Assembly: GCA_027487675.1 (NCBI GenBank) | Contig: JAIYDD010000144.1 | Span: 1-64,000, forward strand | Origin: Acetobacteraceae bacterium | GTDB taxonomy: Bacteria > Pseudomonadota > Alphaproteobacteria > Acetobacterales > Acetobacteraceae | Length of the DNA stretch: 64,000 nt | Reading direction: 5' to 3' | Shown: positions 1 through 64,000 of the stretch, piece by piece | Numbering within the stretch: the first letter of the stretch is position 1 | Layout: each line of letters opens with the position of its first letter | Notes under the pieces: generated by a model | Database searches by the model: none | What the model was told of the DNA's origin: nothing | Seen by the model: the letters and a program-made list of their open reading frames with translations, nothing else | Program-made: the position numbers and the translations under genes

Positions 1-1
1 C

Positions 2-949
2 AAGGCGCGGATGGTGCGGCTGGCGGAATACTCGCGCGACTGCCTGAAGGATCTGCGCGCCGAGACCGGCATCGCCTATGACCAGCGCACCCGCGGCACG
101 CTGCAGCTGTTCCGCACCCAGAAGCAGCTGGACGGCGTCGCGGCCGACATCGCCGTGCTGAAGGCCTTCGGCGTGCCGCATGCGCTGCTCGACCAGGCCG
201 GCTGCATCGGCCACGAGCCGGCGCTGGCGCAGGTCGCCCATAAATTCGTGGGCGGGCTGCACCTGCCGGGCGACGAGACGGGCGACGCCCACCTGTTCAC
301 CCAGCGCCTGGCGGGCCTTGCCGCGGCGATCGGCGTGCGCTTCCGCCACGGGGTGACGGTGAAGGCCCTGACGCGGGAGGCCGGGCGCATCACCGGCGTG
401 GTCACTGACCAGGGCACGGTGACCGCGGACCACTATGTCGTCGCCATGGGCAGCTATTCGCCGGCGCTGCTGCGCCCACTCGGCGTCGAGGTGCCGGTCT
501 ATCCGGTGAAAGGCTATTCCCTGACCCTGCCGGTGGAGGACGAGGCGGCGGCCCCCGTCTCCACCGTGATGGACGAGACCTTCAAGGTCGCGATCACGCG
601 CCTCGGCGACCGCATCCGCGTCGGCGGCACGGCGGAACTCGCCGGCTTCTCGCTGCGGCTGCGTGCGCCCCGGCGGGAGACGCTGGCCCATTCGGTGACG
701 GACCTGTTCCCGCGCGGCGGCGACGTCGCCAAGGCCAGCTTCTGGACCGGGCTGCGCCCGATGACGCCGGACGGCACGCCGGTGGTGGGCGCCACGCGCT
801 ACGGCAACCTGTTCCTGAACACCGGCCACGGCACGCTGGGCTGGACCATGGCCTGCGGCTCGGGGCGGCTGCTGGCGGATGTCGTCACCGGCCGCAAGCC
901 GGAGATCGCCTCGGACGACCTGGCGCTGGCGCGCTACGCGGCGGCCTGA
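2..949 (+). CDS. dadA: D-amino-acid dehydrogenase (DadA family), 5' end outside window
   Basis: This is the C-terminal part (about 315 codons) of an FAD-dependent D-amino-acid dehydrogenase, which oxidises D-amino acids to 2-oxo acids at the inner membrane and passes electrons to the quinone pool. The frame is open to the left edge, so the start codon and the N-terminal FAD-binding fold are missing. The segments [24 protein letters not shown] and [16 protein letters not shown] are the substrate-domain and C-terminal FAD motifs of the family. The same motifs recur in the complete paralogue at 59203-60456. It converges on the Bug gene, with a strong GC palindrome between the two stops. The family call is firm; the substrate is not known. 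Confidence 0.88.
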
Positions 950-956
950 GGCGGCA

Positions 957-982
957 CGGCGCGCGGGCCGGCCCGCGCGCCG
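957..982. terminator. bidirectional terminator-like perfect palindrome
   Basis: The 39-base gap between two convergent stop codons holds a perfect 26-base GC palindrome (left arm begins CGGCGCGCGGG). Folded with a 4-base loop it gives an 11-bp stem on either strand. There is no U-run, so it would be a non-canonical stop signal for dadA (+) and the Bug gene (-). Confidence 0.5.
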
Positions 983-988
983 GCCGGG

Positions 989-1963
989 TCACGTCGGCTG
1001 GATGCCGGCGGCGCGGATCACGGGCGCCCATTTCGCCGCCTCCCGCGCCACGAAGCCGGCGATCGCGGCGGGCGGCGTGCGCTCCAGCGGGATCACGCCG
1101 GCGGCCTCCAGCCGCTCCTTCATCACCGGCTCGGCCAGGATCTCCTGGATCGCCGCGTCCATCCGGGTCGCGATCGCCGGGTCGAGCCCGGCCGGTGCCG
1201 CCAGCACGAACCAGTTGGTGCTGACCACGCCCGGGAAGCCGGCTTCCGTCGCCGTCGGCACATCGGGCAGCGCCGAGACGCGCGTCGCCGAGGACACCGC
1301 CAGCCCGCGCAGCGTGCCCGCCCGCACGGCGGCGGCATTGGCGCCCGAGGTGTCCCAGATCGAGGTGGTGTTGCCGCCGAGCACCGATTGCTGCGCCTCC
1401 GGCGCGCCGCGGAAGGGCACGTGCAGCAGCTGCGCGCCCGCCTCCATCCCGAACAGCGCCCCGGTCAGGTGGCCGACCGAGCCGATGCCGGAGGAGCCGT
1501 AGCTGACCGCCTCCGGCCGCGCGCGCGCCGCTGCGGCGTAGTCGGCGAGCGTCCGGATCGGGCTGTCGCCGCGCACCGCGCAGAGGATCGGCGCGCCGCC
1601 CAGCAGCGAGACGTAGGAGAAGGCGCGCGCCGGGTCGTAGGGCAGGTTGCGGACGATCATCGGCAGCAGCGCCAGCGGCGCGGGGGTGGAGACCAGGAAG
1701 GTGTAGCCGTCCGGCCGTTCCGCCGCGGCCGCGCCGACGCCGATGGCGCCGCCGCCGCCCGGACGGTTCTCCACCACGATGCTGCGGCCGAGCACCCGTT
1801 CGAGCCGTTCCGCGACAGGCCGGATGATGATGTCGGAGGTGCCGCCGGGCGCGAAGGGGTTGATGATCCGCAGGTTGCGGCTGGGCCAGGCGCCCTGCGC
1901 GCGCAGGATGCCGGGCGCGGCCAGCAGGCCGGCCGTGGTGGCGAGAAGCAGGCGACGCTGCAT
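989..1963 (-). CDS. Bug-family substrate-binding receptor (tripartite tricarboxylate transporter type)
   Basis: Periplasmic solute receptor of the Bug/TctC family (324 aa), which binds carboxylates or other small organic anions for tripartite tricarboxylate transporters. After a signal peptide ending near ILRAQG, the mature protein starts with the family pattern: INPFAPGGTSD (ligand-loop glycines), then VVENRPGGGGAIG, and later SYGSSGIGSVGHLTG. I chose ATG at 1963 over the in-frame GTG at 1972, because a CGGAG sequence lies 8 bases upstream of the ATG and too close to the GTG. No TctA or TctB membrane subunit is nearby, so it is an orphan receptor, as is common in this family. The ligand is unknown. 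Confidence 0.9.
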   Translation of the reverse strand: MQRRLLLATTAGLLAAPGILRAQGAWPSRNLRIINPFAPGGTSDIIIRPVAERLERVLGRSIVVENRPGGGGAIGVGAAAAERPDGYTFLVSTPAPLALLPMIVRNLPYDPARAFSYVSLLGGAPILCAVRGDSPIRTLADYAAAARARPEAVSYGSSGIGSVGHLTGALFGMEAGAQLLHVPFRGAPEAQQSVLGGNTTSIWDTSGANAAAVRAGTLRGLAVSSATRVSALPDVPTATEAGFPGVVSTNWFVLAAPAGLDPAIATRMDAAIQEILAEPVMKERLEAAGVIPLERTPPAAIAGFVAREAAKWAPVIRAAGIQPT

Positions 1964-2083
1964 GGGCTGCACTCCGGGCCATCAGGGCGGGAGAAGGCAT
2001 GCCCGCGCGGAAGGCAGGCAAGCCTCGCACCGGCCGATCCCGGCCGCGCTCCCGCCCGGCCCAGCGAAACCCGTGCCAGTGGA

Positions 2084-2111
2084 GCCGGGGCCGCGCCGCC
2101 ACCGGCCCGGC
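2084..2111 (-). terminator. possible terminator downstream of dctM
   Basis: In the 173-base gap between dctM and the Bug gene, GCCGGGGCC pairs with GGCCCGGC across an 11-base loop (one bulged G). This gives an 8-bp stem just after the dctM stop on the minus strand. No U-run follows. The rest of the gap shows only the Bug ribosome-binding site near 1972. Confidence 0.3.
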
Positions 2112-2136
2112 GGTCAGCCCGGCGCGCGGCGCGCGC

Positions 2137-3453
2137 TCACCAAAGGCCCGGCAGCCAGAGCGAGATGGCAGGCAGCAGCGCGAGCAGCAGGATGCGCACG
2201 CCGTCGGAGGCGACGAAGCCCAGCACGCCGCGATAGGTCTCGCCCATCGGCACGTCCTTCGCCATGGCGTTGATGACGAAGAGGTTGAGGCCGAAGGGCG
2301 GGCTGATCATGCCGACCTCCACGCTCATCAGCACCAGGATGCCGAACCAGACCAGCGTCTGCGTCCTGTCGAGCCCGAAATCGAGGCTGAGCATCAGGGG
2401 CACGAAGATCGGCAGCGTCAGCAGCACCATCGCCAGGCTTTCCATGAAGCAGCCGAGCACGAAGTAGATGAGCAGGATCACGAGCAGCACGGTGATCGGC
2501 GAGAGGCCGAGGCCCGCGACGGCGGCGGAGAGTTCCGTCGGCAGGCGGGACAGGGCGAGCGCGGCGCTGAACAGCTCCGCGCCCAGCAGCACCAGGAAGA
2601 TCAGGCCGGTGGTGACGGTGGTCGACAGCAGGCTCTCCTTCAGCCCTTCCCAGCGCATGCCGCCCAGCGTGACGGCGAGGATGCCGGTGGCGGCGGCGCC
2701 GATGGCGGCACCCTCGGTCGCGCCGAACCAGCCATCGTACATGCCGGCGACGACCAGGACGAAAACGAGGACGACCGGCCAGACCTCGCCGGTGGCGCGC
2801 AGGCGTTCCGCCCAGGGCAGGCGCGGCGCGGCGGGCGCGGCGGCGGGCGACAGGCGCGCATAGAGGTTCACCACCAGCATGTAGCCCGCCATCGCGAGCA
2901 GGCCGGGGATGACGGCGGCGACGAACATCGTGCCGATGCTCTGTTCGGTGTAGATCGCGTAGATGACGAGGATGACGGAAGGCGGGATGAGGATGCCGAG
3001 CGTCCCGCCGGCGGCCAGCGTGCCGGTGGCGAGTGCCGGCGAATAGCCGGCGCGCCGCATCTCCGGCCCCGCCACCTGGCTCATCGTGGCGGCGGTGGCG
3101 AGAGACGATCCGCAGATCGCGCCGAAGGCGGCGCAGCCGCCGATGGTCGCCACCGCCAGCCCGCCGCGCCAATGCCCCATCCAGGCGCGCGCGCAGCGGA
3201 ACAGCGCGCGGTTCATCCCGCCCTTGGTCGCGAAATCGCCCATCAGGAGGAACAGCGGGATGACGGAGAGCGTGTAGGAGGAGAAGCGCCCGAAGGTCAG
3301 CGTGTTGAGCGTGCCGAACAGCCTGTCCCACCCAGCGATGGCGGCGAAGCCGAGCCCGCCGACCAGCAGCATCGCGATGCCGACGGGCATGCGCAGCGCG
3401 ATCAGCACCAGCGCGCCGGCGAACATCGCCAGGCCGATGTCGAAGTTGGTCAT
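2137..3453 (-). CDS. dctM: TRAP transporter large permease subunit
   Basis: Large membrane subunit (438 aa) of a TRAP transporter, the 12-helix IT-superfamily protein that drives Na+-coupled uptake of organic acids. The sequence is almost wholly hydrophobic helices. It carries family signatures such as FLLMGDFATKGG near residue 75, GTLAAGGTLGILIPPS around residues 145-160, and a C-terminal GMISPPFGLNLFVI. It is the last gene of dctP-dctQ-dctM. The start ATG has GGGAGAGAG upstream, and that purine run merges into the arm of a REP-like palindrome (3465-3501) separating dctQ from dctM. A local mRNA structure could therefore tune dctM translation. The substrate is unknown. Confidence 0.93.
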   Translation of the reverse strand: MTNFDIGLAMFAGALVLIALRMPVGIAMLLVGGLGFAAIAGWDRLFGTLNTLTFGRFSSYTLSVIPLFLLMGDFATKGGMNRALFRCARAWMGHWRGGLAVATIGGCAAFGAICGSSLATAATMSQVAGPEMRRAGYSPALATGTLAAGGTLGILIPPSVILVIYAIYTEQSIGTMFVAAVIPGLLAMAGYMLVVNLYARLSPAAAPAAPRLPWAERLRATGEVWPVVLVFVLVVAGMYDGWFGATEGAAIGAAATGILAVTLGGMRWEGLKESLLSTTVTTGLIFLVLLGAELFSAALALSRLPTELSAAVAGLGLSPITVLLVILLIYFVLGCFMESLAMVLLTLPIFVPLMLSLDFGLDRTQTLVWFGILVLMSVEVGMISPPFGLNLFVINAMAKDVPMGETYRGVLGFVASDGVRILLLALLPAISLWLPGLW

Positions 3454-3464
3454 GCGATCTCTCT

Positions 3465-3501
3465 CCCTCCCCCGCGCGCGGGGGAGGGTCGGGGTGGGGG
3501 T
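3465..3501. repeat. REP-like palindrome, left unit
   Basis: A perfect palindrome with arms CCCTCCCCCGCG and CGCGGGGGAGGG, followed by a TCGGGGTGGGGGT tail. An inverted copy with the same arm and tail lies at 3530-3569. Paired, oppositely oriented GC-rich palindromes of this type are typical of dispersed REP elements in alphaproteobacteria. It lies between dctQ and dctM and borders the dctM ribosome-binding site. Confidence 0.65.
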
Positions 3502-3528
3502 ATCGCCGCCAGCACGCGCGCGTTCTCC

Positions 3529-4056
3529 TCAGCCCCCACCCAACCCTCCCCCGCGGGCGGGGGAGGGCTGTCCTGCCTTGACAGCACTCTCGACCGCGAC
3601 GAAGGCGGCGCAGAGCGTCCACAGCGCGGCGCCGAGCGCGGCGCCGGCATAGCCCCACCAATAGGGGATCAGCAGGAACATCGTCTCGCGCTCGCGGTCC
3701 CACATGTTCCAGCCGCCGATGGCCAGCCTCCAGGCCAGCACCGCGACCACCGCCGCGGCGATGGCGCGCATCAGGGCATCCAGGCCGGCGATGCCGCGCG
3801 CGGGCAGCTTCTGGGTGAAGAAATCGACCATCACATGCGCGCCGCGCATCTCGCAGAGCGGCAGGCAGAGCGCGACGGCGACGCCGAGCAGCATCTCGAC
3901 GATCTCCGAATCGCCGAGGATCGGCTTGTTCAGGATCGCGCCGCGCAGGACGGAGGCGCTGACGACGACCACCGCCGCCAGCAGCAACGCGCCGGCCAGC
4001 AGCGCCGCGCCGGTCGCGACGCCGGTCAGGGCGCCGCGCAGGCGCGCCAGCGTCAC
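3529..4056 (-). CDS. dctQ: TRAP transporter small permease subunit, tail encoded by a REP-like element
   Basis: Small four-helix membrane subunit of the TRAP transporter (175 aa), which joins the receptor and the large permease. Hydrophobic helices lie near residues 8-27, 50-68, 85-105 and 120-140, and the typical pattern of acidic and histidine residues before helix 3 (EMRGAHVMVDFF) is present. I chose GTG at 4056, which overlaps the dctP stop (GTGA). The longer frame reaching 4143 only shadows dctP. The last residues, SPARGGGLGGG, are read from the right-hand unit of a REP-like doublet, and the stop codon sits at its edge. The repeat therefore appears to have replaced or extended the original C-terminus. 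Confidence 0.85.
   Translation of the reverse strand: MTLARLRGALTGVATGAALLAGALLLAAVVVVSASVLRGAILNKPILGDSEIVEMLLGVAVALCLPLCEMRGAHVMVDFFTQKLPARGIAGLDALMRAIAAAVVAVLAWRLAIGGWNMWDRERETMFLLIPYWWGYAGAALGAALWTLCAAFVAVESAVKAGQPSPARGGGLGGG
3530..3569. repeat. REP-like palindrome, right unit (inverted)
   Basis: Inverted partner of the element at 3465-3501. An AGCCCCCACCC tail precedes arms CCCTCCCCCGC and GCGGGGGAGGG, which form an 11-bp stem. It overlaps the 3' end of dctQ and supplies the terminal codons of that gene. Confidence 0.65.
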
Positions 4057-5087
4057 GCCCGGCCGAACCGGGCGGTGATCGCCAGGATGTCGTCGAACAG
4101 CGCGCGGCCGTTGCGGCCGCGGCGATTCATCTCGCCGATCCACGCCTCATAGGCGGGGGCGACGGCGCTGCGCCAGCGCTCCTTCTCGGCGGCGCCGATC
4201 TCGATGATCTCGTTGCCGGCGTTGCGCGCCGCGTCGATCGCCTGCTGGGTCTGGGTGTCCCAGATCTCGCCGAGCTGGCGGGAGAGCGCGGCGCCGGAAT
4301 TGGCGTCGATCACCGCGCGCAGCTCGTTCGGCAGGCGGTTGTAGCTGCGCTGGGACATGAGCGTCAGCAGCATGCCCTGGAACAGGCCGCCGCGCGGCTC
4401 GGAGTGGAACTTCGCCACCTCGAACAGGCGGAAGGGATGGGTGATGGCCCAGTTGATCAGGAAGCCGTCCACCTGGTTGCGGGCGGTGGCTTCGTAGACG
4501 CCGCCGAGCGGGATGCCGACGGGCGTCGCGCCGAGCGCCGTCACCGCCTCGCCGATGAAGCGGCCGGCGACGCGAAGCCTGAGGCCCCTGAAATCCTCGA
4601 TGGTGCGGATCGGCCGGCGGCTGGTGTGGATCAGCGCGCGGTCGGTCGAGTGGATCGAGATGATCTTGATGCCGCGATATTCGCTGTCCGCCAGATTCTT
4701 CGAGACGTATTCATAGGCGGCCGGGCTCTCGGTGGCCGACAGGCCGGTGTTCATGAAGGGCATCTCCAGCCCTTCCGTGCCCATGAAGCGGCCGGGCGTG
4801 AAGCCGGGCACGGTCCAGATCATGTCCACCACGCCGTCTTCGAGCTGCTGCGGCAGGTCGCGCGGCTGGCCGCCGAGCTGCATCGCCGGGTACATCTCGA
4901 CGCGGATGCGGCCCTGGGATTGCTGCGCCACGCGCTCCGCCCAGCGATCGAGGTGCAGCGTGTGATCGAGCGCGGTCGGCGAGGAGAAGGAATGGCAGCG
5001 GAAGGTGAAGACCTGCTGCGCCTTCGCCACCATCGGTGCCGCGAGCGTCGCGCCGAGCGCCGCCCCCATCAGTTCGCGTCGCTTCAT
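4053..5087 (-). CDS. dctP: TRAP transporter periplasmic substrate-binding protein
   Basis: Periplasmic receptor (344 aa) of the TRAP system, delivering a carboxylate-type ligand to DctQM. The N-terminus MKRRELMGAALGATLAAPMV is a signal peptide cleaved near AKAQQ. The DctP core follows: ERVAQQSQGRIRVEMYPAMQLGG, then LRLRVAGRFIGEAVTALGA with the conserved arginine that usually contacts the ligand carboxylate, and ATARNQVDGFLINW. It heads the dctPQM cluster, 25 bases downstream of the desaturase gene on the same strand, so co-transcription is plausible. The ATG at 5087 has an AAGGGG ribosome-binding site. The ligand cannot be read from sequence. Confidence 0.92.
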   Translation of the reverse strand: MKRRELMGAALGATLAAPMVAKAQQVFTFRCHSFSSPTALDHTLHLDRWAERVAQQSQGRIRVEMYPAMQLGGQPRDLPQQLEDGVVDMIWTVPGFTPGRFMGTEGLEMPFMNTGLSATESPAAYEYVSKNLADSEYRGIKIISIHSTDRALIHTSRRPIRTIEDFRGLRLRVAGRFIGEAVTALGATPVGIPLGGVYEATARNQVDGFLINWAITHPFRLFEVAKFHSEPRGGLFQGMLLTLMSQRSYNRLPNELRAVIDANSGAALSRQLGEIWDTQTQQAIDAARNAGNEIIEIGAAEKERWRSAVAPAYEAWIGEMNRRGRNGRALFDDILAITARFGRA

Positions 5088-5112
5088 CTGCCTGCCCCTT
5101 GCTTGTCGTTGG

Positions 5113-6051
5113 TCAGCGTGCCGGATGCGCGGGGACGAAGACCGGCTTCAGCAGCCAGCGCCGCGCGATGTCGAAATAGCCGCGGAAGACGAAGTGGCCG
5201 TTATGCGCCAGCAGGCGTTCGCGGTTGCGGCGCCAGAAGCCCGGGATCTCGAACCACGCCATCTGCGGGTAGAGGTGATGCACGATGTGCAGATTGTTCC
5301 ACAGGAACAGCAGGCCGAAGACCCAGTTGCTCTCGACGCTCGCGGTGCGCTCGCCGGGGCTCTGGCCCCAGCGGTGCTCGATGAAGGCGCGCAGCAGGCC
5401 GAGCGAGATGCCGGGCAGCACCATCAGCAGGTAGTACTGCCAGATCGGCATGCCGGCCACGGACTGCACGAACCACAGGATCACCGCGAGGCCGCAGAAG
5501 AAGCCGAGCCAGGCCGGGATGTCGCGGAAATCGCGCCGCGCCAGCTTGCCGGACTCCACCAGCACCAGCTTGCGCAGCCGCAGCAGCGGGCCGACCGTCA
5601 ACCGCCCGAGCAGCGTCTGGTTGAACAGCAGCACCGCACGCCAGGCGGGCGAATAGCGCGACCAGTCCGCCTGGCGGTGGTACTGCGTCTCCGTGTCCTC
5701 GCCCGGATAGGTGAGCACGGTGTTGCGGTGATGCGCGGTGTGGCTGCGCTTGTAGAGCTCGAAGGGCCACCAGCCGCCGATCGGCGGCCACACGACGGCG
5801 GTGCGCAGCCAGCGCGGGATGCTGCGCCAGCCATGGATCGCCTCGTGCTGCAGCGAGAAATGCCAGGCCAGCACATAGGCCCCGCCGAGGACGAGCAGCG
5901 GCCAGGGAATGGACGCGTGGAACCACACCAGCAGGAACCAGCTCGCGTAGATGGCGATGGCGACGCCCCAGGTCGGCAGTTCCCATCGCCGCCACCAGAT
6001 CGGCGACGGGGCGAGGGCGGCGGCGCGGGGGAGTTCGTTCTCCGGCATCAT
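5113..6051 (-). CDS. membrane fatty-acid desaturase / hydroxylase family protein
   Basis: Integral-membrane di-iron desaturase (312 aa). The three histidine boxes are present: HEAIH at residues 69-73, HTAHH at 104-108 and HIVHH near 260 followed by LYPQMAW. Four or more hydrophobic segments flank them. Such enzymes insert double bonds or hydroxyl groups into acyl chains or terpenoids using O2 and a reduced ferredoxin-type donor. It lies upstream of dctPQM on the same strand and divergent from a flavin monooxygenase-like gene. The upstream region gives no strong ribosome-binding site; tandem ATG codons at 6051 and 6048 are equally possible. The exact substrate (acyl lipid, beta-carotene or other) is unknown. 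Confidence 0.85.
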   Translation of the reverse strand: MMPENELPRAAALAPSPIWWRRWELPTWGVAIAIYASWFLLVWFHASIPWPLLVLGGAYVLAWHFSLQHEAIHGWRSIPRWLRTAVVWPPIGGWWPFELYKRSHTAHHRNTVLTYPGEDTETQYHRQADWSRYSPAWRAVLLFNQTLLGRLTVGPLLRLRKLVLVESGKLARRDFRDIPAWLGFFCGLAVILWFVQSVAGMPIWQYYLLMVLPGISLGLLRAFIEHRWGQSPGERTASVESNWVFGLLFLWNNLHIVHHLYPQMAWFEIPGFWRRNRERLLAHNGHFVFRGYFDIARRWLLKPVFVPAHPAR

Positions 6052-6125
6052 GGGCAGCGTGGCCGAGAACGCTCCGGCATGGCAAGATCAGGCGGTGTGC
6101 GTTTCCCCGCGCGCCGCCTCCGCGA

Positions 6126-6140
6126 CTGCCGGTCCGGCAG
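6126..6140. promoter_or_regulatory. small dyad in the divergent desaturase / monooxygenase intergenic region
   Basis: The 147-base divergent region holds CTGCCG-GTC-CGGCAG, a perfect 6-bp inverted repeat with a 3-base centre. It could be an operator shared by the two genes or simply a GC hairpin. No convincing -35/-10 pair is visible. Confidence 0.25.
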
Positions 6141-6198
6141 GCAGCGCCTGCCCTGCATCGCGGCAGGGCCCGCCCGCAACCCTGCGGCGGAGCACGGC

Positions 6199-7677
6199 AT
6201 GCGGGGTGCTTGGCACGCAAGAACGACCGAGGAGGCCCCTGCCCTGCCCGCGCCCCGCACCCTTGCCGAGCTTGAAGCGGATGTCGCGCGCGACCTGGCG
6301 CTGGTCGCGCATCCGCGCATGGAATGGCTGCAGCCCAAACGCAGCGGCGGGCATCCCGTGCTGGACGCGCTGATCATCGGCGGCGGGCAATGCGGCGTGG
6401 TGACCGGCTTCGCGCTGCTGCGGGAGAAACTGCGCAACATCCTTGTCATCGACCGCGCGCCAGCGGGCCGCGAAGGGCCGTGGCTGACCTATGCGCGCAT
6501 GCCGAATTTGCGCAGCTGGAAGGACCAGTCGGGGCCGGACCTCGGCATCCCCTCGCTCACCTACCAGGCCTGGCACGAGGCGCAGCACGGCGCCGCGGCC
6601 TGGGAGAAGCTGCGGCTGATCCCGAAGGAGCTGTGGAACGACTACCTGCTGTGGTTCCGCCGCGTCACCGGCGTGCCGGTGCGCAACGGGGTCGAGGCCG
6701 GCGCGATCTCGCCCGCCCGCACCGATGACGGGCTGCCCTGCCTGCGCGTCGAGACCTCCGCCGGGCCGATGCTCGCGCGCAAGGTCGTGCTGGCGACGGG
6801 GCAGGAGGATGCGGGGCGGTGGTGGATGCCGGACTTCGTGGCCGCCCTGCCGCACGGGGTGCGCAACCACAGCGCGGATCCGATCGCCTTCGCGCGGCTG
6901 CGCGGCAAGGTCGTGGCGGTGCTCGGCGCCGGCGCGTCGGCCTTCGACAATGCCGCGACCGCGCTGGAAGCCGGTGCCGCGGAGGTCCACCTGTTCTGCC
7001 GCCGCGCGGAACCGCAGCTGGTGCAGCCCTATCGCTGGCTGACCTTCGGCGGCTTCCTGCAGAACATGCACGCCATGCCGGACGAATGGCGCTGGCGCTT
7101 CATGTCGCATGTGCTGGGGCTGCGGGAGGCCTTCCCGCAGGACACCTGGGACCGCTGCGCGCGCCACCCGGGTTTCCGCATGCATGTCGGCCGCCCATGG
7201 ACCGGCGCGGCGCTGACGCCGGATGGGCGCGTGGCGATCGCGACGGCGCGCGGGGCCTTCATGGCCGACCACCTGATCTGCGGCACCGGCATCCGCATGG
7301 ACTTCGGCGCCGTGCCGATGCTGTCGGGGTTTGCCCAAAGCATCGCGCGCTGGCGCGACCGCTACGCGCCGCCGGACGGGGAAGTCGATGAGCGGCTGGG
7401 GGAATTCCCCTACCTGGCGCCCGATTACGGCTTCCAGGAACGCATCCCGGGCAGCACGCCCTGGATCCGCGACATCCACCTGTTCGGCATCTCCTCCACC
7501 ATGTCCTTCGGGCCGGCCGGCGCCTCGATCAACGCCATGGTCTATGCGGTGCCGCGCCTGGCGCAGGGGATCATCCGCGGGCTGTTCGAGGCGGACCTGC
7601 CGCGGCTTTGGCAGGACTACCGCGCCTATGACGTGAAGATCGCGGAGGTGGACCCCGCCCGCATCGCCGCGGAATGA
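6199..7677 (+). CDS. FAD/NAD(P)-binding oxidoreductase, flavin monooxygenase-like
   Basis: Two-dinucleotide-fold flavoprotein (492 aa). The FAD motif IIGGGQCG lies near residues 58-65 and a second Rossmann motif, VAVLGAGASAFDNAA, near 240. An ATG/Q-type hinge (VVLATGQEDAG) sits between them. The layout matches class B flavin monooxygenases and related NAD(P)-dependent oxidoreductases (FMO or cyclohexanone-monooxygenase relatives). The full FMO fingerprint is not obvious, so the reaction is open. ATG at 6199 is the most upstream sensible start; the frame continues far upstream only as a shadow of the desaturase. A GAGGAGG lies 8 bases before an in-frame CTG at 6244, which might be the true start. 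It may lead the importer/HyuAB operon 79 bases downstream. Confidence 0.75.
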   Translation: MRGAWHARTTEEAPALPAPRTLAELEADVARDLALVAHPRMEWLQPKRSGGHPVLDALIIGGGQCGVVTGFALLREKLRNILVIDRAPAGREGPWLTYARMPNLRSWKDQSGPDLGIPSLTYQAWHEAQHGAAAWEKLRLIPKELWNDYLLWFRRVTGVPVRNGVEAGAISPARTDDGLPCLRVETSAGPMLARKVVLATGQEDAGRWWMPDFVAALPHGVRNHSADPIAFARLRGKVVAVLGAGASAFDNAATALEAGAAEVHLFCRRAEPQLVQPYRWLTFGGFLQNMHAMPDEWRWRFMSHVLGLREAFPQDTWDRCARHPGFRMHVGRPWTGAALTPDGRVAIATARGAFMADHLICGTGIRMDFGAVPMLSGFAQSIARWRDRYAPPDGEVDERLGEFPYLAPDYGFQERIPGSTPWIRDIHLFGISSTMSFGPAGASINAMVYAVPRLAQGIIRGLFEADLPRLWQDYRAYDVKIAEVDPARIAAE

Positions 7678-7756
7678 TCCGCGCCCTCCCCCTGGACCTG
7701 CGGCGCCCGGGCATGGAGGATACGCAGCACAGAACCAAGCAGAGGGGGCAGATGTC

Positions 7757-8986
7757 ATGGGTGTTGTCACGATCTCCCGCCGCGCCGCGCTGACGGCTTC
7801 GGGCGGCCTGGCGGCGGCCGCGCTGGTCGGGCTGCGGGCGCCGCGGGCGCAGGGCGCGCCGGTGCGCATCGGCGAGCTGAACAGCTACAGCCGCATGGCC
7901 GCCTTCTCCGTTCCTTATCGCAACGCGATGCAGCTGGCCGCGGACGCCATCAACCGCGCCGGCGGCGTGATGGGCGGGCGGCCGCTGGAGTTCGTCTTCC
8001 GCGACGATGGCGCGACGCCGGGCGATGCGGTGCGCGTCGCGGAGGACCTGCTGACGCGCGAGAACTGCGCCTTCATCGCCGGCACCTTCCTGTCCAATGT
8101 CGGGCTGGCGGTCGCGGACCTGGCGAACCAGCGCCGGCGGCTGTTCTTCGCCACCGAGCCGCTGTCGGACGCGCTCACCATGGCGCAGGGCAACCGCTAC
8201 ACCTGGCGCCTGCGGCCCAACACCTACATGCAGACGCGCATGCTGACGGAAGCCGCCCGCGGCCGCACCGCGCGGCGCTGGGGCATCGTCGCGCCCAACT
8301 ACGAATACGGGCAGTCGGCGGCGGCGAACTTCAAGCGGCTGATCACCGCCTCGATCCCGAACGCGGAGATCGTGGTGGAGCAGTATCCGGCGCTCGGCCG
8401 CGTCGATGCCGGCGCGACCGTGGGCGCGCTGAACCAGGCCCGGCCCGACGCCATCTTCAACGTGCTGTTCGGCCCCGACCTGACGGCCTTCGTCCGCGAA
8501 GGCAACACGCGCGGCCTGTTCGAACGCCGCCTGGTGCTGTCGCTGCTGACGGGCGAGCCGGAATACATGATCCCGCTCGGCGATGAATGCCCGGAAGGCT
8601 GGATCGTCACCGGCTATCCCTGGGAACAGGTCGAGTGGCCGCGCCACCGCGCCTATGTCGAGGCCTATCGTGCGCGCTTCAACGACACGCCGCGCAAGGG
8701 CAGCCTGCTGGGCTATGTCACGGTCGAGGTGCTGGCCGCGCTGCTCAACAAGGCGAACAGCCTGGACAACGAGGCGCTGATCGACGCGCTGCGCGACCTG
8801 CGCACCGAGACGGTCACCGGCCCCGTCACCATGCGCGGCATCGACCAGCAGGGCACGATGGGCACCTGGGTCGGCGAGACGGTGCTGCGCGGCCGCACCG
8901 GCACCATGCGCAACGCGCGCTACGTGGACGGCGCCGAGGTGATGTTCCCCGAGGCCGAGGTGCGCGCGGCGCGTCGCAGCGCCTGA
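7757..8986 (+). CDS. ABC transporter substrate-binding protein, branched-chain amino acid type
   Basis: Periplasmic binding protein (409 aa) of the LivJ/LivK superfamily. The N-terminus carries an SRRAALTASGG Tat-like signal followed by a hydrophobic run and an alanine-rich cleavage region. The mature start is VRIGELNSYSRMA, followed by the family segments AINRAGGVMGGRPLEFVFRD and CAFIAGTFLSNVGLAVADLA. It is the first gene of an overlapped importer operon: its stop overlaps the fused permease start (ATGA). GAGGGGG precedes the ATG. Relatives bind amides, urea, aromatic acids or amino acids. The HyuAB and Hnr genes downstream suggest a nitrogen-ring or lactam ligand, which is inference. Confidence 0.9.
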   Translation: MGVVTISRRAALTASGGLAAAALVGLRAPRAQGAPVRIGELNSYSRMAAFSVPYRNAMQLAADAINRAGGVMGGRPLEFVFRDDGATPGDAVRVAEDLLTRENCAFIAGTFLSNVGLAVADLANQRRRLFFATEPLSDALTMAQGNRYTWRLRPNTYMQTRMLTEAARGRTARRWGIVAPNYEYGQSAAANFKRLITASIPNAEIVVEQYPALGRVDAGATVGALNQARPDAIFNVLFGPDLTAFVREGNTRGLFERRLVLSLLTGEPEYMIPLGDECPEGWIVTGYPWEQVEWPRHRAYVEAYRARFNDTPRKGSLLGYVTVEVLAALLNKANSLDNEALIDALRDLRTETVTGPVTMRGIDQQGTMGTWVGETVLRGRTGTMRNARYVDGAEVMFPEAEVRAARRSA

Positions 8987-10860
8987 TGGATGCAGGCTTC
9001 CTGCTGGTCCAGTCCCTGTCGGGGCTGGCCAGCGCCTCCTCCCTGTTCATCATCGCCTCCGGGCTGACGCTGGTCTTCGGCGTCACCCGGATCGTCAACT
9101 TCGCGCATGGCAGCTTCTACATGCTGGGCGCCTACATGGCGGTGACGGTGGTGCCCTGGCTGCTGGAGATCGAGCGCAGCCCGTGGCTGTTCTTCGTGGG
9201 CGTGCTGATCAGCGCCGCGGTGGTCGGGCTGCTCGGCGTGGCGATGGAACTGCTGCTGCTGCGCCGGATCTACAAGGTGCCGGAGCTGTTCCAGCTGCTG
9301 GCGACCTTCGGCGTGGTGCTGATGGTGCAGGATGCGGTGCTGAAGATCTGGGGGCCGGTGGACATCACCGGGCCGCGCGCGCCCGGGCTGCGGCATGGCG
9401 TGGAGATCATGGGCCAGCGCTTCCCGGCCTATGAGCTGTTCCTGATCTGCGCGGGGCCGGCGGTGCTCGGCGCGCTGTGGCTGCTGATGCACCGCACGCG
9501 CTTCGGCGTGCTGATCCGCGCCGCGACGCGCGACCGGGAGATGGTGGGTGCGCTCGGCGTGAACCAGGCGATGCTGTTCACGGGCACGCTGTTCCTGGGC
9601 GCCTTCCTCGCGGGGCTCGGCGGGGCGTTGCAGATCCCGCGCGTGTCCGCCTCGGCGCAGATGGATCTCTCGATCATCACGGAGGTCTTCGTCGTCACCG
9701 TGATCGGCGGCATGGGCAGCGTGACCGGCGCCTTCCTGGCCGCGGTGCTGATCGGGCAGCTGCAGGCCTTCGGCGTGCTGGTCTTCCCGAAGATCACGTT
9801 GGTGCTGGTCTTCCTGCTGATGGCGGTGGTGCTGGTGGTGAAGCCCTGGGGGCTGCTGGGCAAGCCGGAACCCGCGGCCGGCCGGGCGACGCTGCCGGAA
9901 GGCATCCTGCACCCGCGCGGCTTCGCCCTGCCGGAGAAGCTGCTGGCCGCGCTGGCCGTCGCCGCCGCGCTGGCCGTGCCGGTCTTCGGCGATGCCTATG
10001 CCGTCAAGGTCGCAACCGAGGTGCTGGTCTTCGCGCTGGCTGCCTTCTCGCTGCACTTCCTGGTGGGCAATGGCGGCATCGTCAGCTTCGGGCATGCGGC
10101 GTATTTCGGCCTGGGCGCCTATGCGTCGGGGCTGCTGGTGGTGCGGCTCGGCGTGCCGATGGAGCCGGCGCTGCTGGTGGCGCCGGTGGCCGGCGCGGCC
10201 TTCGCCTTCCTGTTCGGCTTCTTCGTCGTGCGGCTGTCGGGCATCTACCTGGCCATGCTGACGCTGGCCTTCGCGCAGATCGCCTATGCCGTCTGCTTCC
10301 AATGGGTGGAGGTGACGGGCGGCGACAATGGGCTGGTGGGCGTCTGGCCCTCCGCCTGGGCGACGTCGCGGCATGTGTATCACTACATCGTGGCCGCCGG
10401 CGCCATCGCCGGAATCGTCGCGCTGCGCCACGTGATCTATGCGCCCTTCGGCGCGACGCTGCGCGCGGCGCGCGATTCGGCGCCGCGCGCGGATGCCATC
10501 GGCATCGATGTCCGCACGCACCAGCTGCTCGGCTTCACCATGGCGGGCGGCGCGGCGGGGCTTGCGGGCGGACTCTACGCCTTCTCGAAGGGCTCGATCG
10601 ACCCGACGATGCTGGCCATCCCGATGTCGGTGGACTTCCTGGCGATGATCCTGCTGGGCGGCATCCAGACCGTGATGGGCGCGGTGGTCGGCGCGGGCGC
10701 CTTCCACGCCATCAAGGACATCTTCATGCCGCTGACCGACTACTGGCGGTTCCTGCTCGGCGCCTCGATCATCGCGCTGGTGCTGCTGTTCCCGCGCGGT
10801 CTCGGCGGGGCCTTTGCGTCGGTCCGCGCCCGCGTGGCGGCGGAGCCCGCGCGCGCATGA
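8986..10860 (+). CDS. fused LivH-LivM ABC permease
   Basis: Single 624-aa polypeptide joining the two branched-chain-type permease subunits that are normally separate. Residues 1-285 are LivH-like (FGVTRIVNFAHGSFYMLGAY near residue 30, ending KPWGLLG). A short polar linker, about 288-310, follows. Residues 312-624 are LivM-like (GNGGIVSFGHAAYFGLGAY, then GDNGLVGVWP). I chose ATG at 8986, which overlaps the previous stop. The longer frame upstream only shadows the binding-protein gene. Both halves keep their inner-membrane helices and the conserved loops that contact the ATPases, so the fusion should be functional. LivG overlaps its end by 4 bases. Confidence 0.92.
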   Translation: MDAGFLLVQSLSGLASASSLFIIASGLTLVFGVTRIVNFAHGSFYMLGAYMAVTVVPWLLEIERSPWLFFVGVLISAAVVGLLGVAMELLLLRRIYKVPELFQLLATFGVVLMVQDAVLKIWGPVDITGPRAPGLRHGVEIMGQRFPAYELFLICAGPAVLGALWLLMHRTRFGVLIRAATRDREMVGALGVNQAMLFTGTLFLGAFLAGLGGALQIPRVSASAQMDLSIITEVFVVTVIGGMGSVTGAFLAAVLIGQLQAFGVLVFPKITLVLVFLLMAVVLVVKPWGLLGKPEPAAGRATLPEGILHPRGFALPEKLLAALAVAAALAVPVFGDAYAVKVATEVLVFALAAFSLHFLVGNGGIVSFGHAAYFGLGAYASGLLVVRLGVPMEPALLVAPVAGAAFAFLFGFFVVRLSGIYLAMLTLAFAQIAYAVCFQWVEVTGGDNGLVGVWPSAWATSRHVYHYIVAAGAIAGIVALRHVIYAPFGATLRAARDSAPRADAIGIDVRTHQLLGFTMAGGAAGLAGGLYAFSKGSIDPTMLAIPMSVDFLAMILLGGIQTVMGAVVGAGAFHAIKDIFMPLTDYWRFLLGASIIALVLLFPRGLGGAFASVRARVAAEPARA

Positions 10861-11639
10861 CGCTGCTGGCGGCCGCGGGCCTGAACAAGCGCTTCGGCGG
10901 CGTGGTCGCCGCGAAGGATGTGCGGTTCGCGCTGAACGCCGGTGAGATGCTGGCGATCATCGGGCCGAACGGCGCGGGCAAGTCCACCACCTTCAACATG
11001 GTGGGCGGCCAGCTGCGGCCCGACAGCGGCCGCGTGCTGCTGGCGGGGCAGGACATCACCGGGTTGCCGCCGCGCGAGGTCTGCCGGCTCGGCGTCGGAC
11101 GCACCTTCCAGGTGGCGCAGACCTTCCTGTCGATGACCGTCGCGCAGAACGTGCAGATGGCGCTGATCGCCCATGCAGGCCGCACGCGCGAGCTGGTGTC
11201 GCGCGCCGAGGCGCTGTACCGCGCGCAAGCCGTCGCGCTGCTCGGCAAGGTCGGCATGGCCGCCGACGCCGACCGCCCGATCGGCGAGCTCGCCTATGGC
11301 GACGTCAAGCGGGTGGAGCTGGCGATCGCCCTCGCCGCCTCCCCGCGCCTGCTGCTGATGGACGAGCCGACGGCCGGCATGGCGCCGCGCGAGCGGGCTT
11401 CGCTGATGCAGCTGACGGCCGGCATCGCGCGGGAGGAAGGCATCGGCGTGCTGTTCACCGAGCACGACATGGACGCCGTCTTCGCCCATGCCGACCGCAT
11501 CCTGGTGCTGGTCCGCGGCGAGGTGATCGCCGAAGGCACGCCGGAGGAGGTGCGCGCGAACGAACAGGTGAAGCGCGTCTATCTCGGCACCACCGGCCAC
11601 AAGGCGGCGCTGCGCGCGCGCCGCGCCGCGCATGTCTGA
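10857..11639 (+). CDS. livG: ABC transporter ATP-binding protein, LivG type
   Basis: Cytoplasmic ATPase (260 aa) energising the upstream permease. Visible motifs are Walker A GPNGAGKS, the Q-loop within GRTFQVAQTF, a signature variant LAYGDVKRVELA in place of LSxG, Walker B LLLMDEP, and the switch histidine in FTEHDMD. The C-terminus carries the LivG-type tail EVRANEQVKRVYLG. The start overlaps the permease stop (ATGA) and the end overlaps LivF by 8 bases, implying translational coupling. Confidence 0.93.
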   Translation: MTLLAAAGLNKRFGGVVAAKDVRFALNAGEMLAIIGPNGAGKSTTFNMVGGQLRPDSGRVLLAGQDITGLPPREVCRLGVGRTFQVAQTFLSMTVAQNVQMALIAHAGRTRELVSRAEALYRAQAVALLGKVGMAADADRPIGELAYGDVKRVELAIALAASPRLLLMDEPTAGMAPRERASLMQLTAGIAREEGIGVLFTEHDMDAVFAHADRILVLVRGEVIAEGTPEEVRANEQVKRVYLGTTGHKAALRARRAAHV

Positions 11640-12345
11640 CACGGTGCTGCAGGTCGAGCAGCTCGCCGCCGGCTATGGCCCGGCCGAGGTGCTGTTCGGC
11701 GTGGCGCTGGTGCTGCGCCGTGGCGAGGTGGCGGCGCTGATGGGCCGCAACGGCGCGGGCAAGTCCACCACGCTCAAGACGATCATGGGCCTGCTGCCGC
11801 CGCGCGCCGGCCGCGTGCGCCTGGCCGGCCAGGACATCACCGGCTGGGCGCCCTATCGCATCGCGCGGCTCGGCCTGGGCTATGTCCCGGAGGAGCGGCG
11901 CATCTTCACCGACCTGACGGTCGCGGAGAACCTGGAGGTCGGCCGCCGGCCGGCGCAGCCTGGCCGCGAGGCCTGGACACCGGAGAAGCTCTTCGCGATC
12001 TTCCCCAACCTTGCCGAGATGCGGCGCCGCCGTGCCTCCGCGATGTCGGGCGGCGAGCAGCAGATGCTGACCATCGCGCGCACGCTGATGGGCAACCCGG
12101 ATGCCGTGCTGCTCGACGAACCTTCGGAAGGCCTGGCGCCGGTGATCGTGGAGCTGATGGCCGAAGCCGTGCTGCGCATGAAGGAGGAAGGCATCGCCGT
12201 GCTGCTGTCGGAGCAGAACCTGGATTTCGCCGCCGCCGTCGCCGACCGCGCCTATGTCATCGAGAAGGGCAGCATCCGCTTCCAGGGCAGCATGGCGGCG
12301 CTCGAGGCGGACGAGGCGATCCGCCAGGCCTATCTGACGGTGTGA
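11632..12345 (+). CDS. livF: ABC transporter ATP-binding protein, LivF type
   Basis: Second cytoplasmic ATPase (237 aa) of the importer. Walker A GRNGAGKS, LivF-type segment LGYVPEERRIF, signature MSGGEQQML, Walker B VLLDEPSEGLAP and switch region LLSEQNLD are all present and intact. Its stop codon overlaps the hyuA start by one base. This ties the importer to ATP-dependent ring hydrolysis in one transcript. Confidence 0.93.
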   Translation: MSDTVLQVEQLAAGYGPAEVLFGVALVLRRGEVAALMGRNGAGKSTTLKTIMGLLPPRAGRVRLAGQDITGWAPYRIARLGLGYVPEERRIFTDLTVAENLEVGRRPAQPGREAWTPEKLFAIFPNLAEMRRRRASAMSGGEQQMLTIARTLMGNPDAVLLDEPSEGLAPVIVELMAEAVLRMKEEGIAVLLSEQNLDFAAAVADRAYVIEKGSIRFQGSMAALEADEAIRQAYLTV

Positions 12346-14381
12346 TGGCGATGGCGCGCATCCTGGCCGGCATCGATGTCGGCGGCACCTTCACCGACCT
12401 GCTGCTGCAGGATGCCGATGGCGGCGTGCGCATCGCCAAGGTGCCGACCACCTCGCCGAACCAGGCCGATGGGGTGCTGGCGGCGATCGAGGCCGCCGGC
12501 GCCACGGCCGACACGATCGAGCTGATCGTGCACGGCACCACCGCGACCACCAACGCGGTGCTGGAACGCAAGCTGGCCCGTGTCGGGCTGGTCACGACCC
12601 AGGGCTTCCGCGACGTGCTGGAACTGGGCCGGCGCACGCGGCCGCAGCCCTACGGCCTCAAGGGCAGCTTCGAACCGCTGGTGCCGCGCGAGCTGCGCCG
12701 CGAGGTGGCCGAGCGCATGGATGCAAGCGGCCGGGTCGTGACACCGCTGGACGAGGCCGCCGTGATGCGGGAGGTCCAGGCGCTGCTGGATGCGGGCTGC
12801 GAGGCGCTGGTCATCCATTTCCTGCACGCCTACGCGAACCCCGCGCATGAGCGCCGCGCCGGGGAGATCGCGCGCGCGATCTGGCCGAACGGCTACGTCA
12901 CGCTGGGCCATGAGCTGCTCTCGGAATTCCGCGAATACGAACGCGGCACGACGGCCACGGTGAATGCCGCCGTGCAACCGGTGCTCGACCGCTACCTGCA
13001 GCGGCTTCAGGAGAAGCTGGCCGCGCGGGGCCATCCGCGCGACCTGCTCGTCATGAACGGCAATGGCGGCACCATGCCCGCGCGGCTCGTCGCGCGCGAG
13101 GCGGCGAAGACGGTGATGTCCGGCCCCGCTTCCGGCGTCATCGCCGCCGCGGCGACGCTGGCGCAGACCGGGCTTTCGAACGCCGTGACCTACGACATGG
13201 GCGGCACCTCCACCGATGTCGCGCTGATCGCCGGTGGCGTGCCGGAAGTCTCGGCCGAGCTCTCCATCGCCTATGGCCTGCCGATCCACCTGCCGATGGT
13301 CGATGTGCGCACCGTCGGCGCCGGCGGCGGCTCCATCGCGGGCCTCGATGCGGCGGCCATGCTGCGCGTGGGTCCCGAAAGCGCGGGCAGCATGCCGGGC
13401 CCGATCTGCTACGGCCGCGGCGGCACGCGGCCCACCATCACGGATGCGAACCTGGTGCTCGGCCGGCTCGATCCCGCGCGGCTGCTCGCGGTGCGCGACG
13501 CCGTGCCGATGCAGCGCATCCGCGATGCCTTCGCGCGCGACATCGGCGATCCGCTCGGGCTCGGCGTCGAGCAGGCGGCCGAAGCGGCGATCCGCCTCGC
13601 GAACGTCCACATGACGGGCGCGATCCGCATGGTCTCGCTCTCCCGCGGGCATGATCCGCGCGACTTCGTGCTGTTCGCCTTCGGCGGCGCGGGGCCGCTG
13701 CACGCGGTCGCGCTGGCGCGCGAGATCGGCATCCCGGAAGTCCTGGTGCCGGCGCGGCCGGGGCTGACCAACGCGCTCGGCTGCCTCGTCGCCGATCTCC
13801 GCCAGGATCTCGTCAACACGCTGAATCGCGGGCTCGACGAACTGCCGGAGGAGGACATCGCCGCGACGCTGCGCGGCCAGCGCGAGCGCGGCATCGCCGT
13901 GATCCGGGCCGGCGGCGCGGAGGTGGAGGAGGTCACGGTCCTGCACGCGGCGGAGATGCAGTTCCGCGGCCAGACCCATCTGCTGCGCGTCGCGCTGCCG
14001 CGCCACGATGTCACGCGCGCAGAGATCCAGGCAGCCTTCGAAGCCGCCTATCTCGCCGGTTTCCAGGTGCGGCTGCCGGAGATCCGTGCCGTCCTCGTCA
14101 ACCTGAACACCAGCGTGATCGGCCGGCGCCGCCGCCTCGACCTCTCGACGCTGCTCGGCACCGGCGGCCGGCAGGAGGAGGCACGCATCGGCGAACGGCC
14201 GCTCTTTGCCGACGGCGCCTGGCACCGCGCCGATGTCTGGCAGAGGGAGGCGCTGCCCCGCGGCGCGCGCATCGCCGGGCCTGCCATCATCAACCAGGCG
14301 GACGCGACGACCATCCTGGAGCCCGGCAGCGAGGCCGTGGTCGACCAGATCGGCAACCTGCGCATCCGGGTGACGGCATGA
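12345..14381 (+). CDS. hyuA: hydantoinase / oxoprolinase family subunit A
   Basis: ATP-binding subunit (678 aa) of the HyuA/HyuB family, which hydrolyses cyclic amides (N-methylhydantoin, 5-oxoproline, caprolactam and relatives) using ATP. The N-terminus holds the actin-like phosphate loop GIDVGGTFTDLL. TYDMGGTSTDVAL near residue 285 is the second nucleotide-binding loop, and VGAGGGSIA near 327 and FGGAGPLHA near 448 are family hallmarks. I use ATG at 12345, overlapping the livF stop; GTG at 12342 and ATG at 12351 are alternatives. It overlaps hyuB by 4 bases. Family and ATP use are firm. The substrate is unknown; the hnr neighbour suggests a lactam made by ring reduction. Confidence 0.92.
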   Translation: MAMARILAGIDVGGTFTDLLLQDADGGVRIAKVPTTSPNQADGVLAAIEAAGATADTIELIVHGTTATTNAVLERKLARVGLVTTQGFRDVLELGRRTRPQPYGLKGSFEPLVPRELRREVAERMDASGRVVTPLDEAAVMREVQALLDAGCEALVIHFLHAYANPAHERRAGEIARAIWPNGYVTLGHELLSEFREYERGTTATVNAAVQPVLDRYLQRLQEKLAARGHPRDLLVMNGNGGTMPARLVAREAAKTVMSGPASGVIAAAATLAQTGLSNAVTYDMGGTSTDVALIAGGVPEVSAELSIAYGLPIHLPMVDVRTVGAGGGSIAGLDAAAMLRVGPESAGSMPGPICYGRGGTRPTITDANLVLGRLDPARLLAVRDAVPMQRIRDAFARDIGDPLGLGVEQAAEAAIRLANVHMTGAIRMVSLSRGHDPRDFVLFAFGGAGPLHAVALAREIGIPEVLVPARPGLTNALGCLVADLRQDLVNTLNRGLDELPEEDIAATLRGQRERGIAVIRAGGAEVEEVTVLHAAEMQFRGQTHLLRVALPRHDVTRAEIQAAFEAAYLAGFQVRLPEIRAVLVNLNTSVIGRRRRLDLSTLLGTGGRQEEARIGERPLFADGAWHRADVWQREALPRGARIAGPAIINQADATTILEPGSEAVVDQIGNLRIRVTA

Positions 14382-16117
14382 TGGATCCGCTGACACTCGC
14401 CGTGATCCAGGCGGGCCTCCAGCAGGTCTGCAACGAGATGGACATCGCCTTCTCCCGCGCCGCTTTCTCGCCGGTGATCGCCGAGGCCGAGGACCGCTCA
14501 GACGGCATCTACGGCGCGGCGGACGGCGCGCTGATCGCCCAAGGCGAGCTCGGCCTGCCGGTCTTCGTGGGCGCGATGACCCATTCGGCGGCGCATCTGA
14601 CGCGGCTGGTCGCCGAGGGCGCGATCGCTGCGCCGGAGCCCGGCGACATCTACGTCGTCAACGATCCCTATCTCGGCGGCACGCATCTGATGGATGTGCG
14701 CTTCGCCAAGCCGGTCTTCGTGGAGGGCAGCCTGTTCTGCTGGCTGCAGAACACCGGCCATTGGCCCGACATCGGCGGCATGGTGCCCGGCGGCTTCAGC
14801 GCGCACGCGACGGAGGTCGAGCAGGAAGGCCTGCGCCTGCCGCCGGTGAAACTGTTCAAGCGGGGGCAGCTGGACCGCGAGATCCTGGCGATCATCCAAT
14901 CCAATATCCGCGTCGCCGAACAGCGGATCGGCGACATCAAGGCGCAGGCGGCGGCGCTGCTGGTCGGCGAGACGCGGCTGGCGGAGATGATCACCCGCCA
15001 CGGCGCGACGACGCTGCAGGCCGCGATCGCCGACATCCGCGCGCTGGCGGCGGAGCGTATGCGCGCGGAGATCCGGCGCATCCCGGACGGCGTCTATCGC
15101 AGCGAGGCCTTCGTCGATTCCGACGGGGTGGTGGATGCCCCGCTGCGCATCGCGCTCACCCTCACCAAGCGCGACGACAGGCTCGTCTTCGATCTTTCCG
15201 GCTCCTCCCCGCCCTGCCGCGGGCCGATGAATTCCGTCTGGTCCACCACCTGCTCCGCCGTCTACCTCGCCATGAAGCACGTCTTCCCCGACGTGCCCAT
15301 CAATGCCGGCACCTTCGAGCCTCTCGAGGTGATGCGGCCGGAAGGCACCTTCCTCGATGCGCGCTACCCGCGCCCGGTCTCAGGCTGCGCGGCGGAGGTC
15401 TCGCAGCGCGTGGCGGAAGCGGTGTTCCTGGCGCTGGCGCAGGCCATCCCCGGTGCGCTCTGGGCCGCGCCCGCCGGCACCTCCGGCAATTTCGCGCTCG
15501 GCGGCCACGACCCGGCGCGTGGTGCTGGCTATGTGATGTACCAGATCACCGGCGGCGGCTATGGCGGCACCGCGGAAGCCGACGGCCTGACGAATGGCTG
15601 TTCCACCATCGGCATCAGCAAGACGCCGCCCGTGGAGGTGATGGAGCAGTACTTCCCCATCCTGTTCCGCCGCTTCGCGCTGCGCGAAGGCTCGGGCGGC
15701 GCGGGGCATCGTCGCGGCGGCTTCGGCGTGCACTACGAGGTGGAGCTGCTGCGCGGCGAGGCGCGCGCGAGCTTCGTCATGGACCATGGGCGCTTCGGCC
15801 CGCCGGGCGTGCTGGGCGGCGGTGATGGCGCGGCCAATGTCGTCAAGCTGCATCGCGGCGGCGTCACCACCATCCCGCTGCATCTGTCGAAGGACCAGGG
15901 GCTGGAACTCGCACCCGGCGACCGCGTGGAAGTGTTGACGCCGGGCGGCGGCGGCTATGGCGACCCGCTGGCGCGCGATCCCGATCTCGTCGCCCGCGAC
16001 GTGGCGCGCGGCTACTACACGGCGGAGGAAGCCGCGCGGCTCTGGGCCGTGGCGCTGCGCGACGGCGCCGTCGATGCCGCCGCCACGGCGCGGCTGCGCG
16101 CGGAACGCGCCGCTTGA
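14378..16117 (+). CDS. hyuB: hydantoinase / oxoprolinase family subunit B
   Basis: Partner subunit (579 aa) of HyuA; the two together hydrolyse cyclic amides with ATP. The family N-terminus (DPLTLAVIQAGLQQVCNEMD) is clear. Also present are VNDPYLGGTHLMDVR near residue 92, NTGHWPDIGG near 125, SGSSPPCRGPMNSV and the C-terminal LTPGGGGYGDPLARDP. Tandem ATG codons at 14378 and 14381 both fit; the first overlaps the hyuA stop. The length matches the family. The stop codon overlaps a TTG start for the next frame. Confidence 0.92.
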   Translation: MMDPLTLAVIQAGLQQVCNEMDIAFSRAAFSPVIAEAEDRSDGIYGAADGALIAQGELGLPVFVGAMTHSAAHLTRLVAEGAIAAPEPGDIYVVNDPYLGGTHLMDVRFAKPVFVEGSLFCWLQNTGHWPDIGGMVPGGFSAHATEVEQEGLRLPPVKLFKRGQLDREILAIIQSNIRVAEQRIGDIKAQAAALLVGETRLAEMITRHGATTLQAAIADIRALAAERMRAEIRRIPDGVYRSEAFVDSDGVVDAPLRIALTLTKRDDRLVFDLSGSSPPCRGPMNSVWSTTCSAVYLAMKHVFPDVPINAGTFEPLEVMRPEGTFLDARYPRPVSGCAAEVSQRVAEAVFLALAQAIPGALWAAPAGTSGNFALGGHDPARGAGYVMYQITGGGYGGTAEADGLTNGCSTIGISKTPPVEVMEQYFPILFRRFALREGSGGAGHRRGGFGVHYEVELLRGEARASFVMDHGRFGPPGVLGGGDGAANVVKLHRGGVTTIPLHLSKDQGLELAPGDRVEVLTPGGGGYGDPLARDPDLVARDVARGYYTAEEAARLWAVALRDGAVDAAATARLRAERAA

Positions 16118-17031
16118 CCGCCTATCACCGCCCGGCGACGCTGGCCGATACACTCGCCAAGCGCGTGCCGGTGCATCACTCCGGCGCCCGTCGCGCGCCG
16201 AGCGTGCGCACACGCACGCGCGCCAGCTGCACCAACCAGACGCCGACCGGCGCCTGCCGCGGCTTCGGCTCTCCGCAGGCGGCGATCGCGACGGAAAGCC
16301 TGGTGAACCAAGCAACGGCGCAGCTCGGCCTCGGTCGCTGGGAGATCGGGCGACACGACGCGCTCGGGCGCGGCCGGGCAGTGCATGAGGCAGTGTGCGC
16401 GCTGCGGCAGCCTCTCCTGGCCACCGCCACCGCCGGCGACGAGGCCGTGCTCGCGCTCGATGGCGCGCGGCTGCGGTTGACGGACGCTGGCGGTGGCGGG
16501 CGGGCGCTCGACCTTGCCTCGGTCACCGAAGACGTCGAAGCCGACGCCACCTACCATCCGCCAACGACGGTGCGAGACGCCGAACGCCAGCGCAAGCCAT
16601 CTGCCACCGGCGACTTCGCCGCGCAGAGCGCGCTTGCCACGATGGTCTGCACGGCGAAGGTGGACGATGTCGTCGCGTCGCAGGATGTCAGCCGGGCAGT
16701 CAACGCAAGGCTCGTGCTCGGAAAGATCCATGGCGGCATCGCGAACGGGCTCGGCCTCGCGTTGATGGAGGAACTCATCCCCGGCGGCACCGAGAAGCCG
16801 TGCCGCGATCTGATCCAGACGGCGGCCGACATGCCACCGATCCGCGTCCACCTCATCGAGGATTCCGAGCCCGAAGGCCCCTTCCGCGCGAAGGGCGAGC
16901 GCGAACCCGCGCTGGTGTCGATCGCGCCCGCCATCTTGTCGGCGATGCGCCACGCCGCGGGTGTCACGCTGCGACAGGTGCCGGTGCTGCCGCATGGCCG
17001 CCGGGCCACGATGCAGGAGAGCGCGCCATGA
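16114..17031 (+). CDS. shortened xanthine-dehydrogenase-family molybdopterin subunit, possible relic
   Basis: A 305-aa frame resembling only the C-terminal half of molybdenum-hydroxylase large subunits, which normally exceed 700 aa. Residues about 43-62 (TPTGACRGFGSPQAA) match the conserved Arg-Gly-Phe-Gly loop. Residues 175-215 (SQDVSRAVN, GKIHGGIANGLGLALMEEL) match the cofactor-contact region. GPFRAKGERE near 260 matches the loop bearing the catalytic glutamate (usually GAKGxGE). The N-terminal domain is absent, and roughly a hundred residues seem lost before the 'vgkihgg' part. The only upstream start is a TTG overlapping the hyuB stop; the end overlaps hnr. E. barkeri nicotinate dehydrogenase has a split large subunit with a short C-terminal piece (NdhM). 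This could be such a piece without its partner, or a decaying remnant kept in frame. Confidence 0.5.
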   Translation: MTAYHRPATLADTLAKRVPVHHSGARRAPSVRTRTRASCTNQTPTGACRGFGSPQAAIATESLVNQATAQLGLGRWEIGRHDALGRGRAVHEAVCALRQPLLATATAGDEAVLALDGARLRLTDAGGGGRALDLASVTEDVEADATYHPPTTVRDAERQRKPSATGDFAAQSALATMVCTAKVDDVVASQDVSRAVNARLVLGKIHGGIANGLGLALMEELIPGGTEKPCRDLIQTAADMPPIRVHLIEDSEPEGPFRAKGEREPALVSIAPAILSAMRHAAGVTLRQVPVLPHGRRATMQESAP

Positions 17032-18536
17032 CCGAGGATCGCGTCGGCCTGCAGGCAAGGTCGGACAAGTTCGGCCAGGCGGAGGGGGCGGACGGCATCG
17101 TGCGCTGCGATGCCTGCCCGGTGCTCTGCCGCATTCGTCCAGGCCGCAGCGGCGCCTGCGCGCGCTACGCCAACGAGGGCGGCCAGCTGGTGCGCACCGA
17201 TCCCGCCGTGGCGCTCGCCCGCGCCGTCGAGAGCGGCGGCCCTGTCGTCGCCTTCGCCGATGGCGCCTGGGACGGCAAGCTGCTCGACCCGTCGCGCGCC
17301 TTCGTCACCGGCATCGGCGCCGGCACCACCTATCCCGACTACAAGCCGGCGCCCTTCATCGTCGGGAGCACGCATGACGGCGTCGAGACCGTCACCGTCG
17401 TGACCGAGGGCATCTTCAGCTATTGCGGCGTCAAGGTGAAGATCGACACCGATCGGCATCTCGGGCCTGAAGGCGCCGCAGTGCGCGCGCAGGGCGAGCA
17501 GGTCGGCCACGTCACCACCGCCGAATACGGCAGCCAGATGCTGAGCCTCGGCGGCGTGCGGCACCTGACGGGTGGCAGCAAGCGCGAAGGCACCGTCACC
17601 TGCGACACGCTGCTGAAGCTCTGCGCCGGCGATGCCGTCGAACTGGCGATCGACGGAGGCCACGCGGTGCGGGTGCAGGCCGGCCAGGCCCCCGTGGTGG
17701 ACGGCAAGCCGGAAGCGCGCATGCGCGTCGGCTGCGGCAGCGCGACGGTGGGCATCTTCGCGCAGCAATGGCTCGGCCATGCGGACGAGGTGATCGTGGT
17801 GGACGACCACATCACCGGCGTGCTGTCGGAACACCAGGCGGGCAAGGTGCTGGGCATGCGCGCAGCGGGCGTCCGCGTGCGCGGCCGCCGCTCGACGCCG
17901 GGACGCTACTTCCAGGTGGCGCGGCCGGGTCTCGGCTGGGGCGGGACGGACATCACCGATCCGCTGGCGATCATTGAGGCGATCGACCCGAAGACCGCCT
18001 GGCCCGGCTTGCGGCTGCTGCTGACCTCGACGACCGGCGAGGATTCGATGTGGTGCGTGCTGGACGACCAGCTGCGCCCCATACCGCAGCAGATGCCGGA
18101 CCCGGTGCGGAAGGTGGTCGACCGCATCGGCGAGAATTGCGAGCCCTCGCTCTGCACGGTGCTGTTCATGGCGGGTGCTGGCGGATCGCTGCGCGCTGGC
18201 GTCACCGAAAATCCCGTGCTGCTGACGCGCGCCGTCGCGGCCGGCGAGGTGCGCGTGACGATGGGCGGCGCGCCGGCCTATCTCTGGCCCGGCGGCGGCA
18301 TCACCGTGATGGCGGATGTGCTGCGGTTTCCCGGTCGCGCCTTCGGCTACGTGCCGACACCCGCGCTCGTCGCGCCGATCGAGTTCACGCTGCCGCGCGC
18401 GCTCTACGCGCGGCTTGGTGGCCACATGGCGGAGATCGTGCCGGTCGAGGAGTTGCTGCGCGGGCTCGGCGCCTCGCTGCGCGTGGAAGGCTGGCTGCCC
18501 GGCAATCCCTGGCCGTTCGCGCGGCCGCCTGGCTGA
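17028..18536 (+). CDS. hnr: 6-hydroxynicotinate reductase-like iron-sulfur flavoenzyme
   Basis: Homologue (502 aa) of 6-hydroxynicotinate reductase. In Eubacterium barkeri that enzyme reduces 6-hydroxynicotinate to 1,4,5,6-tetrahydro-6-oxonicotinate with ferredoxin, and it carries Fe-S clusters and a covalently bound flavin. Four N-terminal cysteines (C27, C30, C34, C44; pattern C-x2-C-x3-C-x9-C) look like an Fe-S site. GIGAGTTYPDYKPAPFIVG and EGIFSYCGVKVKID follow. A CGSATVG motif at 236-242 loosely recalls the SGAT flavinylation site of Nqr/Rnf proteins. ATG at 17028 overlaps the previous stop, and the end overlaps an ApbE-like gene by one base. The family name rests on recall of the family, not on a search. 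The real ring substrate is unknown. Confidence 0.75.
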   Translation: MTEDRVGLQARSDKFGQAEGADGIVRCDACPVLCRIRPGRSGACARYANEGGQLVRTDPAVALARAVESGGPVVAFADGAWDGKLLDPSRAFVTGIGAGTTYPDYKPAPFIVGSTHDGVETVTVVTEGIFSYCGVKVKIDTDRHLGPEGAAVRAQGEQVGHVTTAEYGSQMLSLGGVRHLTGGSKREGTVTCDTLLKLCAGDAVELAIDGGHAVRVQAGQAPVVDGKPEARMRVGCGSATVGIFAQQWLGHADEVIVVDDHITGVLSEHQAGKVLGMRAAGVRVRGRRSTPGRYFQVARPGLGWGGTDITDPLAIIEAIDPKTAWPGLRLLLTSTTGEDSMWCVLDDQLRPIPQQMPDPVRKVVDRIGENCEPSLCTVLFMAGAGGSLRAGVTENPVLLTRAVAAGEVRVTMGGAPAYLWPGGGITVMADVLRFPGRAFGYVPTPALVAPIEFTLPRALYARLGGHMAEIVPVEELLRGLGASLRVEGWLPGNPWPFARPPG

Positions 18537-19408
18537 TGCAGGGGCCGGCCGCGCGTCGCCTGTCCGATGGCCGCCTGCACCTGCAGCACGGTCCGATCGA
18601 CGTGGTGCTGCGTGCCTGGGGCAGCGCGGACACCGTGCGCGCCGCCGAAGGCGCAGCCGTCGCCCGCTTCCCGACCGTCCTGTTCCAGCTTGTGGAGGAA
18701 CTGCCGGTGCTGCGGCGGCCCGTCGCGGCCGCGCCTTTGCCACGCGGGGATGTCGCGCGCCGCATGCACGACGCCTGCGTGCCCTTCGCGACGCGCGGGG
18801 TCTTCGTCACGGCCATGGCGGCTGTGGCAGGCGCGGTGGCGGACGAGCTGCTGGCAACGATGCGCGCCGCCGCGGGGCCCGCGCTGCGGCGCGCCTACGT
18901 GAACGACGGCGGCGACATCGCGCTGCACCTGTCGGACGGCGAGAGCATCGCCATCGGGCTGGTCGCCGACGTCACCGGCGTGGGTGGCCTCGACGGTGCG
19001 GTGCATCTCGATGCATCGCAGGCGATCGGCGGCATCGCGACCTCCGGCCGGCATGGCCGCTCCTTCTCGCTCGGCATCGCGGATGCGGTGACGGTGCTCG
19101 CGCGCGATGCCGCGACGGCCGATGCCGCGGCGACGCTGATCGCCAACGCCGTCGACGTCCCCTCCCCGGCCGTCATCCGCCGCGCGGCATGCGACCTCGA
19201 TCCCGACAGCGATCTCGGCGCGCTGCCGGTCACCGTCGCCGTGGCTGCTCTGACGGATGCGGAGATCGAGGCGGCGCTCGCGGCCGGCGCAGCGCGCGCC
19301 GCCGCCTGGATCGAAGCCGGGCTGATTCGCGCCGCCGCCTTGCGGCTTGCGGGCCGCGCGCGCAGCCTCGGCGCGCCTCTCACCCCGATCGCGGAGCACC
19401 GCCGATGA
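18536..19408 (+). CDS. UPF0280 / ApbE-like protein, candidate flavin transferase
   Basis: Protein of 290 aa in the UPF0280 family, whose fold belongs to the ApbE superfamily (FMN transferases that attach flavin to Ser/Thr). ApbE-like landmarks are readable in order: AYVNDGGDIALHL near residue 120 (the 'naGGD' motif), GGIATSGRHGRSFSLG near 165 ('ATSG'), IADAVTVLARDA near 182 and ADAAATLIANAV near 197. It starts inside the hnr stop codon and its end overlaps the next gene by 4 bases, so it is tightly coupled to hnr. Since E. barkeri Hnr has covalent flavin, I infer that this protein flavinylates the neighbouring Hnr. No experiment known to me shows this. No signal peptide is evident, so it should act in the cytoplasm. 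Confidence 0.78.
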   Translation: MQGPAARRLSDGRLHLQHGPIDVVLRAWGSADTVRAAEGAAVARFPTVLFQLVEELPVLRRPVAAAPLPRGDVARRMHDACVPFATRGVFVTAMAAVAGAVADELLATMRAAAGPALRRAYVNDGGDIALHLSDGESIAIGLVADVTGVGGLDGAVHLDASQAIGGIATSGRHGRSFSLGIADAVTVLARDAATADAAATLIANAVDVPSPAVIRRAACDLDPDSDLGALPVTVAVAALTDAEIEAALAAGAARAAAWIEAGLIRAAALRLAGRARSLGAPLTPIAEHRR

Positions 19409-19992
19409 GCGAGCAGATCGAGATCCGCAAGACCGTGCTCTGCGTCGAGGAGGTGCAGCACGATGGCGGGCCGCCGCTCGCCACCCCGATCCGCAAGGGC
19501 TGGTGCGCGGTGGTGCTGCGCAATCCCTTCGCCGGCCGCTACGAGCCGGAGTTGATGTGGATGATGGAGGCGATGAAGCCCGTCGGCCTGATGGTCGCGC
19601 AGCGGCTTCTCGCCGGCCTCGGCGGCAAGGCCGATGCGGTCGAAGCCTACGGCAAGGGCGGCCTGGTCGGCGCGGCGGGCGAGCAGGAACATGGTGCGCT
19701 GTGGCATGTCGCCGGCGGCTACGCGATGCGCGGCCTGCTCGGCCAGGCGCTCGCGATCGTGCCGTCGATGACGAAGGTGGGACCGATGGGCGCGCCGCTC
19801 GACCTGCCGATCCATCACCGCAACGCGGCCTATGTGCGCAGTCATTTCGATGGCATCACCTGCGTCGTCCCGGATGCGCCGCGGGCGGAGGAAATCGTTT
19901 TCGCCCTCGCCATGACCACCGGCGGCCGCCCGCATGCGCGCGTCGGCGGATTGCGGCAGGAGGAGATCGCGCGCTGGGACGGGCAGCGCTGA
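19405..19992 (+). CDS. AA_synth (amino acid synthesis) family protein of unknown function
   Basis: A 195-aa soluble protein of the family named 'amino acid synthesis' (PF06684). The name does not reflect a proven reaction. Visible family segments are IRKTVLCVEEVQHDGG at the N-terminus, CAVVLRNPFAGRYEPEL near residue 35, GKGGLVGAAGEQEHG near 85, and PSMTKVGPMGAPLDLPIHHR near 118, rich in conserved Gly, Glu and His that may form an active site. It ends the overlapped operon, its start overlapping the UPF0280 stop (ATGA). The operon suggests a role in the same catabolic route, perhaps a ring-fission or tautomerisation step; that is inference. Confidence 0.8.
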   Translation: MSEQIEIRKTVLCVEEVQHDGGPPLATPIRKGWCAVVLRNPFAGRYEPELMWMMEAMKPVGLMVAQRLLAGLGGKADAVEAYGKGGLVGAAGEQEHGALWHVAGGYAMRGLLGQALAIVPSMTKVGPMGAPLDLPIHHRNAAYVRSHFDGITCVVPDAPRAEEIVFALAMTTGGRPHARVGGLRQEEIARWDGQR

Positions 19993-20072
19993 CGCGCGGC
20001 CGCCGGGGCTTGCGGTGACGCTCGGCGGCGTGGCAAGAAGCGAACACAACAGGAACTTCTCGCAACCCGCGC

Positions 20073-20489
20073 ATGTCCGCTCCGCTTCGCATCCGGCTCT
20101 TCCTGCCCGGCGCCATCGCGCTCGCCATGCTGCCCGGCGCACCGCGGCGCGAGGCATCGGCCATGCAGGTGGAGACCGGTGCGATCGAGGTGCTCGATGG
20201 CGACACGCTCCGCATCGCCGGCGTCCCCGTGCGGCTGCGCGGCCTTGACGCGCCGGAGCTGCGCGCCCGCTGCGAGCGGGAGAAAGCGCTGGCCGAGCGC
20301 GCGAGGCAGCGGCTCGAGCAGCTGGTCGTGCCGGGCGTGCGCCTCGACCGCATAGGCCGCGACCGCTACGGCCGCACGCTTGCGGAGGTGCGCGACGATG
20401 CCGGCCGCGATGTCGCGCAGGTCATGATCGGCGAAGGGCTCGCCGTGGCATATGCGGGGCATGGCCGCCGCCCGGGCTGGTGCGGCTGA
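20073..20489 (+). CDS. small secreted thermonuclease-family protein
   Basis: Staphylococcal-nuclease (SNase) domain protein, 138 aa. A hydrophobic N-terminal signal (LRIRLFLPGAIALAMLPG) is followed by the OB-fold: EVLDGDTLRIAGVPVRLRGL, DAPE with the catalytic glutamate, and RDRYGRTLAEV with the catalytic arginine. The arginine before DAPE is also kept, so the active-site set looks complete. It lies 80 bases after the AA_synth gene on the same strand with its own AGGAA site, and is probably unrelated to the catabolic operon. Confidence 0.85.
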   Translation: MSAPLRIRLFLPGAIALAMLPGAPRREASAMQVETGAIEVLDGDTLRIAGVPVRLRGLDAPELRARCEREKALAERARQRLEQLVVPGVRLDRIGRDRYGRTLAEVRDDAGRDVAQVMIGEGLAVAYAGHGRRPGWCG

Positions 20490-20526
20490 ACGCAGGGGCC
20501 GTGGGCTACGGTCGCGCTGCGCCATC

Positions 20527-20540
20527 GGCCGCCGGCGGCC
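20527..20540. terminator. GC palindrome between convergent genes
   Basis: GGCCGCCGGCGGCC is a perfect 14-base palindrome in the 54-base gap between the convergent nuclease and amidohydrolase stops. It could act as a weak bidirectional terminator; no U-run is present. Confidence 0.35.
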
Positions 20541-20543
20541 CGC

Positions 20544-22070
20544 TCACCGAAGGCGCGGCAGGCCGCCGGAGAGCCAGTCGCGATAGAAGTCCCGCACATG
20601 CGGGAAGACGGCGCGGCCGAAGGCGCGCCGTGCCTCCTCGGCGGCCGAGAGCGGGCGCGCGAAGAAGGCGGCGATCTCCTCCAGCACGGCGTCGCGGTCT
20701 ATCCGCGTGAAGCGGCCTTCGTGCAGCACCACCTCTCCGCCGACCAGCACCGTCTTCACCGAGGCCGGCTTGGCCCGCTGCACCAGCACATCGACCAGCG
20801 GCACCTCCGGGTCCTGCCAGGGCCAGGTGACGGCACGCCAGTCCAGCAGCACGATGTCCGCGTGGCAGCCCGGCGAAAGCCGCCCGACGCTGCTGCCGAA
20901 GGGCGTCGTGCCGGCGCCGTGCTGGGACGCCATCCGCAGCACCTGCGCTGGCGTCGGGCAGGGCGCGTCATGGCCCGGCGTGCGATGCGCGCGCAGCACC
21001 AGCCGCATCTCCTGCAGCATGTCGCGGTCATCGTTCAGCCCGGCCTCGTCGATGCCGAGCGCCACCGGCACGCCGCGCGCAAGGAAGCGGTTCACCGGCG
21101 CAAGCCCCGACTTCAGCCGGAAGTTGGACGAGCAGTTGTGGCAGATGCGCGTGCCGTCATGCGCGCAGGCGTCGATATCCGCGTCGCTCAGCCAGACGCC
21201 GTGGCCGAGCGTCAGGTGCGGCCCGGTGATGCCGAGGCGCCGCAGGTGCGCGAAGGCCGAGCCGCCGGTGCGGCGCTGCGCGTATTCGTGCTGGTAGGGC
21301 GTCTCCAGCAGGTGCAGGTGCATCGGCACCCTGTGTCGCCGCGACAGCTCCGCGCAGGCCAGCAAGGCATCGTCCGACATCCAGTGCAGATTGGCAGGCG
21401 AGAGCTGGATGGCGATGCGCGGATCGCGCTCCGCCAGCGTCAGCAGGTCCTCCATGAGCGAAAGCTGCTCGGCGAGCGGGATGGTGAAGCGGTCGAAATA
21501 CGCCGCCATTGGTGGCTGCAGCTCGGGCGGCAGGCTGGCCGTGAAGGCGGCGTCGTCGCCATAGACCAGCCGATTCTGGTCGCGCAGCGCGTAGGAATAG
21601 CTGGCGCGCATGCCGACCTCGCGATACGCGGCCGTCACGTCGCGCGCAGCGTCGAGAACCTGTTGCGGCCCGCCCGGCACGCGCGAGTGCAGGTGCTGCA
21701 CGGTGGTGACGCCGGAGGCCAGCATTTCAAACGCGGAGAACAGGGTGTCCAGCCGCATGTCGAGGTCGCGGAAACCCAGGCGTGCGGCGAACCACAGTTC
21801 GAGCGGCAGGTCGGGCGCGCCGAGTTGCACCGGCGTCGTGCCGACATGGTGGTGCGCGTTGACCAGACCGGGCATCGCCACCTGCCCCGCACCGCCCACA
21901 ACCTCGGCCCGCGGATGCCGCGCGACGAGATCGGCGAAGCGCCCGATCATCGCGACGCGCCCGCCGGCCACGGCGATCGCCGCGTCTTCGTGCAGCAGGG
22001 GCGCGTCATCCGCGCCGAATCCTTCGAGCACGGTGTCGGCGCGAACCAGCAGCGTCACCTCGTCCTGCAT
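20544..22070 (-). CDS. amidohydrolase / aminohydrolase of the Trz-Atz cytosine-deaminase type
   Basis: Metal-dependent hydrolase (508 aa) of the amidohydrolase superfamily, in the group that deaminates purines, pyrimidines and triazines (8-oxoguanine deaminase, AtzB/TrzN relatives). The metal ligands are readable: GLVNAHHHV near residues 68-76, MHLHLLETP near 255, LGHGVWLS near 290 and LGIDEAGLNDDRDM near 343 carrying the catalytic aspartate. A beta-sandwich flank is formed by both termini (CHADIVLLDW). It is divergent from the Rid genes. Deamination of a nitrogen heterocycle fits the theme of the window; the substrate is not identifiable. Confidence 0.87.
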   Translation of the reverse strand: MQDEVTLLVRADTVLEGFGADDAPLLHEDAAIAVAGGRVAMIGRFADLVARHPRAEVVGGAGQVAMPGLVNAHHHVGTTPVQLGAPDLPLELWFAARLGFRDLDMRLDTLFSAFEMLASGVTTVQHLHSRVPGGPQQVLDAARDVTAAYREVGMRASYSYALRDQNRLVYGDDAAFTASLPPELQPPMAAYFDRFTIPLAEQLSLMEDLLTLAERDPRIAIQLSPANLHWMSDDALLACAELSRRHRVPMHLHLLETPYQHEYAQRRTGGSAFAHLRRLGITGPHLTLGHGVWLSDADIDACAHDGTRICHNCSSNFRLKSGLAPVNRFLARGVPVALGIDEAGLNDDRDMLQEMRLVLRAHRTPGHDAPCPTPAQVLRMASQHGAGTTPFGSSVGRLSPGCHADIVLLDWRAVTWPWQDPEVPLVDVLVQRAKPASVKTVLVGGEVVLHEGRFTRIDRDAVLEEIAAFFARPLSAAEEARRAFGRAVFPHVRDFYRDWLSGGLPRLR

Positions 22071-22165
22071 CGTCCCCGTCCCTCGGCCCGTTGCATGCCC
22101 CGCCCGCAGTCTTGCATGCTGGCGAGGACGGGCAAGGGCGCCGCGCGCGCCAAGGAGGCTTCGCC

Positions 22166-22573
22166 ATGGCGCATCAGCGCTTCCGCCGCTTCAACACGGG
22201 CCTGTACTACAAGGACCAGGACATCAGGAACGAGATGTCGATGGTGGTGAAGGCCGGCAACCTGATCTTCCTGCGCGGCCAGACCGGCTTCACGCTGGAG
22301 GGCGGCTTCGTGGGCCTGGGCGATGCCGCCGCGCAGGCCGACCAGGCGATGCGCAACGTGAAGACGCTGCTGGAAGAAGCCGGATCGCGCATGGAGCACA
22401 TCTGCAAGATCACCACCTACATCACCGACCGCGCGTATCGCGAGCCGGTCTACCAGGTGATCGGCCGCCATCTCGGCGACATCGCGCCGGTCGGCACGGG
22501 CCTCATCGTCAACGGCCTCGCGCTGCCGGAAATGCTGGTGGAGATCGATATCGATGCCGTGATCCCGGCATGA
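22166..22573 (+). CDS. Rid-family protein lacking the RidA catalytic arginine
   Basis: YjgF/YER057c/UK114 (Rid) fold protein, 135 aa, starting at ATG 22166 with a strong AAGGAGG. The core pattern is present: LIFLRGQTG near residue 32, QADQAMRNVKTLLEEAGS and a VEIDIDAVIP end. Where RidA has the arginine that hydrolyses 2-aminoacrylate imines (PARSCVEV), this protein reads PVGTGLIV. It therefore resembles the Rid subgroups without that residue, often found in catabolic operons. It overlaps the next Rid gene by 4 bases. Confidence 0.85.
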   Translation: MAHQRFRRFNTGLYYKDQDIRNEMSMVVKAGNLIFLRGQTGFTLEGGFVGLGDAAAQADQAMRNVKTLLEEAGSRMEHICKITTYITDRAYREPVYQVIGRHLGDIAPVGTGLIVNGLALPEMLVEIDIDAVIPA

Positions 22574-23322
22574 GCGGCGTTCTCGCGCGCGACGGCACGC
22601 TGCATCTCGGCGGCCTCTCGGCCGGGCATGCGGCGCAGGAGTACACGCCCGACGCGGCGGCGCGCCAGGCGGAGGCGGTGTTCGACGCGCTGGAGGAACG
22701 GCTGGCGCAGGCCGGCGCGCGGCTGACCGACCTCTGCAAGATCACCATGCAGATCGCCGACCGCGCGTATCGCCAGGCGGTCTATGGCGTGATGGGGCGT
22801 CGGCTGATGGGCGTGCGGCCGGTCTCCACCGGCTTGATCGTCAAGGCGCTGCACGATCCGCGCGCGTTGTTCCAGCTCGACGCCTTCGCCGAGCCGGGCG
22901 GGCCGCATGAGCGCATCCGGCCCTACCGCTCCACGGCGATGCCATATGGGCGGGATCGCCAGCCCTTCCTCGCCGAGTTCTGCATGGCGGTGCGCACGCC
23001 GCGACGCGTCTTCCTGCGCGGGCAGACGGGCGGCACGCTGGACGGCGTGTTCCTCGGCGCCAACGATCCGGGCCTGCAGGCGAGGCTCGCCATGGACAAT
23101 GTCGAGACGCTGCTCGGCGATGCCGGCTGCACGCTGGCGGACGCCGTCTTCGCCACGGTCTACGTGACGGACCGCGCGCATATCGCGCAGGTGATGCGGC
23201 AGGTGGCGCCGCGCCTCGCGCCGCATCCGGTCACGCACACGCTGTACGTCGTGAAGGGCCTGGCGGCGCCGGAACTGCTGATGGAGGTCGACGTCCACGC
23301 CGTGCGCGCCACTCCCGGCTGA
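22570..23322 (+). CDS. tandem two-domain Rid-family protein
   Basis: A 250-aa protein with two Rid domains in one chain. Domain 1 spans about residues 1-108 (TGLIVKALHDPRALFQLDAF) and domain 2 about 125-250 (RVFLRGQTGGTLDG, then ELLMEVDVHAV). Each domain lacks the arginine at the RidA catalytic position. The start overlaps the upstream Rid stop, so a Rid monomer and a fused Rid dimer would be made together and might form mixed trimers. The function is probably handling of an imine, enamine or unstable pathway intermediate, as inferred from the amidohydrolase next door. Confidence 0.82.
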   Translation: MSGVLARDGTLHLGGLSAGHAAQEYTPDAAARQAEAVFDALEERLAQAGARLTDLCKITMQIADRAYRQAVYGVMGRRLMGVRPVSTGLIVKALHDPRALFQLDAFAEPGGPHERIRPYRSTAMPYGRDRQPFLAEFCMAVRTPRRVFLRGQTGGTLDGVFLGANDPGLQARLAMDNVETLLGDAGCTLADAVFATVYVTDRAHIAQVMRQVAPRLAPHPVTHTLYVVKGLAAPELLMEVDVHAVRATPG

Positions 23323-23332
23323 CGGGCGGCGG

Positions 23333-25348
23333 CTATTCCGCCGCGGCCAGCGCGGCGGGCGCGCGCGCCAGCTCCGCCGCCGGGATATGGCAGGCGATGC
23401 GGTGGCCCGGCGCCGGGACCTGCACGGGCGGGGCCTGGTCCTCGCAGATCGCGCCGAGCTTCGCCGGGCAGCGATGCGCGAAGCGGCAGCCGCGCTCGGC
23501 CGGCGCGGCGAAGACATCGCCCGCCAGCCGCATCCGCGCCGCCGCGCGCCCGCGCGCGCCGACCACCGGCACGGCGGACAGCAGCGCCTGGGTGTAGGGA
23601 TGGTAGGGGGGCGAGAGGACCTGGGCGGCCGCCCCCTCCTCGACGATCGCGCCGCGATACATCACCGCGATCCGGTCGGCGACATGCGCCACCACGCCGA
23701 TGTCGTGCGAGATGAACAGGTAGGCAACGCCAAGCGTGTCGCGCAGGTCGCCCAGGAGGTTCAGCACCGCCGCCTGCACCGACACGTCCAGCGCGCTGAC
23801 CGCCTCGTCGCAGACCAGCAGGTCCGGCCGGCTGGCCAGCGCGCGGGCGATGCCGATGCGCTGCTTCTCGCCGCCCGACATCTGGTGCGGGTAGCGCGTG
23901 CGATAGGCAGGCGTCAGCCGGACCAGCGCCAGCAGCCGCTCGACCTCCGCCGTCGCGGCCGCGCCACGCGCCAGGCCGAAGCGTTCCATCGGCCGGCGCA
24001 AAGCCTGGTCCACCGTCTGCCGCGGATTGAGCGAGGTGTCGGGATTCTGGAAGACGATCTGCGCACGGCGACGGAAGGCATCCGGCGGCTTCGGCGGAAC
24101 CTCCTCGCCGTCGAACCCGATGCGGCCGCGATCCGCAGCGATCAGCCGCAGCACCAGCCGCCCCAGCGTGGACTTGCCGCAGCCGCTTTCGCCGACCAGG
24201 CCGATCACCTCGCCCCGCCGCAGCGTCAGGGAGACGCCGTCCACCGCGCGCACCTCCGCGCGCCGGCGGAACATGCCGGCGAAGCCGCTGTCGAGGGAGA
24301 AACTGCGCGCCAGGTCCTGCGCCTCCAGCAGCGATGCGCCGGGCGGGGCGCGGGTGGTGGCGACCGGCTCCGGCTGCGGCCATGGCAGGTCGCGCACGGC
24401 CTCCGCGCGATGGCAGGCGACCGCGCGTGCATCGCCGTGGCGCAGCGCCTGGGGCGCTGCGCAGCCCGCCGCGGCGAAGGGACAGCGCGGGCGGAAATTG
24501 CAGCCGGGATCGGGCTGCGTCAGGTCCGGCAGGCTGCCGGGGATCGGCGCCAGGCGCGCGATCCGCCCGCGATCGATGCGCGGCAGCGCCGCCAGCAGGC
24601 CGCGCGTATAGGGGTGGCGCGGCGCATCCAGCAGATCCGCCGTGCGCCCGGCCTCCGCGACGCGGCCGGCATAGAGCACGGTCAGCTCGTCGCAGAGCCG
24701 GTCCACGATGCCGAGGTTGTGGCTGACCAGCAGCATGGAGACGCCGCGTTCCGCGCGCAGCTTCTCGAGCAGGTCGAGGATCTGCGCCTCCACCGTCACG
24801 TCCAGCGCGGTGGTCGGCTCGTCCAGCAGCAGCAATTCCGGCTCGCAGGCCAGCGCGGTTGCGATCACGGCGCGCTGCTTCATCCCGCCCGACAGCTGGT
24901 GCGGATAGGCCTGCGCCACGGCCGCGGGGCGCGGAATGCCCATCTCCGCCAGCAACTCCACCGCACGCGCCAGCGCCGCGCGCGGCGACAGGCCGCGATG
25001 CTGCACCAGCGGCTCGGCCACCTGCGCGCCGATGCGCAGCGCCGGATTCAGCGCCGCGGCGGGGTCCTGGAACACGGTGCCGATGCGCGCGCCGCGCAGC
25101 CGCGCCGCCGCCGCGCGCAGATCCTCGCCCGCGAAGGACATGCGGTCGGCCGTGACCGTCGCCTCCTTCCCCAGCAGGCCGAGCAGGGCCAGCACGACGG
25201 AGGATTTGCCCGAGCCGCTTTCCCCCACCAGCCCCATCGCGCCGCCGCGCGGGATGGCGAGCGAGACGCCATCGAGCGCGCGCACCGCGCCGCGCGCCGT
25301 GTCGTAGGCAAGCGACAGGCCGGCGATGTCGAGCAGCGGCTCAGCCAT
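23333..25348 (-). CDS. fused DppD-DppF type ABC ATPase (peptide importer)
   Basis: Double ATPase (671 aa) of the peptide/nickel ABC importer family. The first cassette (residues 1 to about 320) has Walker A GESGSGKSS, signature LSGGMKQR and Walker B LLLLDEPTTALD, and ends with the oligopeptide-specific Cys-containing motif (PGCNFRPRCPFA). The second (about 345-671) has GESGCGKST, MSGGEKQRIGIARAL, LLVCDEAVSALDVS and a second terminal motif ERGCRFAHRCP. The Cys-rich terminal regions may bind Fe-S, as in related Dpp ATPases. It overlaps dppC by 8 bases. Fusion of the two ATPases is common for this family. Confidence 0.93.
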   Translation of the reverse strand: MAEPLLDIAGLSLAYDTARGAVRALDGVSLAIPRGGAMGLVGESGSGKSSVVLALLGLLGKEATVTADRMSFAGEDLRAAAARLRGARIGTVFQDPAAALNPALRIGAQVAEPLVQHRGLSPRAALARAVELLAEMGIPRPAAVAQAYPHQLSGGMKQRAVIATALACEPELLLLDEPTTALDVTVEAQILDLLEKLRAERGVSMLLVSHNLGIVDRLCDELTVLYAGRVAEAGRTADLLDAPRHPYTRGLLAALPRIDRGRIARLAPIPGSLPDLTQPDPGCNFRPRCPFAAAGCAAPQALRHGDARAVACHRAEAVRDLPWPQPEPVATTRAPPGASLLEAQDLARSFSLDSGFAGMFRRRAEVRAVDGVSLTLRRGEVIGLVGESGCGKSTLGRLVLRLIAADRGRIGFDGEEVPPKPPDAFRRRAQIVFQNPDTSLNPRQTVDQALRRPMERFGLARGAAATAEVERLLALVRLTPAYRTRYPHQMSGGEKQRIGIARALASRPDLLVCDEAVSALDVSVQAAVLNLLGDLRDTLGVAYLFISHDIGVVAHVADRIAVMYRGAIVEEGAAAQVLSPPYHPYTQALLSAVPVVGARGRAAARMRLAGDVFAAPAERGCRFAHRCPAKLGAICEDQAPPVQVPAPGHRIACHIPAAELARAPAALAAAE

Positions 25349-26195
25349 GCCCGCGCCCCCGCATGCGCGGATCGAGCAGGTCGCGCAGCCCCTCGCCCAC
25401 CACGTTCACCGCGATCAGCAGCAGGCAGAGGCAGATGCCGGGGGCGAGGCCGATCCACGGCGCTTCCGAGATGAAGGGCCGCGATTCCGCGATCATCAAG
25501 CCCCATTCGCTGTCCGGCGGCTGCGGGCCGAGGCCGAGGAAGGACAGCGCCGATCCCAGCAGGATCGCGAAGGTGATGCGCAGCGCCGTCTCCACGATCA
25601 GCGGCGGCCAGGCATTGGGCAGGATCTCGCGCACCAGGATGTGGAAGGCGCCCTCGCCGCGCGCGCGTGCGGCTTCCACGAAGTCCTCGGCCAGCAATTC
25701 GAGCGCCACGGCGCGCGCCAGCCGCGTCATGATCGGCACATAGACCAGCCCGACGGCGAGCACCGTCTTGAACAGGCCGGGCTCCGTCACCGCCAGGATC
25801 AGCAGGCCGAGCAGCACCGGCGGCAGGCTGATCATCAGGTCCACGCCGCGCATCACCACTTCCTCCACCCAGCCGCGATGGAAGGCGGCGATCAGGCCGA
25901 GCGGCACGCCGATCACCAGGCTGATCGCGGTGGCGCCGAAGCCCATCAGCAGCGAGTGATGCGCGCCGGCCAGCACGCGGCTGAACACGTCGCGGCCGAA
26001 TTCGTCCGTGCCGAACCAGTGCTCGGCGGAGGGCGGCCGCAGCCGCATGCGCATGGAAAAGCCCTGCGGGTCGTAGGGCGCGATCCAGGGCCCGAGGATC
26101 GCCAGGATCGCGATGGCGCCCACCACCACCAGCCCGACGACCAGCGTGCGCGGCAGGCGCCGCCGCGGCGCTGCGGTCGCGGCGCTCGCGCTCAT
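25341..26195 (-). CDS. dppC: peptide ABC transporter permease, DppC type
   Basis: Inner-membrane permease (284 aa). An N-terminal helix (VVGLVVVGAIAILAILGPW) is followed by the DppC landmark HWFGTDEFGRDVFSRVLAG and by the ATPase-contact loop in EAARARGEGAFHILVREILP. The C-terminus is ALSFLGLGPQPPDSEWG. ATG at 26195 overlaps the dppB stop. It forms the translocation pore with DppB. Confidence 0.92.
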   Translation of the reverse strand: MSASAATAAPRRRLPRTLVVGLVVVGAIAILAILGPWIAPYDPQGFSMRMRLRPPSAEHWFGTDEFGRDVFSRVLAGAHHSLLMGFGATAISLVIGVPLGLIAAFHRGWVEEVVMRGVDLMISLPPVLLGLLILAVTEPGLFKTVLAVGLVYVPIMTRLARAVALELLAEDFVEAARARGEGAFHILVREILPNAWPPLIVETALRITFAILLGSALSFLGLGPQPPDSEWGLMIAESRPFISEAPWIGLAPGICLCLLLIAVNVVGEGLRDLLDPRMRGRGHG

Positions 26196-27151
26196 GCCGC
26201 CGTGCCGCCGACGCGGATGCGCGGGTTCAGCACGGCATAGAGGATGTCGGCCGCCAGGTTGGCCAGCGCATATACCGCCGTCACCACGATCATGCCGCCC
26301 ATCATCAGCGGCAGGTCCTGGTTGTCGATGGCGTAGATCAGCATCCGCCCGAGGCCCGGATAGGCGAAGACGCTTTCCACCACGACGATGCCGCCGATCA
26401 GGATCCCGACATCCACGGCCAGCACGGTGATCGCCGGCAGCAGCGCATTGGGCAGGGCGTGGCGGCGCAGCACGATGCGCTCCGGCAGGCCCTTGGCGCG
26501 CGCCGCAAGCACGTAGCGGCTTTCGATCGCTTCCAGCATCGAGGACCGCACCAGCCGCGAGACATGCGCGATCAGCCCGAGCACCAGCGTGGAGACCGGC
26601 AGCACCAGGTGCTTCGCCCAGCCGAGCAGCCCGCCATCCGCGATCGGCGTGTAGCCGGTGGCCGGCAGCCAGCCGAGCCAGACGGCGAAGAACAGGATCA
26701 CCAGGATGCACCAGAAGAATTCGGGCACCGCGATGAAGAAATACTGCCCGAGCGTCAGCGCCTGGTCGCTGGCCGAGCCCTTGTGCACGGCGGAATGGAT
26801 GCCCGCCCAGATGCCGAGGATCGCCACCAGCACGATGCTGACCCCGGCCAGCACGGCCGAACGCCCGAGCGCCTCCATGATCACCGGGCCGGCCGGGCGT
26901 TCCATGGTGATGGACAGGCCGAAATCGCCGCGCAGCAGGCCAGAGAACCAGCGCCAGTACTGCACAGGCAGCGGGTCGTTCAGGCCCAACTTCTCCTCCA
27001 GCGCCGCGATCGCCGCGGCCGTCGCATACTCGCCCAGGATCATGTGGGCGACGCTGCCCGGCAGGATGTGGACGATGGCGAAGACCAGGACCGTCATCGC
27101 CCACAGCACGAAGACGACCGAGGCGAAGCGCCGGAGGAGGAAGCGCGCCAT
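26192..27151 (-). CDS. dppB: peptide ABC transporter permease, DppB type
   Basis: Inner-membrane permease (319 aa) with six predicted helices. Landmarks are the N-terminal ARFLLRRFASVVFVLWAMTV, EKLGLNDPLPVQYWRW near residue 55, the coupling loop YVLAARAKGLPERIVLRRHALP near 220, and the terminal RIRVGG. It begins 13 bases after the dppA stop and overlaps dppC. The operon order dppA-B-C-DF is canonical. Confidence 0.92.
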   Translation of the reverse strand: MARFLLRRFASVVFVLWAMTVLVFAIVHILPGSVAHMILGEYATAAAIAALEEKLGLNDPLPVQYWRWFSGLLRGDFGLSITMERPAGPVIMEALGRSAVLAGVSIVLVAILGIWAGIHSAVHKGSASDQALTLGQYFFIAVPEFFWCILVILFFAVWLGWLPATGYTPIADGGLLGWAKHLVLPVSTLVLGLIAHVSRLVRSSMLEAIESRYVLAARAKGLPERIVLRRHALPNALLPAITVLAVDVGILIGGIVVVESVFAYPGLGRMLIYAIDNQDLPLMMGGMIVVTAVYALANLAADILYAVLNPRIRVGGTAA

Positions 27152-27164
27152 CAGGCCGCCCCGC

Positions 27165-28682
27165 TCACGTGGCGATGAAACCGCGGCGCAGGTCGAACCA
27201 GCGCATCGGATGCGTCTGCACGTCGCGCACGCTGCTGCGATAGGCGCAGGCGAAGTTCACCGCATAGGCGATGTAGCCCGGCGGGTTGTCCGCCAGCGCG
27301 CGCTGCATCTCCTGATAGAGCGGCCGCTGCCGCGCCGGGTCACCCGTCAGTCGCGCGGCTTCCAGCGCGCGATCGACGCGCGGCTCGTTGTACAGCCACA
27401 GCCTTTCGTTCCAGCTGCCCTTGCTGTGCAGGAACGGGTAGGTCGCGGTGTCCACCGTCGGGCGCGCGAAATAGCCGTCCACGTAGAAGGGCGCCTTGCC
27501 GGAGACCTCCGCCGCGTAGCGCGCGAAGGGCACGCGCTGGATCTCGATCTCGAAGCCCGCGGGCCGCGCCAGCTGCTGCAGCGTGACGCCGAGGCGTTCG
27601 CGCACCGGGCGGCCAACCGGGATCACCAGCGGGACGCGGAGGCCGTTCGGATGGCCCGCTTCGCGCAGCAGCCGGCGCGCGGCCTGCGGATCGGCGCGTT
27701 CCGGCAGGCGGATGTCCTCGGCGAAGAAGGGATGGCCGGGCGGGATCGGGCTGATGGTCGGGCGGCCTTCGCCGAACAGCACGGCTTCCACGACATCGGC
27801 CTTGGGCACGGCGAGGTGCAGCGCGCGGCGGACACGGATGTCGTTGAAGGGCGCGATGCCGTTGTGCATGATCGCGCCGTCCCAGGACGCGGTGGCCACG
27901 CTTTCGACGCGGATGTTCCGCGCGTCGCGCAGCTGGCGGATGTTCTCCGGCCCCAGGTCCCACACGACGTCGAGGTCGCCGGCCTGAAGGGCTGCGATGC
28001 GCACCGACATCTCCGGCAGGATGCGCAGCTCCACCCCGTCCAGCCGCGGCTGGCCCTGTTCCCAGTATTCCGGGTTGCGCGCCAGCACGATGCGGTCGCC
28101 GGGCGCGTAGCTGCGGAACTGGAACGGCCCGGTGCCGCTGGGCCGCGTCATCAGCTCCTCGATCCGGTCGGCGGGGATGATCTTCACCTGGCGATCGGAC
28201 AGGATGTCGGCGAAGCCGCCATAGGGGTAGGACAGGCGGAAGATCACCGTGTGCGGATCGGGCGCCTCCATCGCCTCGACCATCTCGTAGTTGGTGCGCA
28301 CGGGCGACGCCGTCGACGGGTCCAGCACGCGGCGGAAGGTCGCGATCACGTCCTCGGCCGTCATCGCGCGCCCGTGGTGGAAGCGCACGCCGCGACGCAG
28401 CCGGAAGGTCCAGGTCTTCAGATCCTCGGAGAAGGTCCAGGATTCCGCGAGCTCCGGCTCCACCTGCTGGTCCTCGCGCATGCGAACCAGGCCGTTGAAC
28501 ATCAGCTGGTTGAGGATGTACTCCTCGCCGATCGTGGTGCGCGCGGGATCCAGGAAGCGCAGGTTGCTGCTGACGGCGATGCGCAGCACTCCGCCGCCGG
28601 CCTGGGTCGCGCCGGGCCTCGGCAGGGACGCGGCGGCGATCAGCGCCGGCAAAGCGAGGGCGGTGCGGCGATGCAGCTTCAT
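27165..28682 (-). CDS. dppA: peptide-type ABC transporter substrate-binding protein
   Basis: Periplasmic extracellular solute-binding protein, family 5 (505 aa). The signal peptide is MKLHRRTALALPALIAAASL. The mature protein reads LRIAVSSNLRFLDPARTT, then ELAESWTFSEDLKTWTFRLR and VRFHHGRAMTAEDVIATFRR, the SBP_bac_5 signature. I chose ATG at 28682, which has GGAGAG upstream, rather than the ATG at 28739, because it begins the signal peptide directly. Next to two peptidase genes and DUF1028, a peptide or N-acyl amino acid ligand is likely; glutathione or nickel ligands exist in the same family. Confidence 0.9.
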   Translation of the reverse strand: MKLHRRTALALPALIAAASLPRPGATQAGGGVLRIAVSSNLRFLDPARTTIGEEYILNQLMFNGLVRMREDQQVEPELAESWTFSEDLKTWTFRLRRGVRFHHGRAMTAEDVIATFRRVLDPSTASPVRTNYEMVEAMEAPDPHTVIFRLSYPYGGFADILSDRQVKIIPADRIEELMTRPSGTGPFQFRSYAPGDRIVLARNPEYWEQGQPRLDGVELRILPEMSVRIAALQAGDLDVVWDLGPENIRQLRDARNIRVESVATASWDGAIMHNGIAPFNDIRVRRALHLAVPKADVVEAVLFGEGRPTISPIPPGHPFFAEDIRLPERADPQAARRLLREAGHPNGLRVPLVIPVGRPVRERLGVTLQQLARPAGFEIEIQRVPFARYAAEVSGKAPFYVDGYFARPTVDTATYPFLHSKGSWNERLWLYNEPRVDRALEAARLTGDPARQRPLYQEMQRALADNPPGYIAYAVNFACAYRSSVRDVQTHPMRWFDLRRGFIAT

Positions 28683-28701
28683 CTCGGTCTCTCCGGCGGT
28701 T

Positions 28702-29361
28702 TCAGGTGACGCCCGGCGCGGCGTCGGGGTCGATGGCACGCGTCACGAACAGCTGGACGGAAGGCGCATAGGCGTTCCACAGGCGGCGCAGCGCGGAGAT
28801 CGCCTCCGGCGCCTCGTCCACGCGCAGATCGACCAGCGGGAAGACCTCCCGCTCCACGACGAGCAGCGCGGAGGAGATGACGGGCCGTCCCTCGCCGCCC
28901 GCGGCTTCCCCGGCTTCCATCGCGCGCATCAGGCGTTCGGCCAGCGGCTCCGCCTCCGCCTGCGCGAAGGCCTCGGCCATCGCGGCCGGCACGCGGTCAT
29001 TCGCCAGGATGTTGCCCAGCGCGACGCAGCCCGGGCCGTGCACGGCATTCAGCGCGGGCTTGACGTTCGCGCCATGGAAATGCGCGGTGCGGCCCTGGCG
29101 GTCGATCGCCGCCAGCTGCCGCCAGCGGTGATGCGGGGTGGAGACGACGAGCGCCGCCAGCGTCTGTTCCGCGCTCGCCCCGGCGCGCAGCAGCGAGAGC
29201 CCGAGCGGCCCGAGCCGCGGATCGGTGCGGTGCTGCGTCAGGATGCCACCCACGCCGGCTGCCGCATGCGTGCAGCGCGACCCGACCGCCAGGCTGGATG
29301 TAGCGACAGCCGCGCCGAACTGGCCCGTGCGCCGGCAATGGCCGAGGAGCGAGTAGGTCAT
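28702..29361 (-). CDS. DUF1028 family protein
   Basis: DUF1028 protein (219 aa), a family often linked with peptidase and peptide-importer genes; its fold is thought to resemble Ntn hydrolases. The family start MTYSLLGHCRRTGQFGAAVA is clear. AGVGGILTQ and the central GPGCVALGNILAN also fit. ATG at 29361 puts Thr at position 2, the usual family N-terminus. It ends 19 bases before the dppA start. The function is not established; a role in cleaving imported peptides or amides is inference. Confidence 0.85.
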   Translation of the reverse strand: MTYSLLGHCRRTGQFGAAVATSSLAVGSRCTHAAAGVGGILTQHRTDPRLGPLGLSLLRAGASAEQTLAALVVSTPHHRWRQLAAIDRQGRTAHFHGANVKPALNAVHGPGCVALGNILANDRVPAAMAEAFAQAEAEPLAERLMRAMEAGEAAGGEGRPVISSALLVVEREVFPLVDLRVDEAPEAISALRRLWNAYAPSVQLFVTRAIDPDAAPGVT

Positions 29362-29476
29362 TGCGCGCGGTGTCCTCCGTCGCCCCCGCATCGTGGGAAA
29401 CCGCCGCGCCGCTGTCCATCCCGAAATGCGGCGCGCCGGAAGCGCGGCGCGCCCCGAAATGGCGCGGCAGTGCGCA

Positions 29477-30781
29477 TCATGCCTGCGGCGTGGTCACGCG
29501 CGCGGCGGTCGCCGCGTCCATCCGCGGCACCGGCGCCATCGGCGCGGCGCAGGCGGACAGCGCGATCAGCGCGGCGACACTCGCCGCATGCTTCAGCTGT
29601 TCGGGGCGTACCTTGTCCGGCGTGTCAGCCGAGGTCAGCAGGAAACGCAGGTTCGACCCGGGCCTGTCGAAGCCGGCGCAGAGCCGCAGCGCCGGAATGC
29701 CATGCCGGAGGAAATTCGCATGGTCCGAATTGCCGAAGAAAGGCTCGGCTATGGCCAGATCGAGTCCTGCCGGCGCCAGCGCGTCCCGCAAGAAGCCGGC
29801 CATGCCCGGCACGCCGCTGGTCAGCGCCGCAAGCCCTTCCGCGCCCGCCACGCTGTCCAGGTTCACGTTCAGCACGCGCCGCATGCGTTCCGCCGGCGCC
29901 AGCGCGGCCAGATGCGCGGCGGAACCGAGCAGCGCCCATTCCTCGATGTTGAACAGCGCAAGCTGCAGCCCGCGCGCAAGCCCCGGCACCACATCGCGCG
30001 CCGCCTCCGCCACGGCCAGCGCGCAAGCCAGGCCGCTCGCGTTGTCGATCGCGCTCTGCGCCAGGTCGTGGCCATCGATATGGGCGGAGAGCACCACCAG
30101 CTGCTCCCCCGTGCCGTCGATCGTGGCGAACAGGTTGTCCGCGCTGCGGTCCTCGAACACGCCCTCCGTGAACAGCGTCACCCTCTCGCCCGACAGACGT
30201 GCCAGCGCAGCACCCGCTTCGGCGCTGATCCCCGCGCAGGGAATGTTGTCCGGGCCGCCATCGCCGGCCGAGCCGGTCACCTTCAGCAGCCCGGGCTCAT
30301 GGCAGGCGATGAGAAAGGCCGCGGCGCCGGCGTCCCTCGCCGCCTCGTACTTCCGCCGGCGATGCATGTGGCCCGTGCCGAGCATGAATTCATGCCGCAC
30401 CAGCACCACCGCGCCGCGCACCGCATCGCCCGCCGCCGCGATCTGCGCGGGCGTGCCGCGGCCGAGATCGAGCAATGGCGCCACCAGCCCACCCGCCGGC
30501 GTCGCCGGCGACCGTCCCAGCGCCTGCGCCGGCCACTCGGCGCCGCCAGCCCGCACGCAGGCCGGCCCGCGCGTCCAGCCGCGATAGGCGATCGCCTCGC
30601 GCTGGACAGGCCGGCCCGTCGCCTCGCCCAGCCGCGCGGCCAGCCACGCCACCGCGCGCCGTTCGCTCTCCGTCCCCGCGAAGCGGCCGCCGGTGGCGCA
30701 GATCGCCGCGAAATCCTCGACGATTCGCGGGCTCGCCCAGATGCGGCCCAGCACGCGCGCGGCGATCTCGGGGTGCAGCAT
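29477..30781 (-). CDS. M28-family zinc aminopeptidase-like protein
   Basis: M28 peptidase-like protein, 434 aa. A PA-like insert (GAVVLVRHEFM) is followed by the metallopeptidase core: LSAHIDGHD (zinc His/Asp), AIDNASGLACALAVAEA with the bridging Asp, NIEEWALLGS with the catalytic Glu-Glu, LNVNLDSVAG with an Asp ligand, and GNSDHANFLRHGIPALRL with the last His. ATG at 30781 has GGAGG; the longer start at 30817 lacks one. No N-terminal signal peptide is visible. Oddly, the C-terminus ends in a hydrophobic lipobox-like run (LIALSACAAPMAP). The 115-base gap to DUF1028 holds two GGCGCGCC sites that could pair as a hairpin. Confidence 0.87.
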   Translation of the reverse strand: MLHPEIAARVLGRIWASPRIVEDFAAICATGGRFAGTESERRAVAWLAARLGEATGRPVQREAIAYRGWTRGPACVRAGGAEWPAQALGRSPATPAGGLVAPLLDLGRGTPAQIAAAGDAVRGAVVLVRHEFMLGTGHMHRRRKYEAARDAGAAAFLIACHEPGLLKVTGSAGDGGPDNIPCAGISAEAGAALARLSGERVTLFTEGVFEDRSADNLFATIDGTGEQLVVLSAHIDGHDLAQSAIDNASGLACALAVAEAARDVVPGLARGLQLALFNIEEWALLGSAAHLAALAPAERMRRVLNVNLDSVAGAEGLAALTSGVPGMAGFLRDALAPAGLDLAIAEPFFGNSDHANFLRHGIPALRLCAGFDRPGSNLRFLLTSADTPDKVRPEQLKHAASVAALIALSACAAPMAPVPRMDAATAARVTTPQA

Positions 30782-30870
30782 CTCGTGCCTCCGGCGCGAT
30801 GCTGCGGCGGGGCGCACGGCCTTGGCAAGCGCCGCCGTCCTGCCATGCTGCCCCCAGGCAGGAGGCCGCG

Positions 30871-32037
30871 ATGACCGACGTGACCCGCTATGCGACGCTG
30901 CTGGACCGCGAGCTGCCCTCGATCCTCGGCATGGCCGAGCGCACGGTGAACATCGACAGCGGCAGCTACCTGCCCGATGGCGTGAACGCCGTGATCTCGA
31001 TCTGGGCGGACATGCTGCGCGGGATGGGGTTCGAGGTGCAGCGCACCCCCCTGCCCGGCCACGGCGACCAGATGACCGCGCGCCTCGCGCCCGGCGGCAA
31101 CGGCAAGCGCCTGCTGGTGCTCGGCCATGCCGACACCGTCTGGCCGTCGGGCATCGCCGCCGAATGGCCCTTCGCGCGCGACGGCAACCGGCTGACCGGC
31201 CCGGGCATCGGCGACATGAAGACGAATGTCGCCATGGCCCTGCATGCGCTGCGCATGCTGCAGGCCGAAGGCGCGCTGGCGGGCCTGGCTTCGGTGACCG
31301 TGCTGGTCGTGCCGGAGGAGGAGATCGGCAGCCCCCTCAGCCGCGCCTGGATCGAGGCGGAAGCGCGCCAGGCCGATCTCTGCCTGACGCTCGAGCCCTG
31401 CCGGCCGGATGGCGGGCTGGTGGTGGGCCGCGGCGCGGTGGGCGCCGTCTATCTCTCCGCGACCGGCGTCACCGCGCATTGCGGCGCGGCGCGGGAGAAG
31501 GGTGCGAGCGCCGTCGCGGCGCTGGCCGCGCTGGTGCCGGCGCTCGATGCGCTCGGCGATCCGGCGAACGGGCTTTCGGCCACCGTCGGCATCTTCCGCG
31601 GCGGCGATGCGCGCCAGGTGGTGCCGGGCCGGGCCGAGCTGCACCTTGATCTGCGCGCGCCCGACGACGCCGCCGCCAGCCGCCTGCTGGCGGAGGTGCA
31701 CGCGCTGGTCGCCGCCAGCCGCCACGATCCGCGCGTCACGCTCGCGCTGCGCGGCGGGTTCACGCGCCCCGCCTTCCCGACGCATTCGGGCACCGAAGCC
31801 CTGTTCGCGCGGGCCGCGTCCTTCGCGGCCGCGCTCGGCGTGCCGGCCTATCCGGTGGTCTCGCGCGGCGGGTCGGATGGCAGCTTTGCGGCGCGGCTCG
31901 GCGTGCCGACGCTGGACGGGCTCGGCCCCGTGACGCACGAGACCTGCAGCCGGCGGGAATGGATCGAGGCAGATTCGATCGTGCCGCGCGCCGCCATCCT
32001 GGCGGGGCTGGTCGCGGCAGCCGCCGCCGGCGACTGA
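30871..32037 (+). CDS. M20-family metallopeptidase, glutamate carboxypeptidase type
   Basis: Di-zinc hydrolase (388 aa) of the M20 family, near carboxypeptidase G2 and related N-acyl amino acid deacylases. Metal and catalytic motifs are present: LVLGHADTVWPSG near residue 85, GPGIGDMKTN near 110, VPEEEIGS near 150 with the Glu pair, and the C-terminal THETCSRREW with the last His ligand. ATG at 30871 has a strong CAGGAGG. It is divergent from the M28-DUF1028-Dpp operon across 89 bases, suggesting a shared control region. It is probably cytoplasmic and would cut imported amino-acyl or peptide conjugates. Confidence 0.88.
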   Translation: MTDVTRYATLLDRELPSILGMAERTVNIDSGSYLPDGVNAVISIWADMLRGMGFEVQRTPLPGHGDQMTARLAPGGNGKRLLVLGHADTVWPSGIAAEWPFARDGNRLTGPGIGDMKTNVAMALHALRMLQAEGALAGLASVTVLVVPEEEIGSPLSRAWIEAEARQADLCLTLEPCRPDGGLVVGRGAVGAVYLSATGVTAHCGAAREKGASAVAALAALVPALDALGDPANGLSATVGIFRGGDARQVVPGRAELHLDLRAPDDAAASRLLAEVHALVAASRHDPRVTLALRGGFTRPAFPTHSGTEALFARAASFAAALGVPAYPVVSRGGSDGSFAARLGVPTLDGLGPVTHETCSRREWIEADSIVPRAAILAGLVAAAAAGD

Positions 32038-32058
32038 GCGGCACGGGCGGTGCCCGCG

Positions 32059-32083
32059 CGGCGGGCCGGAGACCGGCCCGCCG
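32059..32083. terminator. bidirectional terminator hairpin
   Basis: Between the convergent M20 and hup stops, the arms CGGCGGGCCGG and CCGGCCCGCCG pair perfectly (11 bp) around an AGA loop. There is no U-run on either strand. Its placement in a 61-base gap supports a role in ending both transcripts. Confidence 0.5.
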
Positions 32084-32098
32084 GAGGGGCAGGCGACG

Positions 32099-32368
32099 TC
32101 AGACCGAGGACTTCAGCGCCGGCGAGGCCTTGAAGCGCACAGTCTTGCCAGCCTTGACCTTCACCTTCTCCCCGGTCTTCGGGTTCATCGCAGTGCGGGC
32201 CTTGGTCTTGGCGACACGCAAGGTACCGAAGCCGACGATGGAGACCTTGCCCTCCTTCTTCAGCGTCTTGACCAGGGCCGCGATGACGGCGCCGGCGGCG
32301 CGGTTGGCGGCGACGCCGGTGGTGTCCAGCTCTTCCTGGATGACCTCGGCGATCAGCGACTTCGACAT
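32099..32368 (-). CDS. hup: HU family DNA-binding protein
   Basis: Small histone-like nucleoid protein (89 aa), a dimer that bends DNA. Start MSKSLIAEVIQEELDTTG at ATG 32368 with GAGAGGGAC upstream. The dimerisation core is KEGKVSIVGFGTLRVAK. The DNA-binding arm is ARTAMNPKTGEKVKVKAGK with the intercalating proline (NPKTGE). The tail VRFKASPALKSS is standard. It is the only clear housekeeping gene in the window and is lysine-rich compared with its neighbours. The 214-base stretch upstream (32369-32582) probably holds its promoter, but I cannot place a convincing -35/-10 pair. Confidence 0.95.
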   Translation of the reverse strand: MSKSLIAEVIQEELDTTGVAANRAAGAVIAALVKTLKKEGKVSIVGFGTLRVAKTKARTAMNPKTGEKVKVKAGKTVRFKASPALKSSV

Positions 32369-32533
32369 GACGTTGTCCCTCTCCGGGCCGCCCCCTTGCG
32401 GCCCCGGCCCGCCATATGCCGTGTTTGTGAGGCGTTGCACACTCTCACCTTGCGGCGGCAGCACAAACGAAGCCTGCCGGGCGCTGGAACCTGCCGCAGA
32501 ACCTCGACGTGACGCGATGGCAACGGCATCCTG

Positions 32534-32560
32534 GGCGCCCGGGGGCGCCCGGGGGGCGCC
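32534..32560 (-). terminator. terminator-like GC hairpin after Bug gene
   Basis: Just beyond the Bug stop on the minus strand, GGCGCCC (32534-32540) pairs with GGGCGCC (32554-32560). A nested alternative pairs GGCGCC with GGCGCC. It is a strong stem without a U-run. Confidence 0.35.
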
Positions 32561-32582
32561 GCACCGGCGGCGACTCGGCAGG

Positions 32583-33551
32583 CTATTCGGGTGTGATCTT
32601 TGCGATCCTCACCAACCTGGGGTTGCGCTCCTCCTCGATCGCGATCTGCGCGGCCATGCGGTTCAGCGGTTCCTGGATCGGCGTGCATCCCAGGTCACCG
32701 ATGCGGCGTTGCATCTCCGGCTCGCCCACCACCTGGTTCATCGTGGCGTGGATGCGCGCCACCGTCTCGGCGGGCAGGCCGCGCGGGCCCCACATCGCGG
32801 TCCAGCTCTCGAAGACCAGCTCCGGGAAGCCCGTCTCGGTCAGCGTCGGCACGTCGGGGAAGGCGGTCAGGCGGCGCGGCGAGCAGACGGCGAAGGCGCG
32901 CAGCTGCCCGTCGCGGATCAGCGGCGCGACGCCGCCCGCCGGCGAGATCAGCAGCGAGATGTTGCCCGCCAGCAGGTCCTGCACCGCCGGGCCGGTGCCG
33001 CGATAGGCGACGATCAGCGTCTCGATCCCGAGCGCCTGGCCCAGCGCCGCCGCGCCGAGCTGGCCGAGCGAGCCGAGCGTCGGCGTGGCGAAGCTGTAGC
33101 GCGTGGGGTTCGCCCTCAGCCCGTCCAGCAGGCCGCGGATGTCCTGGTGCGGCAGGTGCCGCGGGCTGCCCACCAGGATCTGCGGCACGATCGCGGTCCG
33201 CACGATCGGCGTCAGGTCGGTCAGCGGATCGAGCGGCATGTTCCGCTGCACATGCTTGAGCATGAGCAGCACCTCGTTCGAGTAGAGCAGCGTCATGCCA
33301 TCCGGCGCCGCGCGCGCCACCGCCTCCGCGCCGATCGCGCCATTGGCGCCGGAGCGGTTCTCGATGATCCAGTTCTGGCCGAGCAGTTCCGCCGCACGGG
33401 GCGACAGGAACCGCGCCGTGGCATCCACCGTGCCGCCCGGCGGATAGGGCACGACGATGCGCACATTGGGCCTCGCCTGCGCGCGGGCGACGGCCGGCAG
33501 GGCCAAGGGCAGGCTGCCGAGCAGCGCCCGGCGGGACAGATAAAGGCTCAT
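32583..33551 (-). CDS. Bug-family substrate-binding receptor
   Basis: Second orphan Bug/TctC receptor (322 aa). The signal peptide is MSLYLSRRALLGSLPLALPA, cleaved near ARAQA. Family motifs follow: IVVPYPPGGTVDATARFL, ENRSGANGAIGAEAVARA, and RYSFATPTLGSLGQLGA. ATG at 33551 has AAGGAGAG upstream; the start at 33584 does not. It ends a minus-strand operon with a molybdenum hydroxylase and a decarboxylase-like gene, 70 bases after the latter. It may capture the same carboxylated aromatic substrate. No TctAB subunits are present. Confidence 0.9.
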   Translation of the reverse strand: MSLYLSRRALLGSLPLALPAVARAQARPNVRIVVPYPPGGTVDATARFLSPRAAELLGQNWIIENRSGANGAIGAEAVARAAPDGMTLLYSNEVLLMLKHVQRNMPLDPLTDLTPIVRTAIVPQILVGSPRHLPHQDIRGLLDGLRANPTRYSFATPTLGSLGQLGAAALGQALGIETLIVAYRGTGPAVQDLLAGNISLLISPAGGVAPLIRDGQLRAFAVCSPRRLTAFPDVPTLTETGFPELVFESWTAMWGPRGLPAETVARIHATMNQVVGEPEMQRRIGDLGCTPIQEPLNRMAAQIAIEEERNPRLVRIAKITPE

Positions 33552-33621
33552 TCCGTCTCTCCTTGTTCCGCGCTGCGCGGCCATCCCTGTCGGTGCGCGG
33601 CCGGTTGGCCCGGCCTTGTGG

Positions 33622-34617
33622 TCAGATGCGCGAGACGTCCATCACCTGGGGCGCGAAGATGTCCGCTGCCGTCAGCCTGCGCGAGGACAGTCCCTGTTCG
33701 TGGGAGTAGCGCGTGATCGTCTCGATCTCGTGCGCGCTTTCCTTGACGCCGTAGCGCCAGTAGTCGGCGCCCATCAGCCCGATCGTCTCCAGCGCCTCCG
33801 CCTCCACCCAGGGCAGCGTGACGTTCAGCGCGGTGAGGTTGCGCACCTCGTCCAGCGCGATGTTCTTCGCTTCCAGGAACGCCTTGTAGACGCTGGTCGC
33901 GAGCCAGGGCTCGCGCTCCAGCAGCGTCTTGCGGATGCCGATCAGGTGCATGATGGGGAAGAGCTTCGTCTTCTCCCAATACGCCCGCTCCACCTGGCGG
34001 TAGTTCGGCCACAGCCGGCCGATGTTCGGCGCGCCCTTCACGAAGCAGGATGGCGCGCGCGCGGTGAACAGCGCATCCAGCTCGCCGGCCACGAACATCT
34101 CGACAAGCGTCCGGTCCGCCGGGATCGGCGCCAGGTCGAGCCCCGGGATCGGCTTGATCGGCGTGCGCTCGTCGCGGCCCGGCTGTTCCTGCCCGCCGGT
34201 GCGCCAGATGATCTCCTCGGGCTTCACGCCGTACTCGTCCTGCAGCATGCCGCGCATCCAGACCGGCGCCGTCATCTGGTATTCCGGCAGCCCGATCCGC
34301 TTGCCGCGCAGATCCTCGGGCCCTTTGATTCCGCGGTCGGTGCGGATGTAGATGCCGTTGTGGCGGAAGACGCGGGAGACGAAGGCGGGGATGCCGACAT
34401 ACTGGCAGTCGCCGCGCGCCGTCTGGATCATGGTCGAGGAGAAGGACAGCTCCGTGACGTCGAACTCCGCACTGCGGAAGGCGCGGAAGAACACCTCCTC
34501 CGCCGCCATCGGCAGGAAGGTCACGTCGCAACCCTCGATGCCGACACGGCCATCCTTGATGGCGGCGACGCGGTCGTAGTCGCCGCAGGCGACGGTGATG
34601 GACAGGCGTTTCGGCAT
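33622..34617 (-). CDS. 4,5-dihydroxyphthalate decarboxylase-like protein (PBP2 fold)
   Basis: Protein of 331 aa in the family annotated as 4,5-dihydroxyphthalate decarboxylase, which has a periplasmic-binding-protein type 2 fold and no signal peptide here. Family segments are ITVACGDYDRVAAIKDGRV at the N-terminus, EFDVTELSFSS near residue 51, GIPAFVSRVFRHNGIYIRTD near 75, KRIGLPEYQMTAPVWMRGML near 105, and PIMHLIGIRKTLLE near 222. It directly abuts the molybdenum-hydroxylase large-subunit stop, so it is in the same operon. A paralogue is at 49667-50653. Decarboxylation of a hydroxylated aromatic acid is possible, but many members are untested and may only bind ligand. Confidence 0.78.
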   Translation of the reverse strand: MPKRLSITVACGDYDRVAAIKDGRVGIEGCDVTFLPMAAEEVFFRAFRSAEFDVTELSFSSTMIQTARGDCQYVGIPAFVSRVFRHNGIYIRTDRGIKGPEDLRGKRIGLPEYQMTAPVWMRGMLQDEYGVKPEEIIWRTGGQEQPGRDERTPIKPIPGLDLAPIPADRTLVEMFVAGELDALFTARAPSCFVKGAPNIGRLWPNYRQVERAYWEKTKLFPIMHLIGIRKTLLEREPWLATSVYKAFLEAKNIALDEVRNLTALNVTLPWVEAEALETIGLMGADYWRYGVKESAHEIETITRYSHEQGLSSRRLTAADIFAPQVMDVSRI

Positions 34618-36981
34618 TCAGCCCTCGGGGGTTCCTGGTTGCGTGCGGATGATGCGCAGCAGCTGCTCGGCGCGCACCGGGATCGCGTGGATCCAGGCGC
34701 CGTGGGGCCGCAGCGCATCGTTGATCGCGGAGAGCAGGACCGGGATCGCCCCGATCGTGCCGCCTTCCGCCATGCCCTTGACCCCGCCCTTGGTGTCGAG
34801 CGCCGGCGTCTCGATGTGTTCCATCGCGATGTCGGGCACGTCGAGCGCGGTCGGCAAGGTGTAGTCCAGCAGCGTCGTCGTGAGCAGCTGGCCGTGCTCG
34901 TCATGCACCAGGCGCTCCATCAGCGCGGGGCCGAGCCCCTGCACGACGGCGCCATGCACCTGCCCATCGACGATCATCGGGTTCACCACGCGCCCGCAAT
35001 CATGCACGATGGAATAGCGCTCGACCTTCACGCGGCCCGTGGCCTTCTCGATCGAGACCTCGGCCACGTGCACCGCCGCCGAGACGGAGCTGAAGGGCTG
35101 GTCCCAGTATTCCGTGGTGTCGAGCCCGAAGCTCTCGCCGGGCGGCACGCCCTTCGGGCGCATCGCATAGGCGGTGCGCGCGACTTCCTCGATCGTCACG
35201 GACAGGCCCGTGCCAACGACCTCCGCGCGCCCGTCGCGCAGCACAATGTCGGCCTCGTCCGCCTCCAGAAGATGGCCGGCGATGCGCTTCATCTTCTTCG
35301 CGATGACCTCCGCCGCCGTGATCACCGCGCCGCCCGCGGCCACCACGGACCGGCTGGCGAAGGTGCCGGACCCGAAGGGCGAGACCGCCGTGTCGCCCTC
35401 CAGCACCGTGATGTGAGCGGGCGGGATGCCGAGATGCTCGGCCGCCATCTGCGCGAAGGTCGTCAGGTGCCCCTGCCCCTGCGTGGTCTGGCTCACGGCG
35501 AGCGTCGCCCGCCCGCTCGGCTCCATCTTCAGCCGCGCGGCCTCGATCCCCGGGATGCGCAGCAGCCCGCGCGCGCGGTAGCGCGTGCTGCCCTGGCCGG
35601 TCTGCTCGGTCACGCAGGCGATGCCGATACCGCGGATCTTGTCCGGATCAGCATCGCGTCGAAGGACGAAGTCCTCCCACTCCGAAAGTGCCAGCGCCTT
35701 CGTCAGCGTCCGGTGGTGGCTGGCGATGTCGTAGCGGATGCCGCTGGCGTTCACGAAGGGGAAGTCGGCGGTGTCGAGCAGGTTGCGCCGCCGGATCTCC
35801 TCCCGCGTCAGGCCGAGCGCGGCCGCGGCGCGGTCCATCATGCCCTCGAACGCCATGAAGGCGATCGGCGCCGCCACGCCGCGATAGGGGCCCGACGGCG
35901 TGGTGTGCGTCGCCACCGCGCGCGTGCGGAAGGCGTAGTGGCGGAAGCGATAGGGGCCGGGAAAGGTGCGCGGCCCGCCGCCCGCCTCGATGCTGCTGCC
36001 GAAGGGGATCCCGCCATAGGCGCCGGCATTGGCCAGCACGTCGATGCGGATCGCGGCCAGCACGCCATCCGCATCCATCGCCATCTCCACGCCGAAGCGC
36101 ATGTCGCGGGCATGCGAGCTGGAGAGGAAGTCGTCCTGCCGGTCGCCCGCCCACTTTACCGGACGCCCGAGCAGCCGCGCCGCCGCGATCGCCAGGATCT
36201 CCTCGGGATAGACGGAGGCCTTCACGCCGAAGCCGCCGCCGACATCGGGGGCGATGACGCGCACCGCCGTGTCCGCCAGCCCCAGCACCTCGCACAGCAT
36301 GTTGCGCACCAGATGCGGCACCTGGGTCGAAGACCAAAGCACCGTCTCGTCCAGCCCGGGGTCGTGCCGCGCGAGGCAGCCCCGCGGCTCCAGCGACACG
36401 GTCGCGACGCGCGAGCCGACGAAGGTCTCGCGGAACACATGCGGCGCGGCGGCGAAGGCGGCGTCGAAGCCCTCCGTCGTGACCTGGTTGCGGAACAGCA
36501 CATTGTCCGGCGCCTCGCGATGCACGGACCCCGCGCCCTCCGCCAATGCCTGCTCGAGCGTGACGATGGCGGGCAACGGCTCGTAGTCCACCGCGACAAG
36601 TTCCGCCGCATCCTCGGCGGCATAGGCATCCTCGGCCAGCACGATCGCCACGCAATCGCCGACGAAACGGACCAGGTCGCGGCACAGCAGGGGGCGTTCC
36701 GTCACGGCGAAGCCCGGCAGCGGCAGGTCGGGCCGCAGCGGCGGCAGCTGCGGCAAGTCGGCCGCGGTCAGCACCAGCGCGCCGGGGATGTCCCGCACCC
36801 CGGACGCATCGATGCCCAGGATGCGCGCATGCGCGTGCGGGCTGCGCAGGAACACCGCATGCAACGTGCCGGGCGGCACCTCGATGTCGTCCAGGAAGCG
36901 CGCCTCGCCGCGCAGAAGGCGCGGATCCTCCTTGCGCGGCAGGCGGGCGCCGAAGGGGCCGGCGGGCGCGGGACCGTCCAT
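34618..36981 (-). CDS. molybdenum hydroxylase large subunit (xanthine dehydrogenase / CoxL family)
   Basis: Molybdopterin-cytosine-dinucleotide-type catalytic subunit (787 aa), which hydroxylates aromatic or heterocyclic carbons with water oxygen. Conserved parts are RKEDPRLLRGEARFLDD near residue 17, APDVGGGFGVKASVYPEE near 250, HTTPSGPYRGVAAP near 365, GTFASRSVVAAGGA and the GVKGMAEGGTIGA loop near 745 with the catalytic glutamate. The active-site loop differs from true CO dehydrogenases (no AYRCSFR), so CO is not the substrate. It overlaps the 2Fe-2S subunit by one base. The longer frame upstream is not coding. Fused to an Ssu-type importer operon, it probably acts on the imported compound. 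Confidence 0.92.
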   Translation of the reverse strand: MDGPAPAGPFGARLPRKEDPRLLRGEARFLDDIEVPPGTLHAVFLRSPHAHARILGIDASGVRDIPGALVLTAADLPQLPPLRPDLPLPGFAVTERPLLCRDLVRFVGDCVAIVLAEDAYAAEDAAELVAVDYEPLPAIVTLEQALAEGAGSVHREAPDNVLFRNQVTTEGFDAAFAAAPHVFRETFVGSRVATVSLEPRGCLARHDPGLDETVLWSSTQVPHLVRNMLCEVLGLADTAVRVIAPDVGGGFGVKASVYPEEILAIAAARLLGRPVKWAGDRQDDFLSSSHARDMRFGVEMAMDADGVLAAIRIDVLANAGAYGGIPFGSSIEAGGGPRTFPGPYRFRHYAFRTRAVATHTTPSGPYRGVAAPIAFMAFEGMMDRAAAALGLTREEIRRRNLLDTADFPFVNASGIRYDIASHHRTLTKALALSEWEDFVLRRDADPDKIRGIGIACVTEQTGQGSTRYRARGLLRIPGIEAARLKMEPSGRATLAVSQTTQGQGHLTTFAQMAAEHLGIPPAHITVLEGDTAVSPFGSGTFASRSVVAAGGAVITAAEVIAKKMKRIAGHLLEADEADIVLRDGRAEVVGTGLSVTIEEVARTAYAMRPKGVPPGESFGLDTTEYWDQPFSSVSAAVHVAEVSIEKATGRVKVERYSIVHDCGRVVNPMIVDGQVHGAVVQGLGPALMERLVHDEHGQLLTTTLLDYTLPTALDVPDIAMEHIETPALDTKGGVKGMAEGGTIGAIPVLLSAINDALRPHGAWIHAIPVRAEQLLRIIRTQPGTPEG

Positions 36982-37457
36982 CAGCCCGCCCTCATCAGCT
37001 CGGCCGCGCGGCGCACGGCTTTGACGATGTTCACATAGCCGGTGCAGCGGCAGATGTTGCCGTGCAATGCCTCGCGGATCTCCGTCTCGGAGGGATCGGG
37101 GTTCTCGCGCAGCAGCTCGATCGTGCTGGCCAGGAAGCCCGGCGTGCAGAAGCCGCATTGCAGCGCGTGCAGCTCGTGGAAGGCCTGTTGCACCGGATGC
37201 AGCCCGCCCGGCGGCGCCAGCCCCTCCACGGTCGTGATCGAGGCACCGTCCGCCTGCACCGCCAGCATCAGGCAGCTGCGCATCGTCGCGCCATCCACCA
37301 GCACGGTGCAGGCGCCGCAGACGCCATGGCCGCAGCCGACATGCGTGCCAGTCAGGCGCAGCTCGTGGCGCAGGAAATCCGCCAGCAGCAGCCGATCGGG
37401 CACGCGTCGCGTGCGCGAACTGCCATTGACGGTGACGGTGATCTCGACGGTGCTCAT
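36981..37457 (-). CDS. molybdenum hydroxylase 2Fe-2S subunit
   Basis: Small electron-transfer subunit (158 aa) with two [2Fe-2S] clusters. The plant-ferredoxin-type cluster uses C42, C47, C50 and C62 (GCGHGVCGACTVLVDG). The helical-domain cluster uses C101, C104, C136 and C138 (QCGFCTPG and ICRCTGY). All eight ligands are present. ATG at 37457 overlaps the FAD-subunit stop, and its own stop overlaps the large-subunit start. It carries electrons from the Mo centre to the FAD subunit. Confidence 0.94.
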   Translation of the reverse strand: MSTVEITVTVNGSSRTRRVPDRLLLADFLRHELRLTGTHVGCGHGVCGACTVLVDGATMRSCLMLAVQADGASITTVEGLAPPGGLHPVQQAFHELHALQCGFCTPGFLASTIELLRENPDPSETEIREALHGNICRCTGYVNIVKAVRRAAELMRAG

Positions 37458-38329
37458 GCCGCCGCACGCTCCGCGCCGGCCGCGCGCAGGATGGCGCGCT
37501 CCGCCAGGCCTTCCAGCACCGCGCGGCGATGCGCGGCAGAGGCGACCAGGTCCGAAGGCGGCTCGCATTCCGCCAGCGCCGCGCGCACCGCGTCGCGCAC
37601 CAGCCCGGGTTCCGCCCGGCGGCCGCGCAGCGCGCCCTCCACCGCGTCGAGGCGCAGCGGAAGGCCGCCCGCGCCGATGGCGGCCACGCGCAAGGCTGCG
37701 ATGCCGCCATCCGGCGCCGGCGTGAGCGCCACGGCGATGCCGGCCATGGCGAGGTCCGCCTGGCGGACGCCCACTTCCTCGAAGGCGCAGCGCGTGCCGG
37801 GCGGCAGCACCGGAATGCGGATCTCCGTCACCATCTCCTCCGGCTCGGCCGCCGTCACCAGCGCGTCGCGGAAGAAATCGCGCGCCGCCATCTCGCGCGA
37901 CCCGCCGCGGCGCGCCAGCACCACCCGCGCATCCAGGCAGAGCGCCACGCAGCAGGCTTCCGAGCTGGGATCCGCATGCGCGATGCTGCCGCCGATGGTG
38001 CCGCGGTTGCGCACCGCCCGCGGGCCCGCCCAGTGCAGGGCCTCGGCCAACAGCGGCGCCGCCTGCGCCACCGCCGGCGCGCGCTGCACCGCGATCTGCC
38101 GCGCCATGGCGCCCAGCCGCAACACGCCGCCTTCGACAGCGATGTCGTCCAAGCCCGCGCAGCGATTGAGGTCCACCAGCACCGCCGGCCGCGCCATGCG
38201 CATCACCAGCAGCGCCATCAGGCTCTGCCCGCCGGCCAGCACGCGCACGCTGTCCGCATGCTCGGCCAGCATGTCGCAGGCCTCCTCGATGCTGCGCGGC
38301 GCCAGGTGGCGGAAGGGCGGCGGCTTCAT
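37454..38329 (-). CDS. molybdenum hydroxylase FAD subunit
   Basis: FAD-binding medium subunit (291 aa), CoxM/XdhB-like. The two FAD loops are clear: VRVLAGGQSLMALL near residue 30 and RNRGTIGGSIAHADPSSE near 108. The C-terminal CO_deh_flav_C domain follows. ATG at 38329 overlaps the permease stop (ATGA). Importer and enzyme genes are therefore translationally coupled, which is good evidence that the hydroxylase acts on the transported compound. Confidence 0.92.
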   Translation of the reverse strand: MKPPPFRHLAPRSIEEACDMLAEHADSVRVLAGGQSLMALLVMRMARPAVLVDLNRCAGLDDIAVEGGVLRLGAMARQIAVQRAPAVAQAAPLLAEALHWAGPRAVRNRGTIGGSIAHADPSSEACCVALCLDARVVLARRGGSREMAARDFFRDALVTAAEPEEMVTEIRIPVLPPGTRCAFEEVGVRQADLAMAGIAVALTPAPDGGIAALRVAAIGAGGLPLRLDAVEGALRGRRAEPGLVRDAVRAALAECEPPSDLVASAAHRRAVLEGLAERAILRAAGAERAAA

Positions 38330-39120
38330 GCCTCCGCCCCCCGCACGCGCCGCCTCGGCTCGCCCCGCCGCCAGGGCATGATGCGGTGCTCCACCGCCTC
38401 CACCGCCGCGATCAGCACCACGCCGAGCACGGCCAGGATGGCGAGCGCGGCGAAGACGCGCGGCGTATCGAAGGACCCCTGCGCCGCCAGTATCACATGC
38501 CCGAGCCCGCGCTGCGAGGAGACGAACTCGCCGACGATCGCGCCGACCAGCGCCAGCGACATCGCCACCTTGAACCCGGCGAAGACCGAAGGCAGCGCCG
38601 CCGGCAGCTTGACCCGCCACAGGATGCGCAGCCGCGACCCGCGCAGCGCCGTCGCCAGATCGAGCACGTCCCGCGGCGCCGACCGCAGGCCGAGCGCCGC
38701 ATCGATCACGACCGCGAAGACCGCGATCAGGAAGGCGATGGCCAGCTTCGGCTCCGCCCCCGTGCCGAACCAGATCACCAGCAGCGGCGCGACCGCCACC
38801 TTCGGCACGCTGTTCAGCGCCACGAAGAGCGGGAACAGCAGCCGTTCCAGCAGCCGGCTTTCCGTGATCGCGATGGCGAAGAGCAGGCCCAGCACCGCGG
38901 CCGCGATGAAGCCGCCCAGCGCGATCAGCGTGGTGTACAGCGCCTGTTCCGCGTACCAGCCGGGAAAGTCCGCGATCTCCGCCACCACCGCACGCGGCGA
39001 AGGCACCAGATAGGCCGGCACGCCGAAGCCGCTGGTCGCCGCTTCCCAGGCCAGCACGAAGCCCGCCGCCCCGGCCAGCGGCAGCCACCAGCCGGACGAT
39101 GCCCCAGGCTCAGGCGTCAC
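38326..39120 (-). CDS. ABC transporter permease, SsuC/TauC type
   Basis: Inner-membrane permease (264 aa) of the nitrate/sulfonate/taurine importer family. Six hydrophobic segments are visible. The coupling loop ATALRGSRLRILWRVKLPAA and VGEFVSSQRGLGHVIL near the C-terminal third are diagnostic. The start is GTG at 39120, overlapping the ATPase gene by 11 bases, with a GGGG-containing site before it. The substrate is not inferable from this gene alone. Confidence 0.9.
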   Translation of the reverse strand: MTPEPGASSGWWLPLAGAAGFVLAWEAATSGFGVPAYLVPSPRAVVAEIADFPGWYAEQALYTTLIALGGFIAAAVLGLLFAIAITESRLLERLLFPLFVALNSVPKVAVAPLLVIWFGTGAEPKLAIAFLIAVFAVVIDAALGLRSAPRDVLDLATALRGSRLRILWRVKLPAALPSVFAGFKVAMSLALVGAIVGEFVSSQRGLGHVILAAQGSFDTPRVFAALAILAVLGVVLIAAVEAVEHRIMPWRRGEPRRRVRGAEA

Positions 39121-39901
39121 GGATCAGCCCCATCGCCTCGAAATTGCCGCGCATGCGGCGCGCCAGCGCCGCGAATTCCGGCGTCTCCTTCACCGCCAGC
39201 CGGCGGTGGCGCGGCAGATCGAGCGCCACGTCGTCCACGATCCGCCCCGGCCGCGGGGAGAAGACGGCGACGCGGGTGGAGAGGAACAGCGCCTCCGGTA
39301 TGGAATGCGTCACGAACACCACGGTCATGCCCCGCTCGCGCCAAATCCTGTGCAGGTCGATGTTCAGCTGGTCGCGCGTCAGCGCATCCAGCGCGCCGAA
39401 GGGCTCGTCCATCAGCAGCAGCGGCGGGTCGAGCAGCAGGGCGCGGCAGATCGCCACCCGCTGCCGCATGCCGCCCGACAGCGCCGCCGGCCAGGCATGC
39501 AGGAATTCGCCCAGCCCCACCATGTGCAGCAGCTCCTTCGCCTTGGGGCGAAGCGCCGCACGGCGCAGACCGGCGAATTCCGCCGGCAGCAGCACGTTGT
39601 CCAGCACGTCGAGCCATTCGAGCAGCGCATCGCGCTGCAAGACGAGGCCGAGTTCCTTCGGCGGATCTGTCACGCGCTGCCCGCCGACCGTCAGGACGCC
39701 CTCGGTCGTATGGTCCAGGCCGACCAGGCAGCGCAGGAAGGTGGACTTCCCGCAGCCCGAGGGCCCGAGCAGGCTGACGAACTCGCCGCGCCCGATCTCG
39801 AGCGACAGCCGGTCCAGCGCCAGCACGTCGCCGAAGCGCTTGGTGACGCCCTCGGCGACGATCAGCGGCGGGACCAGCCGGGCTTCGGGCGCAGCGAGCA
39901 A
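39110..39901 (-). CDS. ABC transporter ATP-binding protein, SsuB/TauB type
   Basis: Cytoplasmic ATPase (263 aa). Walker A GPSGCGKST, Q-loop GLVLQRDALLEW, signature LSGGMRQRVAICRAL, Walker B LLLMDEPFGALD and switch THSIPEALFLS are intact. The only fitting start is TTG at 39901, as there is no ATG before the beta strand LIVAEGVTKRFG. It sits between the binding-protein and permease genes. Confidence 0.92.
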   Translation of the reverse strand: MLAAPEARLVPPLIVAEGVTKRFGDVLALDRLSLEIGRGEFVSLLGPSGCGKSTFLRCLVGLDHTTEGVLTVGGQRVTDPPKELGLVLQRDALLEWLDVLDNVLLPAEFAGLRRAALRPKAKELLHMVGLGEFLHAWPAALSGGMRQRVAICRALLLDPPLLLMDEPFGALDALTRDQLNIDLHRIWRERGMTVVFVTHSIPEALFLSTRVAVFSPRPGRIVDDVALDLPRHRRLAVKETPEFAALARRMRGNFEAMGLIRDA

Positions 39902-39907
39902 GACGGC

Positions 39908-40942
39908 TCAGCCCACGCGGCCCGCAGCGACGGAGGCGATCAGCGCCGGGTCGAGCATGTCGTTGGTGTAGTAGGCCTCCGGCGCCTCGGCGCGCTCGAT
40001 CTGGCCGGCCTGGACCAGGTTGCGCACCGCCTCCGCCCAGTCCGCCTGGGCCATCACGCCGATCGGCTGACCGCGCGTCGCCTCCGTCTGCATGAAGCCG
40101 CGCAGGCTGTCGATCTGCTCGCGCAGCACGGCGGGGTTGAGCCTGGCCTGCGGGCGGGCTGAGACCATCGCCTGCACCGCCTCGTTCTCGTTGCCCGCGA
40201 GGATGTAGGCCCAGGCGCCGGCGGTGACGCTGGCCAGCCGGCGCAGCACCGTCGGCTTCTCGCGGATCGTGCGCTCGGCGGCCACCATGCCGAAGCTCGG
40301 GAAGGTCAGGCCGAGATCGGCGAAGCGGATCGCGCTGGCCGGCCGCTGCGGCCGCACCGTCGCCGTCAGAAAGGGGACGGAGGAGAAGACGCCATCCGCG
40401 CGGCCGCTCACGAACATGCCGGTCTTCGCCGCGGCATCCACCGACAGCAGTTCCACATCCGCGCGCGTCAGGTTGCCGGCGGCCAGGAAGCGGTCCAGGA
40501 ACGGTGTCTCCAGCGAGCCCGGCGTGAAGGCCAGCCGCTTGCCGCGGAGGTCCTGCACCCGGTTCAGGCCCGAATTCTCCGGCACCATCAGCCCGATGTC
40601 GTTCTGCCGGGCGAAGCTGGCGATGGCGCGGATCGGGATGCCGCGGCCGCGCGCGATCATCATCGGCGCCAGCGCCGCATGGCCCGCATCGAACTGCCCG
40701 TTGCCCACGATCTGCACCGTGGCGACGGAGCCGTTGCCGTCCTCGGTCGTCACGTCGAGGCCCTGCGCACGGTACCAGCCCTTGGCGATCGCCAGGTGGA
40801 AGGGCGACTGCGACCCCCAGGGCGTCCAGTCGAGCCGCACCGCGACGCGCTCCGGCGCCTGCGCGTGCAGGCGCAGCACCGGTGCCGCCGCAAGCGCGCC
40901 GCCCAGCAGCAGCGCCTGGCGTCGTGTCGTGGTCAATCGCAT
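39908..40942 (-). CDS. ABC transporter substrate-binding protein, SsuA/NMT1 type
   Basis: Periplasmic binding protein (344 aa) of the SsuA/TauA/NMT1 family. The signal region is LTTTRRQALLLGGALAAAPV, with a Tat-like RRQ. It is followed by VAVRLDWTPWGSQSPFHLAI (the family start), GNGQFDAGHAALAPMMIARG and KRLAFTPGSLETPF. I prefer ATG at 40942 to GTG at 40945, because GGGAGG lies 7 bases before the ATG. Members bind aromatic or aliphatic sulfonates, thiamine precursors or phthalate-like acids. The coupled hydroxylase suggests an aromatic or heterocyclic ligand. Confidence 0.9.
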   Translation of the reverse strand: MRLTTTRRQALLLGGALAAAPVLRLHAQAPERVAVRLDWTPWGSQSPFHLAIAKGWYRAQGLDVTTEDGNGSVATVQIVGNGQFDAGHAALAPMMIARGRGIPIRAIASFARQNDIGLMVPENSGLNRVQDLRGKRLAFTPGSLETPFLDRFLAAGNLTRADVELLSVDAAAKTGMFVSGRADGVFSSVPFLTATVRPQRPASAIRFADLGLTFPSFGMVAAERTIREKPTVLRRLASVTAGAWAYILAGNENEAVQAMVSARPQARLNPAVLREQIDSLRGFMQTEATRGQPIGVMAQADWAEAVRNLVQAGQIERAEAPEAYYTNDMLDPALIASVAAGRVG

Positions 40943-41039
40943 CACGAGCCCTCCCCGTCATGCGCGGCGCGGTGCCGCGCGGTTGCCTTCGCCAAGCTGG
41001 TTGCAGGAAGCGCGCCTCGCGGCGCGGCGGGCCGCGCCC

Positions 41040-42428
41040 TCACGCTGCGAAACCCGGCCAGCACGGCGGCGGACAGACCTGTTCGAAGGCCGCGGCGGCA
41101 GCCAGCAGCCGGGCCTCCTGCCCCCAACCTGCCACCAGCTGGACGCCGATGGGTACGCCGAGCCGCGACATCGCTGCCGGCATCGCGATTGCCGGATGTC
41201 CCGTGAGGTCGAACAGCGACAGGGGCGCCGTCCATTCCGTGCGCAACGCGCCCACCGCTTCGCCATCCACCACCAGCGGCCCGAGCGGATCCTGCTCCGC
41301 CGGGACATCGACCGCCGCGCAGCATGGCGTGAGGATGAAGTCGACGCCGCGCGTGAACTCCGCCTGCACCGCGCGGAACAGCGCCGTGCGCCGCACCAGA
41401 GCGCGCTGAAGATCGAGCGCGGACCAGCGCAGCGCTTCATCCACCCCACGCGCCAGCGCGGGCGGCAGCGCGGCGCGCTGTTCCGCTGTCTGCGCACCGA
41501 ACCGCGCAGCCCAGTTCGACTGCTGCAGAACGCGCCAGGCCGCGTCCGGATTGTCCACTGCGCAGTGCCGCTCCTCGACCCGCGCGCCGAGCGAGCCGAG
41601 CAAGGCCGCCGCCGCGCGCGTCGCGCTGGCGACCTCGGCCGACACCGCGCGATTGCCCGTGGTCATCCAGACCAGCACGCGCGCGCCCGCAACCGAAGGT
41701 GCAGGCACCGGCCCCATCGGCGCATGCGCGAGGCTGTGCGGGTCCGCCGGATGCGGCCCCGCCACCACGGAGAGCGCCAGCGCGACATCGCGGACAGTGG
41801 CGGCCAGCAGCCCGAGATGGATGAAGTTCGCGAAGCCCTCCGGCACGCCAGGATGCGGGATGCGGCCGAGCGTCGGCTTCAATCCGAAGACGCCGGCGAA
41901 GGCCGCCGGCAATCGCGTCGAGCAGCCGGCATCCGTCGCGAGCGCGATCGGCGCGATGCCCGTGACCACGGCGACGCCCGCGCCCGCGGATGAACCCCCG
42001 CAGGTGATCGCCTCGTTCCAAGGGTTGCGGGTAAGCCCTGTCAACGTCGAATGGCCGAGCGGCGTGGACGCGAAATCGCTGGTCGTCGTCTTGCCCAGGA
42101 TGCAGGCGCCGGCGGCGCGCAGCCGCGCGACCGCAACGGCGTCGTCGATGGCCGGCCGGGCCTCCGCGAGAGACGCGGAGCCCCAACGCGTCGGCAGCCC
42201 TGCGACGTCCAGGATGTCCTTGACCGTCACCGGCACGCCGGCCAACGGCCCATCGCCGCCACGCGCCTCTCGGTCGAGGACGGCGAGTGGGCCGTAGCGC
42301 CGCTGGATCGCCTCGGCCTGGATCAGCGCCGCGCGTCGCGTCGCCTCGGCGTCGCGCGCACCGGCGCGATGGGCGGCAGCCAGCGCTCCGCCATCGGCCA
42401 GACGCGTCAACTCCGACATCCCGGCCAT
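41040..42428 (-). CDS. amidase-signature family amidase
   Basis: Cytoplasmic amidase (462 aa) that hydrolyses C-N amide bonds with a Ser-cisSer-Lys triad. Counting from ATG 42428, the lysine is K70 (PVTVKDILD), the GGSS loop gives S146/S147 (TCGGSSAGAG), and the nucleophile is S170 in ATDAGCSTRLPA, where most members read GGS. I chose ATG 42428 because AGAGG lies 5 bases upstream; GTG 42443 and ATG 42419 are possible. It is followed on the same strand by the Ssu-type importer and the molybdenum hydroxylase, 97 bases away. It may release ammonia from an aromatic amide such as nicotinamide-like compounds, which is inference. Confidence 0.87.
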   Translation of the reverse strand: MAGMSELTRLADGGALAAAHRAGARDAEATRRAALIQAEAIQRRYGPLAVLDREARGGDGPLAGVPVTVKDILDVAGLPTRWGSASLAEARPAIDDAVAVARLRAAGACILGKTTTSDFASTPLGHSTLTGLTRNPWNEAITCGGSSAGAGVAVVTGIAPIALATDAGCSTRLPAAFAGVFGLKPTLGRIPHPGVPEGFANFIHLGLLAATVRDVALALSVVAGPHPADPHSLAHAPMGPVPAPSVAGARVLVWMTTGNRAVSAEVASATRAAAALLGSLGARVEERHCAVDNPDAAWRVLQQSNWAARFGAQTAEQRAALPPALARGVDEALRWSALDLQRALVRRTALFRAVQAEFTRGVDFILTPCCAAVDVPAEQDPLGPLVVDGEAVGALRTEWTAPLSLFDLTGHPAIAMPAAMSRLGVPIGVQLVAGWGQEARLLAAAAAFEQVCPPPCWPGFAA

Positions 42429-42460
42429 TCCCGCCTCTGCCACGCCCCCGGCAAGTTGCG

Positions 42461-42481
42461 GGGTATGCTGACAAAACCGCT
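42461..42481. promoter_or_regulatory. shared 21-base motif, copy 1 (candidate operator)
   Basis: GGGTATGCTGA followed by CAAAACCGCT, in the 135-base region between the divergent amidase and MarR genes. A closely similar stretch (17 of 21 bases, the first 11 identical) lies at 46236-46256 before the ABM-GST operon. Its proximity to a marR gene makes an operator plausible. It also lies within an imperfect dyad (GGGGTATGC and GCTATGCCCC). Confidence 0.35.
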
Positions 42482-42563
42482 ATGCCCCCGTCAACCGTCT
42501 TCGGATTTGCGGATCGGCGCGGAGCGGATATCCTGCATCCCGTTCCGACAGGCATGGGGGATC

Positions 42564-43169
42564 ATGCGCCAGGCGACACGGGCAGGGGCGGCGCGCACGC
42601 AAGGCGCGAAGCCGAAGGCGACGCGGCGGGCGGCGGAGGCAGCGGACCAGACCGTGGCCGAATCGGTCACCGACCCGGAACTGCGCGAGTTGATCACCCG
42701 CATGCCGCTCTGGCGCCGCCCCGGCTACCTCATCCGGCGCATGAATCAGATCCACTACGCCCTGTTCTACGAGGAATGCGCGGCCTTCGACATCACGCCC
42801 GTGCAGTACGGCGTACTGACGACGCTCTCGCTCAAGCCCGGCCTCGACCAGCACTCCATCGCGCAGGAGGTCGGCATAGACCGCACCAACGTCGCTGACG
42901 TGTTGACCCGCCTTGCGCGGCGCGGGCTGGTGAAGCGCGAACGCGGGCGGGAGGACAAGCGCACCTTCGTCACCTGGCTGACGCCCGAGGGCGCGCGCCT
43001 GACCAAGGCGATGCATGGGCCGATGCGCAGGGCCCAGGACCGCATGCTGGAACCGCTGGACGCCGCGGACCGCGAGCGGTTCATGGCCATGCTGCTCCGG
43101 TTGATCGACGCGAACAACGACGTCTCCCGCGCCGCGCTCGGCCCGGCGCGAATCGAGAAGGCCGCCTGA
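42564..43169 (+). CDS. MarR family transcriptional regulator
   Basis: Winged-helix regulator (201 aa), dimeric, usually a repressor released by phenolic or aromatic acids. A basic, alanine-rich N-terminal extension (about residues 1-35) precedes the MarR core. The core reads VQYGVLTTLSLKPGLDQHS, then IAQEVGIDRTNVADVLTRLA (recognition helix), GLVKRERGREDKRTFVTWLT (wing) and a C-terminal dimer helix. ATG at 42564 has GGGGGA upstream; the frame before it is a shadow of the amidase. It converges with the 2Fe-2S gene, one base apart. It probably controls the adjacent aromatic operons. Confidence 0.9.
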   Translation: MRQATRAGAARTQGAKPKATRRAAEAADQTVAESVTDPELRELITRMPLWRRPGYLIRRMNQIHYALFYEECAAFDITPVQYGVLTTLSLKPGLDQHSIAQEVGIDRTNVADVLTRLARRGLVKRERGREDKRTFVTWLTPEGARLTKAMHGPMRRAQDRMLEPLDAADRERFMAMLLRLIDANNDVSRAALGPARIEKAA

Positions 43170-43170
43170 C

Positions 43171-43500
43171 CTACAGGCGCTCGTCGGGCGGCGCGATCAG
43201 CGTTACCAGGTCGCGCACCAGCGGCTTGTTGGCCAGCGGGCGCAGCCGCATCTCCCGCGCTTCCAGCCGCGTCGTGCAAGCATACACCGTGCGGCCATCG
43301 ACCAGCAGCATGCATTCCTTGCAGGCATTTGCGTTGATGCAGGCGTAGCGGATGGCGAGGCTGGCATCCGCATGCGCGCGGATCCAGCGCAGTCCGTCCA
43401 GCACCGACTGCCCGGGCGCGAAGGGCACGTCGAAGCGCTCCTCGCGCGGCGCCTCTCCGGCCGCGCCACGCTGGATCAGAAGGGTGGCCGTGCCGGTCAT
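43171..43500 (-). CDS. small 2Fe-2S protein resembling the N-terminal domain of SdhB/FrdB
   Basis: A 109-aa ferredoxin-like protein. Cysteines C54, C60, C63 and C75 (YACINANACKECMLLVDG, then ACTT) follow the SdhB/FrdB [2Fe-2S] pattern with one extra residue in the first loop. The C-terminal domain that would carry 3Fe-4S and 4Fe-4S clusters is wholly absent. The gene overlaps the end of the fumarate-reductase-like flavoprotein by 4 bases, so the two should form a soluble pair. No membrane anchor gene follows. Its partner and direction of electron flow are unknown. Confidence 0.8.
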   Translation of the reverse strand: MTGTATLLIQRGAAGEAPREERFDVPFAPGQSVLDGLRWIRAHADASLAIRYACINANACKECMLLVDGRTVYACTTRLEAREMRLRPLANKPLVRDLVTLIAPPDERL

Positions 43501-45167
43501 GCCGCCACCTTCGCCAGCGCCAGCGCGCCGCCCGCCAGGCGCTGCACCTGGTTCACCTGCCATGTAGGATCCGTCTCGGCGTGGTCGGTGCGCTGGTGCG
43601 CGCCGCGACTCTCGGTGCGCGCCAGCGCCGCCTGCACCACCGCCTGCGCCACCGGCAGGCATTGCCGCAGGTCGAACCAGTCGATGCGCGCCATGTCGTG
43701 CGGCGCCGGCACGCCGGGCGGCGCTTCATCCAACGCAGCGGCCATCGCCGCAAGCTCGGCCTCTGCGCGCGCCAAGCCGGACGAAGCGCGCATGGGGCCA
43801 ACGTCGCGCGTCATGACCTGCTGCAACGCCTCGACCGCCGCGGCAGGGTTGCCGCCTGGCCTGCCTTGCGCCTCGACCAGGTCGCGCGCCGCCGCGGCCG
43901 AGCCGAGCGCGGTGCGCGACGGCACGGAAGCGGCTCGCGCGGCAGCAGACCGTCCGGCCTCGCGCCCGAAGGCCAGCGCCTCGGTGATCGCGTTGCCAGA
44001 GAGCCGGTTCGCGCCGTTCGCGCCGCCCACCGCCTCGCCCGCCGCAAACAGCCCTGGCACCGCGGTCTCCATGCGCGGCGTCGCGCGGATGCCACCCATG
44101 TGGTAGTGCGCGATGGGCGTCACCTCGACATCCTGCCGCGTCAGGTCGATGCCGTTGGCGGCGAGCCGGTCGATGACGGGCCCGAAGGCTTCGCGCAGCT
44201 TTGCCTCCGGCACATGCCGGAAGCTGAGCCACGCACCGCCGGACGGCGATCCGCGCCCCGCCGCCACCTCCTCCAGGATCGACTGCGTCGCCACGTCGCG
44301 CGTCGTTGTGTAGCGGCCCGACTGCTCGGCAGAATCGTGCCGCGCCAGGAAATCCTCGCCGCGCGCGTTCAGCAGCCGCCCACCCAGCTTGTAGCGGAAC
44401 GGGTCCCACATGATCGGGTCCATGCCGATCAGCCGTGGCGCCAGGTGGCCGATCGGGAAGAACTGCACGAACTCCATGTCCTGCAGCTCCGCCCCTGCGC
44501 GCAACGCCAGGCCGTAGCCGTCCCCGCCCATGTTGGCACTCGCGCTGTTGCGCGCGTAGAGCCGCGTCAGGCCACCCGTCGCGATGATGACGGCAGGCGC
44601 GGCGATCGTCACCGCGCACCCGCGCGGGATGTCGAGCCCGACGACGCCCGCCGCCTCCCCGTCCTCGACAAGGATGTCGGTGACCAGCAGGTCGCCGATG
44701 CGCCGGATCTCCGGCACTCGCTGCACCTGCGCGCGCAGCGCCTTGGACACGGCCGGCCCGGTGTTGAGCACGTCGACATAGACGCAGCGCGGGCGGTCGT
44801 GGCCCGGCGCCTGCACCTTGCGCAACGCCGTGCCGTCCCTCGCCCAGCCGACCTTCCAGGCATCCATCTCCAGGATGCACTCCACACCCGCCTCGCAGAG
44901 CAGCGCGGCAAGACGCGGGTCGCAAAGTCCTCGCCCGGCGGCGAGCGTGTCGCGCAGGTGGTGCTCGGCGTTGTCGCCATGCCGGTCCGGCGTCGCGGCG
45001 GCGACCGTCATCTGCGCCATCACCGTGGCGCCCCCTCGCCCGATGAGGCTGCGGTCAAGCAGCAGCACCTGCCGCGCGCCGCACCGCACCGCCTCGATCG
45101 CCGCATACATGCCGGCGCCGCCGGCGCCGATCACCACGACATCGGCGGAAAGGTCGGGCGCGGTCAT
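43497..45167 (-). CDS. FAD-dependent oxidoreductase of the fumarate reductase / SdhA type
   Basis: Flavoprotein (556 aa) of the SdhA/FrdA/L-aspartate-oxidase superfamily. The N-terminal FAD motif is VVVIGAGGAGMYAAIEA (residues 10-26). The later motif PIAHYHMGGIRATPRMET holds the active-site His and Gly pair, and VPGLFAAGEAVGGANGANRL is the second FAD site. At the place where SdhA has the flavin-linking histidine (SHTVAAQGG), this protein reads RGGATVMAQ, so FAD is probably not covalent. ATG at 45167 overlaps the GST stop. With the small 2Fe-2S protein it forms a reduced, anchorless SDH-like complex. It could oxidise or reduce a pathway dicarboxylate or enoate. Confidence 0.85.
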   Translation of the reverse strand: MTAPDLSADVVVIGAGGAGMYAAIEAVRCGARQVLLLDRSLIGRGGATVMAQMTVAAATPDRHGDNAEHHLRDTLAAGRGLCDPRLAALLCEAGVECILEMDAWKVGWARDGTALRKVQAPGHDRPRCVYVDVLNTGPAVSKALRAQVQRVPEIRRIGDLLVTDILVEDGEAAGVVGLDIPRGCAVTIAAPAVIIATGGLTRLYARNSASANMGGDGYGLALRAGAELQDMEFVQFFPIGHLAPRLIGMDPIMWDPFRYKLGGRLLNARGEDFLARHDSAEQSGRYTTTRDVATQSILEEVAAGRGSPSGGAWLSFRHVPEAKLREAFGPVIDRLAANGIDLTRQDVEVTPIAHYHMGGIRATPRMETAVPGLFAAGEAVGGANGANRLSGNAITEALAFGREAGRSAAARAASVPSRTALGSAAAARDLVEAQGRPGGNPAAAVEALQQVMTRDVGPMRASSGLARAEAELAAMAAALDEAPPGVPAPHDMARIDWFDLRQCLPVAQAVVQAALARTESRGAHQRTDHAETDPTWQVNQVQRLAGGALALAKVAA

Positions 45168-45814
45168 CAGGAGGCATCCGCCTGGATGGAAGGATGCGCT
45201 GCCTTGAACGCCGGCAGCTCCGCCGCCCGGTCGCCGATCGCGACGCTGAGGGGAAAGGCCGAGAGGTCGCAGCCGAACCTGCGCGCATTGGCGATCTGCG
45301 GCACCAGGCAGATCTCCGCCATGGTGAGTTGCTCGCCCAGGCACCAGGTCCCATGGCGCCCCTGCTGCACAAGGCTTGCCTCGAGGCTTCGCATGCCCTC
45401 GGCTACCCAGTGCGCGTACCACTCGTTGCTGTCGGCTTCCGACAGGCTCCACCGCCCGCGCAGATATTTCAGCACCCGCACATTGTTCAGAGGGTGGATG
45501 TCGCAGCCGATCACCTGGCACAGCATGCGGACGTAGGCGCGCGCCTTCGCATCGCGCGGCAGCAGCGGCGGATCGGGATGCGTCTCGTCCAGGTACTCCA
45601 TCATCGCCAGGCTCTGGGCGAAGACGGACCCGTCCTCCTCGACCAGCGCCGGAACCAGGCCCTGCGGGTTCAGCGCCATGTAGTCCACCGCGCGGTGCTG
45701 CATGCCGGGCAGCGAGACGTAGCGCGGCTCCCAGTCCAGCCCCTTCAGCGCGAGCGCGATGCGCAGGCGGTAGGAGGTCGACGAGCGGAAAAAGGTGTAG
45801 AGGACACGCCCCAT
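45167..45814 (-). CDS. maiA: zeta-class glutathione S-transferase, maleylacetoacetate / maleylpyruvate isomerase type
   Basis: GST of 215 aa. The zeta-class N-terminal motif is SSTSYRLRIAL (residues 11-21), where most members have SSCS. NPQGLVPALVEEDG near residue 48, QSLAMMEYLDETHP near 67 and the C-terminal LTMAEICLVPQI motif are all typical. Zeta GSTs isomerise cis to trans double bonds of maleylacetoacetate or maleylpyruvate after aromatic ring cleavage. That fits a gene beside a ring-hydroxylating dioxygenase. It is translationally coupled on both sides by ATGA overlaps. The maleyl substrate is inferred. Confidence 0.85.
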   Translation of the reverse strand: MGRVLYTFFRSSTSYRLRIALALKGLDWEPRYVSLPGMQHRAVDYMALNPQGLVPALVEEDGSVFAQSLAMMEYLDETHPDPPLLPRDAKARAYVRMLCQVIGCDIHPLNNVRVLKYLRGRWSLSEADSNEWYAHWVAEGMRSLEASLVQQGRHGTWCLGEQLTMAEICLVPQIANARRFGCDLSAFPLSVAIGDRAAELPAFKAAHPSIQADAS

Positions 45815-46200
45815 CAGGCGCTCGCCGCGCCCTGTGCGGCCTTCTGCAGGATGTGGTCGGGGGTGGAGACCACCACCTCCACATAGCGCGGCGTGAAGGC
45901 AGCCGGGCCACCTTCGATGTGCTTGATGAACTCCGGCTTCATCTGCTTCAGGATGGGCAGGATCGCGGCATGTGCTTCGATGCTTGCCCATTCCGCGATC
46001 AGGAAGAAGCGCTGCGGGTCCTTGCTGTCGCGGCACAGCACCCCGTCCTTCCGCTGCGCAGAGGATTTGTGCATCGGGTTGTCGTCGCCATAGTCGAAGG
46101 CTTCGAACAGCCGGATGAAATCCTCCTCGAACCCTTCCTTGACGCGGAAATCGTAGATGTGCAGGACATTGCCGCGCTGTGCGAGCGGTTCCTGGGCCAT
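45814..46200 (-). CDS. antibiotic-biosynthesis-monooxygenase (ABM) fold protein
   Basis: Small dimeric alpha-beta-barrel type protein (128 aa). The pattern NVLHIYDFRVKEGFEEDFIR at the N-terminus, RFFLIAEWASIEAHAAI in the centre and the C-terminal YVEVVVST strand match ABM/YgiN-like proteins. ATG at 46200 has GGGAGG nine bases upstream; the longer frame to 46305 lacks support. It is the first gene of a four-gene operon (ABM, GST, flavoprotein, 2Fe-2S), divergent from the dioxygenase. The role may be a cofactor-free monooxygenase or an isomerase-type helper. Confidence 0.75.
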   Translation of the reverse strand: MAQEPLAQRGNVLHIYDFRVKEGFEEDFIRLFEAFDYGDDNPMHKSSAQRKDGVLCRDSKDPQRFFLIAEWASIEAHAAILPILKQMKPEFIKHIEGGPAAFTPRYVEVVVSTPDHILQKAAQGAASA

Positions 46201-46235
46201 GTCGCAGCCTCCCGGCATGACGGTTCCGGATAGGA

Positions 46236-46256
46236 GGGTATGCTGAGCAATCCGCC
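46236..46256. promoter_or_regulatory. shared 21-base motif, copy 2 (candidate operator)
   Basis: GGGTATGCTGA followed by GCAATCCGCC, in the 143-base divergent region between the ABM operon and the dioxygenase fusion gene. It matches the copy at 42461-42481 beside marR in 17 of 21 positions. It lies about 26 bases upstream of the predicted -35 of the dioxygenase promoter. Confidence 0.35.
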
Positions 46257-46281
46257 GCGCGCAAGCCGCCTTGCCAGGGCG

Positions 46282-46311
46282 TTGCGCGCCGCGTCCAAAG
46301 CTCAATATACT
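46282..46311 (+). promoter_or_regulatory. sigma70-like promoter for the dioxygenase genes
   Basis: TTGCGC (-35) and TATACT (-10) separated by 18 bases, about 33 bases before the fusion-gene ATG, with GGAAGG as ribosome-binding site. It stands out as the most AT-rich spot in the region. This is the best promoter match in the window. Confidence 0.5.
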
Positions 46312-46343
46312 GATGATCGGGTCGACATCGGGAAGGTGCGTGG

Positions 46344-49142
46344 ATGGCGTTCCAGCCGGCGGTGTCTCGTGCGGCGCTTGCGGAAGACCAGGCGGTCGGC
46401 GTGCGCCTGGGTGACAAGGAGGTCGCTCTCTTCCTGCTCCGGGACGAGGTCTTCGCCACGCATGGCGTCTGCACCCATGCTCTCGCCTTCCTGAAGGACG
46501 GCTTCGTCGAGGGCGGCGAGGTCGAGTGCCCGCTGCACCAGGGCCGCTTCGATATCCGCAGCGGCAGGGCCCTATGCGCGCCGTTGACGCGCGACCTGCC
46601 GACCTATGCCGTCGAGATGCGGGGCGACATGGTCTGGGTGGACCTCGACCAGCCCGGCCGTGTCAGCGCGCCCGCCCCCGTCGCGTCCAAGGCGGAGGTG
46701 GGCACGACAAGCGTCGTCGTCCTCGGCGCCGGGCAGGCAGCCGCCGCCGCCATCCGCGCGATGCGCGGCGCGGGCTTCGGCGGCACGATCACGCTGGTCG
46801 GCGAGGAGCCGCACCTGCCCTATGAACGCCCGCCGCTGTCGAAGGAGGCGCTGCTCGACGATGCCGCGGCGCATGCCGACTGCCTGACGGACGACGAGGC
46901 GGCGGCCCTTGCCGTCACGCCGCTGCTGTCGCGCCGTGCGGTCGGGCTGGATGCGGTGGCGAAGCGGGTGACGCTCTCCGACGGCACGGTGCTCGGCTAC
47001 GATGCGGTGCTGCTTGCCACGGGTGGCAGGGCGCGTCGCCTCTCCGTGCCAGGTGCGCACCTGCCCGGCGTCCTGCACTTGCGCACGCGGGAAGACGCGG
47101 CCGACATCGCCGCGGCACTGCGGCGCGCGCGCCGCGTCGTCGTAGTAGGCGGCGGCTTCATCGGGCTGGAACTTGCCTCCGCCGCGCGCCGCCTCGACCT
47201 TGCGGTGACGGTTCTGGAACAGGCCCCCGAGATCATGGCGCGGCTGCTGCCCGCCCCACTCGGCCGCGCCTTCCGCCACCTGGCGCAGCGGCACTCGGTG
47301 GAGGTCCGCACCAGGATCGCGGTGAGCGGCATCGAGCGCCAGGGCGCCGCCCTTCTAGTCGCCGCCGGCGCCGAACGGTTCGAGGCGGATGCCGTGCTGG
47401 TCGGCATCGGGCTGGAACCGGAAGTGGATCTGGCGCAGCAGGCCGGCTGCTCGCTACTGGCCGGCGGCGTGCGCGTGGATGTCGAAGGCCGCACGAGCGT
47501 CGCGGGCATCTGGGCCGCTGGCGACTGCGCCGCGCATCCGCACGCGATCGGCGGCCGGGCGCTGCGGCTGGAGAGTTGGCAGAACGCCGAGGACACCGGC
47601 GCCGCCGCCGGGCGCAGCATCGCCGGTGCCGCGGCGGCGCCAGCGCGCGCGCCCTGGTTCTGGTCGGATCAGTTCGGCGTCAACATCCAGATGCTCGGCG
47701 TGCCGCACGCGACGGATCGCGTGGCCCGCAGTGGGCAGGTCTACTTTACGGTCGATGCGGGCGGCAGCGTCACCGCCGTGACCGCCTTCGGCAATGCTGG
47801 CGCGATCCGCGCGGCACGCACCGCGATGACGCTGCCCGACGATGTGGAATGGCTGACCGATGCGGAGGAAGATCGGATGGACACGCATGCGGAGACCCGC
47901 GGCCTCTCGCTCTCCCGCCGGTATGTCTGGCCGGCGGAGGGCCTGACCCGCATCCCTGACTGGGTCTACACCGACCAGTGGATCTACGAGCGCGAGGTGG
48001 AGCGGATCTTCAAGGGCCGCACCTGGAACTACGTCGCGCTGGAAAGCGAGGTCGCCCACCCCGGCGACTTTATCCGCTCCCATGTCGGCCCGGTCCCCGT
48101 GGTGGTGAGCCGCGCCGAGGATGGCAGCATCAACGTCTTCGAGAACCGGTGCAGCCATCGCGCCGCTGAGTTCTGCCGCGACCTGCGCGGCACGGTGAAG
48201 GAGTTCGTCTGCCCGTATCACCAGTGGACCTACGACCTGAAGGGCAATCTGCAGGGCGTGCCCTTCCGTCGCGGCGTCGCTGGCAAGGGCGGGATGCCGG
48301 CGGATTTCCGCAACGAGCATCACGGCCCGCGCCGCCTCAATGTCACGACGCACCGCGGCGCGGTCTTCGCCAGCTACGCCCAGGACATGGAGAGTGTCCA
48401 GGACTACCTCGGGCCCGAGATCCTGCGCGAGTTCGAGGCGACCTTCGACGGCCGGAAGCTCGTCGTGCTCGGCCACTATCGGCACACGCTTCCTGGCAAT
48501 TGGAAGCTCTACCACGAGAACCTGAAGGACCCGTACCACGCGACACTGCTGCACACCTTCCTCGTCGCGTTCGGGCTTCTCGTCGCCGGCAACAAAAGCC
48601 TGATGTTGGCCGATGCCAGCGGCCGCCACGGCGTCATGTGCTCGGCGAAGAGCGATCCGTCCAAGATCGCGGCCGAGGACAAGAAGGAGATGCGCGCCTA
48701 CCACGAAGGCATGCGCCTGCACGACCCGCGCATCATGGACTTCATCGACGAGTTCGACAGCCCCTGGTCGGTCACCATGGCGACGATCTGGCCCAACCTG
48801 ATCGTGCAGCGGGAGATGAACACCCTCGGCATCCGCCAGATCGTCCCGACCGGCCCGAACGAGTTCATCATGAAGTGGACCATGTTCGGCTTCGAGGGCG
48901 ATACGCCGGAGATGACCGCACATCGCCTGCGCCAGGGCAACCTGATGGGTCCCTCAGGCTTCCTCGGCCTCGAGGACAACGAGGCGATGAAGTTCGTCCA
49001 GGACGGCATGCTGCGCGTGCCGGAAGGCGAGCATTATGTCGGCCTCGATCCCGCGACGCCGACCGGGACCTCGGAGACGCTGATCTCGGAATCCGCGATC
49101 CGCGGCATGTACAGCCACTGGCGCGAGGTGATGGGGATCTGA
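46344..49142 (+). CDS. fusion: Rieske ferredoxin + ferredoxin reductase + Rieske oxygenase alpha subunit
   Basis: One uninterrupted 932-aa frame encodes all parts of a ring-hydroxylating dioxygenase except the beta subunit. Residues 1-105 are a Rieske ferredoxin with C43-x-H45 and C62-x2-H65. Residues about 122-505 are an FAD/NAD(P)H ferredoxin reductase (VVVLGAGQAA, then VVVVGGGFIGLELA, then GIWAAGDCA). Residues 512-932 are an oxygenase alpha subunit: Rieske site C603-x-H605 and C623-x2-H626, and mononuclear iron site in ENLKDPYHATLLH. These are normally three genes. An internal ATG at 47877 (M512) with a strong GGAGGAA could also produce free alpha subunit. The enzyme would cis-dihydroxylate or dealkylate an aromatic acid; the substrate is unknown. 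Confidence 0.88.
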   Translation: MAFQPAVSRAALAEDQAVGVRLGDKEVALFLLRDEVFATHGVCTHALAFLKDGFVEGGEVECPLHQGRFDIRSGRALCAPLTRDLPTYAVEMRGDMVWVDLDQPGRVSAPAPVASKAEVGTTSVVVLGAGQAAAAAIRAMRGAGFGGTITLVGEEPHLPYERPPLSKEALLDDAAAHADCLTDDEAAALAVTPLLSRRAVGLDAVAKRVTLSDGTVLGYDAVLLATGGRARRLSVPGAHLPGVLHLRTREDAADIAAALRRARRVVVVGGGFIGLELASAARRLDLAVTVLEQAPEIMARLLPAPLGRAFRHLAQRHSVEVRTRIAVSGIERQGAALLVAAGAERFEADAVLVGIGLEPEVDLAQQAGCSLLAGGVRVDVEGRTSVAGIWAAGDCAAHPHAIGGRALRLESWQNAEDTGAAAGRSIAGAAAAPARAPWFWSDQFGVNIQMLGVPHATDRVARSGQVYFTVDAGGSVTAVTAFGNAGAIRAARTAMTLPDDVEWLTDAEEDRMDTHAETRGLSLSRRYVWPAEGLTRIPDWVYTDQWIYEREVERIFKGRTWNYVALESEVAHPGDFIRSHVGPVPVVVSRAEDGSINVFENRCSHRAAEFCRDLRGTVKEFVCPYHQWTYDLKGNLQGVPFRRGVAGKGGMPADFRNEHHGPRRLNVTTHRGAVFASYAQDMESVQDYLGPEILREFEATFDGRKLVVLGHYRHTLPGNWKLYHENLKDPYHATLLHTFLVAFGLLVAGNKSLMLADASGRHGVMCSAKSDPSKIAAEDKKEMRAYHEGMRLHDPRIMDFIDEFDSPWSVTMATIWPNLIVQREMNTLGIRQIVPTGPNEFIMKWTMFGFEGDTPEMTAHRLRQGNLMGPSGFLGLEDNEAMKFVQDGMLRVPEGEHYVGLDPATPTGTSETLISESAIRGMYSHWREVMGI
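47864..47879 (+). promoter_or_regulatory. internal ribosome-binding site and start for free oxygenase alpha subunit
   Basis: GGAGGAA at 47864-47870 is six bases before an in-frame ATG (47877), exactly where the reductase domain ends and the oxygenase domain begins (MDTHAETRG). The spacing is near ideal. Separate production of the alpha subunit beside the fusion is therefore plausible. Confidence 0.5.
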
Positions 49143-49144
49143 TC

Positions 49145-49657
49145 ATGCTCGACACGCGGCAGCGCATGGACGCGCGCTTCGAAGCCCTGCTGGTTCGGGC
49201 GGACATCGAGGACTTCAACAACGCCTACTGCGCCGCGCTCGATGCGCAGCAGCTGGAGGAATGGACCGGCTTCTTCACCGAGGACGCATTCTACTCCGTC
49301 ATCAGCCGGGAGAATGCCGAGGCGGGTTACCCCGTCGGCCTGATCCATTGCGAGGGCCGCGGTATGATCCGCGACCGCGCCTTCGCGCTGCTCAAGACGG
49401 CCATGTTCGGCCCGCGCTACCTGCGGCACATGGTCTCCAACCTCGCGGTCGACGCGCCCGACGCGTCCGGCGCCATCCGCGCCCGCGCCAACTACATCGT
49501 CTTCGAAGTGCTGACCGATCGGCCCGACGCCCGCATCCTGCAGGTGGGCCAGTTCCGCGACGTGTTCCGCCACGTCGACGGAGCCCTGAAGCTCGCGGAG
49601 CGGCGCTGCGTCTACGACAACCTGCTGGTGCCGACGGCGCTCTGCATCCCGGTCTGA
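49145..49657 (+). CDS. ring-hydroxylating dioxygenase beta subunit
   Basis: Small subunit (170 aa) with the NTF2/SnoaL-type cone fold that assembles with alpha subunits (usually alpha3beta3). The family pattern is clear: IEDFNNAYCAALDAQQLEEW, FFTEDAFYSVISREN near residue 45, FGPRYLRHMVSN near 88, and KLAERRCVYDN near the end. ATG at 49145 lies two bases after the fusion stop, so the two are co-translated. It has no catalytic metal of its own. Confidence 0.9.
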   Translation: MLDTRQRMDARFEALLVRADIEDFNNAYCAALDAQQLEEWTGFFTEDAFYSVISRENAEAGYPVGLIHCEGRGMIRDRAFALLKTAMFGPRYLRHMVSNLAVDAPDASGAIRARANYIVFEVLTDRPDARILQVGQFRDVFRHVDGALKLAERRCVYDNLLVPTALCIPV

Positions 49658-49666
49658 GGCGCGGCG

Positions 49667-50653
49667 TCAGACCCTGGACATCTCCAGCGTGCCGGGGTGG
49701 AACATCTCCTCCGGCGTCAGGTGGCGCACCGATAGGCCCTGCGTGAAGGAATAGCGCGCCATCGCCTCGATGGCCGCGCGATTCGCCTCCACGCCGTAGC
49801 TCCAATGGTCGGCGCCGAACAGGCGCTGCGCGTCCAGCAGCTCTTCGCGCACCCAGGGCAGCGTCACGAAATTCACGCCGGCATCGTCCAGATCAAGCGC
49901 AGCGAGTTGCTTGGCCTTGACGAATGCCTTGTAGACGCTGACGGGGAGCCAGGGGTGCTGCTCCGCCAGGCTGCGCCGGATGCCAATCATGTGCATCGGC
50001 GGGAAGATGCCGGTGTGGCGATAGTAGTCGCGCTCCACCGCGCGGGGGTCGTCGAACAGCCGCCGCAGCACCGGGTTGCTGCCGACGCCGCGTGGCACGC
50101 GCGCCGTGATCAGGCCATCCAGTTCGCCCAACTCGAACAGCTCCGTCAGCGTCCGGTCGTGCGGGATGCGCGTGAGGGAGACGGAAGGGTCCAGCGTCAG
50201 GCGCGCCCGCTCCTTCCGCCCCGGCTCGTCCTGCCCGCCGCTGAACCAGGCGATGTCCCGCGGGCGCACGCCATACTCGTCCTCCAGGATCCCGCGCGCC
50301 CACAGGCACGCCGTCATCTGGTATTCCGGCAGCCCGATCCGCTTGCCGACGAGGTCCTGCGGCGTCGCGATGCCGCGATCTGCGCGCACATAGATCGCTG
50401 AATGACGGAACGCCTTGGAGACGAAGGCCGGCGCTGCGACATAGGCGTTCTCCCCGCGCGCCAGCGTCATCATGTAGCTGCTGCAGGAGATCTCGGTAAC
50501 GTCGAACTCCGCGCCATTGAAGGCTCGGTGGAAGGCCTCCTCCGCCGAAAGCGGCACGGCGGTCACCTCGCATCCCTCGATCCGCACGCGACCGTCGAAG
50601 ATCGCCTGCACACGATCGTAGCGCTCGCAGGCTAGACTGATGCGCAGCGTCAT
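49667..50653 (-). CDS. 4,5-dihydroxyphthalate decarboxylase-like protein, second copy
   Basis: Paralogue (328 aa) of the protein at 33622-34617, sharing the start pattern ISLACERYDRVQAIFDGRV, EFDVTEISCSSYMM, KRIGLPEYQMTACLWARGIL, and MHMIGIRRSLAE. No signal peptide is present, so it should be cytoplasmic. It converges with the dioxygenase beta subunit across nine bases and is divergent from the ThDP-enzyme operon. A cis-diol or catechol acid from the dioxygenase could be its substrate, but ligand sensing or binding is equally possible given the binding-protein fold. Confidence 0.78.
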   Translation of the reverse strand: MTLRISLACERYDRVQAIFDGRVRIEGCEVTAVPLSAEEAFHRAFNGAEFDVTEISCSSYMMTLARGENAYVAAPAFVSKAFRHSAIYVRADRGIATPQDLVGKRIGLPEYQMTACLWARGILEDEYGVRPRDIAWFSGGQDEPGRKERARLTLDPSVSLTRIPHDRTLTELFELGELDGLITARVPRGVGSNPVLRRLFDDPRAVERDYYRHTGIFPPMHMIGIRRSLAEQHPWLPVSVYKAFVKAKQLAALDLDDAGVNFVTLPWVREELLDAQRLFGADHWSYGVEANRAAIEAMARYSFTQGLSVRHLTPEEMFHPGTLEMSRV

Positions 50654-50787
50654 CGGCCGAAACTCCCGTACTTCATCCTCAAGCCTAGACCATCCGCCGC
50701 GCCCGGGTGAACTCCGCTTGTCGCAATGCGAATATGCGGGGTAGGCTTCCTATCGTGCCCGGTTGATGCGTCCGGGCGGGAGCAGCG

Positions 50788-52602
50788 ATGGCCGATCGCA
50801 ACGCGCCTGCCGGTCCTTCCGGCGTCGAGCGTCCCATTGCCGGCGAGCCGACAGCCTGCGGCTGGGGCAGCGACGTCGCGGCGGAAATGCTGCGGCGCCT
50901 CGGCCTTCGCTATCTCGCGCTCAACCCCGGCGCATCCTTCCGTGGGCTGCACGACAGCCTGGTGAACCACCTCGGCAACCGCGACCCGCAGATGCTGCTG
51001 TGCCTGCACGAAGCCCATGCTGTTGCGATTGCGCATGGCTGGGCGAAGGTGGCGGGCACGCCGATGGGCGTCGTCCTGCACAGCAATGTCGGCCTGATGC
51101 AGGGCAGCATGGGGCTGTTCAATGCCTGGTGCGACCGCGTGCCCGTCTTCGTCCTCGGCGCCACCGGACCGGTGGATGCCGCGCGGCGCAGACCCTGGAT
51201 CGACTGGATCCACACCGCGCGCGACCAGGGCGCGCTGGTGCGCGACTTCGTCAAGTGGGACGACCAGCCGGCAAGCGTGCCCGCGATGATCGAAGCGATG
51301 CTGCGGGCGGCGCAGATCGCGGCCACGCCACCCTGTGGCCCGGTCTATGTGAACCTGGACGTCTCGCTGCAAGAAGGCTCGCTGCCGAAGCCACCCGCGC
51401 TGCCCGATCCGTCGCGTCACCGCGCGCCCTCCGCGCCCCTGCCAGCGACGGCGGATGTGGCGCGCGCAGCGGCGTTGCTGCGTGGAGCGCGCCGGCCCGC
51501 CATCATGATGGGCCGCTGCGGCCGCAGCCCCGAAGCCTGGGCGCAACGCGTCGCGCTTGCCGAGGGTCTGCAGGCGATGGTGCTGCTCGACCTGAAGGCC
51601 GGCGCGGCCTTCCCCACCGACCATCCGCTTGTCGTCGCACCGCCGGCGCAGCTGCTCTCATCCGCCAGCGCCGCGCTGCTGCGGGAGGCCGACGTGATCC
51701 TCGCCCTCGACTGGATCGATCTCGGCGGCACGCTCCGCAGCGCCTGGCAGGGCGAAGAAATCTCCGCGCGCGTCATCCAGCTTTCCCCCGACCAGCTTTC
51801 TCATCGCGGCTGGAGCATGGATCACGGTGCGCTGCCGCCGGCGGACGCCTTCCTCCTGTGCCCGCCCGAAGCGGCGCTGCCGCTTCTGCTCGACGCCCTC
51901 GGCATCCGCGACGTTCCGTCAGCCCCGCCAGCGCTGCCGCCGCGCGTCGAGCGGCGCCTGCCGCGCGAGGCCGGCGCGCCGATCGACATGCCGATTCTGG
52001 CGGAGGCGCTGCAACTCGCACTCGCCCAGCAGCCGGTCTGCCTGGTGCGCCAGCCGATCTCCTGGGGCGGGTCGCTCTGGCATTTCCGTCATCCGCTCGA
52101 CCAGCTCGGCGGCGATGGCGGCGGCGGGCTCGGCGCGGGGCCCGGCCTCGTCGTCGGCGCCGCGCTCGCGCTGCTCGACGCCGGAAGCGACCGGATGGCG
52201 GTCGGCATCCTCGGCGATGGCGACACGCTGATGGGTGCCACCGCGCTCTGGACCGCGGCGCGCTATCGCATCCCGGCGCTCATCGTCGTGGCCAACAACC
52301 GGTCCAATTTCAACGACGAGTTGCACCAGGATCGCGTTGCGCGCGATCGCGGCCGCCCCACAGCCAATCGCTGGATCGGCCAGGCGATAACCGATCCGGA
52401 TGTCGACATCGCCGCGCTCGCCACCGCGCAAGGCGCCGTCGGGATCGGGCCCCTCGACTGCCCGACCCAGATCGATGCCGGGATGACGCGTGCCGTCGCC
52501 GCCGTTCGGGCTGGCGCCTGCGTGGTGGTCGATGTCCGCGTAAAGGCCGGGTACGATGCCGGCACCGCGGCTTCGATGATGACAAGAAGCCACCAAGGCT
52601 GA
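50788..52602 (+). CDS. thiamine-diphosphate-dependent enzyme (benzoylformate decarboxylase / acetolactate synthase type)
   Basis: ThDP enzyme of 604 aa with the three-domain POX layout. The N-terminal pyrimidine-binding domain contains the catalytic glutamate E75 in CLHEAHAVAIAHG. The central domain lies at about 225-360. The C-terminal pyrophosphate domain carries GDGD at 476-479 and ANNRSN about 25 residues later, the metal/ThDP motif. ATG at 50788 has GGGAG upstream. A weak promoter-like pair (TTGTCG, 18 bases, TAGGCT) lies at 50718-50747. Family members decarboxylate or ligate 2-oxo acids. The aromatic surroundings favour an aryl 2-oxo acid; this is not proven. Confidence 0.87.
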   Translation: MADRNAPAGPSGVERPIAGEPTACGWGSDVAAEMLRRLGLRYLALNPGASFRGLHDSLVNHLGNRDPQMLLCLHEAHAVAIAHGWAKVAGTPMGVVLHSNVGLMQGSMGLFNAWCDRVPVFVLGATGPVDAARRRPWIDWIHTARDQGALVRDFVKWDDQPASVPAMIEAMLRAAQIAATPPCGPVYVNLDVSLQEGSLPKPPALPDPSRHRAPSAPLPATADVARAAALLRGARRPAIMMGRCGRSPEAWAQRVALAEGLQAMVLLDLKAGAAFPTDHPLVVAPPAQLLSSASAALLREADVILALDWIDLGGTLRSAWQGEEISARVIQLSPDQLSHRGWSMDHGALPPADAFLLCPPEAALPLLLDALGIRDVPSAPPALPPRVERRLPREAGAPIDMPILAEALQLALAQQPVCLVRQPISWGGSLWHFRHPLDQLGGDGGGGLGAGPGLVVGAALALLDAGSDRMAVGILGDGDTLMGATALWTAARYRIPALIVVANNRSNFNDELHQDRVARDRGRPTANRWIGQAITDPDVDIAALATAQGAVGIGPLDCPTQIDAGMTRAVAAVRAGACVVVDVRVKAGYDAGTAASMMTRSHQG

Positions 52603-52674
52603 GGCGCACAGGAACGGCACCGCGAACCATATGGCCCCGCGCACGACGCGGCACCGCAGAACGAGGGCACCCGC

Positions 52675-53649
52675 ATGACCAACATCACCAGGTCGCAGTT
52701 CCTTGCAGGCACCGGCGCGATCCTGTGCGGCCTTGTCGCCTCGCCGGCCGGCGCGCAGGCCTTCCCCAACCGCCCGATGCGCATGCTGATCGGCTTCGCG
52801 CCCGGCGGCATCATCGACTTCATCGGCCGCGCCATCGGCCAGGGCATGGCGGAAGTCACGGGCCAGTCCGTGGTGGCGGAGAACCGCGCCGGCGGAAGCG
52901 GCATCGTCGCGACGGACGCGCTCGCAAAGGCGGCGCCCGACGGCTATACCATCCTCGCCTCCGAGCCCTCGATCTCGGTCAACCCGTCGATCAACGCAAC
53001 GCTGCCCTACGATACGCTGCGCGACCTGCGCGCGGTCGCCATCACCAGCTCCTCGCCGCTGGCCGCTGTGGTGCCGGTCGCGATGCCGGTGCGCACGCTG
53101 CGCGACTTCGCAGATTACGGCCAGCGCAACCGCGGGCAGCTGAACTTCATCTCGCCCGGCACCGGCACCATGACGCACCTGGCCGGCGAGTTGTTCAGCC
53201 AGCAGGCCAATATGGAAGCTTCGCCTGTCGTCTATCGCGGCGTCGGCGCTGCCTTCCCAGACCTGATCGCGGGTCGCGTCCACTACGTCTGGAGCGGCAT
53301 CCCCGGCGTGCTGCCGCTGATCGAGGCGGGCCAGGTCCGCCCGCTGGCCACCAGCGGGGCCGAGCGCGCGGCGAGCCTGCCCAACGTGCCGACCGCACGC
53401 GAAGCAGGCTTCCCTGATTTCGTCGTCGATCTGTGGACCGGCATCTTCGTGCCCGCCGCGACGCCCGATGCCCTTGTCCAGCGCATCAACGCCATCGTGC
53501 AGGATGCGTTGCGCCGGCCTGACACCGAAGCCGCCCTTGCCCGCGCCGGTGCGACGCCGCGCTTCACCACACCGGCCGAGTCGCAGGACTTCTTCCGGGC
53601 CGAGGTCGCGCGCTGGGCCGCCCACCATCGCGGCCGCAGCGCCGGCTGA
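52675..53649 (+). CDS. Bug-family substrate-binding receptor
   Basis: Third orphan Bug/TctC receptor (324 aa). The signal peptide reads SQFLAGTGAILCGLVASPAG, ending near AQA. MLIGFAPGGIIDFIGRAIGQ, VAENRAGGSGIVATDALAKA and LNFISPGTGTMTHLAGELFS are the family motifs. It lies between the ThDP enzyme (72 bases upstream) and the enamidase (7 bases downstream) on the same strand, so it is probably co-expressed with both. No membrane subunits are nearby. Confidence 0.9.
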   Translation: MTNITRSQFLAGTGAILCGLVASPAGAQAFPNRPMRMLIGFAPGGIIDFIGRAIGQGMAEVTGQSVVAENRAGGSGIVATDALAKAAPDGYTILASEPSISVNPSINATLPYDTLRDLRAVAITSSSPLAAVVPVAMPVRTLRDFADYGQRNRGQLNFISPGTGTMTHLAGELFSQQANMEASPVVYRGVGAAFPDLIAGRVHYVWSGIPGVLPLIEAGQVRPLATSGAERAASLPNVPTAREAGFPDFVVDLWTGIFVPAATPDALVQRINAIVQDALRRPDTEAALARAGATPRFTTPAESQDFFRAEVARWAAHHRGRSAG

Positions 53650-53656
53650 GCCGCGC

Positions 53657-54868
53657 GTGCCCGGGCGCCTGCTGGTCCGCAACATCGGCGAGTTCTTCAC
53701 CGGCCGCATTGACGCGCCCACCGCGCCGGTGCGCGCGCTGCTGGCCGAGGATGGCCGCATCGCCAGCCTCGACCCGCCGGCGGACGTGGCGGCGGAGGCG
53801 GTGATCGACGCCGACGGTGGCGCCGTGCTGCCCGGGTTGATCGACGGCCATGTCCATCCGGTCTTCGGCGAATGGACGCCGGCGCAGGATGCGATCGGCT
53901 GGATCGGCAACTACCTGCATGGCGGCACGACCAGCATGGTCTCGGCGGGCGAACTGCACATCCCGGGCCTCGACTACGCAAACCTGACGCCGGAGCTCGT
54001 CACCTCCATCGCCATCGTCACGCGCGCCACCACCGGCCGCGTGCGATGGTCTGGCGTGAAGGTCCATGCTGGGACGGTGCTGCTGGTGCCGGGGATGGAG
54101 GAAGCGCAGTTCGACCGCCTCGCCGCCGCGGGCGTGCGCTTCGCGAAGTTCCTGTTCTTCCCATTCGCGGACCGCGAGGCGGAGGCGACGCGCTACGTCG
54201 CCTGGTGCCGCGCGCGCGGCATTCTCGTGAAGGTGCACACCGGGGGCGTCTCGCGTTCCGGCGCCAGCGTTGTCTGCGGCTACGACGTGCTGTCCTGGCT
54301 CCAGCCCGACATCGCTGCGCATGTCAGCGGCGGGCCGATCCCGATGCCCGATGCGGACGTCGAAGAAGTGGTGGACCGCACGGCCTTCGCGCTCGAGGTC
54401 TGCTCCTCCGGCAACTACCGCTCGACGCTGCTGCTGGCGCAGCGCCTGGCAGAGCGCGGGCAGCTGCACCGGCTGGTGCTCGGCACCGACACGCCGGGCG
54501 GCACGGGCGTGATCCCGCGCGGCATGCTGCGCAACATCCTCTATCTCGCCTCGGTCTGCGGGCTGACGCCCGGAGAGGCGGTGGCGACCGCGACCGGCAA
54601 TGTCGGGCTCGCGCATGGGCTGGACGAAGGCGTGCTGGAACCTGGCCGCCCCGCGGACTTTCTGGTCTGCGGGCCGGTCACCGGTTCCGCCGGCAGCACG
54701 CTGGCGGATGCGATCGCACATGGCGACCTGCCCGGCATCTCGCATGTCGTGATCGACGGTCGCGTCGTCGTCGCGGGCGGCAGCCGCCAGACGCCGCCGC
54801 CGGCGAAGCCCGGCGTCTTCTCCTGCTGCGATGCCGGCGGCTCGCGCTTCGCGTGCACGCCGGCCTGA
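53657..54868 (+). CDS. ena: enamidase-like amidohydrolase
   Basis: Metal-dependent cyclic-amide hydrolase (403 aa) resembling Eubacterium barkeri enamidase, which opens 1,4,5,6-tetrahydro-6-oxonicotinate to 2-formylglutarate and ammonia. Matching stretches recalled from that protein include GHVHPVFGEWTP (H65, H67), LHGGTTSMVSAGE, VKVHTGGVSRSG near residue 195, AAHVSGGPIP, GTDTPGGTGVIPRGMLRN near 280 and GDLPGISHVVIDG near 360. K164 (FAKFLFF) lies where the superfamily has its bridging lysine or glutamate. The start is GTG 53657, matching the family N-terminus (LLVRNIG); no ATG fits. Enamidase acts directly after Hnr in nicotinate fermentation, and a homologue of Hnr is at 17028-18536. Confidence 0.8.
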   Translation: MPGRLLVRNIGEFFTGRIDAPTAPVRALLAEDGRIASLDPPADVAAEAVIDADGGAVLPGLIDGHVHPVFGEWTPAQDAIGWIGNYLHGGTTSMVSAGELHIPGLDYANLTPELVTSIAIVTRATTGRVRWSGVKVHAGTVLLVPGMEEAQFDRLAAAGVRFAKFLFFPFADREAEATRYVAWCRARGILVKVHTGGVSRSGASVVCGYDVLSWLQPDIAAHVSGGPIPMPDADVEEVVDRTAFALEVCSSGNYRSTLLLAQRLAERGQLHRLVLGTDTPGGTGVIPRGMLRNILYLASVCGLTPGEAVATATGNVGLAHGLDEGVLEPGRPADFLVCGPVTGSAGSTLADAIAHGDLPGISHVVIDGRVVVAGGSRQTPPPAKPGVFSCCDAGGSRFACTPA

Positions 54869-54875
54869 TCGCCCC

Positions 54876-56006
54876 TCAGCGGAACAGCCGCGCCTTGATC
54901 ACCGCCCAGATCAGCGCCAGCAGCCCGAGCTCGCGCTGCGCGGCCGGCGGCGCCTGGCCGGCGACGCGCGCCTCGAGGTTCGCGGCGAAATCGGCGGCCA
55001 GCCGCCGCACCAGCCCCTCCACCACCGCGCCACGGCTGAACTGCGCCAGCGCGCCCGACAGCCGCCAGCTGAGTTCGACGCGCAGCTCGCTCGCCGCCTC
55101 GCCGCGTGGCACGACCTGCCAGCGCACCTCGCCTTCCGCCGAGGATCCCGTCCCGCCGTCGCGCCCGCGCCCCACCAGCACGCCGCTGCGCGCAGCCTGA
55201 TCCAGGGTGATGCTGCCCTGCCCGGCCAGCGCGACCTTGATCGGGCCGAGCGCCACGCGCACCACGCCGGACACCGCCTCGCCCTCAAGCGCCGTCAATT
55301 CCGCACCCGGCAGGCAGGCCGCGACGGCGCGCGGGTCGGACAGCACCGCCCAGGCCGCGTCGGCCGATACGCCAAGCGCGATGGTCTGCGCGATCCCCGC
55401 ACCACCGGCCGCCAAGGCCGCCGGCGCAGCCGCGACCGACGCCGGCGCGACCGAAGCATCGGCCGGCGCGGCGACGCGCGCCTGCACCGGCACCGCCGCC
55501 GCGTCCGCTGCCGGTTCGCGCCCGGCGGCCACCGCGGCGACGGCCTCCACGATGCCGACATAGCCCGTGCAGCGGCAGAGATTGCCCGACAGTTCCTCGC
55601 GGATCCGCGTCTCCGGCACGTCGCCCAGCCGCAGCACGATGTCGCGCGAGGCGATCAGCATCCCCGGCGTGCAAAAGCCGCACTGCAGCCCGTGATGGGC
55701 TGCGAAGGCCTCGCGCAGCGCCGCCATGGTCGGGTCGGCGTCGAAGCCCTCGATCGTCGTCACCTGCGCGCCGTCGCATTCGACGGCGTAGGCGATGCAG
55801 GACCGCTGCGGCGTGCCATCCACCAGCACGGTGCAGGCGCCGCAGACGCCCTGCTCGCAGCCCAGATGCGTGCCCGTCAGGTTCAGCTGCTCGCGCAGGA
55901 AATCGCCGAGATGCATGCGCGGCTCGACCTCCGCCGAGACGCGCCGGCCGTTGACGGTCAGCGCGACGGCGATGCGCAGCCGCGGCGATGCGATGCCGGT
56001 GTCCAT
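54876..56006 (-). CDS. molybdenum hydroxylase 2Fe-2S subunit fused to a CoxG-like domain
   Basis: A 376-aa chimera. Residues 1-160 are a complete small subunit: C50, C55, C58, C70 for the first [2Fe-2S] cluster and C109, C112, C144, C146 for the second. A low-complexity Ala/Val/Pro linker of about 45 residues follows. Residues about 208-350 are a CoxG/SRPBCC domain (AWAVLSDPRAVAACLPGAEL, then GPIKVALAGQGSITLD), ending in a hydrophobic segment (LGLLALIWAVIKARLF) that may anchor to the membrane. CoxG recruits CO dehydrogenase to the inner membrane in carboxydotrophs. Here the tether is covalently attached to the enzyme. It lies 3 bases after the FAD subunit and converges with enamidase across 7 bases. 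Confidence 0.9.
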   Translation of the reverse strand: MDTGIASPRLRIAVALTVNGRRVSAEVEPRMHLGDFLREQLNLTGTHLGCEQGVCGACTVLVDGTPQRSCIAYAVECDGAQVTTIEGFDADPTMAALREAFAAHHGLQCGFCTPGMLIASRDIVLRLGDVPETRIREELSGNLCRCTGYVGIVEAVAAVAAGREPAADAAAVPVQARVAAPADASVAPASVAAAPAALAAGGAGIAQTIALGVSADAAWAVLSDPRAVAACLPGAELTALEGEAVSGVVRVALGPIKVALAGQGSITLDQAARSGVLVGRGRDGGTGSSAEGEVRWQVVPRGEAASELRVELSWRLSGALAQFSRGAVVEGLVRRLAADFAANLEARVAGQAPPAAQRELGLLALIWAVIKARLFR

Positions 56007-56009
56007 CGG

Positions 56010-56840
56010 TCAGCCCTCCCCGGCGATGTCGCGCAGCGCGCTGCGCACCGCAACCATGCGCAGCCGCCGCGCGGCAGGATCGAGATGCGGCAGCAGGCGC
56101 GCGATCTCTTCGGCCAGCGCGGCCTCCGCCGCGTCCGGCCCGTGGTCCCGCAGCGCCTCGCTGGTGGCCGGCAGCAGCACCGGCGCCGCCTCCACCGCGC
56201 CTGCGACCACCCGCGCCAGGCCGCGCGCCGGATCCAGCACCACGACCCCGATCGCGGAGGCGAACTCGCCCGTCTTCCGGCACACCTTCCGGTAGGCCCA
56301 GCGGGCACCGGCCGACAGCAGCGGGAGCTCCACCGCGGCCAACACCTCGTCATCGGCCAGCGCGGTCGCGAAGGCGCCGCGCAGGAAGGCGCCCGAGGCG
56401 ATCCGCCGCGTGCCTCGCGCGCTGCGCGCCACCGCGACGCCATCCAGCGCGGCGAAGACGGAAACCCAGTCCGCGGCCGGATCGGCATGCGCCAGGCTGC
56501 CGCCGATGGTCCCGCGGTTGCGCACGGCGCGATAGGCGATGCCGCGCGCGACATGCCGCAGCAGGCCGCGCGCCGGGTCCTCCACCGCGCCGTCCTCGAT
56601 CTCCGCATGGGTGAAGCCGGCGCCGATGGACAGCGTCGCGTCATCCGCCGCCAGCGCGCGGAACCCGTCCGCGCGCTTGATGTCCACCAGCCGCATCGGC
56701 CGCGCGAGCCGCAGGTTCAGCATCGGCCCGAGCGACTGCCCGCCGGCCAGCAGCCGCGCCGCGCCGCCGCCCGCGGCCAGCATCTCCGACGCCTCCTCCA
56801 GCGTCCGCGCGCGCACATAGTCGAAGGCGACGGGCTTCAT
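56010..56840 (-). CDS. molybdenum hydroxylase FAD subunit
   Basis: FAD-binding medium subunit (276 aa). The first FAD loop is ARLLAGGQSLGPMLNLRLA near residue 30 and the second RNRGTIGGSLAHADPAADW near 107. The C-terminal domain follows, including WAYRKVCRKTGEFASAIGVV near 180. ATG at 56840 overlaps the large-subunit stop by 4 bases. It is the middle gene of the second hydroxylase set in the window and would pass electrons to an external acceptor. Confidence 0.92.
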   Translation of the reverse strand: MKPVAFDYVRARTLEEASEMLAAGGGAARLLAGGQSLGPMLNLRLARPMRLVDIKRADGFRALAADDATLSIGAGFTHAEIEDGAVEDPARGLLRHVARGIAYRAVRNRGTIGGSLAHADPAADWVSVFAALDGVAVARSARGTRRIASGAFLRGAFATALADDEVLAAVELPLLSAGARWAYRKVCRKTGEFASAIGVVVLDPARGLARVVAGAVEAAPVLLPATSEALRDHGPDAAEAALAEEIARLLPHLDPAARRLRMVAVRSALRDIAGEG

Positions 56841-59188
56841 GCCGCGCGCTCCTCCGCCGCGGCGATGGCGGCCAGGATGCGCGCCGGGCTCGCCGGGATG
56901 GCGTCCACCCGCGCGCCGATGTCGCGCAGCGCATCGTTGATCGCATTCACCACCGCACCCGCCGGCGCGATGGCGCCGCCCTCCCCCACGCCCTTGAAGC
57001 CATGCGCCGTGTGCGGCGACAGCGTCTCGGTGTGCCGGATGCGGAAGCGCGGCAGCTCCGTCGGGCCGGGCAGCAAATAGTCGAGCAGCGTCGAGGCGAG
57101 CGGCTGCCCGCGCTCGTCATAGGGGCTTTCCTCGAACAGCGCGGAGCCGATGCCCTGCGCCGCGCCGCCATGCGTCTGCCCCTCGACGATCATCGGGTTC
57201 ACCATGCGGCCGCAATCCTCGACGATCGCGTAGTCCAGGATCTCGACCAGGCCGGTGTCGGGGTCGACGGCGATCTTCGCGGCGTGGCTCGCATAGCTGA
57301 ACACGCCGTTGTCGGTGGTGGGCTTGTAGCCCTCGGTCGCCTCGAGCCCGCCGGTGTTCACGCCGTCCGGCAGTTGGTCCGGGCGCAGATACCAGGCGCG
57401 TCCGATATCGGCGTAGGTGACGCTCGCCGCGCCCGCATGCACCGCGCCATCGCGGAACTCGACCGCGGCGGGATCGGCCTGCAGCAGATGCGCCGCGATG
57501 GCGCGGATGCGCTCCGCCACCACGCCCGCGGCGCGGGAGACGGCGCCGCCCGCCATGACGATCCCGCGCGAGGCATAGGCGCCCGTGCTGAACGGCGTGA
57601 CGGCGGTGTCGCCCAGGGTGACGCGGATATCGGCCAGCGGCACGCCCGTCATCTCATGCGCCACCTGCGCGAGCGTCGTCTCCAGCCCCTGGCCGATGGT
57701 GTGGATGCCGGACCGCACTTCCAGCGCGCCATCCGGCGTCAGCTTCACATGCGCCTGGTCGTGGCCGGGCACCAGCGGCAGGCCCCAGCTGGCGAAGACC
57801 TTGGTGCCATGCGCCGACTGTTCCGTGTAGGTCGCGAAGCCGATGCCGATCCAGCGCCCCTGCGCGTCGCGCTTCGGCCCGGCGCGGAACTCATCCAGCC
57901 CAATCATCTCCCGCGCCATCGCCAGCGAGCCCGGATAGTCGCCGCTGTCATAGTGCTTGTTGGTGACGTTGACGTAGGGCATCGCGGAGGCCGGCACGAG
58001 GTTCTCCGCCCGCACGTCGCAGGCTTCCCGCCCCACCGCGCGCGCGATCGCGTCGATCACCTGCTCGATCGCGAAGCACACGCCGGGCCGCGCCACGCCG
58101 CGATACGGCGCGAAGGGCGGCTTGTTCGTCGCGACCGAGAACACCTTGCAGCGATAGGCGCGGAAATCGTAGGGCCCCGGCAGGTTGCCGCCCGCCTGCG
58201 CCGCTTCCAGGCACGCCGTGAAGGGCCAGACGGAATAGGCGCCGGTGTCCACCGACACTTCCGCATCCAGCCCCAGCATCCGCCCGCGTTCGTCGGCATA
58301 GGCAACCAGCTTGTAGTGGTGCTGCCGCGCATTCGCGCCGGCCACAAGATGCTCCCGCCGGTCCTCGATCCAGCGGAACGCCGCCTTGCGCGTCAACGCG
58401 AGCCAGGCGACCGCCACCTCCTCCGGCTGCAACAGGCATTTGTAGCCGAAGCCGCCGCCGACATCCGGCGGCGCGATTCGGATGATCGCCTGCGGGATGC
58501 CGAGCACCTCCGCCAGCCCTGCGCGGATCATGTGCGGCACCTGGGTCGAAGTGTTCAGCACCAGTTGCCCCGCGCGGAAATCCCACCACGCGACGAGGCC
58601 CTTGCCTTCCATCGGATGCATGGTCTGTCGCGCGCAGCTGACTTCCAGCTCTACCTTCACCGGCGCGGAGGCCGCCACCGGCGCGATGCCGCTGTCGAAA
58701 TGGCTCTGCAGGAACAGGTTGTCGCCCCACTGCTCGTGCAGCAGCGCGGCACCCGACGCGCGCCCGGCCTCGCAAGACGCGATGGCGGGCAACTCGTTGA
58801 ACTCGACCTCGACGCGCTCCGCCAGGTCCTCGGCCTCCGCGCGCGTATCGGCGACGCACATCGCCACCGCCTCGCCCACATAGCGCACCTTCTGCGCCGC
58901 CAGCACCGGCCATTCCGACAGCTTGTAGCCGGGGATCGAGGAGCGCGTGACGATCGGCTTCACGCCGACCAGGTCATCCAGGAAGAACACCGCCTCCGCC
59001 GCATTTGCCGGCTTCGCGCGCCGCGTGATGCGCGCATGCGCCGCGGGGCTGCGCAGGAAGGCCACGTCGCGCATGCCGGCGATGCGGATATCCGCCACAT
59101 ACTGCCCGCGCCCCGCGAGCAGCCGCGCATCCTCCTTCCGGCGGACGCGCGCGCCGATGCCCTCGCCCTTCGCCTCCATACCGTCCAT
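56837..59188 (-). CDS. molybdenum hydroxylase large subunit (CoxL/XDH family)
   Basis: Catalytic molybdopterin subunit (783 aa). RRKEDARLLAGRGQYVADI at the start, APPDVGGGFGYKCLLQPEE near residue 242, KPPFAPYRGVARPGV near 355, GAYASRGIVMAGGA, and HGFKGVGEGGAIAP near 743 with the catalytic glutamate are all intact. The AYRCSFR loop of CO dehydrogenase is absent, so CO is unlikely. ATG at 59188 has GGGGGAGA. It lies 14 bases after dadA and downstream of dctPQM on the same strand, which suggests that the TRAP system brings in its substrate. Nicotinate- or hydroxynicotinate-like compounds are candidates because enamidase is encoded alongside. Confidence 0.92.
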   Translation of the reverse strand: MDGMEAKGEGIGARVRRKEDARLLAGRGQYVADIRIAGMRDVAFLRSPAAHARITRRAKPANAAEAVFFLDDLVGVKPIVTRSSIPGYKLSEWPVLAAQKVRYVGEAVAMCVADTRAEAEDLAERVEVEFNELPAIASCEAGRASGAALLHEQWGDNLFLQSHFDSGIAPVAASAPVKVELEVSCARQTMHPMEGKGLVAWWDFRAGQLVLNTSTQVPHMIRAGLAEVLGIPQAIIRIAPPDVGGGFGYKCLLQPEEVAVAWLALTRKAAFRWIEDRREHLVAGANARQHHYKLVAYADERGRMLGLDAEVSVDTGAYSVWPFTACLEAAQAGGNLPGPYDFRAYRCKVFSVATNKPPFAPYRGVARPGVCFAIEQVIDAIARAVGREACDVRAENLVPASAMPYVNVTNKHYDSGDYPGSLAMAREMIGLDEFRAGPKRDAQGRWIGIGFATYTEQSAHGTKVFASWGLPLVPGHDQAHVKLTPDGALEVRSGIHTIGQGLETTLAQVAHEMTGVPLADIRVTLGDTAVTPFSTGAYASRGIVMAGGAVSRAAGVVAERIRAIAAHLLQADPAAVEFRDGAVHAGAASVTYADIGRAWYLRPDQLPDGVNTGGLEATEGYKPTTDNGVFSYASHAAKIAVDPDTGLVEILDYAIVEDCGRMVNPMIVEGQTHGGAAQGIGSALFEESPYDERGQPLASTLLDYLLPGPTELPRFRIRHTETLSPHTAHGFKGVGEGGAIAPAGAVVNAINDALRDIGARVDAIPASPARILAAIAAAEERAA

Positions 59189-59202
59189 GGCGTGTCTCCC
59201 CC

Positions 59203-60456
59203 TCAGGCGTCGGCGAGCGTCAGGCCGCGCATGTCGATGGCGGGCGTGCGCCCCGCGACGACATCGGCCAGCAGGCTGGCCGAGCCCATCGACATCGTCC
59301 AGCCGATATGGCCGTGCCCGGTGTTCAGGAACAGGTTGCGCCGCGAGCCCTGGCCGATGATCGGCGTGCCCTTCGGCGTCATCGGGCGCAGCCCCGCCCA
59401 GCGCGACGCCTTGTCGTAGGCGCCGCCCTCCGGGAACAGCGCGCGGATGGTGCGCGTCATATGCGCGAAGTCGTGGTCGGAATGCGACCGGTCGAAGCCG
59501 GAAAACTCGGCGGTCGCCGTCACGCGCAGCCGGTCGCCGAGGCGCGACCAGGCGATGAGGTATTTCTCATCGACGCCACAGATGGTGGGCGCGCCGTTGC
59601 GGCCCTCGATCGGCACGGTCAGCGCATATCCCTTCACCGGGTAGATCGGCAGCGTCATGCCGAGCCCCCTCGCGACGCCCGGCGAGAAGGACCCCAGCGC
59701 CAGCACGTAGGCATCCGCGGTGACGGGGCCCCGGCTGGTCTGCACCGCCGTCACGCGATCGCCGTCGCTCTCGATCCGCGTCACCTCCGTCTCCCAGGTG
59801 AAGCGCACGCCGAGCGAGCCTTCGCAATGCCGCGCCAGCGCCTGGGTGAAGACATGGCAGTCGCCCGATTCATCGGTGGGGCAGTAGATCGCGCCGGCCA
59901 GCGCGCCGGCCTCGGAGGCCAGCGCCGGCTCGATCGCCACCGCTTCCTCCGCCGAGATGCCGCGCAGCGTCACGCCATTGTCGGTCAGCGCCCGCATTGC
60001 GCCGACGCCGCGCTCGTAATGGTCGCGGTCGCGATAGATGTAGAGCGCGCCGCGGTTCTGCCGGTGGTAGCGGATGTCGAGATCGGCGTTGATCGCCTGG
60101 AATTCCGCCAGCGAATGCAGGCAGAGCCGCACCTTGTTCGCGGTGTTGACCGCCGCGCGCTCCGCCGAGCATTCGCGGAGGAAGCGCAGGCACCAGGCCC
60201 ACAGCTTCGGGTCCATGCGTGGCTTGAGGCGCAGCGCCGTGTCGTCGCGGAACAGCGACTGCCACAGGATCTTCGGCGCCCGCGGCGAGGCCCAGGTATA
60301 CGCATGCCCCGGCGAGACCATGCCGGCATTGGAGAAGCTGGTCTCCAGCGCGGCACCTGGCTGCCGGTCGATAACCTGGACCTCATGCCCCTCCCGCGCG
60401 AGGTAGTAGGCGGTAGTGGTGCCGACGACGCCGGCGCCCAGCACGACGATGCGCAT
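59203..60456 (-). CDS. dadA: D-amino-acid dehydrogenase (DadA family)
   Basis: Complete FAD enzyme (417 aa). The N-terminal dinucleotide motif is VVLGAGVVGTTTAYYLAREG (residues 4-23), with SFSNAGMVSPGHAY near 40. The substrate domain has YPVKGYALTVPIEGR, and the C-terminal motifs are GLRPMTPKGTPIIG and NTGHGHIGWTMSMGSA. It oxidises D-amino acids (or related N-substituted glycines) to 2-oxo acids plus ammonia, with electrons going to quinone. It lies between the TRAP permease and the hydroxylase genes, all on one strand with short gaps. A second copy runs off the left edge of the window. Confidence 0.92.
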   Translation of the reverse strand: MRIVVLGAGVVGTTTAYYLAREGHEVQVIDRQPGAALETSFSNAGMVSPGHAYTWASPRAPKILWQSLFRDDTALRLKPRMDPKLWAWCLRFLRECSAERAAVNTANKVRLCLHSLAEFQAINADLDIRYHRQNRGALYIYRDRDHYERGVGAMRALTDNGVTLRGISAEEAVAIEPALASEAGALAGAIYCPTDESGDCHVFTQALARHCEGSLGVRFTWETEVTRIESDGDRVTAVQTSRGPVTADAYVLALGSFSPGVARGLGMTLPIYPVKGYALTVPIEGRNGAPTICGVDEKYLIAWSRLGDRLRVTATAEFSGFDRSHSDHDFAHMTRTIRALFPEGGAYDKASRWAGLRPMTPKGTPIIGQGSRRNLFLNTGHGHIGWTMSMGSASLLADVVAGRTPAIDMRGLTLADA

Positions 60457-60480
60457 GGCGGCGTTTCCGCTCCCTCGTTG

Positions 60481-61794
60481 TCAGTTCAGGCTCGGCAGCC
60501 AGGTCGCCAGGCTCGGCCAGAACCAGATGGCGACGCCGGTCAGCAGCTGGCAGGCGATGAAGGGCACGACGCCCTTGTACATCTCCAGCGTGTGGAAGTC
60601 CTTCGGCGCGATGCCGCGCAGGTAGAAGATGGCCGGCGCCATCGGCGGCGTCAGGTAGCTGGTCTGGATCATGATGATGACCAGCACCGCGAACCAGATC
60701 GGCTCGATCCCCGCCGGCCCCAGGAAGGGCAGGAAGAGCGGGATGCAGATCAGCACCACCGATACCCAGTCCAGCAGCGCGCCCATGACGAAGACGATCA
60801 GCAGGAACAGCAGCACCATCTGCGTGGGCGACAGGGCCAGCGCCGTCACGAAATCCTGCACCAGCATCGGCCCGCCGAGCACGCGGAAGATCGAGGTGAA
60901 CATCGTGCCCCCCACCACGATCAGCATGATCATGGCGGAGATCAGCACCGTCTTCACCGTGGCGTCCCAGGTGCCGCGCCAGGTGAAGTCGCGGTAGAGG
61001 ATGTTCAGCAGCACCGCCCCGCCCGCGCCCACCGCCGCGGCTTCCGTCACCGATGCGATGCCAGCCAGGATCGATCCGACAACGGAGACTACCAGCAGCA
61101 CCGGCGGCAGCAGCGCCTTGGCGGTGAAGGTGAGCTTCTCGCCCAGCGGCATCGCGCGCTCCTCCGAAGGCGCGGGCGGCGCGCCCTCGGGCTTGATCAG
61201 CGCGTAGATGACGATCCAGGCCAGGAACAGCGCCGTCATCAGCAGCCCCGGCAGCAGGATCGCGCCGAACAGGTCGCCCACCGAGACCTGCCCGACGGAT
61301 GCATAGATCACCACCACGATCGAAGGTGGGATCATGGTGCCGAGCGACCCCCCCGCGCAGATCGTCCCGCTGATCAGCGACTTGGAATAGCGGTTCGCGA
61401 CCATCGGCGGGATCGCCAGCAGCCCGACCATCACCTCCACCGCGCCGACGATGCCGGTGCCGGCGGCGAACAGCGCGCACATGCACATCGTGGCCAGCGC
61501 CAAGCCCCCCGGCATGCCGCCCAGCCACAGCCGCATCGCCTGGAAGACGCGCCGCCCCATGCCGGAATGCTCCAGCACCGCGCCCATGAAGACGAACATC
61601 GGGATCGCCGCGAAGGTGGTGTTCGACGAGACGGACGACAGGAAGCGGAACAACTGCAGCCCCGCGCGGTCGCCGAAGGTCAGCGTGGCGAAGCCCACCG
61701 CGGTGGCGATCAGGCTGAGCGAGACGGGGATGCCAAGGAAGATGAGCCCAAGCGCCACCGGGAACATCCAGGCGGCCAGCGCAACGGTGTCCAT
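60481..61794 (-). CDS. dctM: TRAP transporter large permease subunit
   Basis: Large TRAP membrane subunit (437 aa) with about 12 hydrophobic helices. Signature stretches are FAAIPMFVFMGAVLEHSGMG near residue 62, TICAGGSLGTMIPPSIVVVI near 145 and SYLTPPMAPAIFYLRGI near 380. It follows dctQ by 9 bases. This second TRAP system is only distantly similar to the one at 2.1-5.1 kb, so recent duplication is unlikely. Confidence 0.93.
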   Translation of the reverse strand: MDTVALAAWMFPVALGLIFLGIPVSLSLIATAVGFATLTFGDRAGLQLFRFLSSVSSNTTFAAIPMFVFMGAVLEHSGMGRRVFQAMRLWLGGMPGGLALATMCMCALFAAGTGIVGAVEVMVGLLAIPPMVANRYSKSLISGTICAGGSLGTMIPPSIVVVIYASVGQVSVGDLFGAILLPGLLMTALFLAWIVIYALIKPEGAPPAPSEERAMPLGEKLTFTAKALLPPVLLVVSVVGSILAGIASVTEAAAVGAGGAVLLNILYRDFTWRGTWDATVKTVLISAMIMLIVVGGTMFTSIFRVLGGPMLVQDFVTALALSPTQMVLLFLLIVFVMGALLDWVSVVLICIPLFLPFLGPAGIEPIWFAVLVIIMIQTSYLTPPMAPAIFYLRGIAPKDFHTLEMYKGVVPFIACQLLTGVAIWFWPSLATWLPSLN

Positions 61795-61803
61795 GCCCGC
61801 TCC

Positions 61804-62292
61804 TCAATGCGCCTGCGGCGGCGCGGCCGGGCGGAACACCCGCGCCAGCGCCTGCATGGTCAGCGCCGTCAGCCCGATCGCCAGCACCAGGCGGAAGGGC
61901 CACACCACCGGCCGCCAGGGGCTGACCTGGTCGACCTCCCCGGTCGTCCAGGCGCGGCCGAACTGGCCCCAGGCGGCATAGGTCAGGAAGGCCAGCGCCG
62001 GCACCACCAGCGCGGCGAAGGCCACCACCTCGATCGCCCGCCGCAGCCGCGGCGGGAGGGCCAGCGACAGGATGTCGACCGAGACATGCTGGTTCAGCCG
62101 CAGCGCCATGGCGGCGGCCATGACGAAGGCCGTGCCGTTCAGCATGTAGGCGATGTCGAAGCCCCAGGCGGTGGGCGCGCGGAAGACGTAGCGCGCCACC
62201 ACCTCGAACAGCGTCACGCCGATCAGCGCCAGGCAGGCCGCAGCCGCCACCATGCCGCAGGCGTCGGACGCGCGGCCGACCAGACGGATCAT
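61804..62292 (-). CDS. dctQ: TRAP transporter small permease subunit
   Basis: Four-helix small subunit (162 aa). I chose ATG at 62292 with GGGGAG upstream; the frame to 62430 only shadows dctP. Helices lie near residues 10-30, 45-65, 85-105 and 130-148. The conserved LFEVVARYVFRAPTAWGFDI segment follows helix 1, and LNQHVSVDIL precedes helix 3. It sits between dctP and dctM in the usual order. Confidence 0.9.
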   Translation of the reverse strand: MIRLVGRASDACGMVAAAACLALIGVTLFEVVARYVFRAPTAWGFDIAYMLNGTAFVMAAAMALRLNQHVSVDILSLALPPRLRRAIEVVAFAALVVPALAFLTYAAWGQFGRAWTTGEVDQVSPWRPVVWPFRLVLAIGLTALTMQALARVFRPAAPPQAH

Positions 62293-62332
62293 CTCATCTC
62301 CCCGCGGATGGTGGCGGATGCGTCGCGGACGT

Positions 62333-63409
62333 TCAGTCGATGGTGCGGTAGGACGCGTCCTGCAGCCAGCGGTCGTAGAAGCCGTAGTAGGATTCGGAGA
62401 TGCGGCGCATCCAGGGATTGTTGCGGGCATCCTGCTCCGCCACGCGCTTCTGCGCCCAGTCGCGCCCGGCCTCGCGCACCGCGTTGATCAGCGCGGGCTC
62501 GGCCTGCACCACGCGGGCGCGGCCGGTGCGGATGCGGCGCATCGCGTCCATGTCCTCGACCACCCAGGCCTGCAGGCCCTCGATCGTGGCCAGCCGCGCC
62601 GCCGCCTCGATCAGCCGCTTCTGCTCGTCCGGCAGCGCGTCCCAGCGGCGCACCGGCAGCAGGAACTCGAACATGAAGCCGTTGGTGTGCGGGCCGGGCA
62701 CCGTGATGTAGGGCGCGGCGTTCTGCAGCCCGACCTTCAGGTTCTCCGCCGGGCCCGACCATTCCACCGCATCCACCGCGCGGCGCTCCAGCATCGTGTA
62801 GACCTCGGAGCCCGGCACGGTGGTCGCGGCGGCGCCGAAATACTCGTTCAGGATCTGTGCCCAGGCGCCGGCGGCGCGGAAGCGCACGCCGCGCAGATCC
62901 TCGGGCTTGGTCAGCGGGCGGTGCGAATGCCAGATCTCGGCCGGCCCCATGCCGCAGGGAATGGCATGCATGTTCATCGTGGCGCGGCGGTGCTGCGCCA
63001 GCAGGTCGGCGCCGCCGGCATTGTACAGCCAGTGCATCCACATCTCGGGCGGCATGCCGCCGGGATGGCCGCCATAGAAGCTGTTCACCGGATCGCGGTT
63101 CACCAGGTACAGCGGCGTCAGCTGCCCCGCATCGGCCAGCCCGTCCTCCACCGCCTTGTAGGTCTCGAGCGGCGGCGCGATCACGCCGCCCGGCAGCGCC
63201 TGGATCTGCACGCGCCCGCCGGTGAACTGCCGCACCCGCTCCACGAAGCGTGGAGCGGTGTGGATGAAGAACATCGAGGTCTCGTCGGCGAAATGCGTCA
63301 TGCGAAGGCGTGTGGGCGCCTGTGCCGCCGCCGGCGTCGCGGCCGCGGCCGCCAATGTGGCCGCCGATGCCGCGCCCAGCCCGCGCAGCATGTCCCTGCG
63401 GTTCGCCAT
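62333..63409 (-). CDS. dctP: TRAP transporter periplasmic substrate-binding protein
   Basis: TRAP receptor (358 aa). ATG at 63409 has GGAGA upstream and starts a Tat-like signal (MANRRDMLRGLGAASAAT), cleaved near AAAQAP. The mature DctP core reads PRFVERVRQFTGGRVQIQAL, then GVRFRAAGAWAQILNEYFGA with the ligand arginine, and AVDAVEWSGPAENLKVGL. The last motif is common in the mannitol/2-oxo-acid type of TRAP receptors (TakP-like). It heads an apparent operon dctPQM-dadA-hydroxylase, divergent from the racemase-family gene. Confidence 0.92.
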   Translation of the reverse strand: MANRRDMLRGLGAASAATLAAAAATPAAAQAPTRLRMTHFADETSMFFIHTAPRFVERVRQFTGGRVQIQALPGGVIAPPLETYKAVEDGLADAGQLTPLYLVNRDPVNSFYGGHPGGMPPEMWMHWLYNAGGADLLAQHRRATMNMHAIPCGMGPAEIWHSHRPLTKPEDLRGVRFRAAGAWAQILNEYFGAAATTVPGSEVYTMLERRAVDAVEWSGPAENLKVGLQNAAPYITVPGPHTNGFMFEFLLPVRRWDALPDEQKRLIEAAARLATIEGLQAWVVEDMDAMRRIRTGRARVVQAEPALINAVREAGRDWAQKRVAEQDARNNPWMRRISESYYGFYDRWLQDASYRTID

Positions 63410-63531
63410 CCCCGTTCTCCCGTTCCGTTCCCCGCCGCGATGGCGGGCCGTCAGCCCCCGTGTGCCGCGCGGCCGGGTCCCGGACACGGGGCACACCGCC
63501 GATGCTTGCGCTGCCCGCCGGCACGGTCAAC

Positions 63532-63548
63532 ATTCGTTGTCGCCGAAT
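63532..63548. promoter_or_regulatory. inverted repeat in the divergent control region (LysR-box-like)
   Basis: ATTCG-N7-CGAAT lies in the 174-base region between the divergent dctP and maleate-isomerase-family genes. The repeat fits the T-N11-A pattern of LysR-type operators and is the most AT-rich spot there. No regulator gene is adjacent inside the window. Confidence 0.35.
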
Positions 63549-63583
63549 ACGGCGCGGACCACGGAAATCGCGGGAGAGGCTGC

Positions 63584-64000
63584 ATGGCAACCGATCAGTA
63601 TGCCTCCTATCGGGTCAGCGACGCTGCCCCAACCGGGCTGACCGACCTCGGCGTGCTGCCCTTCCGCACCGATGCCGGCATCGGCGCCCGCGCCGCCATC
63701 GGCCTGCTGGTGCTGGAGACCGACCAGACCGTGGAGCACGAGGCGCGCGCGATCTGGCCCGCGGACGGCGTCGCCCTCTACGCCGCCCGCCTGCACAACG
63801 ACCCCGAGATCACGGTCGAGACGCTGCGCGACATGGCGGGCCGCATCGCGCCGGCGGCCGCGCTGCTGCCGAACATGGTCGGGCTGTCCGTCGTCGGCTT
63901 CGCCTGCACCTCCGGCGCCATGGTGATCGGCGAGGCGGAGGTGGCGAAGCTGGTCCGCGCCGCCCACCCGGCCGTGCAGGTGACGGACCCCGTCACCGCC
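63584..64000 (+). CDS. maleate isomerase / Asp-Glu racemase family protein, 3' end outside window
   Basis: N-terminal 139 residues of a protein in the maleate cis-trans isomerase / arylmalonate decarboxylase / Asp-Glu racemase family. ATG at 63584 has GGGAGAGG upstream. LGVLPFRTDAGIG near residue 22, a conserved VEHEARAIWPADGVALYAAR near 50 and SVVGFACTSGAMVIGE near 105 are readable; the last holds the first catalytic cysteine. The second cysteine would lie beyond the right edge. Maleate isomerase (NicE) ends the aerobic nicotinate pathway, but the family has several reactions, so the role is open. Confidence 0.8.
   Translation, partial: MATDQYASYRVSDAAPTGLTDLGVLPFRTDAGIGARAAIGLLVLETDQTVEHEARAIWPADGVALYAARLHNDPEITVETLRDMAGRIAPAAALLPNMVGLSVVGFACTSGAMVIGEAEVAKLVRAAHPAVQVTDPVTA

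Follow-up and report, generated by a model that had tools for sequence, protein, structure and literature searches.

A natural fusion of ferredoxin, reductase and oxygenase alpha subunit in proteobacterial Rieske oxygenases, with a conserved putative internal start for the catalytic subunit

A single open frame in an Acetobacteraceae genome joins a Rieske ferredoxin, its FAD reductase and a Rieske oxygenase alpha subunit in one chain, and a putative second, intragenic ribosome-binding site lies at the border between reductase and oxygenase. The gene occupies positions 46344–49142 (+) of the window, i.e., the 64,000-nucleotide stretch of DNA that was analyzed (assembly GCA_027487675.1, contig JAIYDD010000144.1). 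We consider it probable that the whole is best explained as a fused redox chain plus alpha subunit, with the second ribosome-binding site giving free alpha. The gene most likely has two products, an alpha of 101 kDa with the complete redox chain and a free alpha of 48 kDa, and both would join the beta subunit in mixed hexamers. With somewhat less assurance, we lean toward a broader statement: that these are the first recognized natural Rieske oxygenases, found in Alpha- and Gammaproteobacteria, to carry a full redox chain on the catalytic subunit, with the ratio of redox-carrying to free alpha set by the intragenic site, which would be under selection while the reductase is attached and tend to vanish after the reductase is lost.

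The frame runs for 932 codons (932 aa) without an internal stop, and Pfam places all three domains within it, in agreement with the sequence-only reading, which had proposed one continuous 932-codon frame. It begins with a Rieske-type [2Fe-2S] ferredoxin domain (46344–46658, +; residues 1–105, with Pfam Rieske_2 at 3–99) whose cluster motif is intact (C43-x-H45...C62-x2-H65). This is followed by an FAD/NAD(P) ferredoxin reductase domain of the glutathione-reductase type (46698–47831, +; residues 119–496, with Pfam Pyr_redox_2 at 123–419 and Reductase_C at 438–496), in which the FAD and NAD motifs are intact (GAGQAA at 128 and GGGFIG at 269). The closest solved structures of the reductase domain are 3lxd and 3ef6 (TodA), and it scored 307.9 bits against the HcaD model NF042949, for which the cut-off is 450. 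A linker containing the putative internal start (47832–47921, +) then leads into the oxygenase. Its protein sequence differs among relatives, both length and sequence vary across the 39 fusions described below, and its GC3 is 0.77 vs. 0.87–0.91 in the domains. The oxygenase alpha-subunit domain (47922–49142, +; residues 527–932 plus stop) carries Pfam Rieske (PF00355) at 560–643 and Ring_hydroxyl_A (PF00848) at 709–931, and its nearest solved structure is salicylate 5-hydroxylase 7c8z (E 1e-119). Both the second Rieske motif, from C603, and the mononuclear iron motif D729-x2-H-x4-H are intact, and the corresponding stretches (603–626 and 729–737) are invariant among 20 aligned fusions. With its C-x-H...C-x2-H cluster motif and its 2-His-1-carboxylate iron site, the domain belongs to the alpha subunits of Rieske non-heme iron oxygenases. 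A separate beta-subunit gene (49145–49657, +; Pfam Ring_hydroxyl_B), as found with alpha3beta3-type enzymes, begins two bases past the fusion stop. The predicted masses are 101.1 kDa for the full-length protein and 47.9 kDa for the 421 aa from Met512. An AlphaFold model of the full chain, built with 20 fused relatives, reached a mean pLDDT of 64 overall with the oxygenase half mostly <50; it is uninformative on domain docking and is the basis of no claim here.

The three-part frame was found in 47 loci including the window, which correspond to 39 distinct proteins, 38 of them besides that of the window. This set combines 27 loci in which a scan of one genome per species detected the uninterrupted frame with further loci from whole-genome sampling. 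Carriers include Bradyrhizobium, Rhodopseudomonas, Xanthobacter, Azospirillum, Oceanibaculum, Ferrovibrio and Rhodovarius, as well as the gammaproteobacterium Alloalcanivorax, and several single-contig genomes are among them. A complete plasmid of Paracoccus seriniphilus, counted apart from the 38 loci, holds a fused frame that is open over 989 codons (L152:7845–10814, NZ_CP067132.1). The sequence-only reading had suggested looking for the same fusion in relatives, and had also named the danger that a base error at the junction hides a stop codon or frameshift. Such a sequencing or assembly error, concealing the boundary between separate genes, might be suspected since the window comes from a draft genome in 288 contigs. 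However, the same frame is open in independent genomes, namely, in the 38 other distinct loci, in single-contig genomes and in the complete plasmid, which argues that it is not a base error. Moreover, the closest relative of the window fusion, from Rhodovarius (L052), is 78% identical, shares the frame layout and keeps the Shine–Dalgarno (SD) sequence with its ATG. We therefore attach next to no probability to an error, which is in effect refuted; judged by these sequence comparisons, the fusion is real, old and widespread.

In taxonomy-drawn samples, the fusion was present in 5/385 for the class, 2/398 for the phylum and 11/249 for one family, and in 3/245 of the sampled genomes of one gammaproteobacterial order. 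Purifying selection acts on each of the three domains, with dN/dS at 0.01–0.34 overall in eight compared pairs, i.e., 0.04–0.34 for the ferredoxin, 0.08–0.27 for the reductase and 0.01–0.14 for the oxygenase; the linker frame gave 0.10–0.65. One apparent candidate, Caballeronia SBC2, had been suspected because its pieces join in one frame, but stops between the genes rule it out. A metagenome-assembled genome labeled Mesoflavibacter (L051, CP051228.1) has an alphaproteobacterial-type pic cluster with the fusion and is probably mislabeled or mis-binned. In the public annotation of the Paracoccus plasmid, the alpha gene is listed from the internal linker ATG despite the open 989-codon frame, and annotation of this kind may explain why the fusion was overlooked.

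We then analyzed the internal start. In the window, an SD-like GGAGGAA (47864–47870, +) precedes an in-frame ATG (47877–47879, +; Met512), with eight bases between GGAGG and the ATG, and this is the predicted start of the free 421-aa alpha. The sequence-only reading had drawn attention to this pair at the reductase/oxygenase border, and the comparison strengthens its case: the pair recurs in almost every fused relative, at a rate far above that of three kinds of background, and sits in weakly structured mRNA. An in-frame ATG, GTG or TTG with an SD match of at least 4 bases is present in the reductase/oxygenase linker of 38/39 fusions; in the shorter ferredoxin/reductase linker, the number is 9/39. 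To reduce redundancy, the fusions were thinned to a diverged set of 24 sequences <85% identical (median 60%). Within this set, the reductase/oxygenase linker of 17 of the 24 contains an ATG preceded by an SD of 5 or more bases, vs. 0.9 expected by codon shuffle and 8.9 by synonymous redraw (z 4.3), while none of the 24 has one in the ferredoxin/reductase linker; some start with an SD of 4 or more bases is retained in 23. An SD of at least 5 bases stands before 17/28 linker ATGs (61%), compared with 15/503 other in-frame ATGs (3%; Fisher p 2e-16). These counts come from related sequences that are not fully independent, although the internal controls share the same relatedness. Around the internal start, the mRNA shows less structure than at a median 95% of the positions in its gene; it also shows less than synonymous redraws of the site (p 0.001) and than other positions of the linker (p 2e-5). 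When the internal SD was compared with the N-terminal one in the 24 fusions, it was stronger in 16, equal in 3 and weaker in 5. As a positive control, unfused relatives have the start of their alpha genes in this very place, preceded by similar SDs. A start with SD is thus conserved beyond the coding and codon background, the exception among the fusions being the L051/L120 lineage, in which the site is absent or at most weak. Relatives that have no reductase but still carry the ferredoxin in fusion appear mostly to have lost the site: three lineages of ferredoxin–oxygenase fusions are without an ATG having an SD of at least 5 bases, with one 4-base match among them and one fusion offering only GTG/TTG candidates.

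How far does this conservation reflect function? The fusion could be real and the internal SD and ATG only a little-used fossil of a separate alpha gene, so that just the 101-kDa protein matters. In relatives with separate genes, alpha does begin in this region and has an SD, and fusion by stop loss would leave such a site behind. A fossil, however, fits poorly with a site that is kept in 23/24 diverged fusions at about 60% median identity, while the linker around it changes freely in protein sequence and length, and neither the synonymous bias toward an SD nor the low mRNA structure at the site speaks for it. The three ferredoxin–oxygenase lineages without a strong-SD ATG also count against it, and we regard this explanation as unlikely. 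A different possibility, which we find more doubtful still, is that the enzyme does not work as the fused protein: cleavage in the linker, or synthesis of mostly free alpha, would leave a system of ordinary separate components. The variable linker and an internal SD that is usually stronger than the N-terminal one would suit this idea. Selection for separate components, however, would not keep an uninterrupted frame, and the junction is free of stops and frameshifts in 39 distinct loci, with the linker frame maintained at the dN/dS given above.

In the reading that we prefer, in which the fused redox-carrying alpha and the free alpha both come from one gene, electrons would pass along a single chain from NAD(P)H to the FAD of the reductase, then to the Rieske cluster of the ferredoxin, the Rieske cluster of alpha and finally the mononuclear iron. 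The separate beta subunit would complete an alpha3beta3 core, and the ribosome-binding site in the linker would start free alpha from the same message. As the internal SD is usually the stronger of the two, free alpha may be at least as abundant as fused alpha; redox-carrying alpha would then be made in a minority or comparable amount, giving hexamers of mixed content with fewer than three redox arms. The docking place of the ferredoxin in alpha3beta3 enzymes is on the stem, where alpha and beta meet (PMC9361823), and a tethered ferredoxin might reach that of its own or a neighboring alpha. The benefit of such a ratio could be to limit wasteful NADH oxidation while each hexamer is still supplied. 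Weakening of the site where the reductase is gone fits this reading. The synthesis of both proteins, their assembly into common hexamers and an effect of their ratio on wasteful NADH use are what we infer.

The origin of the fusion was addressed with a tree of 83 oxygenase domains. One clade (100/99) holds all 39 fusions together with 6 ferredoxin–oxygenase fusions and 8 unfused alphas, and the separate-gene sets fall outside it; the fused reductase domains likewise form one clade (SH-aLRT 99). Since there is one reductase clade and one supported oxygenase clade, the fusion probably arose once and was later partially lost. Two-part ferredoxin–oxygenase fusions without a reductase (L063, L065, L066, L067 and L141–L144) occur in three places in the oxygenase tree, and the simplest reading is that each place reflects loss of the reductase only. 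By the same simplest reading, the whole redox part was lost in L007, L008 and L062, which, Rhodovarius aside, are the nearest relatives of the window. The 1.2–6 kb upstream of the close relatives without a fusion (L007, L008, L009, L062 and L145–L147) held no remnants of a reductase. Given its repeated loss within its own clade, the fusion is not indispensable.

Compared with known systems, the window fusion shares its cofactor set, its inferred electron order and its separate beta with class IIB three-component oxygenases such as the toluene, biphenyl and cumene dioxygenases. By the Batie scheme, its FAD-only, glutathione-reductase-type reductase, without a plant-type 2Fe-2S domain, and its Rieske ferredoxin are those of class IIB. 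However, in that class ferredoxin, reductase and alpha are separate proteins, whereas here they form one chain of 932 codons with a putative internal start, and the 38 other distinct loci have the same domain architecture. The best NCBIfam models for the window alpha, beta and ferredoxin are those of anthranilate 1,2-dioxygenase AndAaAbAcAd, but this identity was rejected since all scores are far under the curated cut-offs: 392 of 750 bits for AndAc, 137.8 of 230 for AndAd (NF041685), 101.9 of 150 for AndAb (NF041683) and 248 of 650 for AndAa. The closest solved alpha by sequence, the salicylate 5-hydroxylase oxygenase (7c8z), is a chain without fused redox domains. Self-sufficient P450s (CYP116B and CYP102) resemble the window fusion in carrying redox partners and oxygenase on one chain, but belong to an unrelated family and have no beta subunit; we know of no conserved internal start in them. 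Although all redox and catalytic domains of the window enzyme lie on one chain, beta is still separately encoded, so that "self-sufficient" holds for its redox chain only.

The same idea of linking redox partners to the oxygenase underlies artificial Rieske oxygenase fusions (Runda et al. 2024, as cited in PMC12445004), which, unlike the window gene, are engineered. According to a review of August 2025 (PMC12445004), which discusses only engineered fusions, a natural self-sufficient Rieske system had yet to be identified. Our text searches of open papers, with subscription papers and preprints outside their scope, returned no report of the three-part architecture, which does not prove priority. 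Wasteful oxygen uncoupling and the separateness of the redox partners limit Rieske oxygenases as biocatalysts, and engineers have been building fusions; dozens of natural fusions offer linker designs and domain orders that are ready for use. That the internal start is conserved suggests that evolution disfavors a reductase on every catalytic subunit, which amounts to a specific, testable statement on the best reductase/oxygenase ratio.

The substrate is probably a hydroxylated (hetero)aromatic carboxylate, and the related fusions suggest descent from 6-hydroxypicolinate hydroxylation. Several fused relatives cluster with genes for 2,5-dihydroxypyridine dioxygenase, N-formylmaleamate deformylase, maleamate amidase and maleate isomerase, and their clusters also hold a PicC-like amidohydrolase, a MarR regulator and a molybdenum hydroxylase. 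These genes represent the picolinate pathway of Alcaligenes faecalis JQ135 and Bordetella bronchiseptica, where PicB (picB1–B4) hydroxylates 6-hydroxypicolinate, according to the account of that pathway in PMC10142695. The gene context of several fused relatives is thus like that of PicB1B2B3B4, the 6-hydroxypicolinate 3-monooxygenase of JQ135 and B. bronchiseptica RB50; PicB is described there as four genes, in contrast to the fusion here, a comparison made by description rather than by PicB sequence. Since related fusions lie in clusters of a described monooxygenase, the label "dioxygenase" given by the sequence-only reading was too specific. The pic-type context (PicA, PicC and the 2,5-dihydroxypyridine genes) of these relatives is not present in the window, where only the molybdenum hydroxylase and MarR were found, and a complete picolinate pathway was not found in the host. 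Homologues sought gene by gene elsewhere in the host genome reached 47% for NicX, 30–32% for PicC and 29–31% for maleate isomerase. As the host is without an orthologous remainder of the pic pathway, any assignment of a substrate here is tentative.

In place of pic genes, the window neighborhood holds a MaiA-type isomerase, an amidase and a small conserved protein. The isomerase is a glutathione S-transferase-type maleylacetoacetate/maleylpyruvate isomerase of the MaiA family (45167–45817, −; TIGR01262, 257 bits, above the cut-off of 171), with 56–64% homologues in several fused loci. A protein of ~122 aa, transcribed divergently from the fusion (45814–46182, −), is without a Pfam or NCBIfam match and is probably a pathway enzyme; homologues 50–81% identical stand beside the oxygenase in >40 loci, fused or not. 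A MarR-type regulator (42597–43169, +; Pfam MarR) has homologues next to most fused loci. The three-gene molybdenum hydroxylase (S, M and L; 54876–59188, −) is homologous to neighbors of the fusions, its L subunit being 57% identical to the L of a pic-type cluster and as much as 76% identical to L subunits encoded next to other fusions. With a second gene set (34618–38381, −), two molybdenum hydroxylases flank the oxygenase, which points to catabolism of N-heteroaromatic or similar compounds. Adjacent genes at 43171–45158 (−) encode an SdhA/FrdA-like flavoprotein and a Fer2_3 iron–sulfur protein that score far under the cut-offs of known fumarate reductases; a soluble two-subunit reductase of the pathway is possible for this pair. 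Finally, two similar proteins (33622–34617 and 49667–50653, both −) look substrate-binding or of the 4,5-dihydroxyphthalate decarboxylase type, the second having a weak Phosphonate-bd match.
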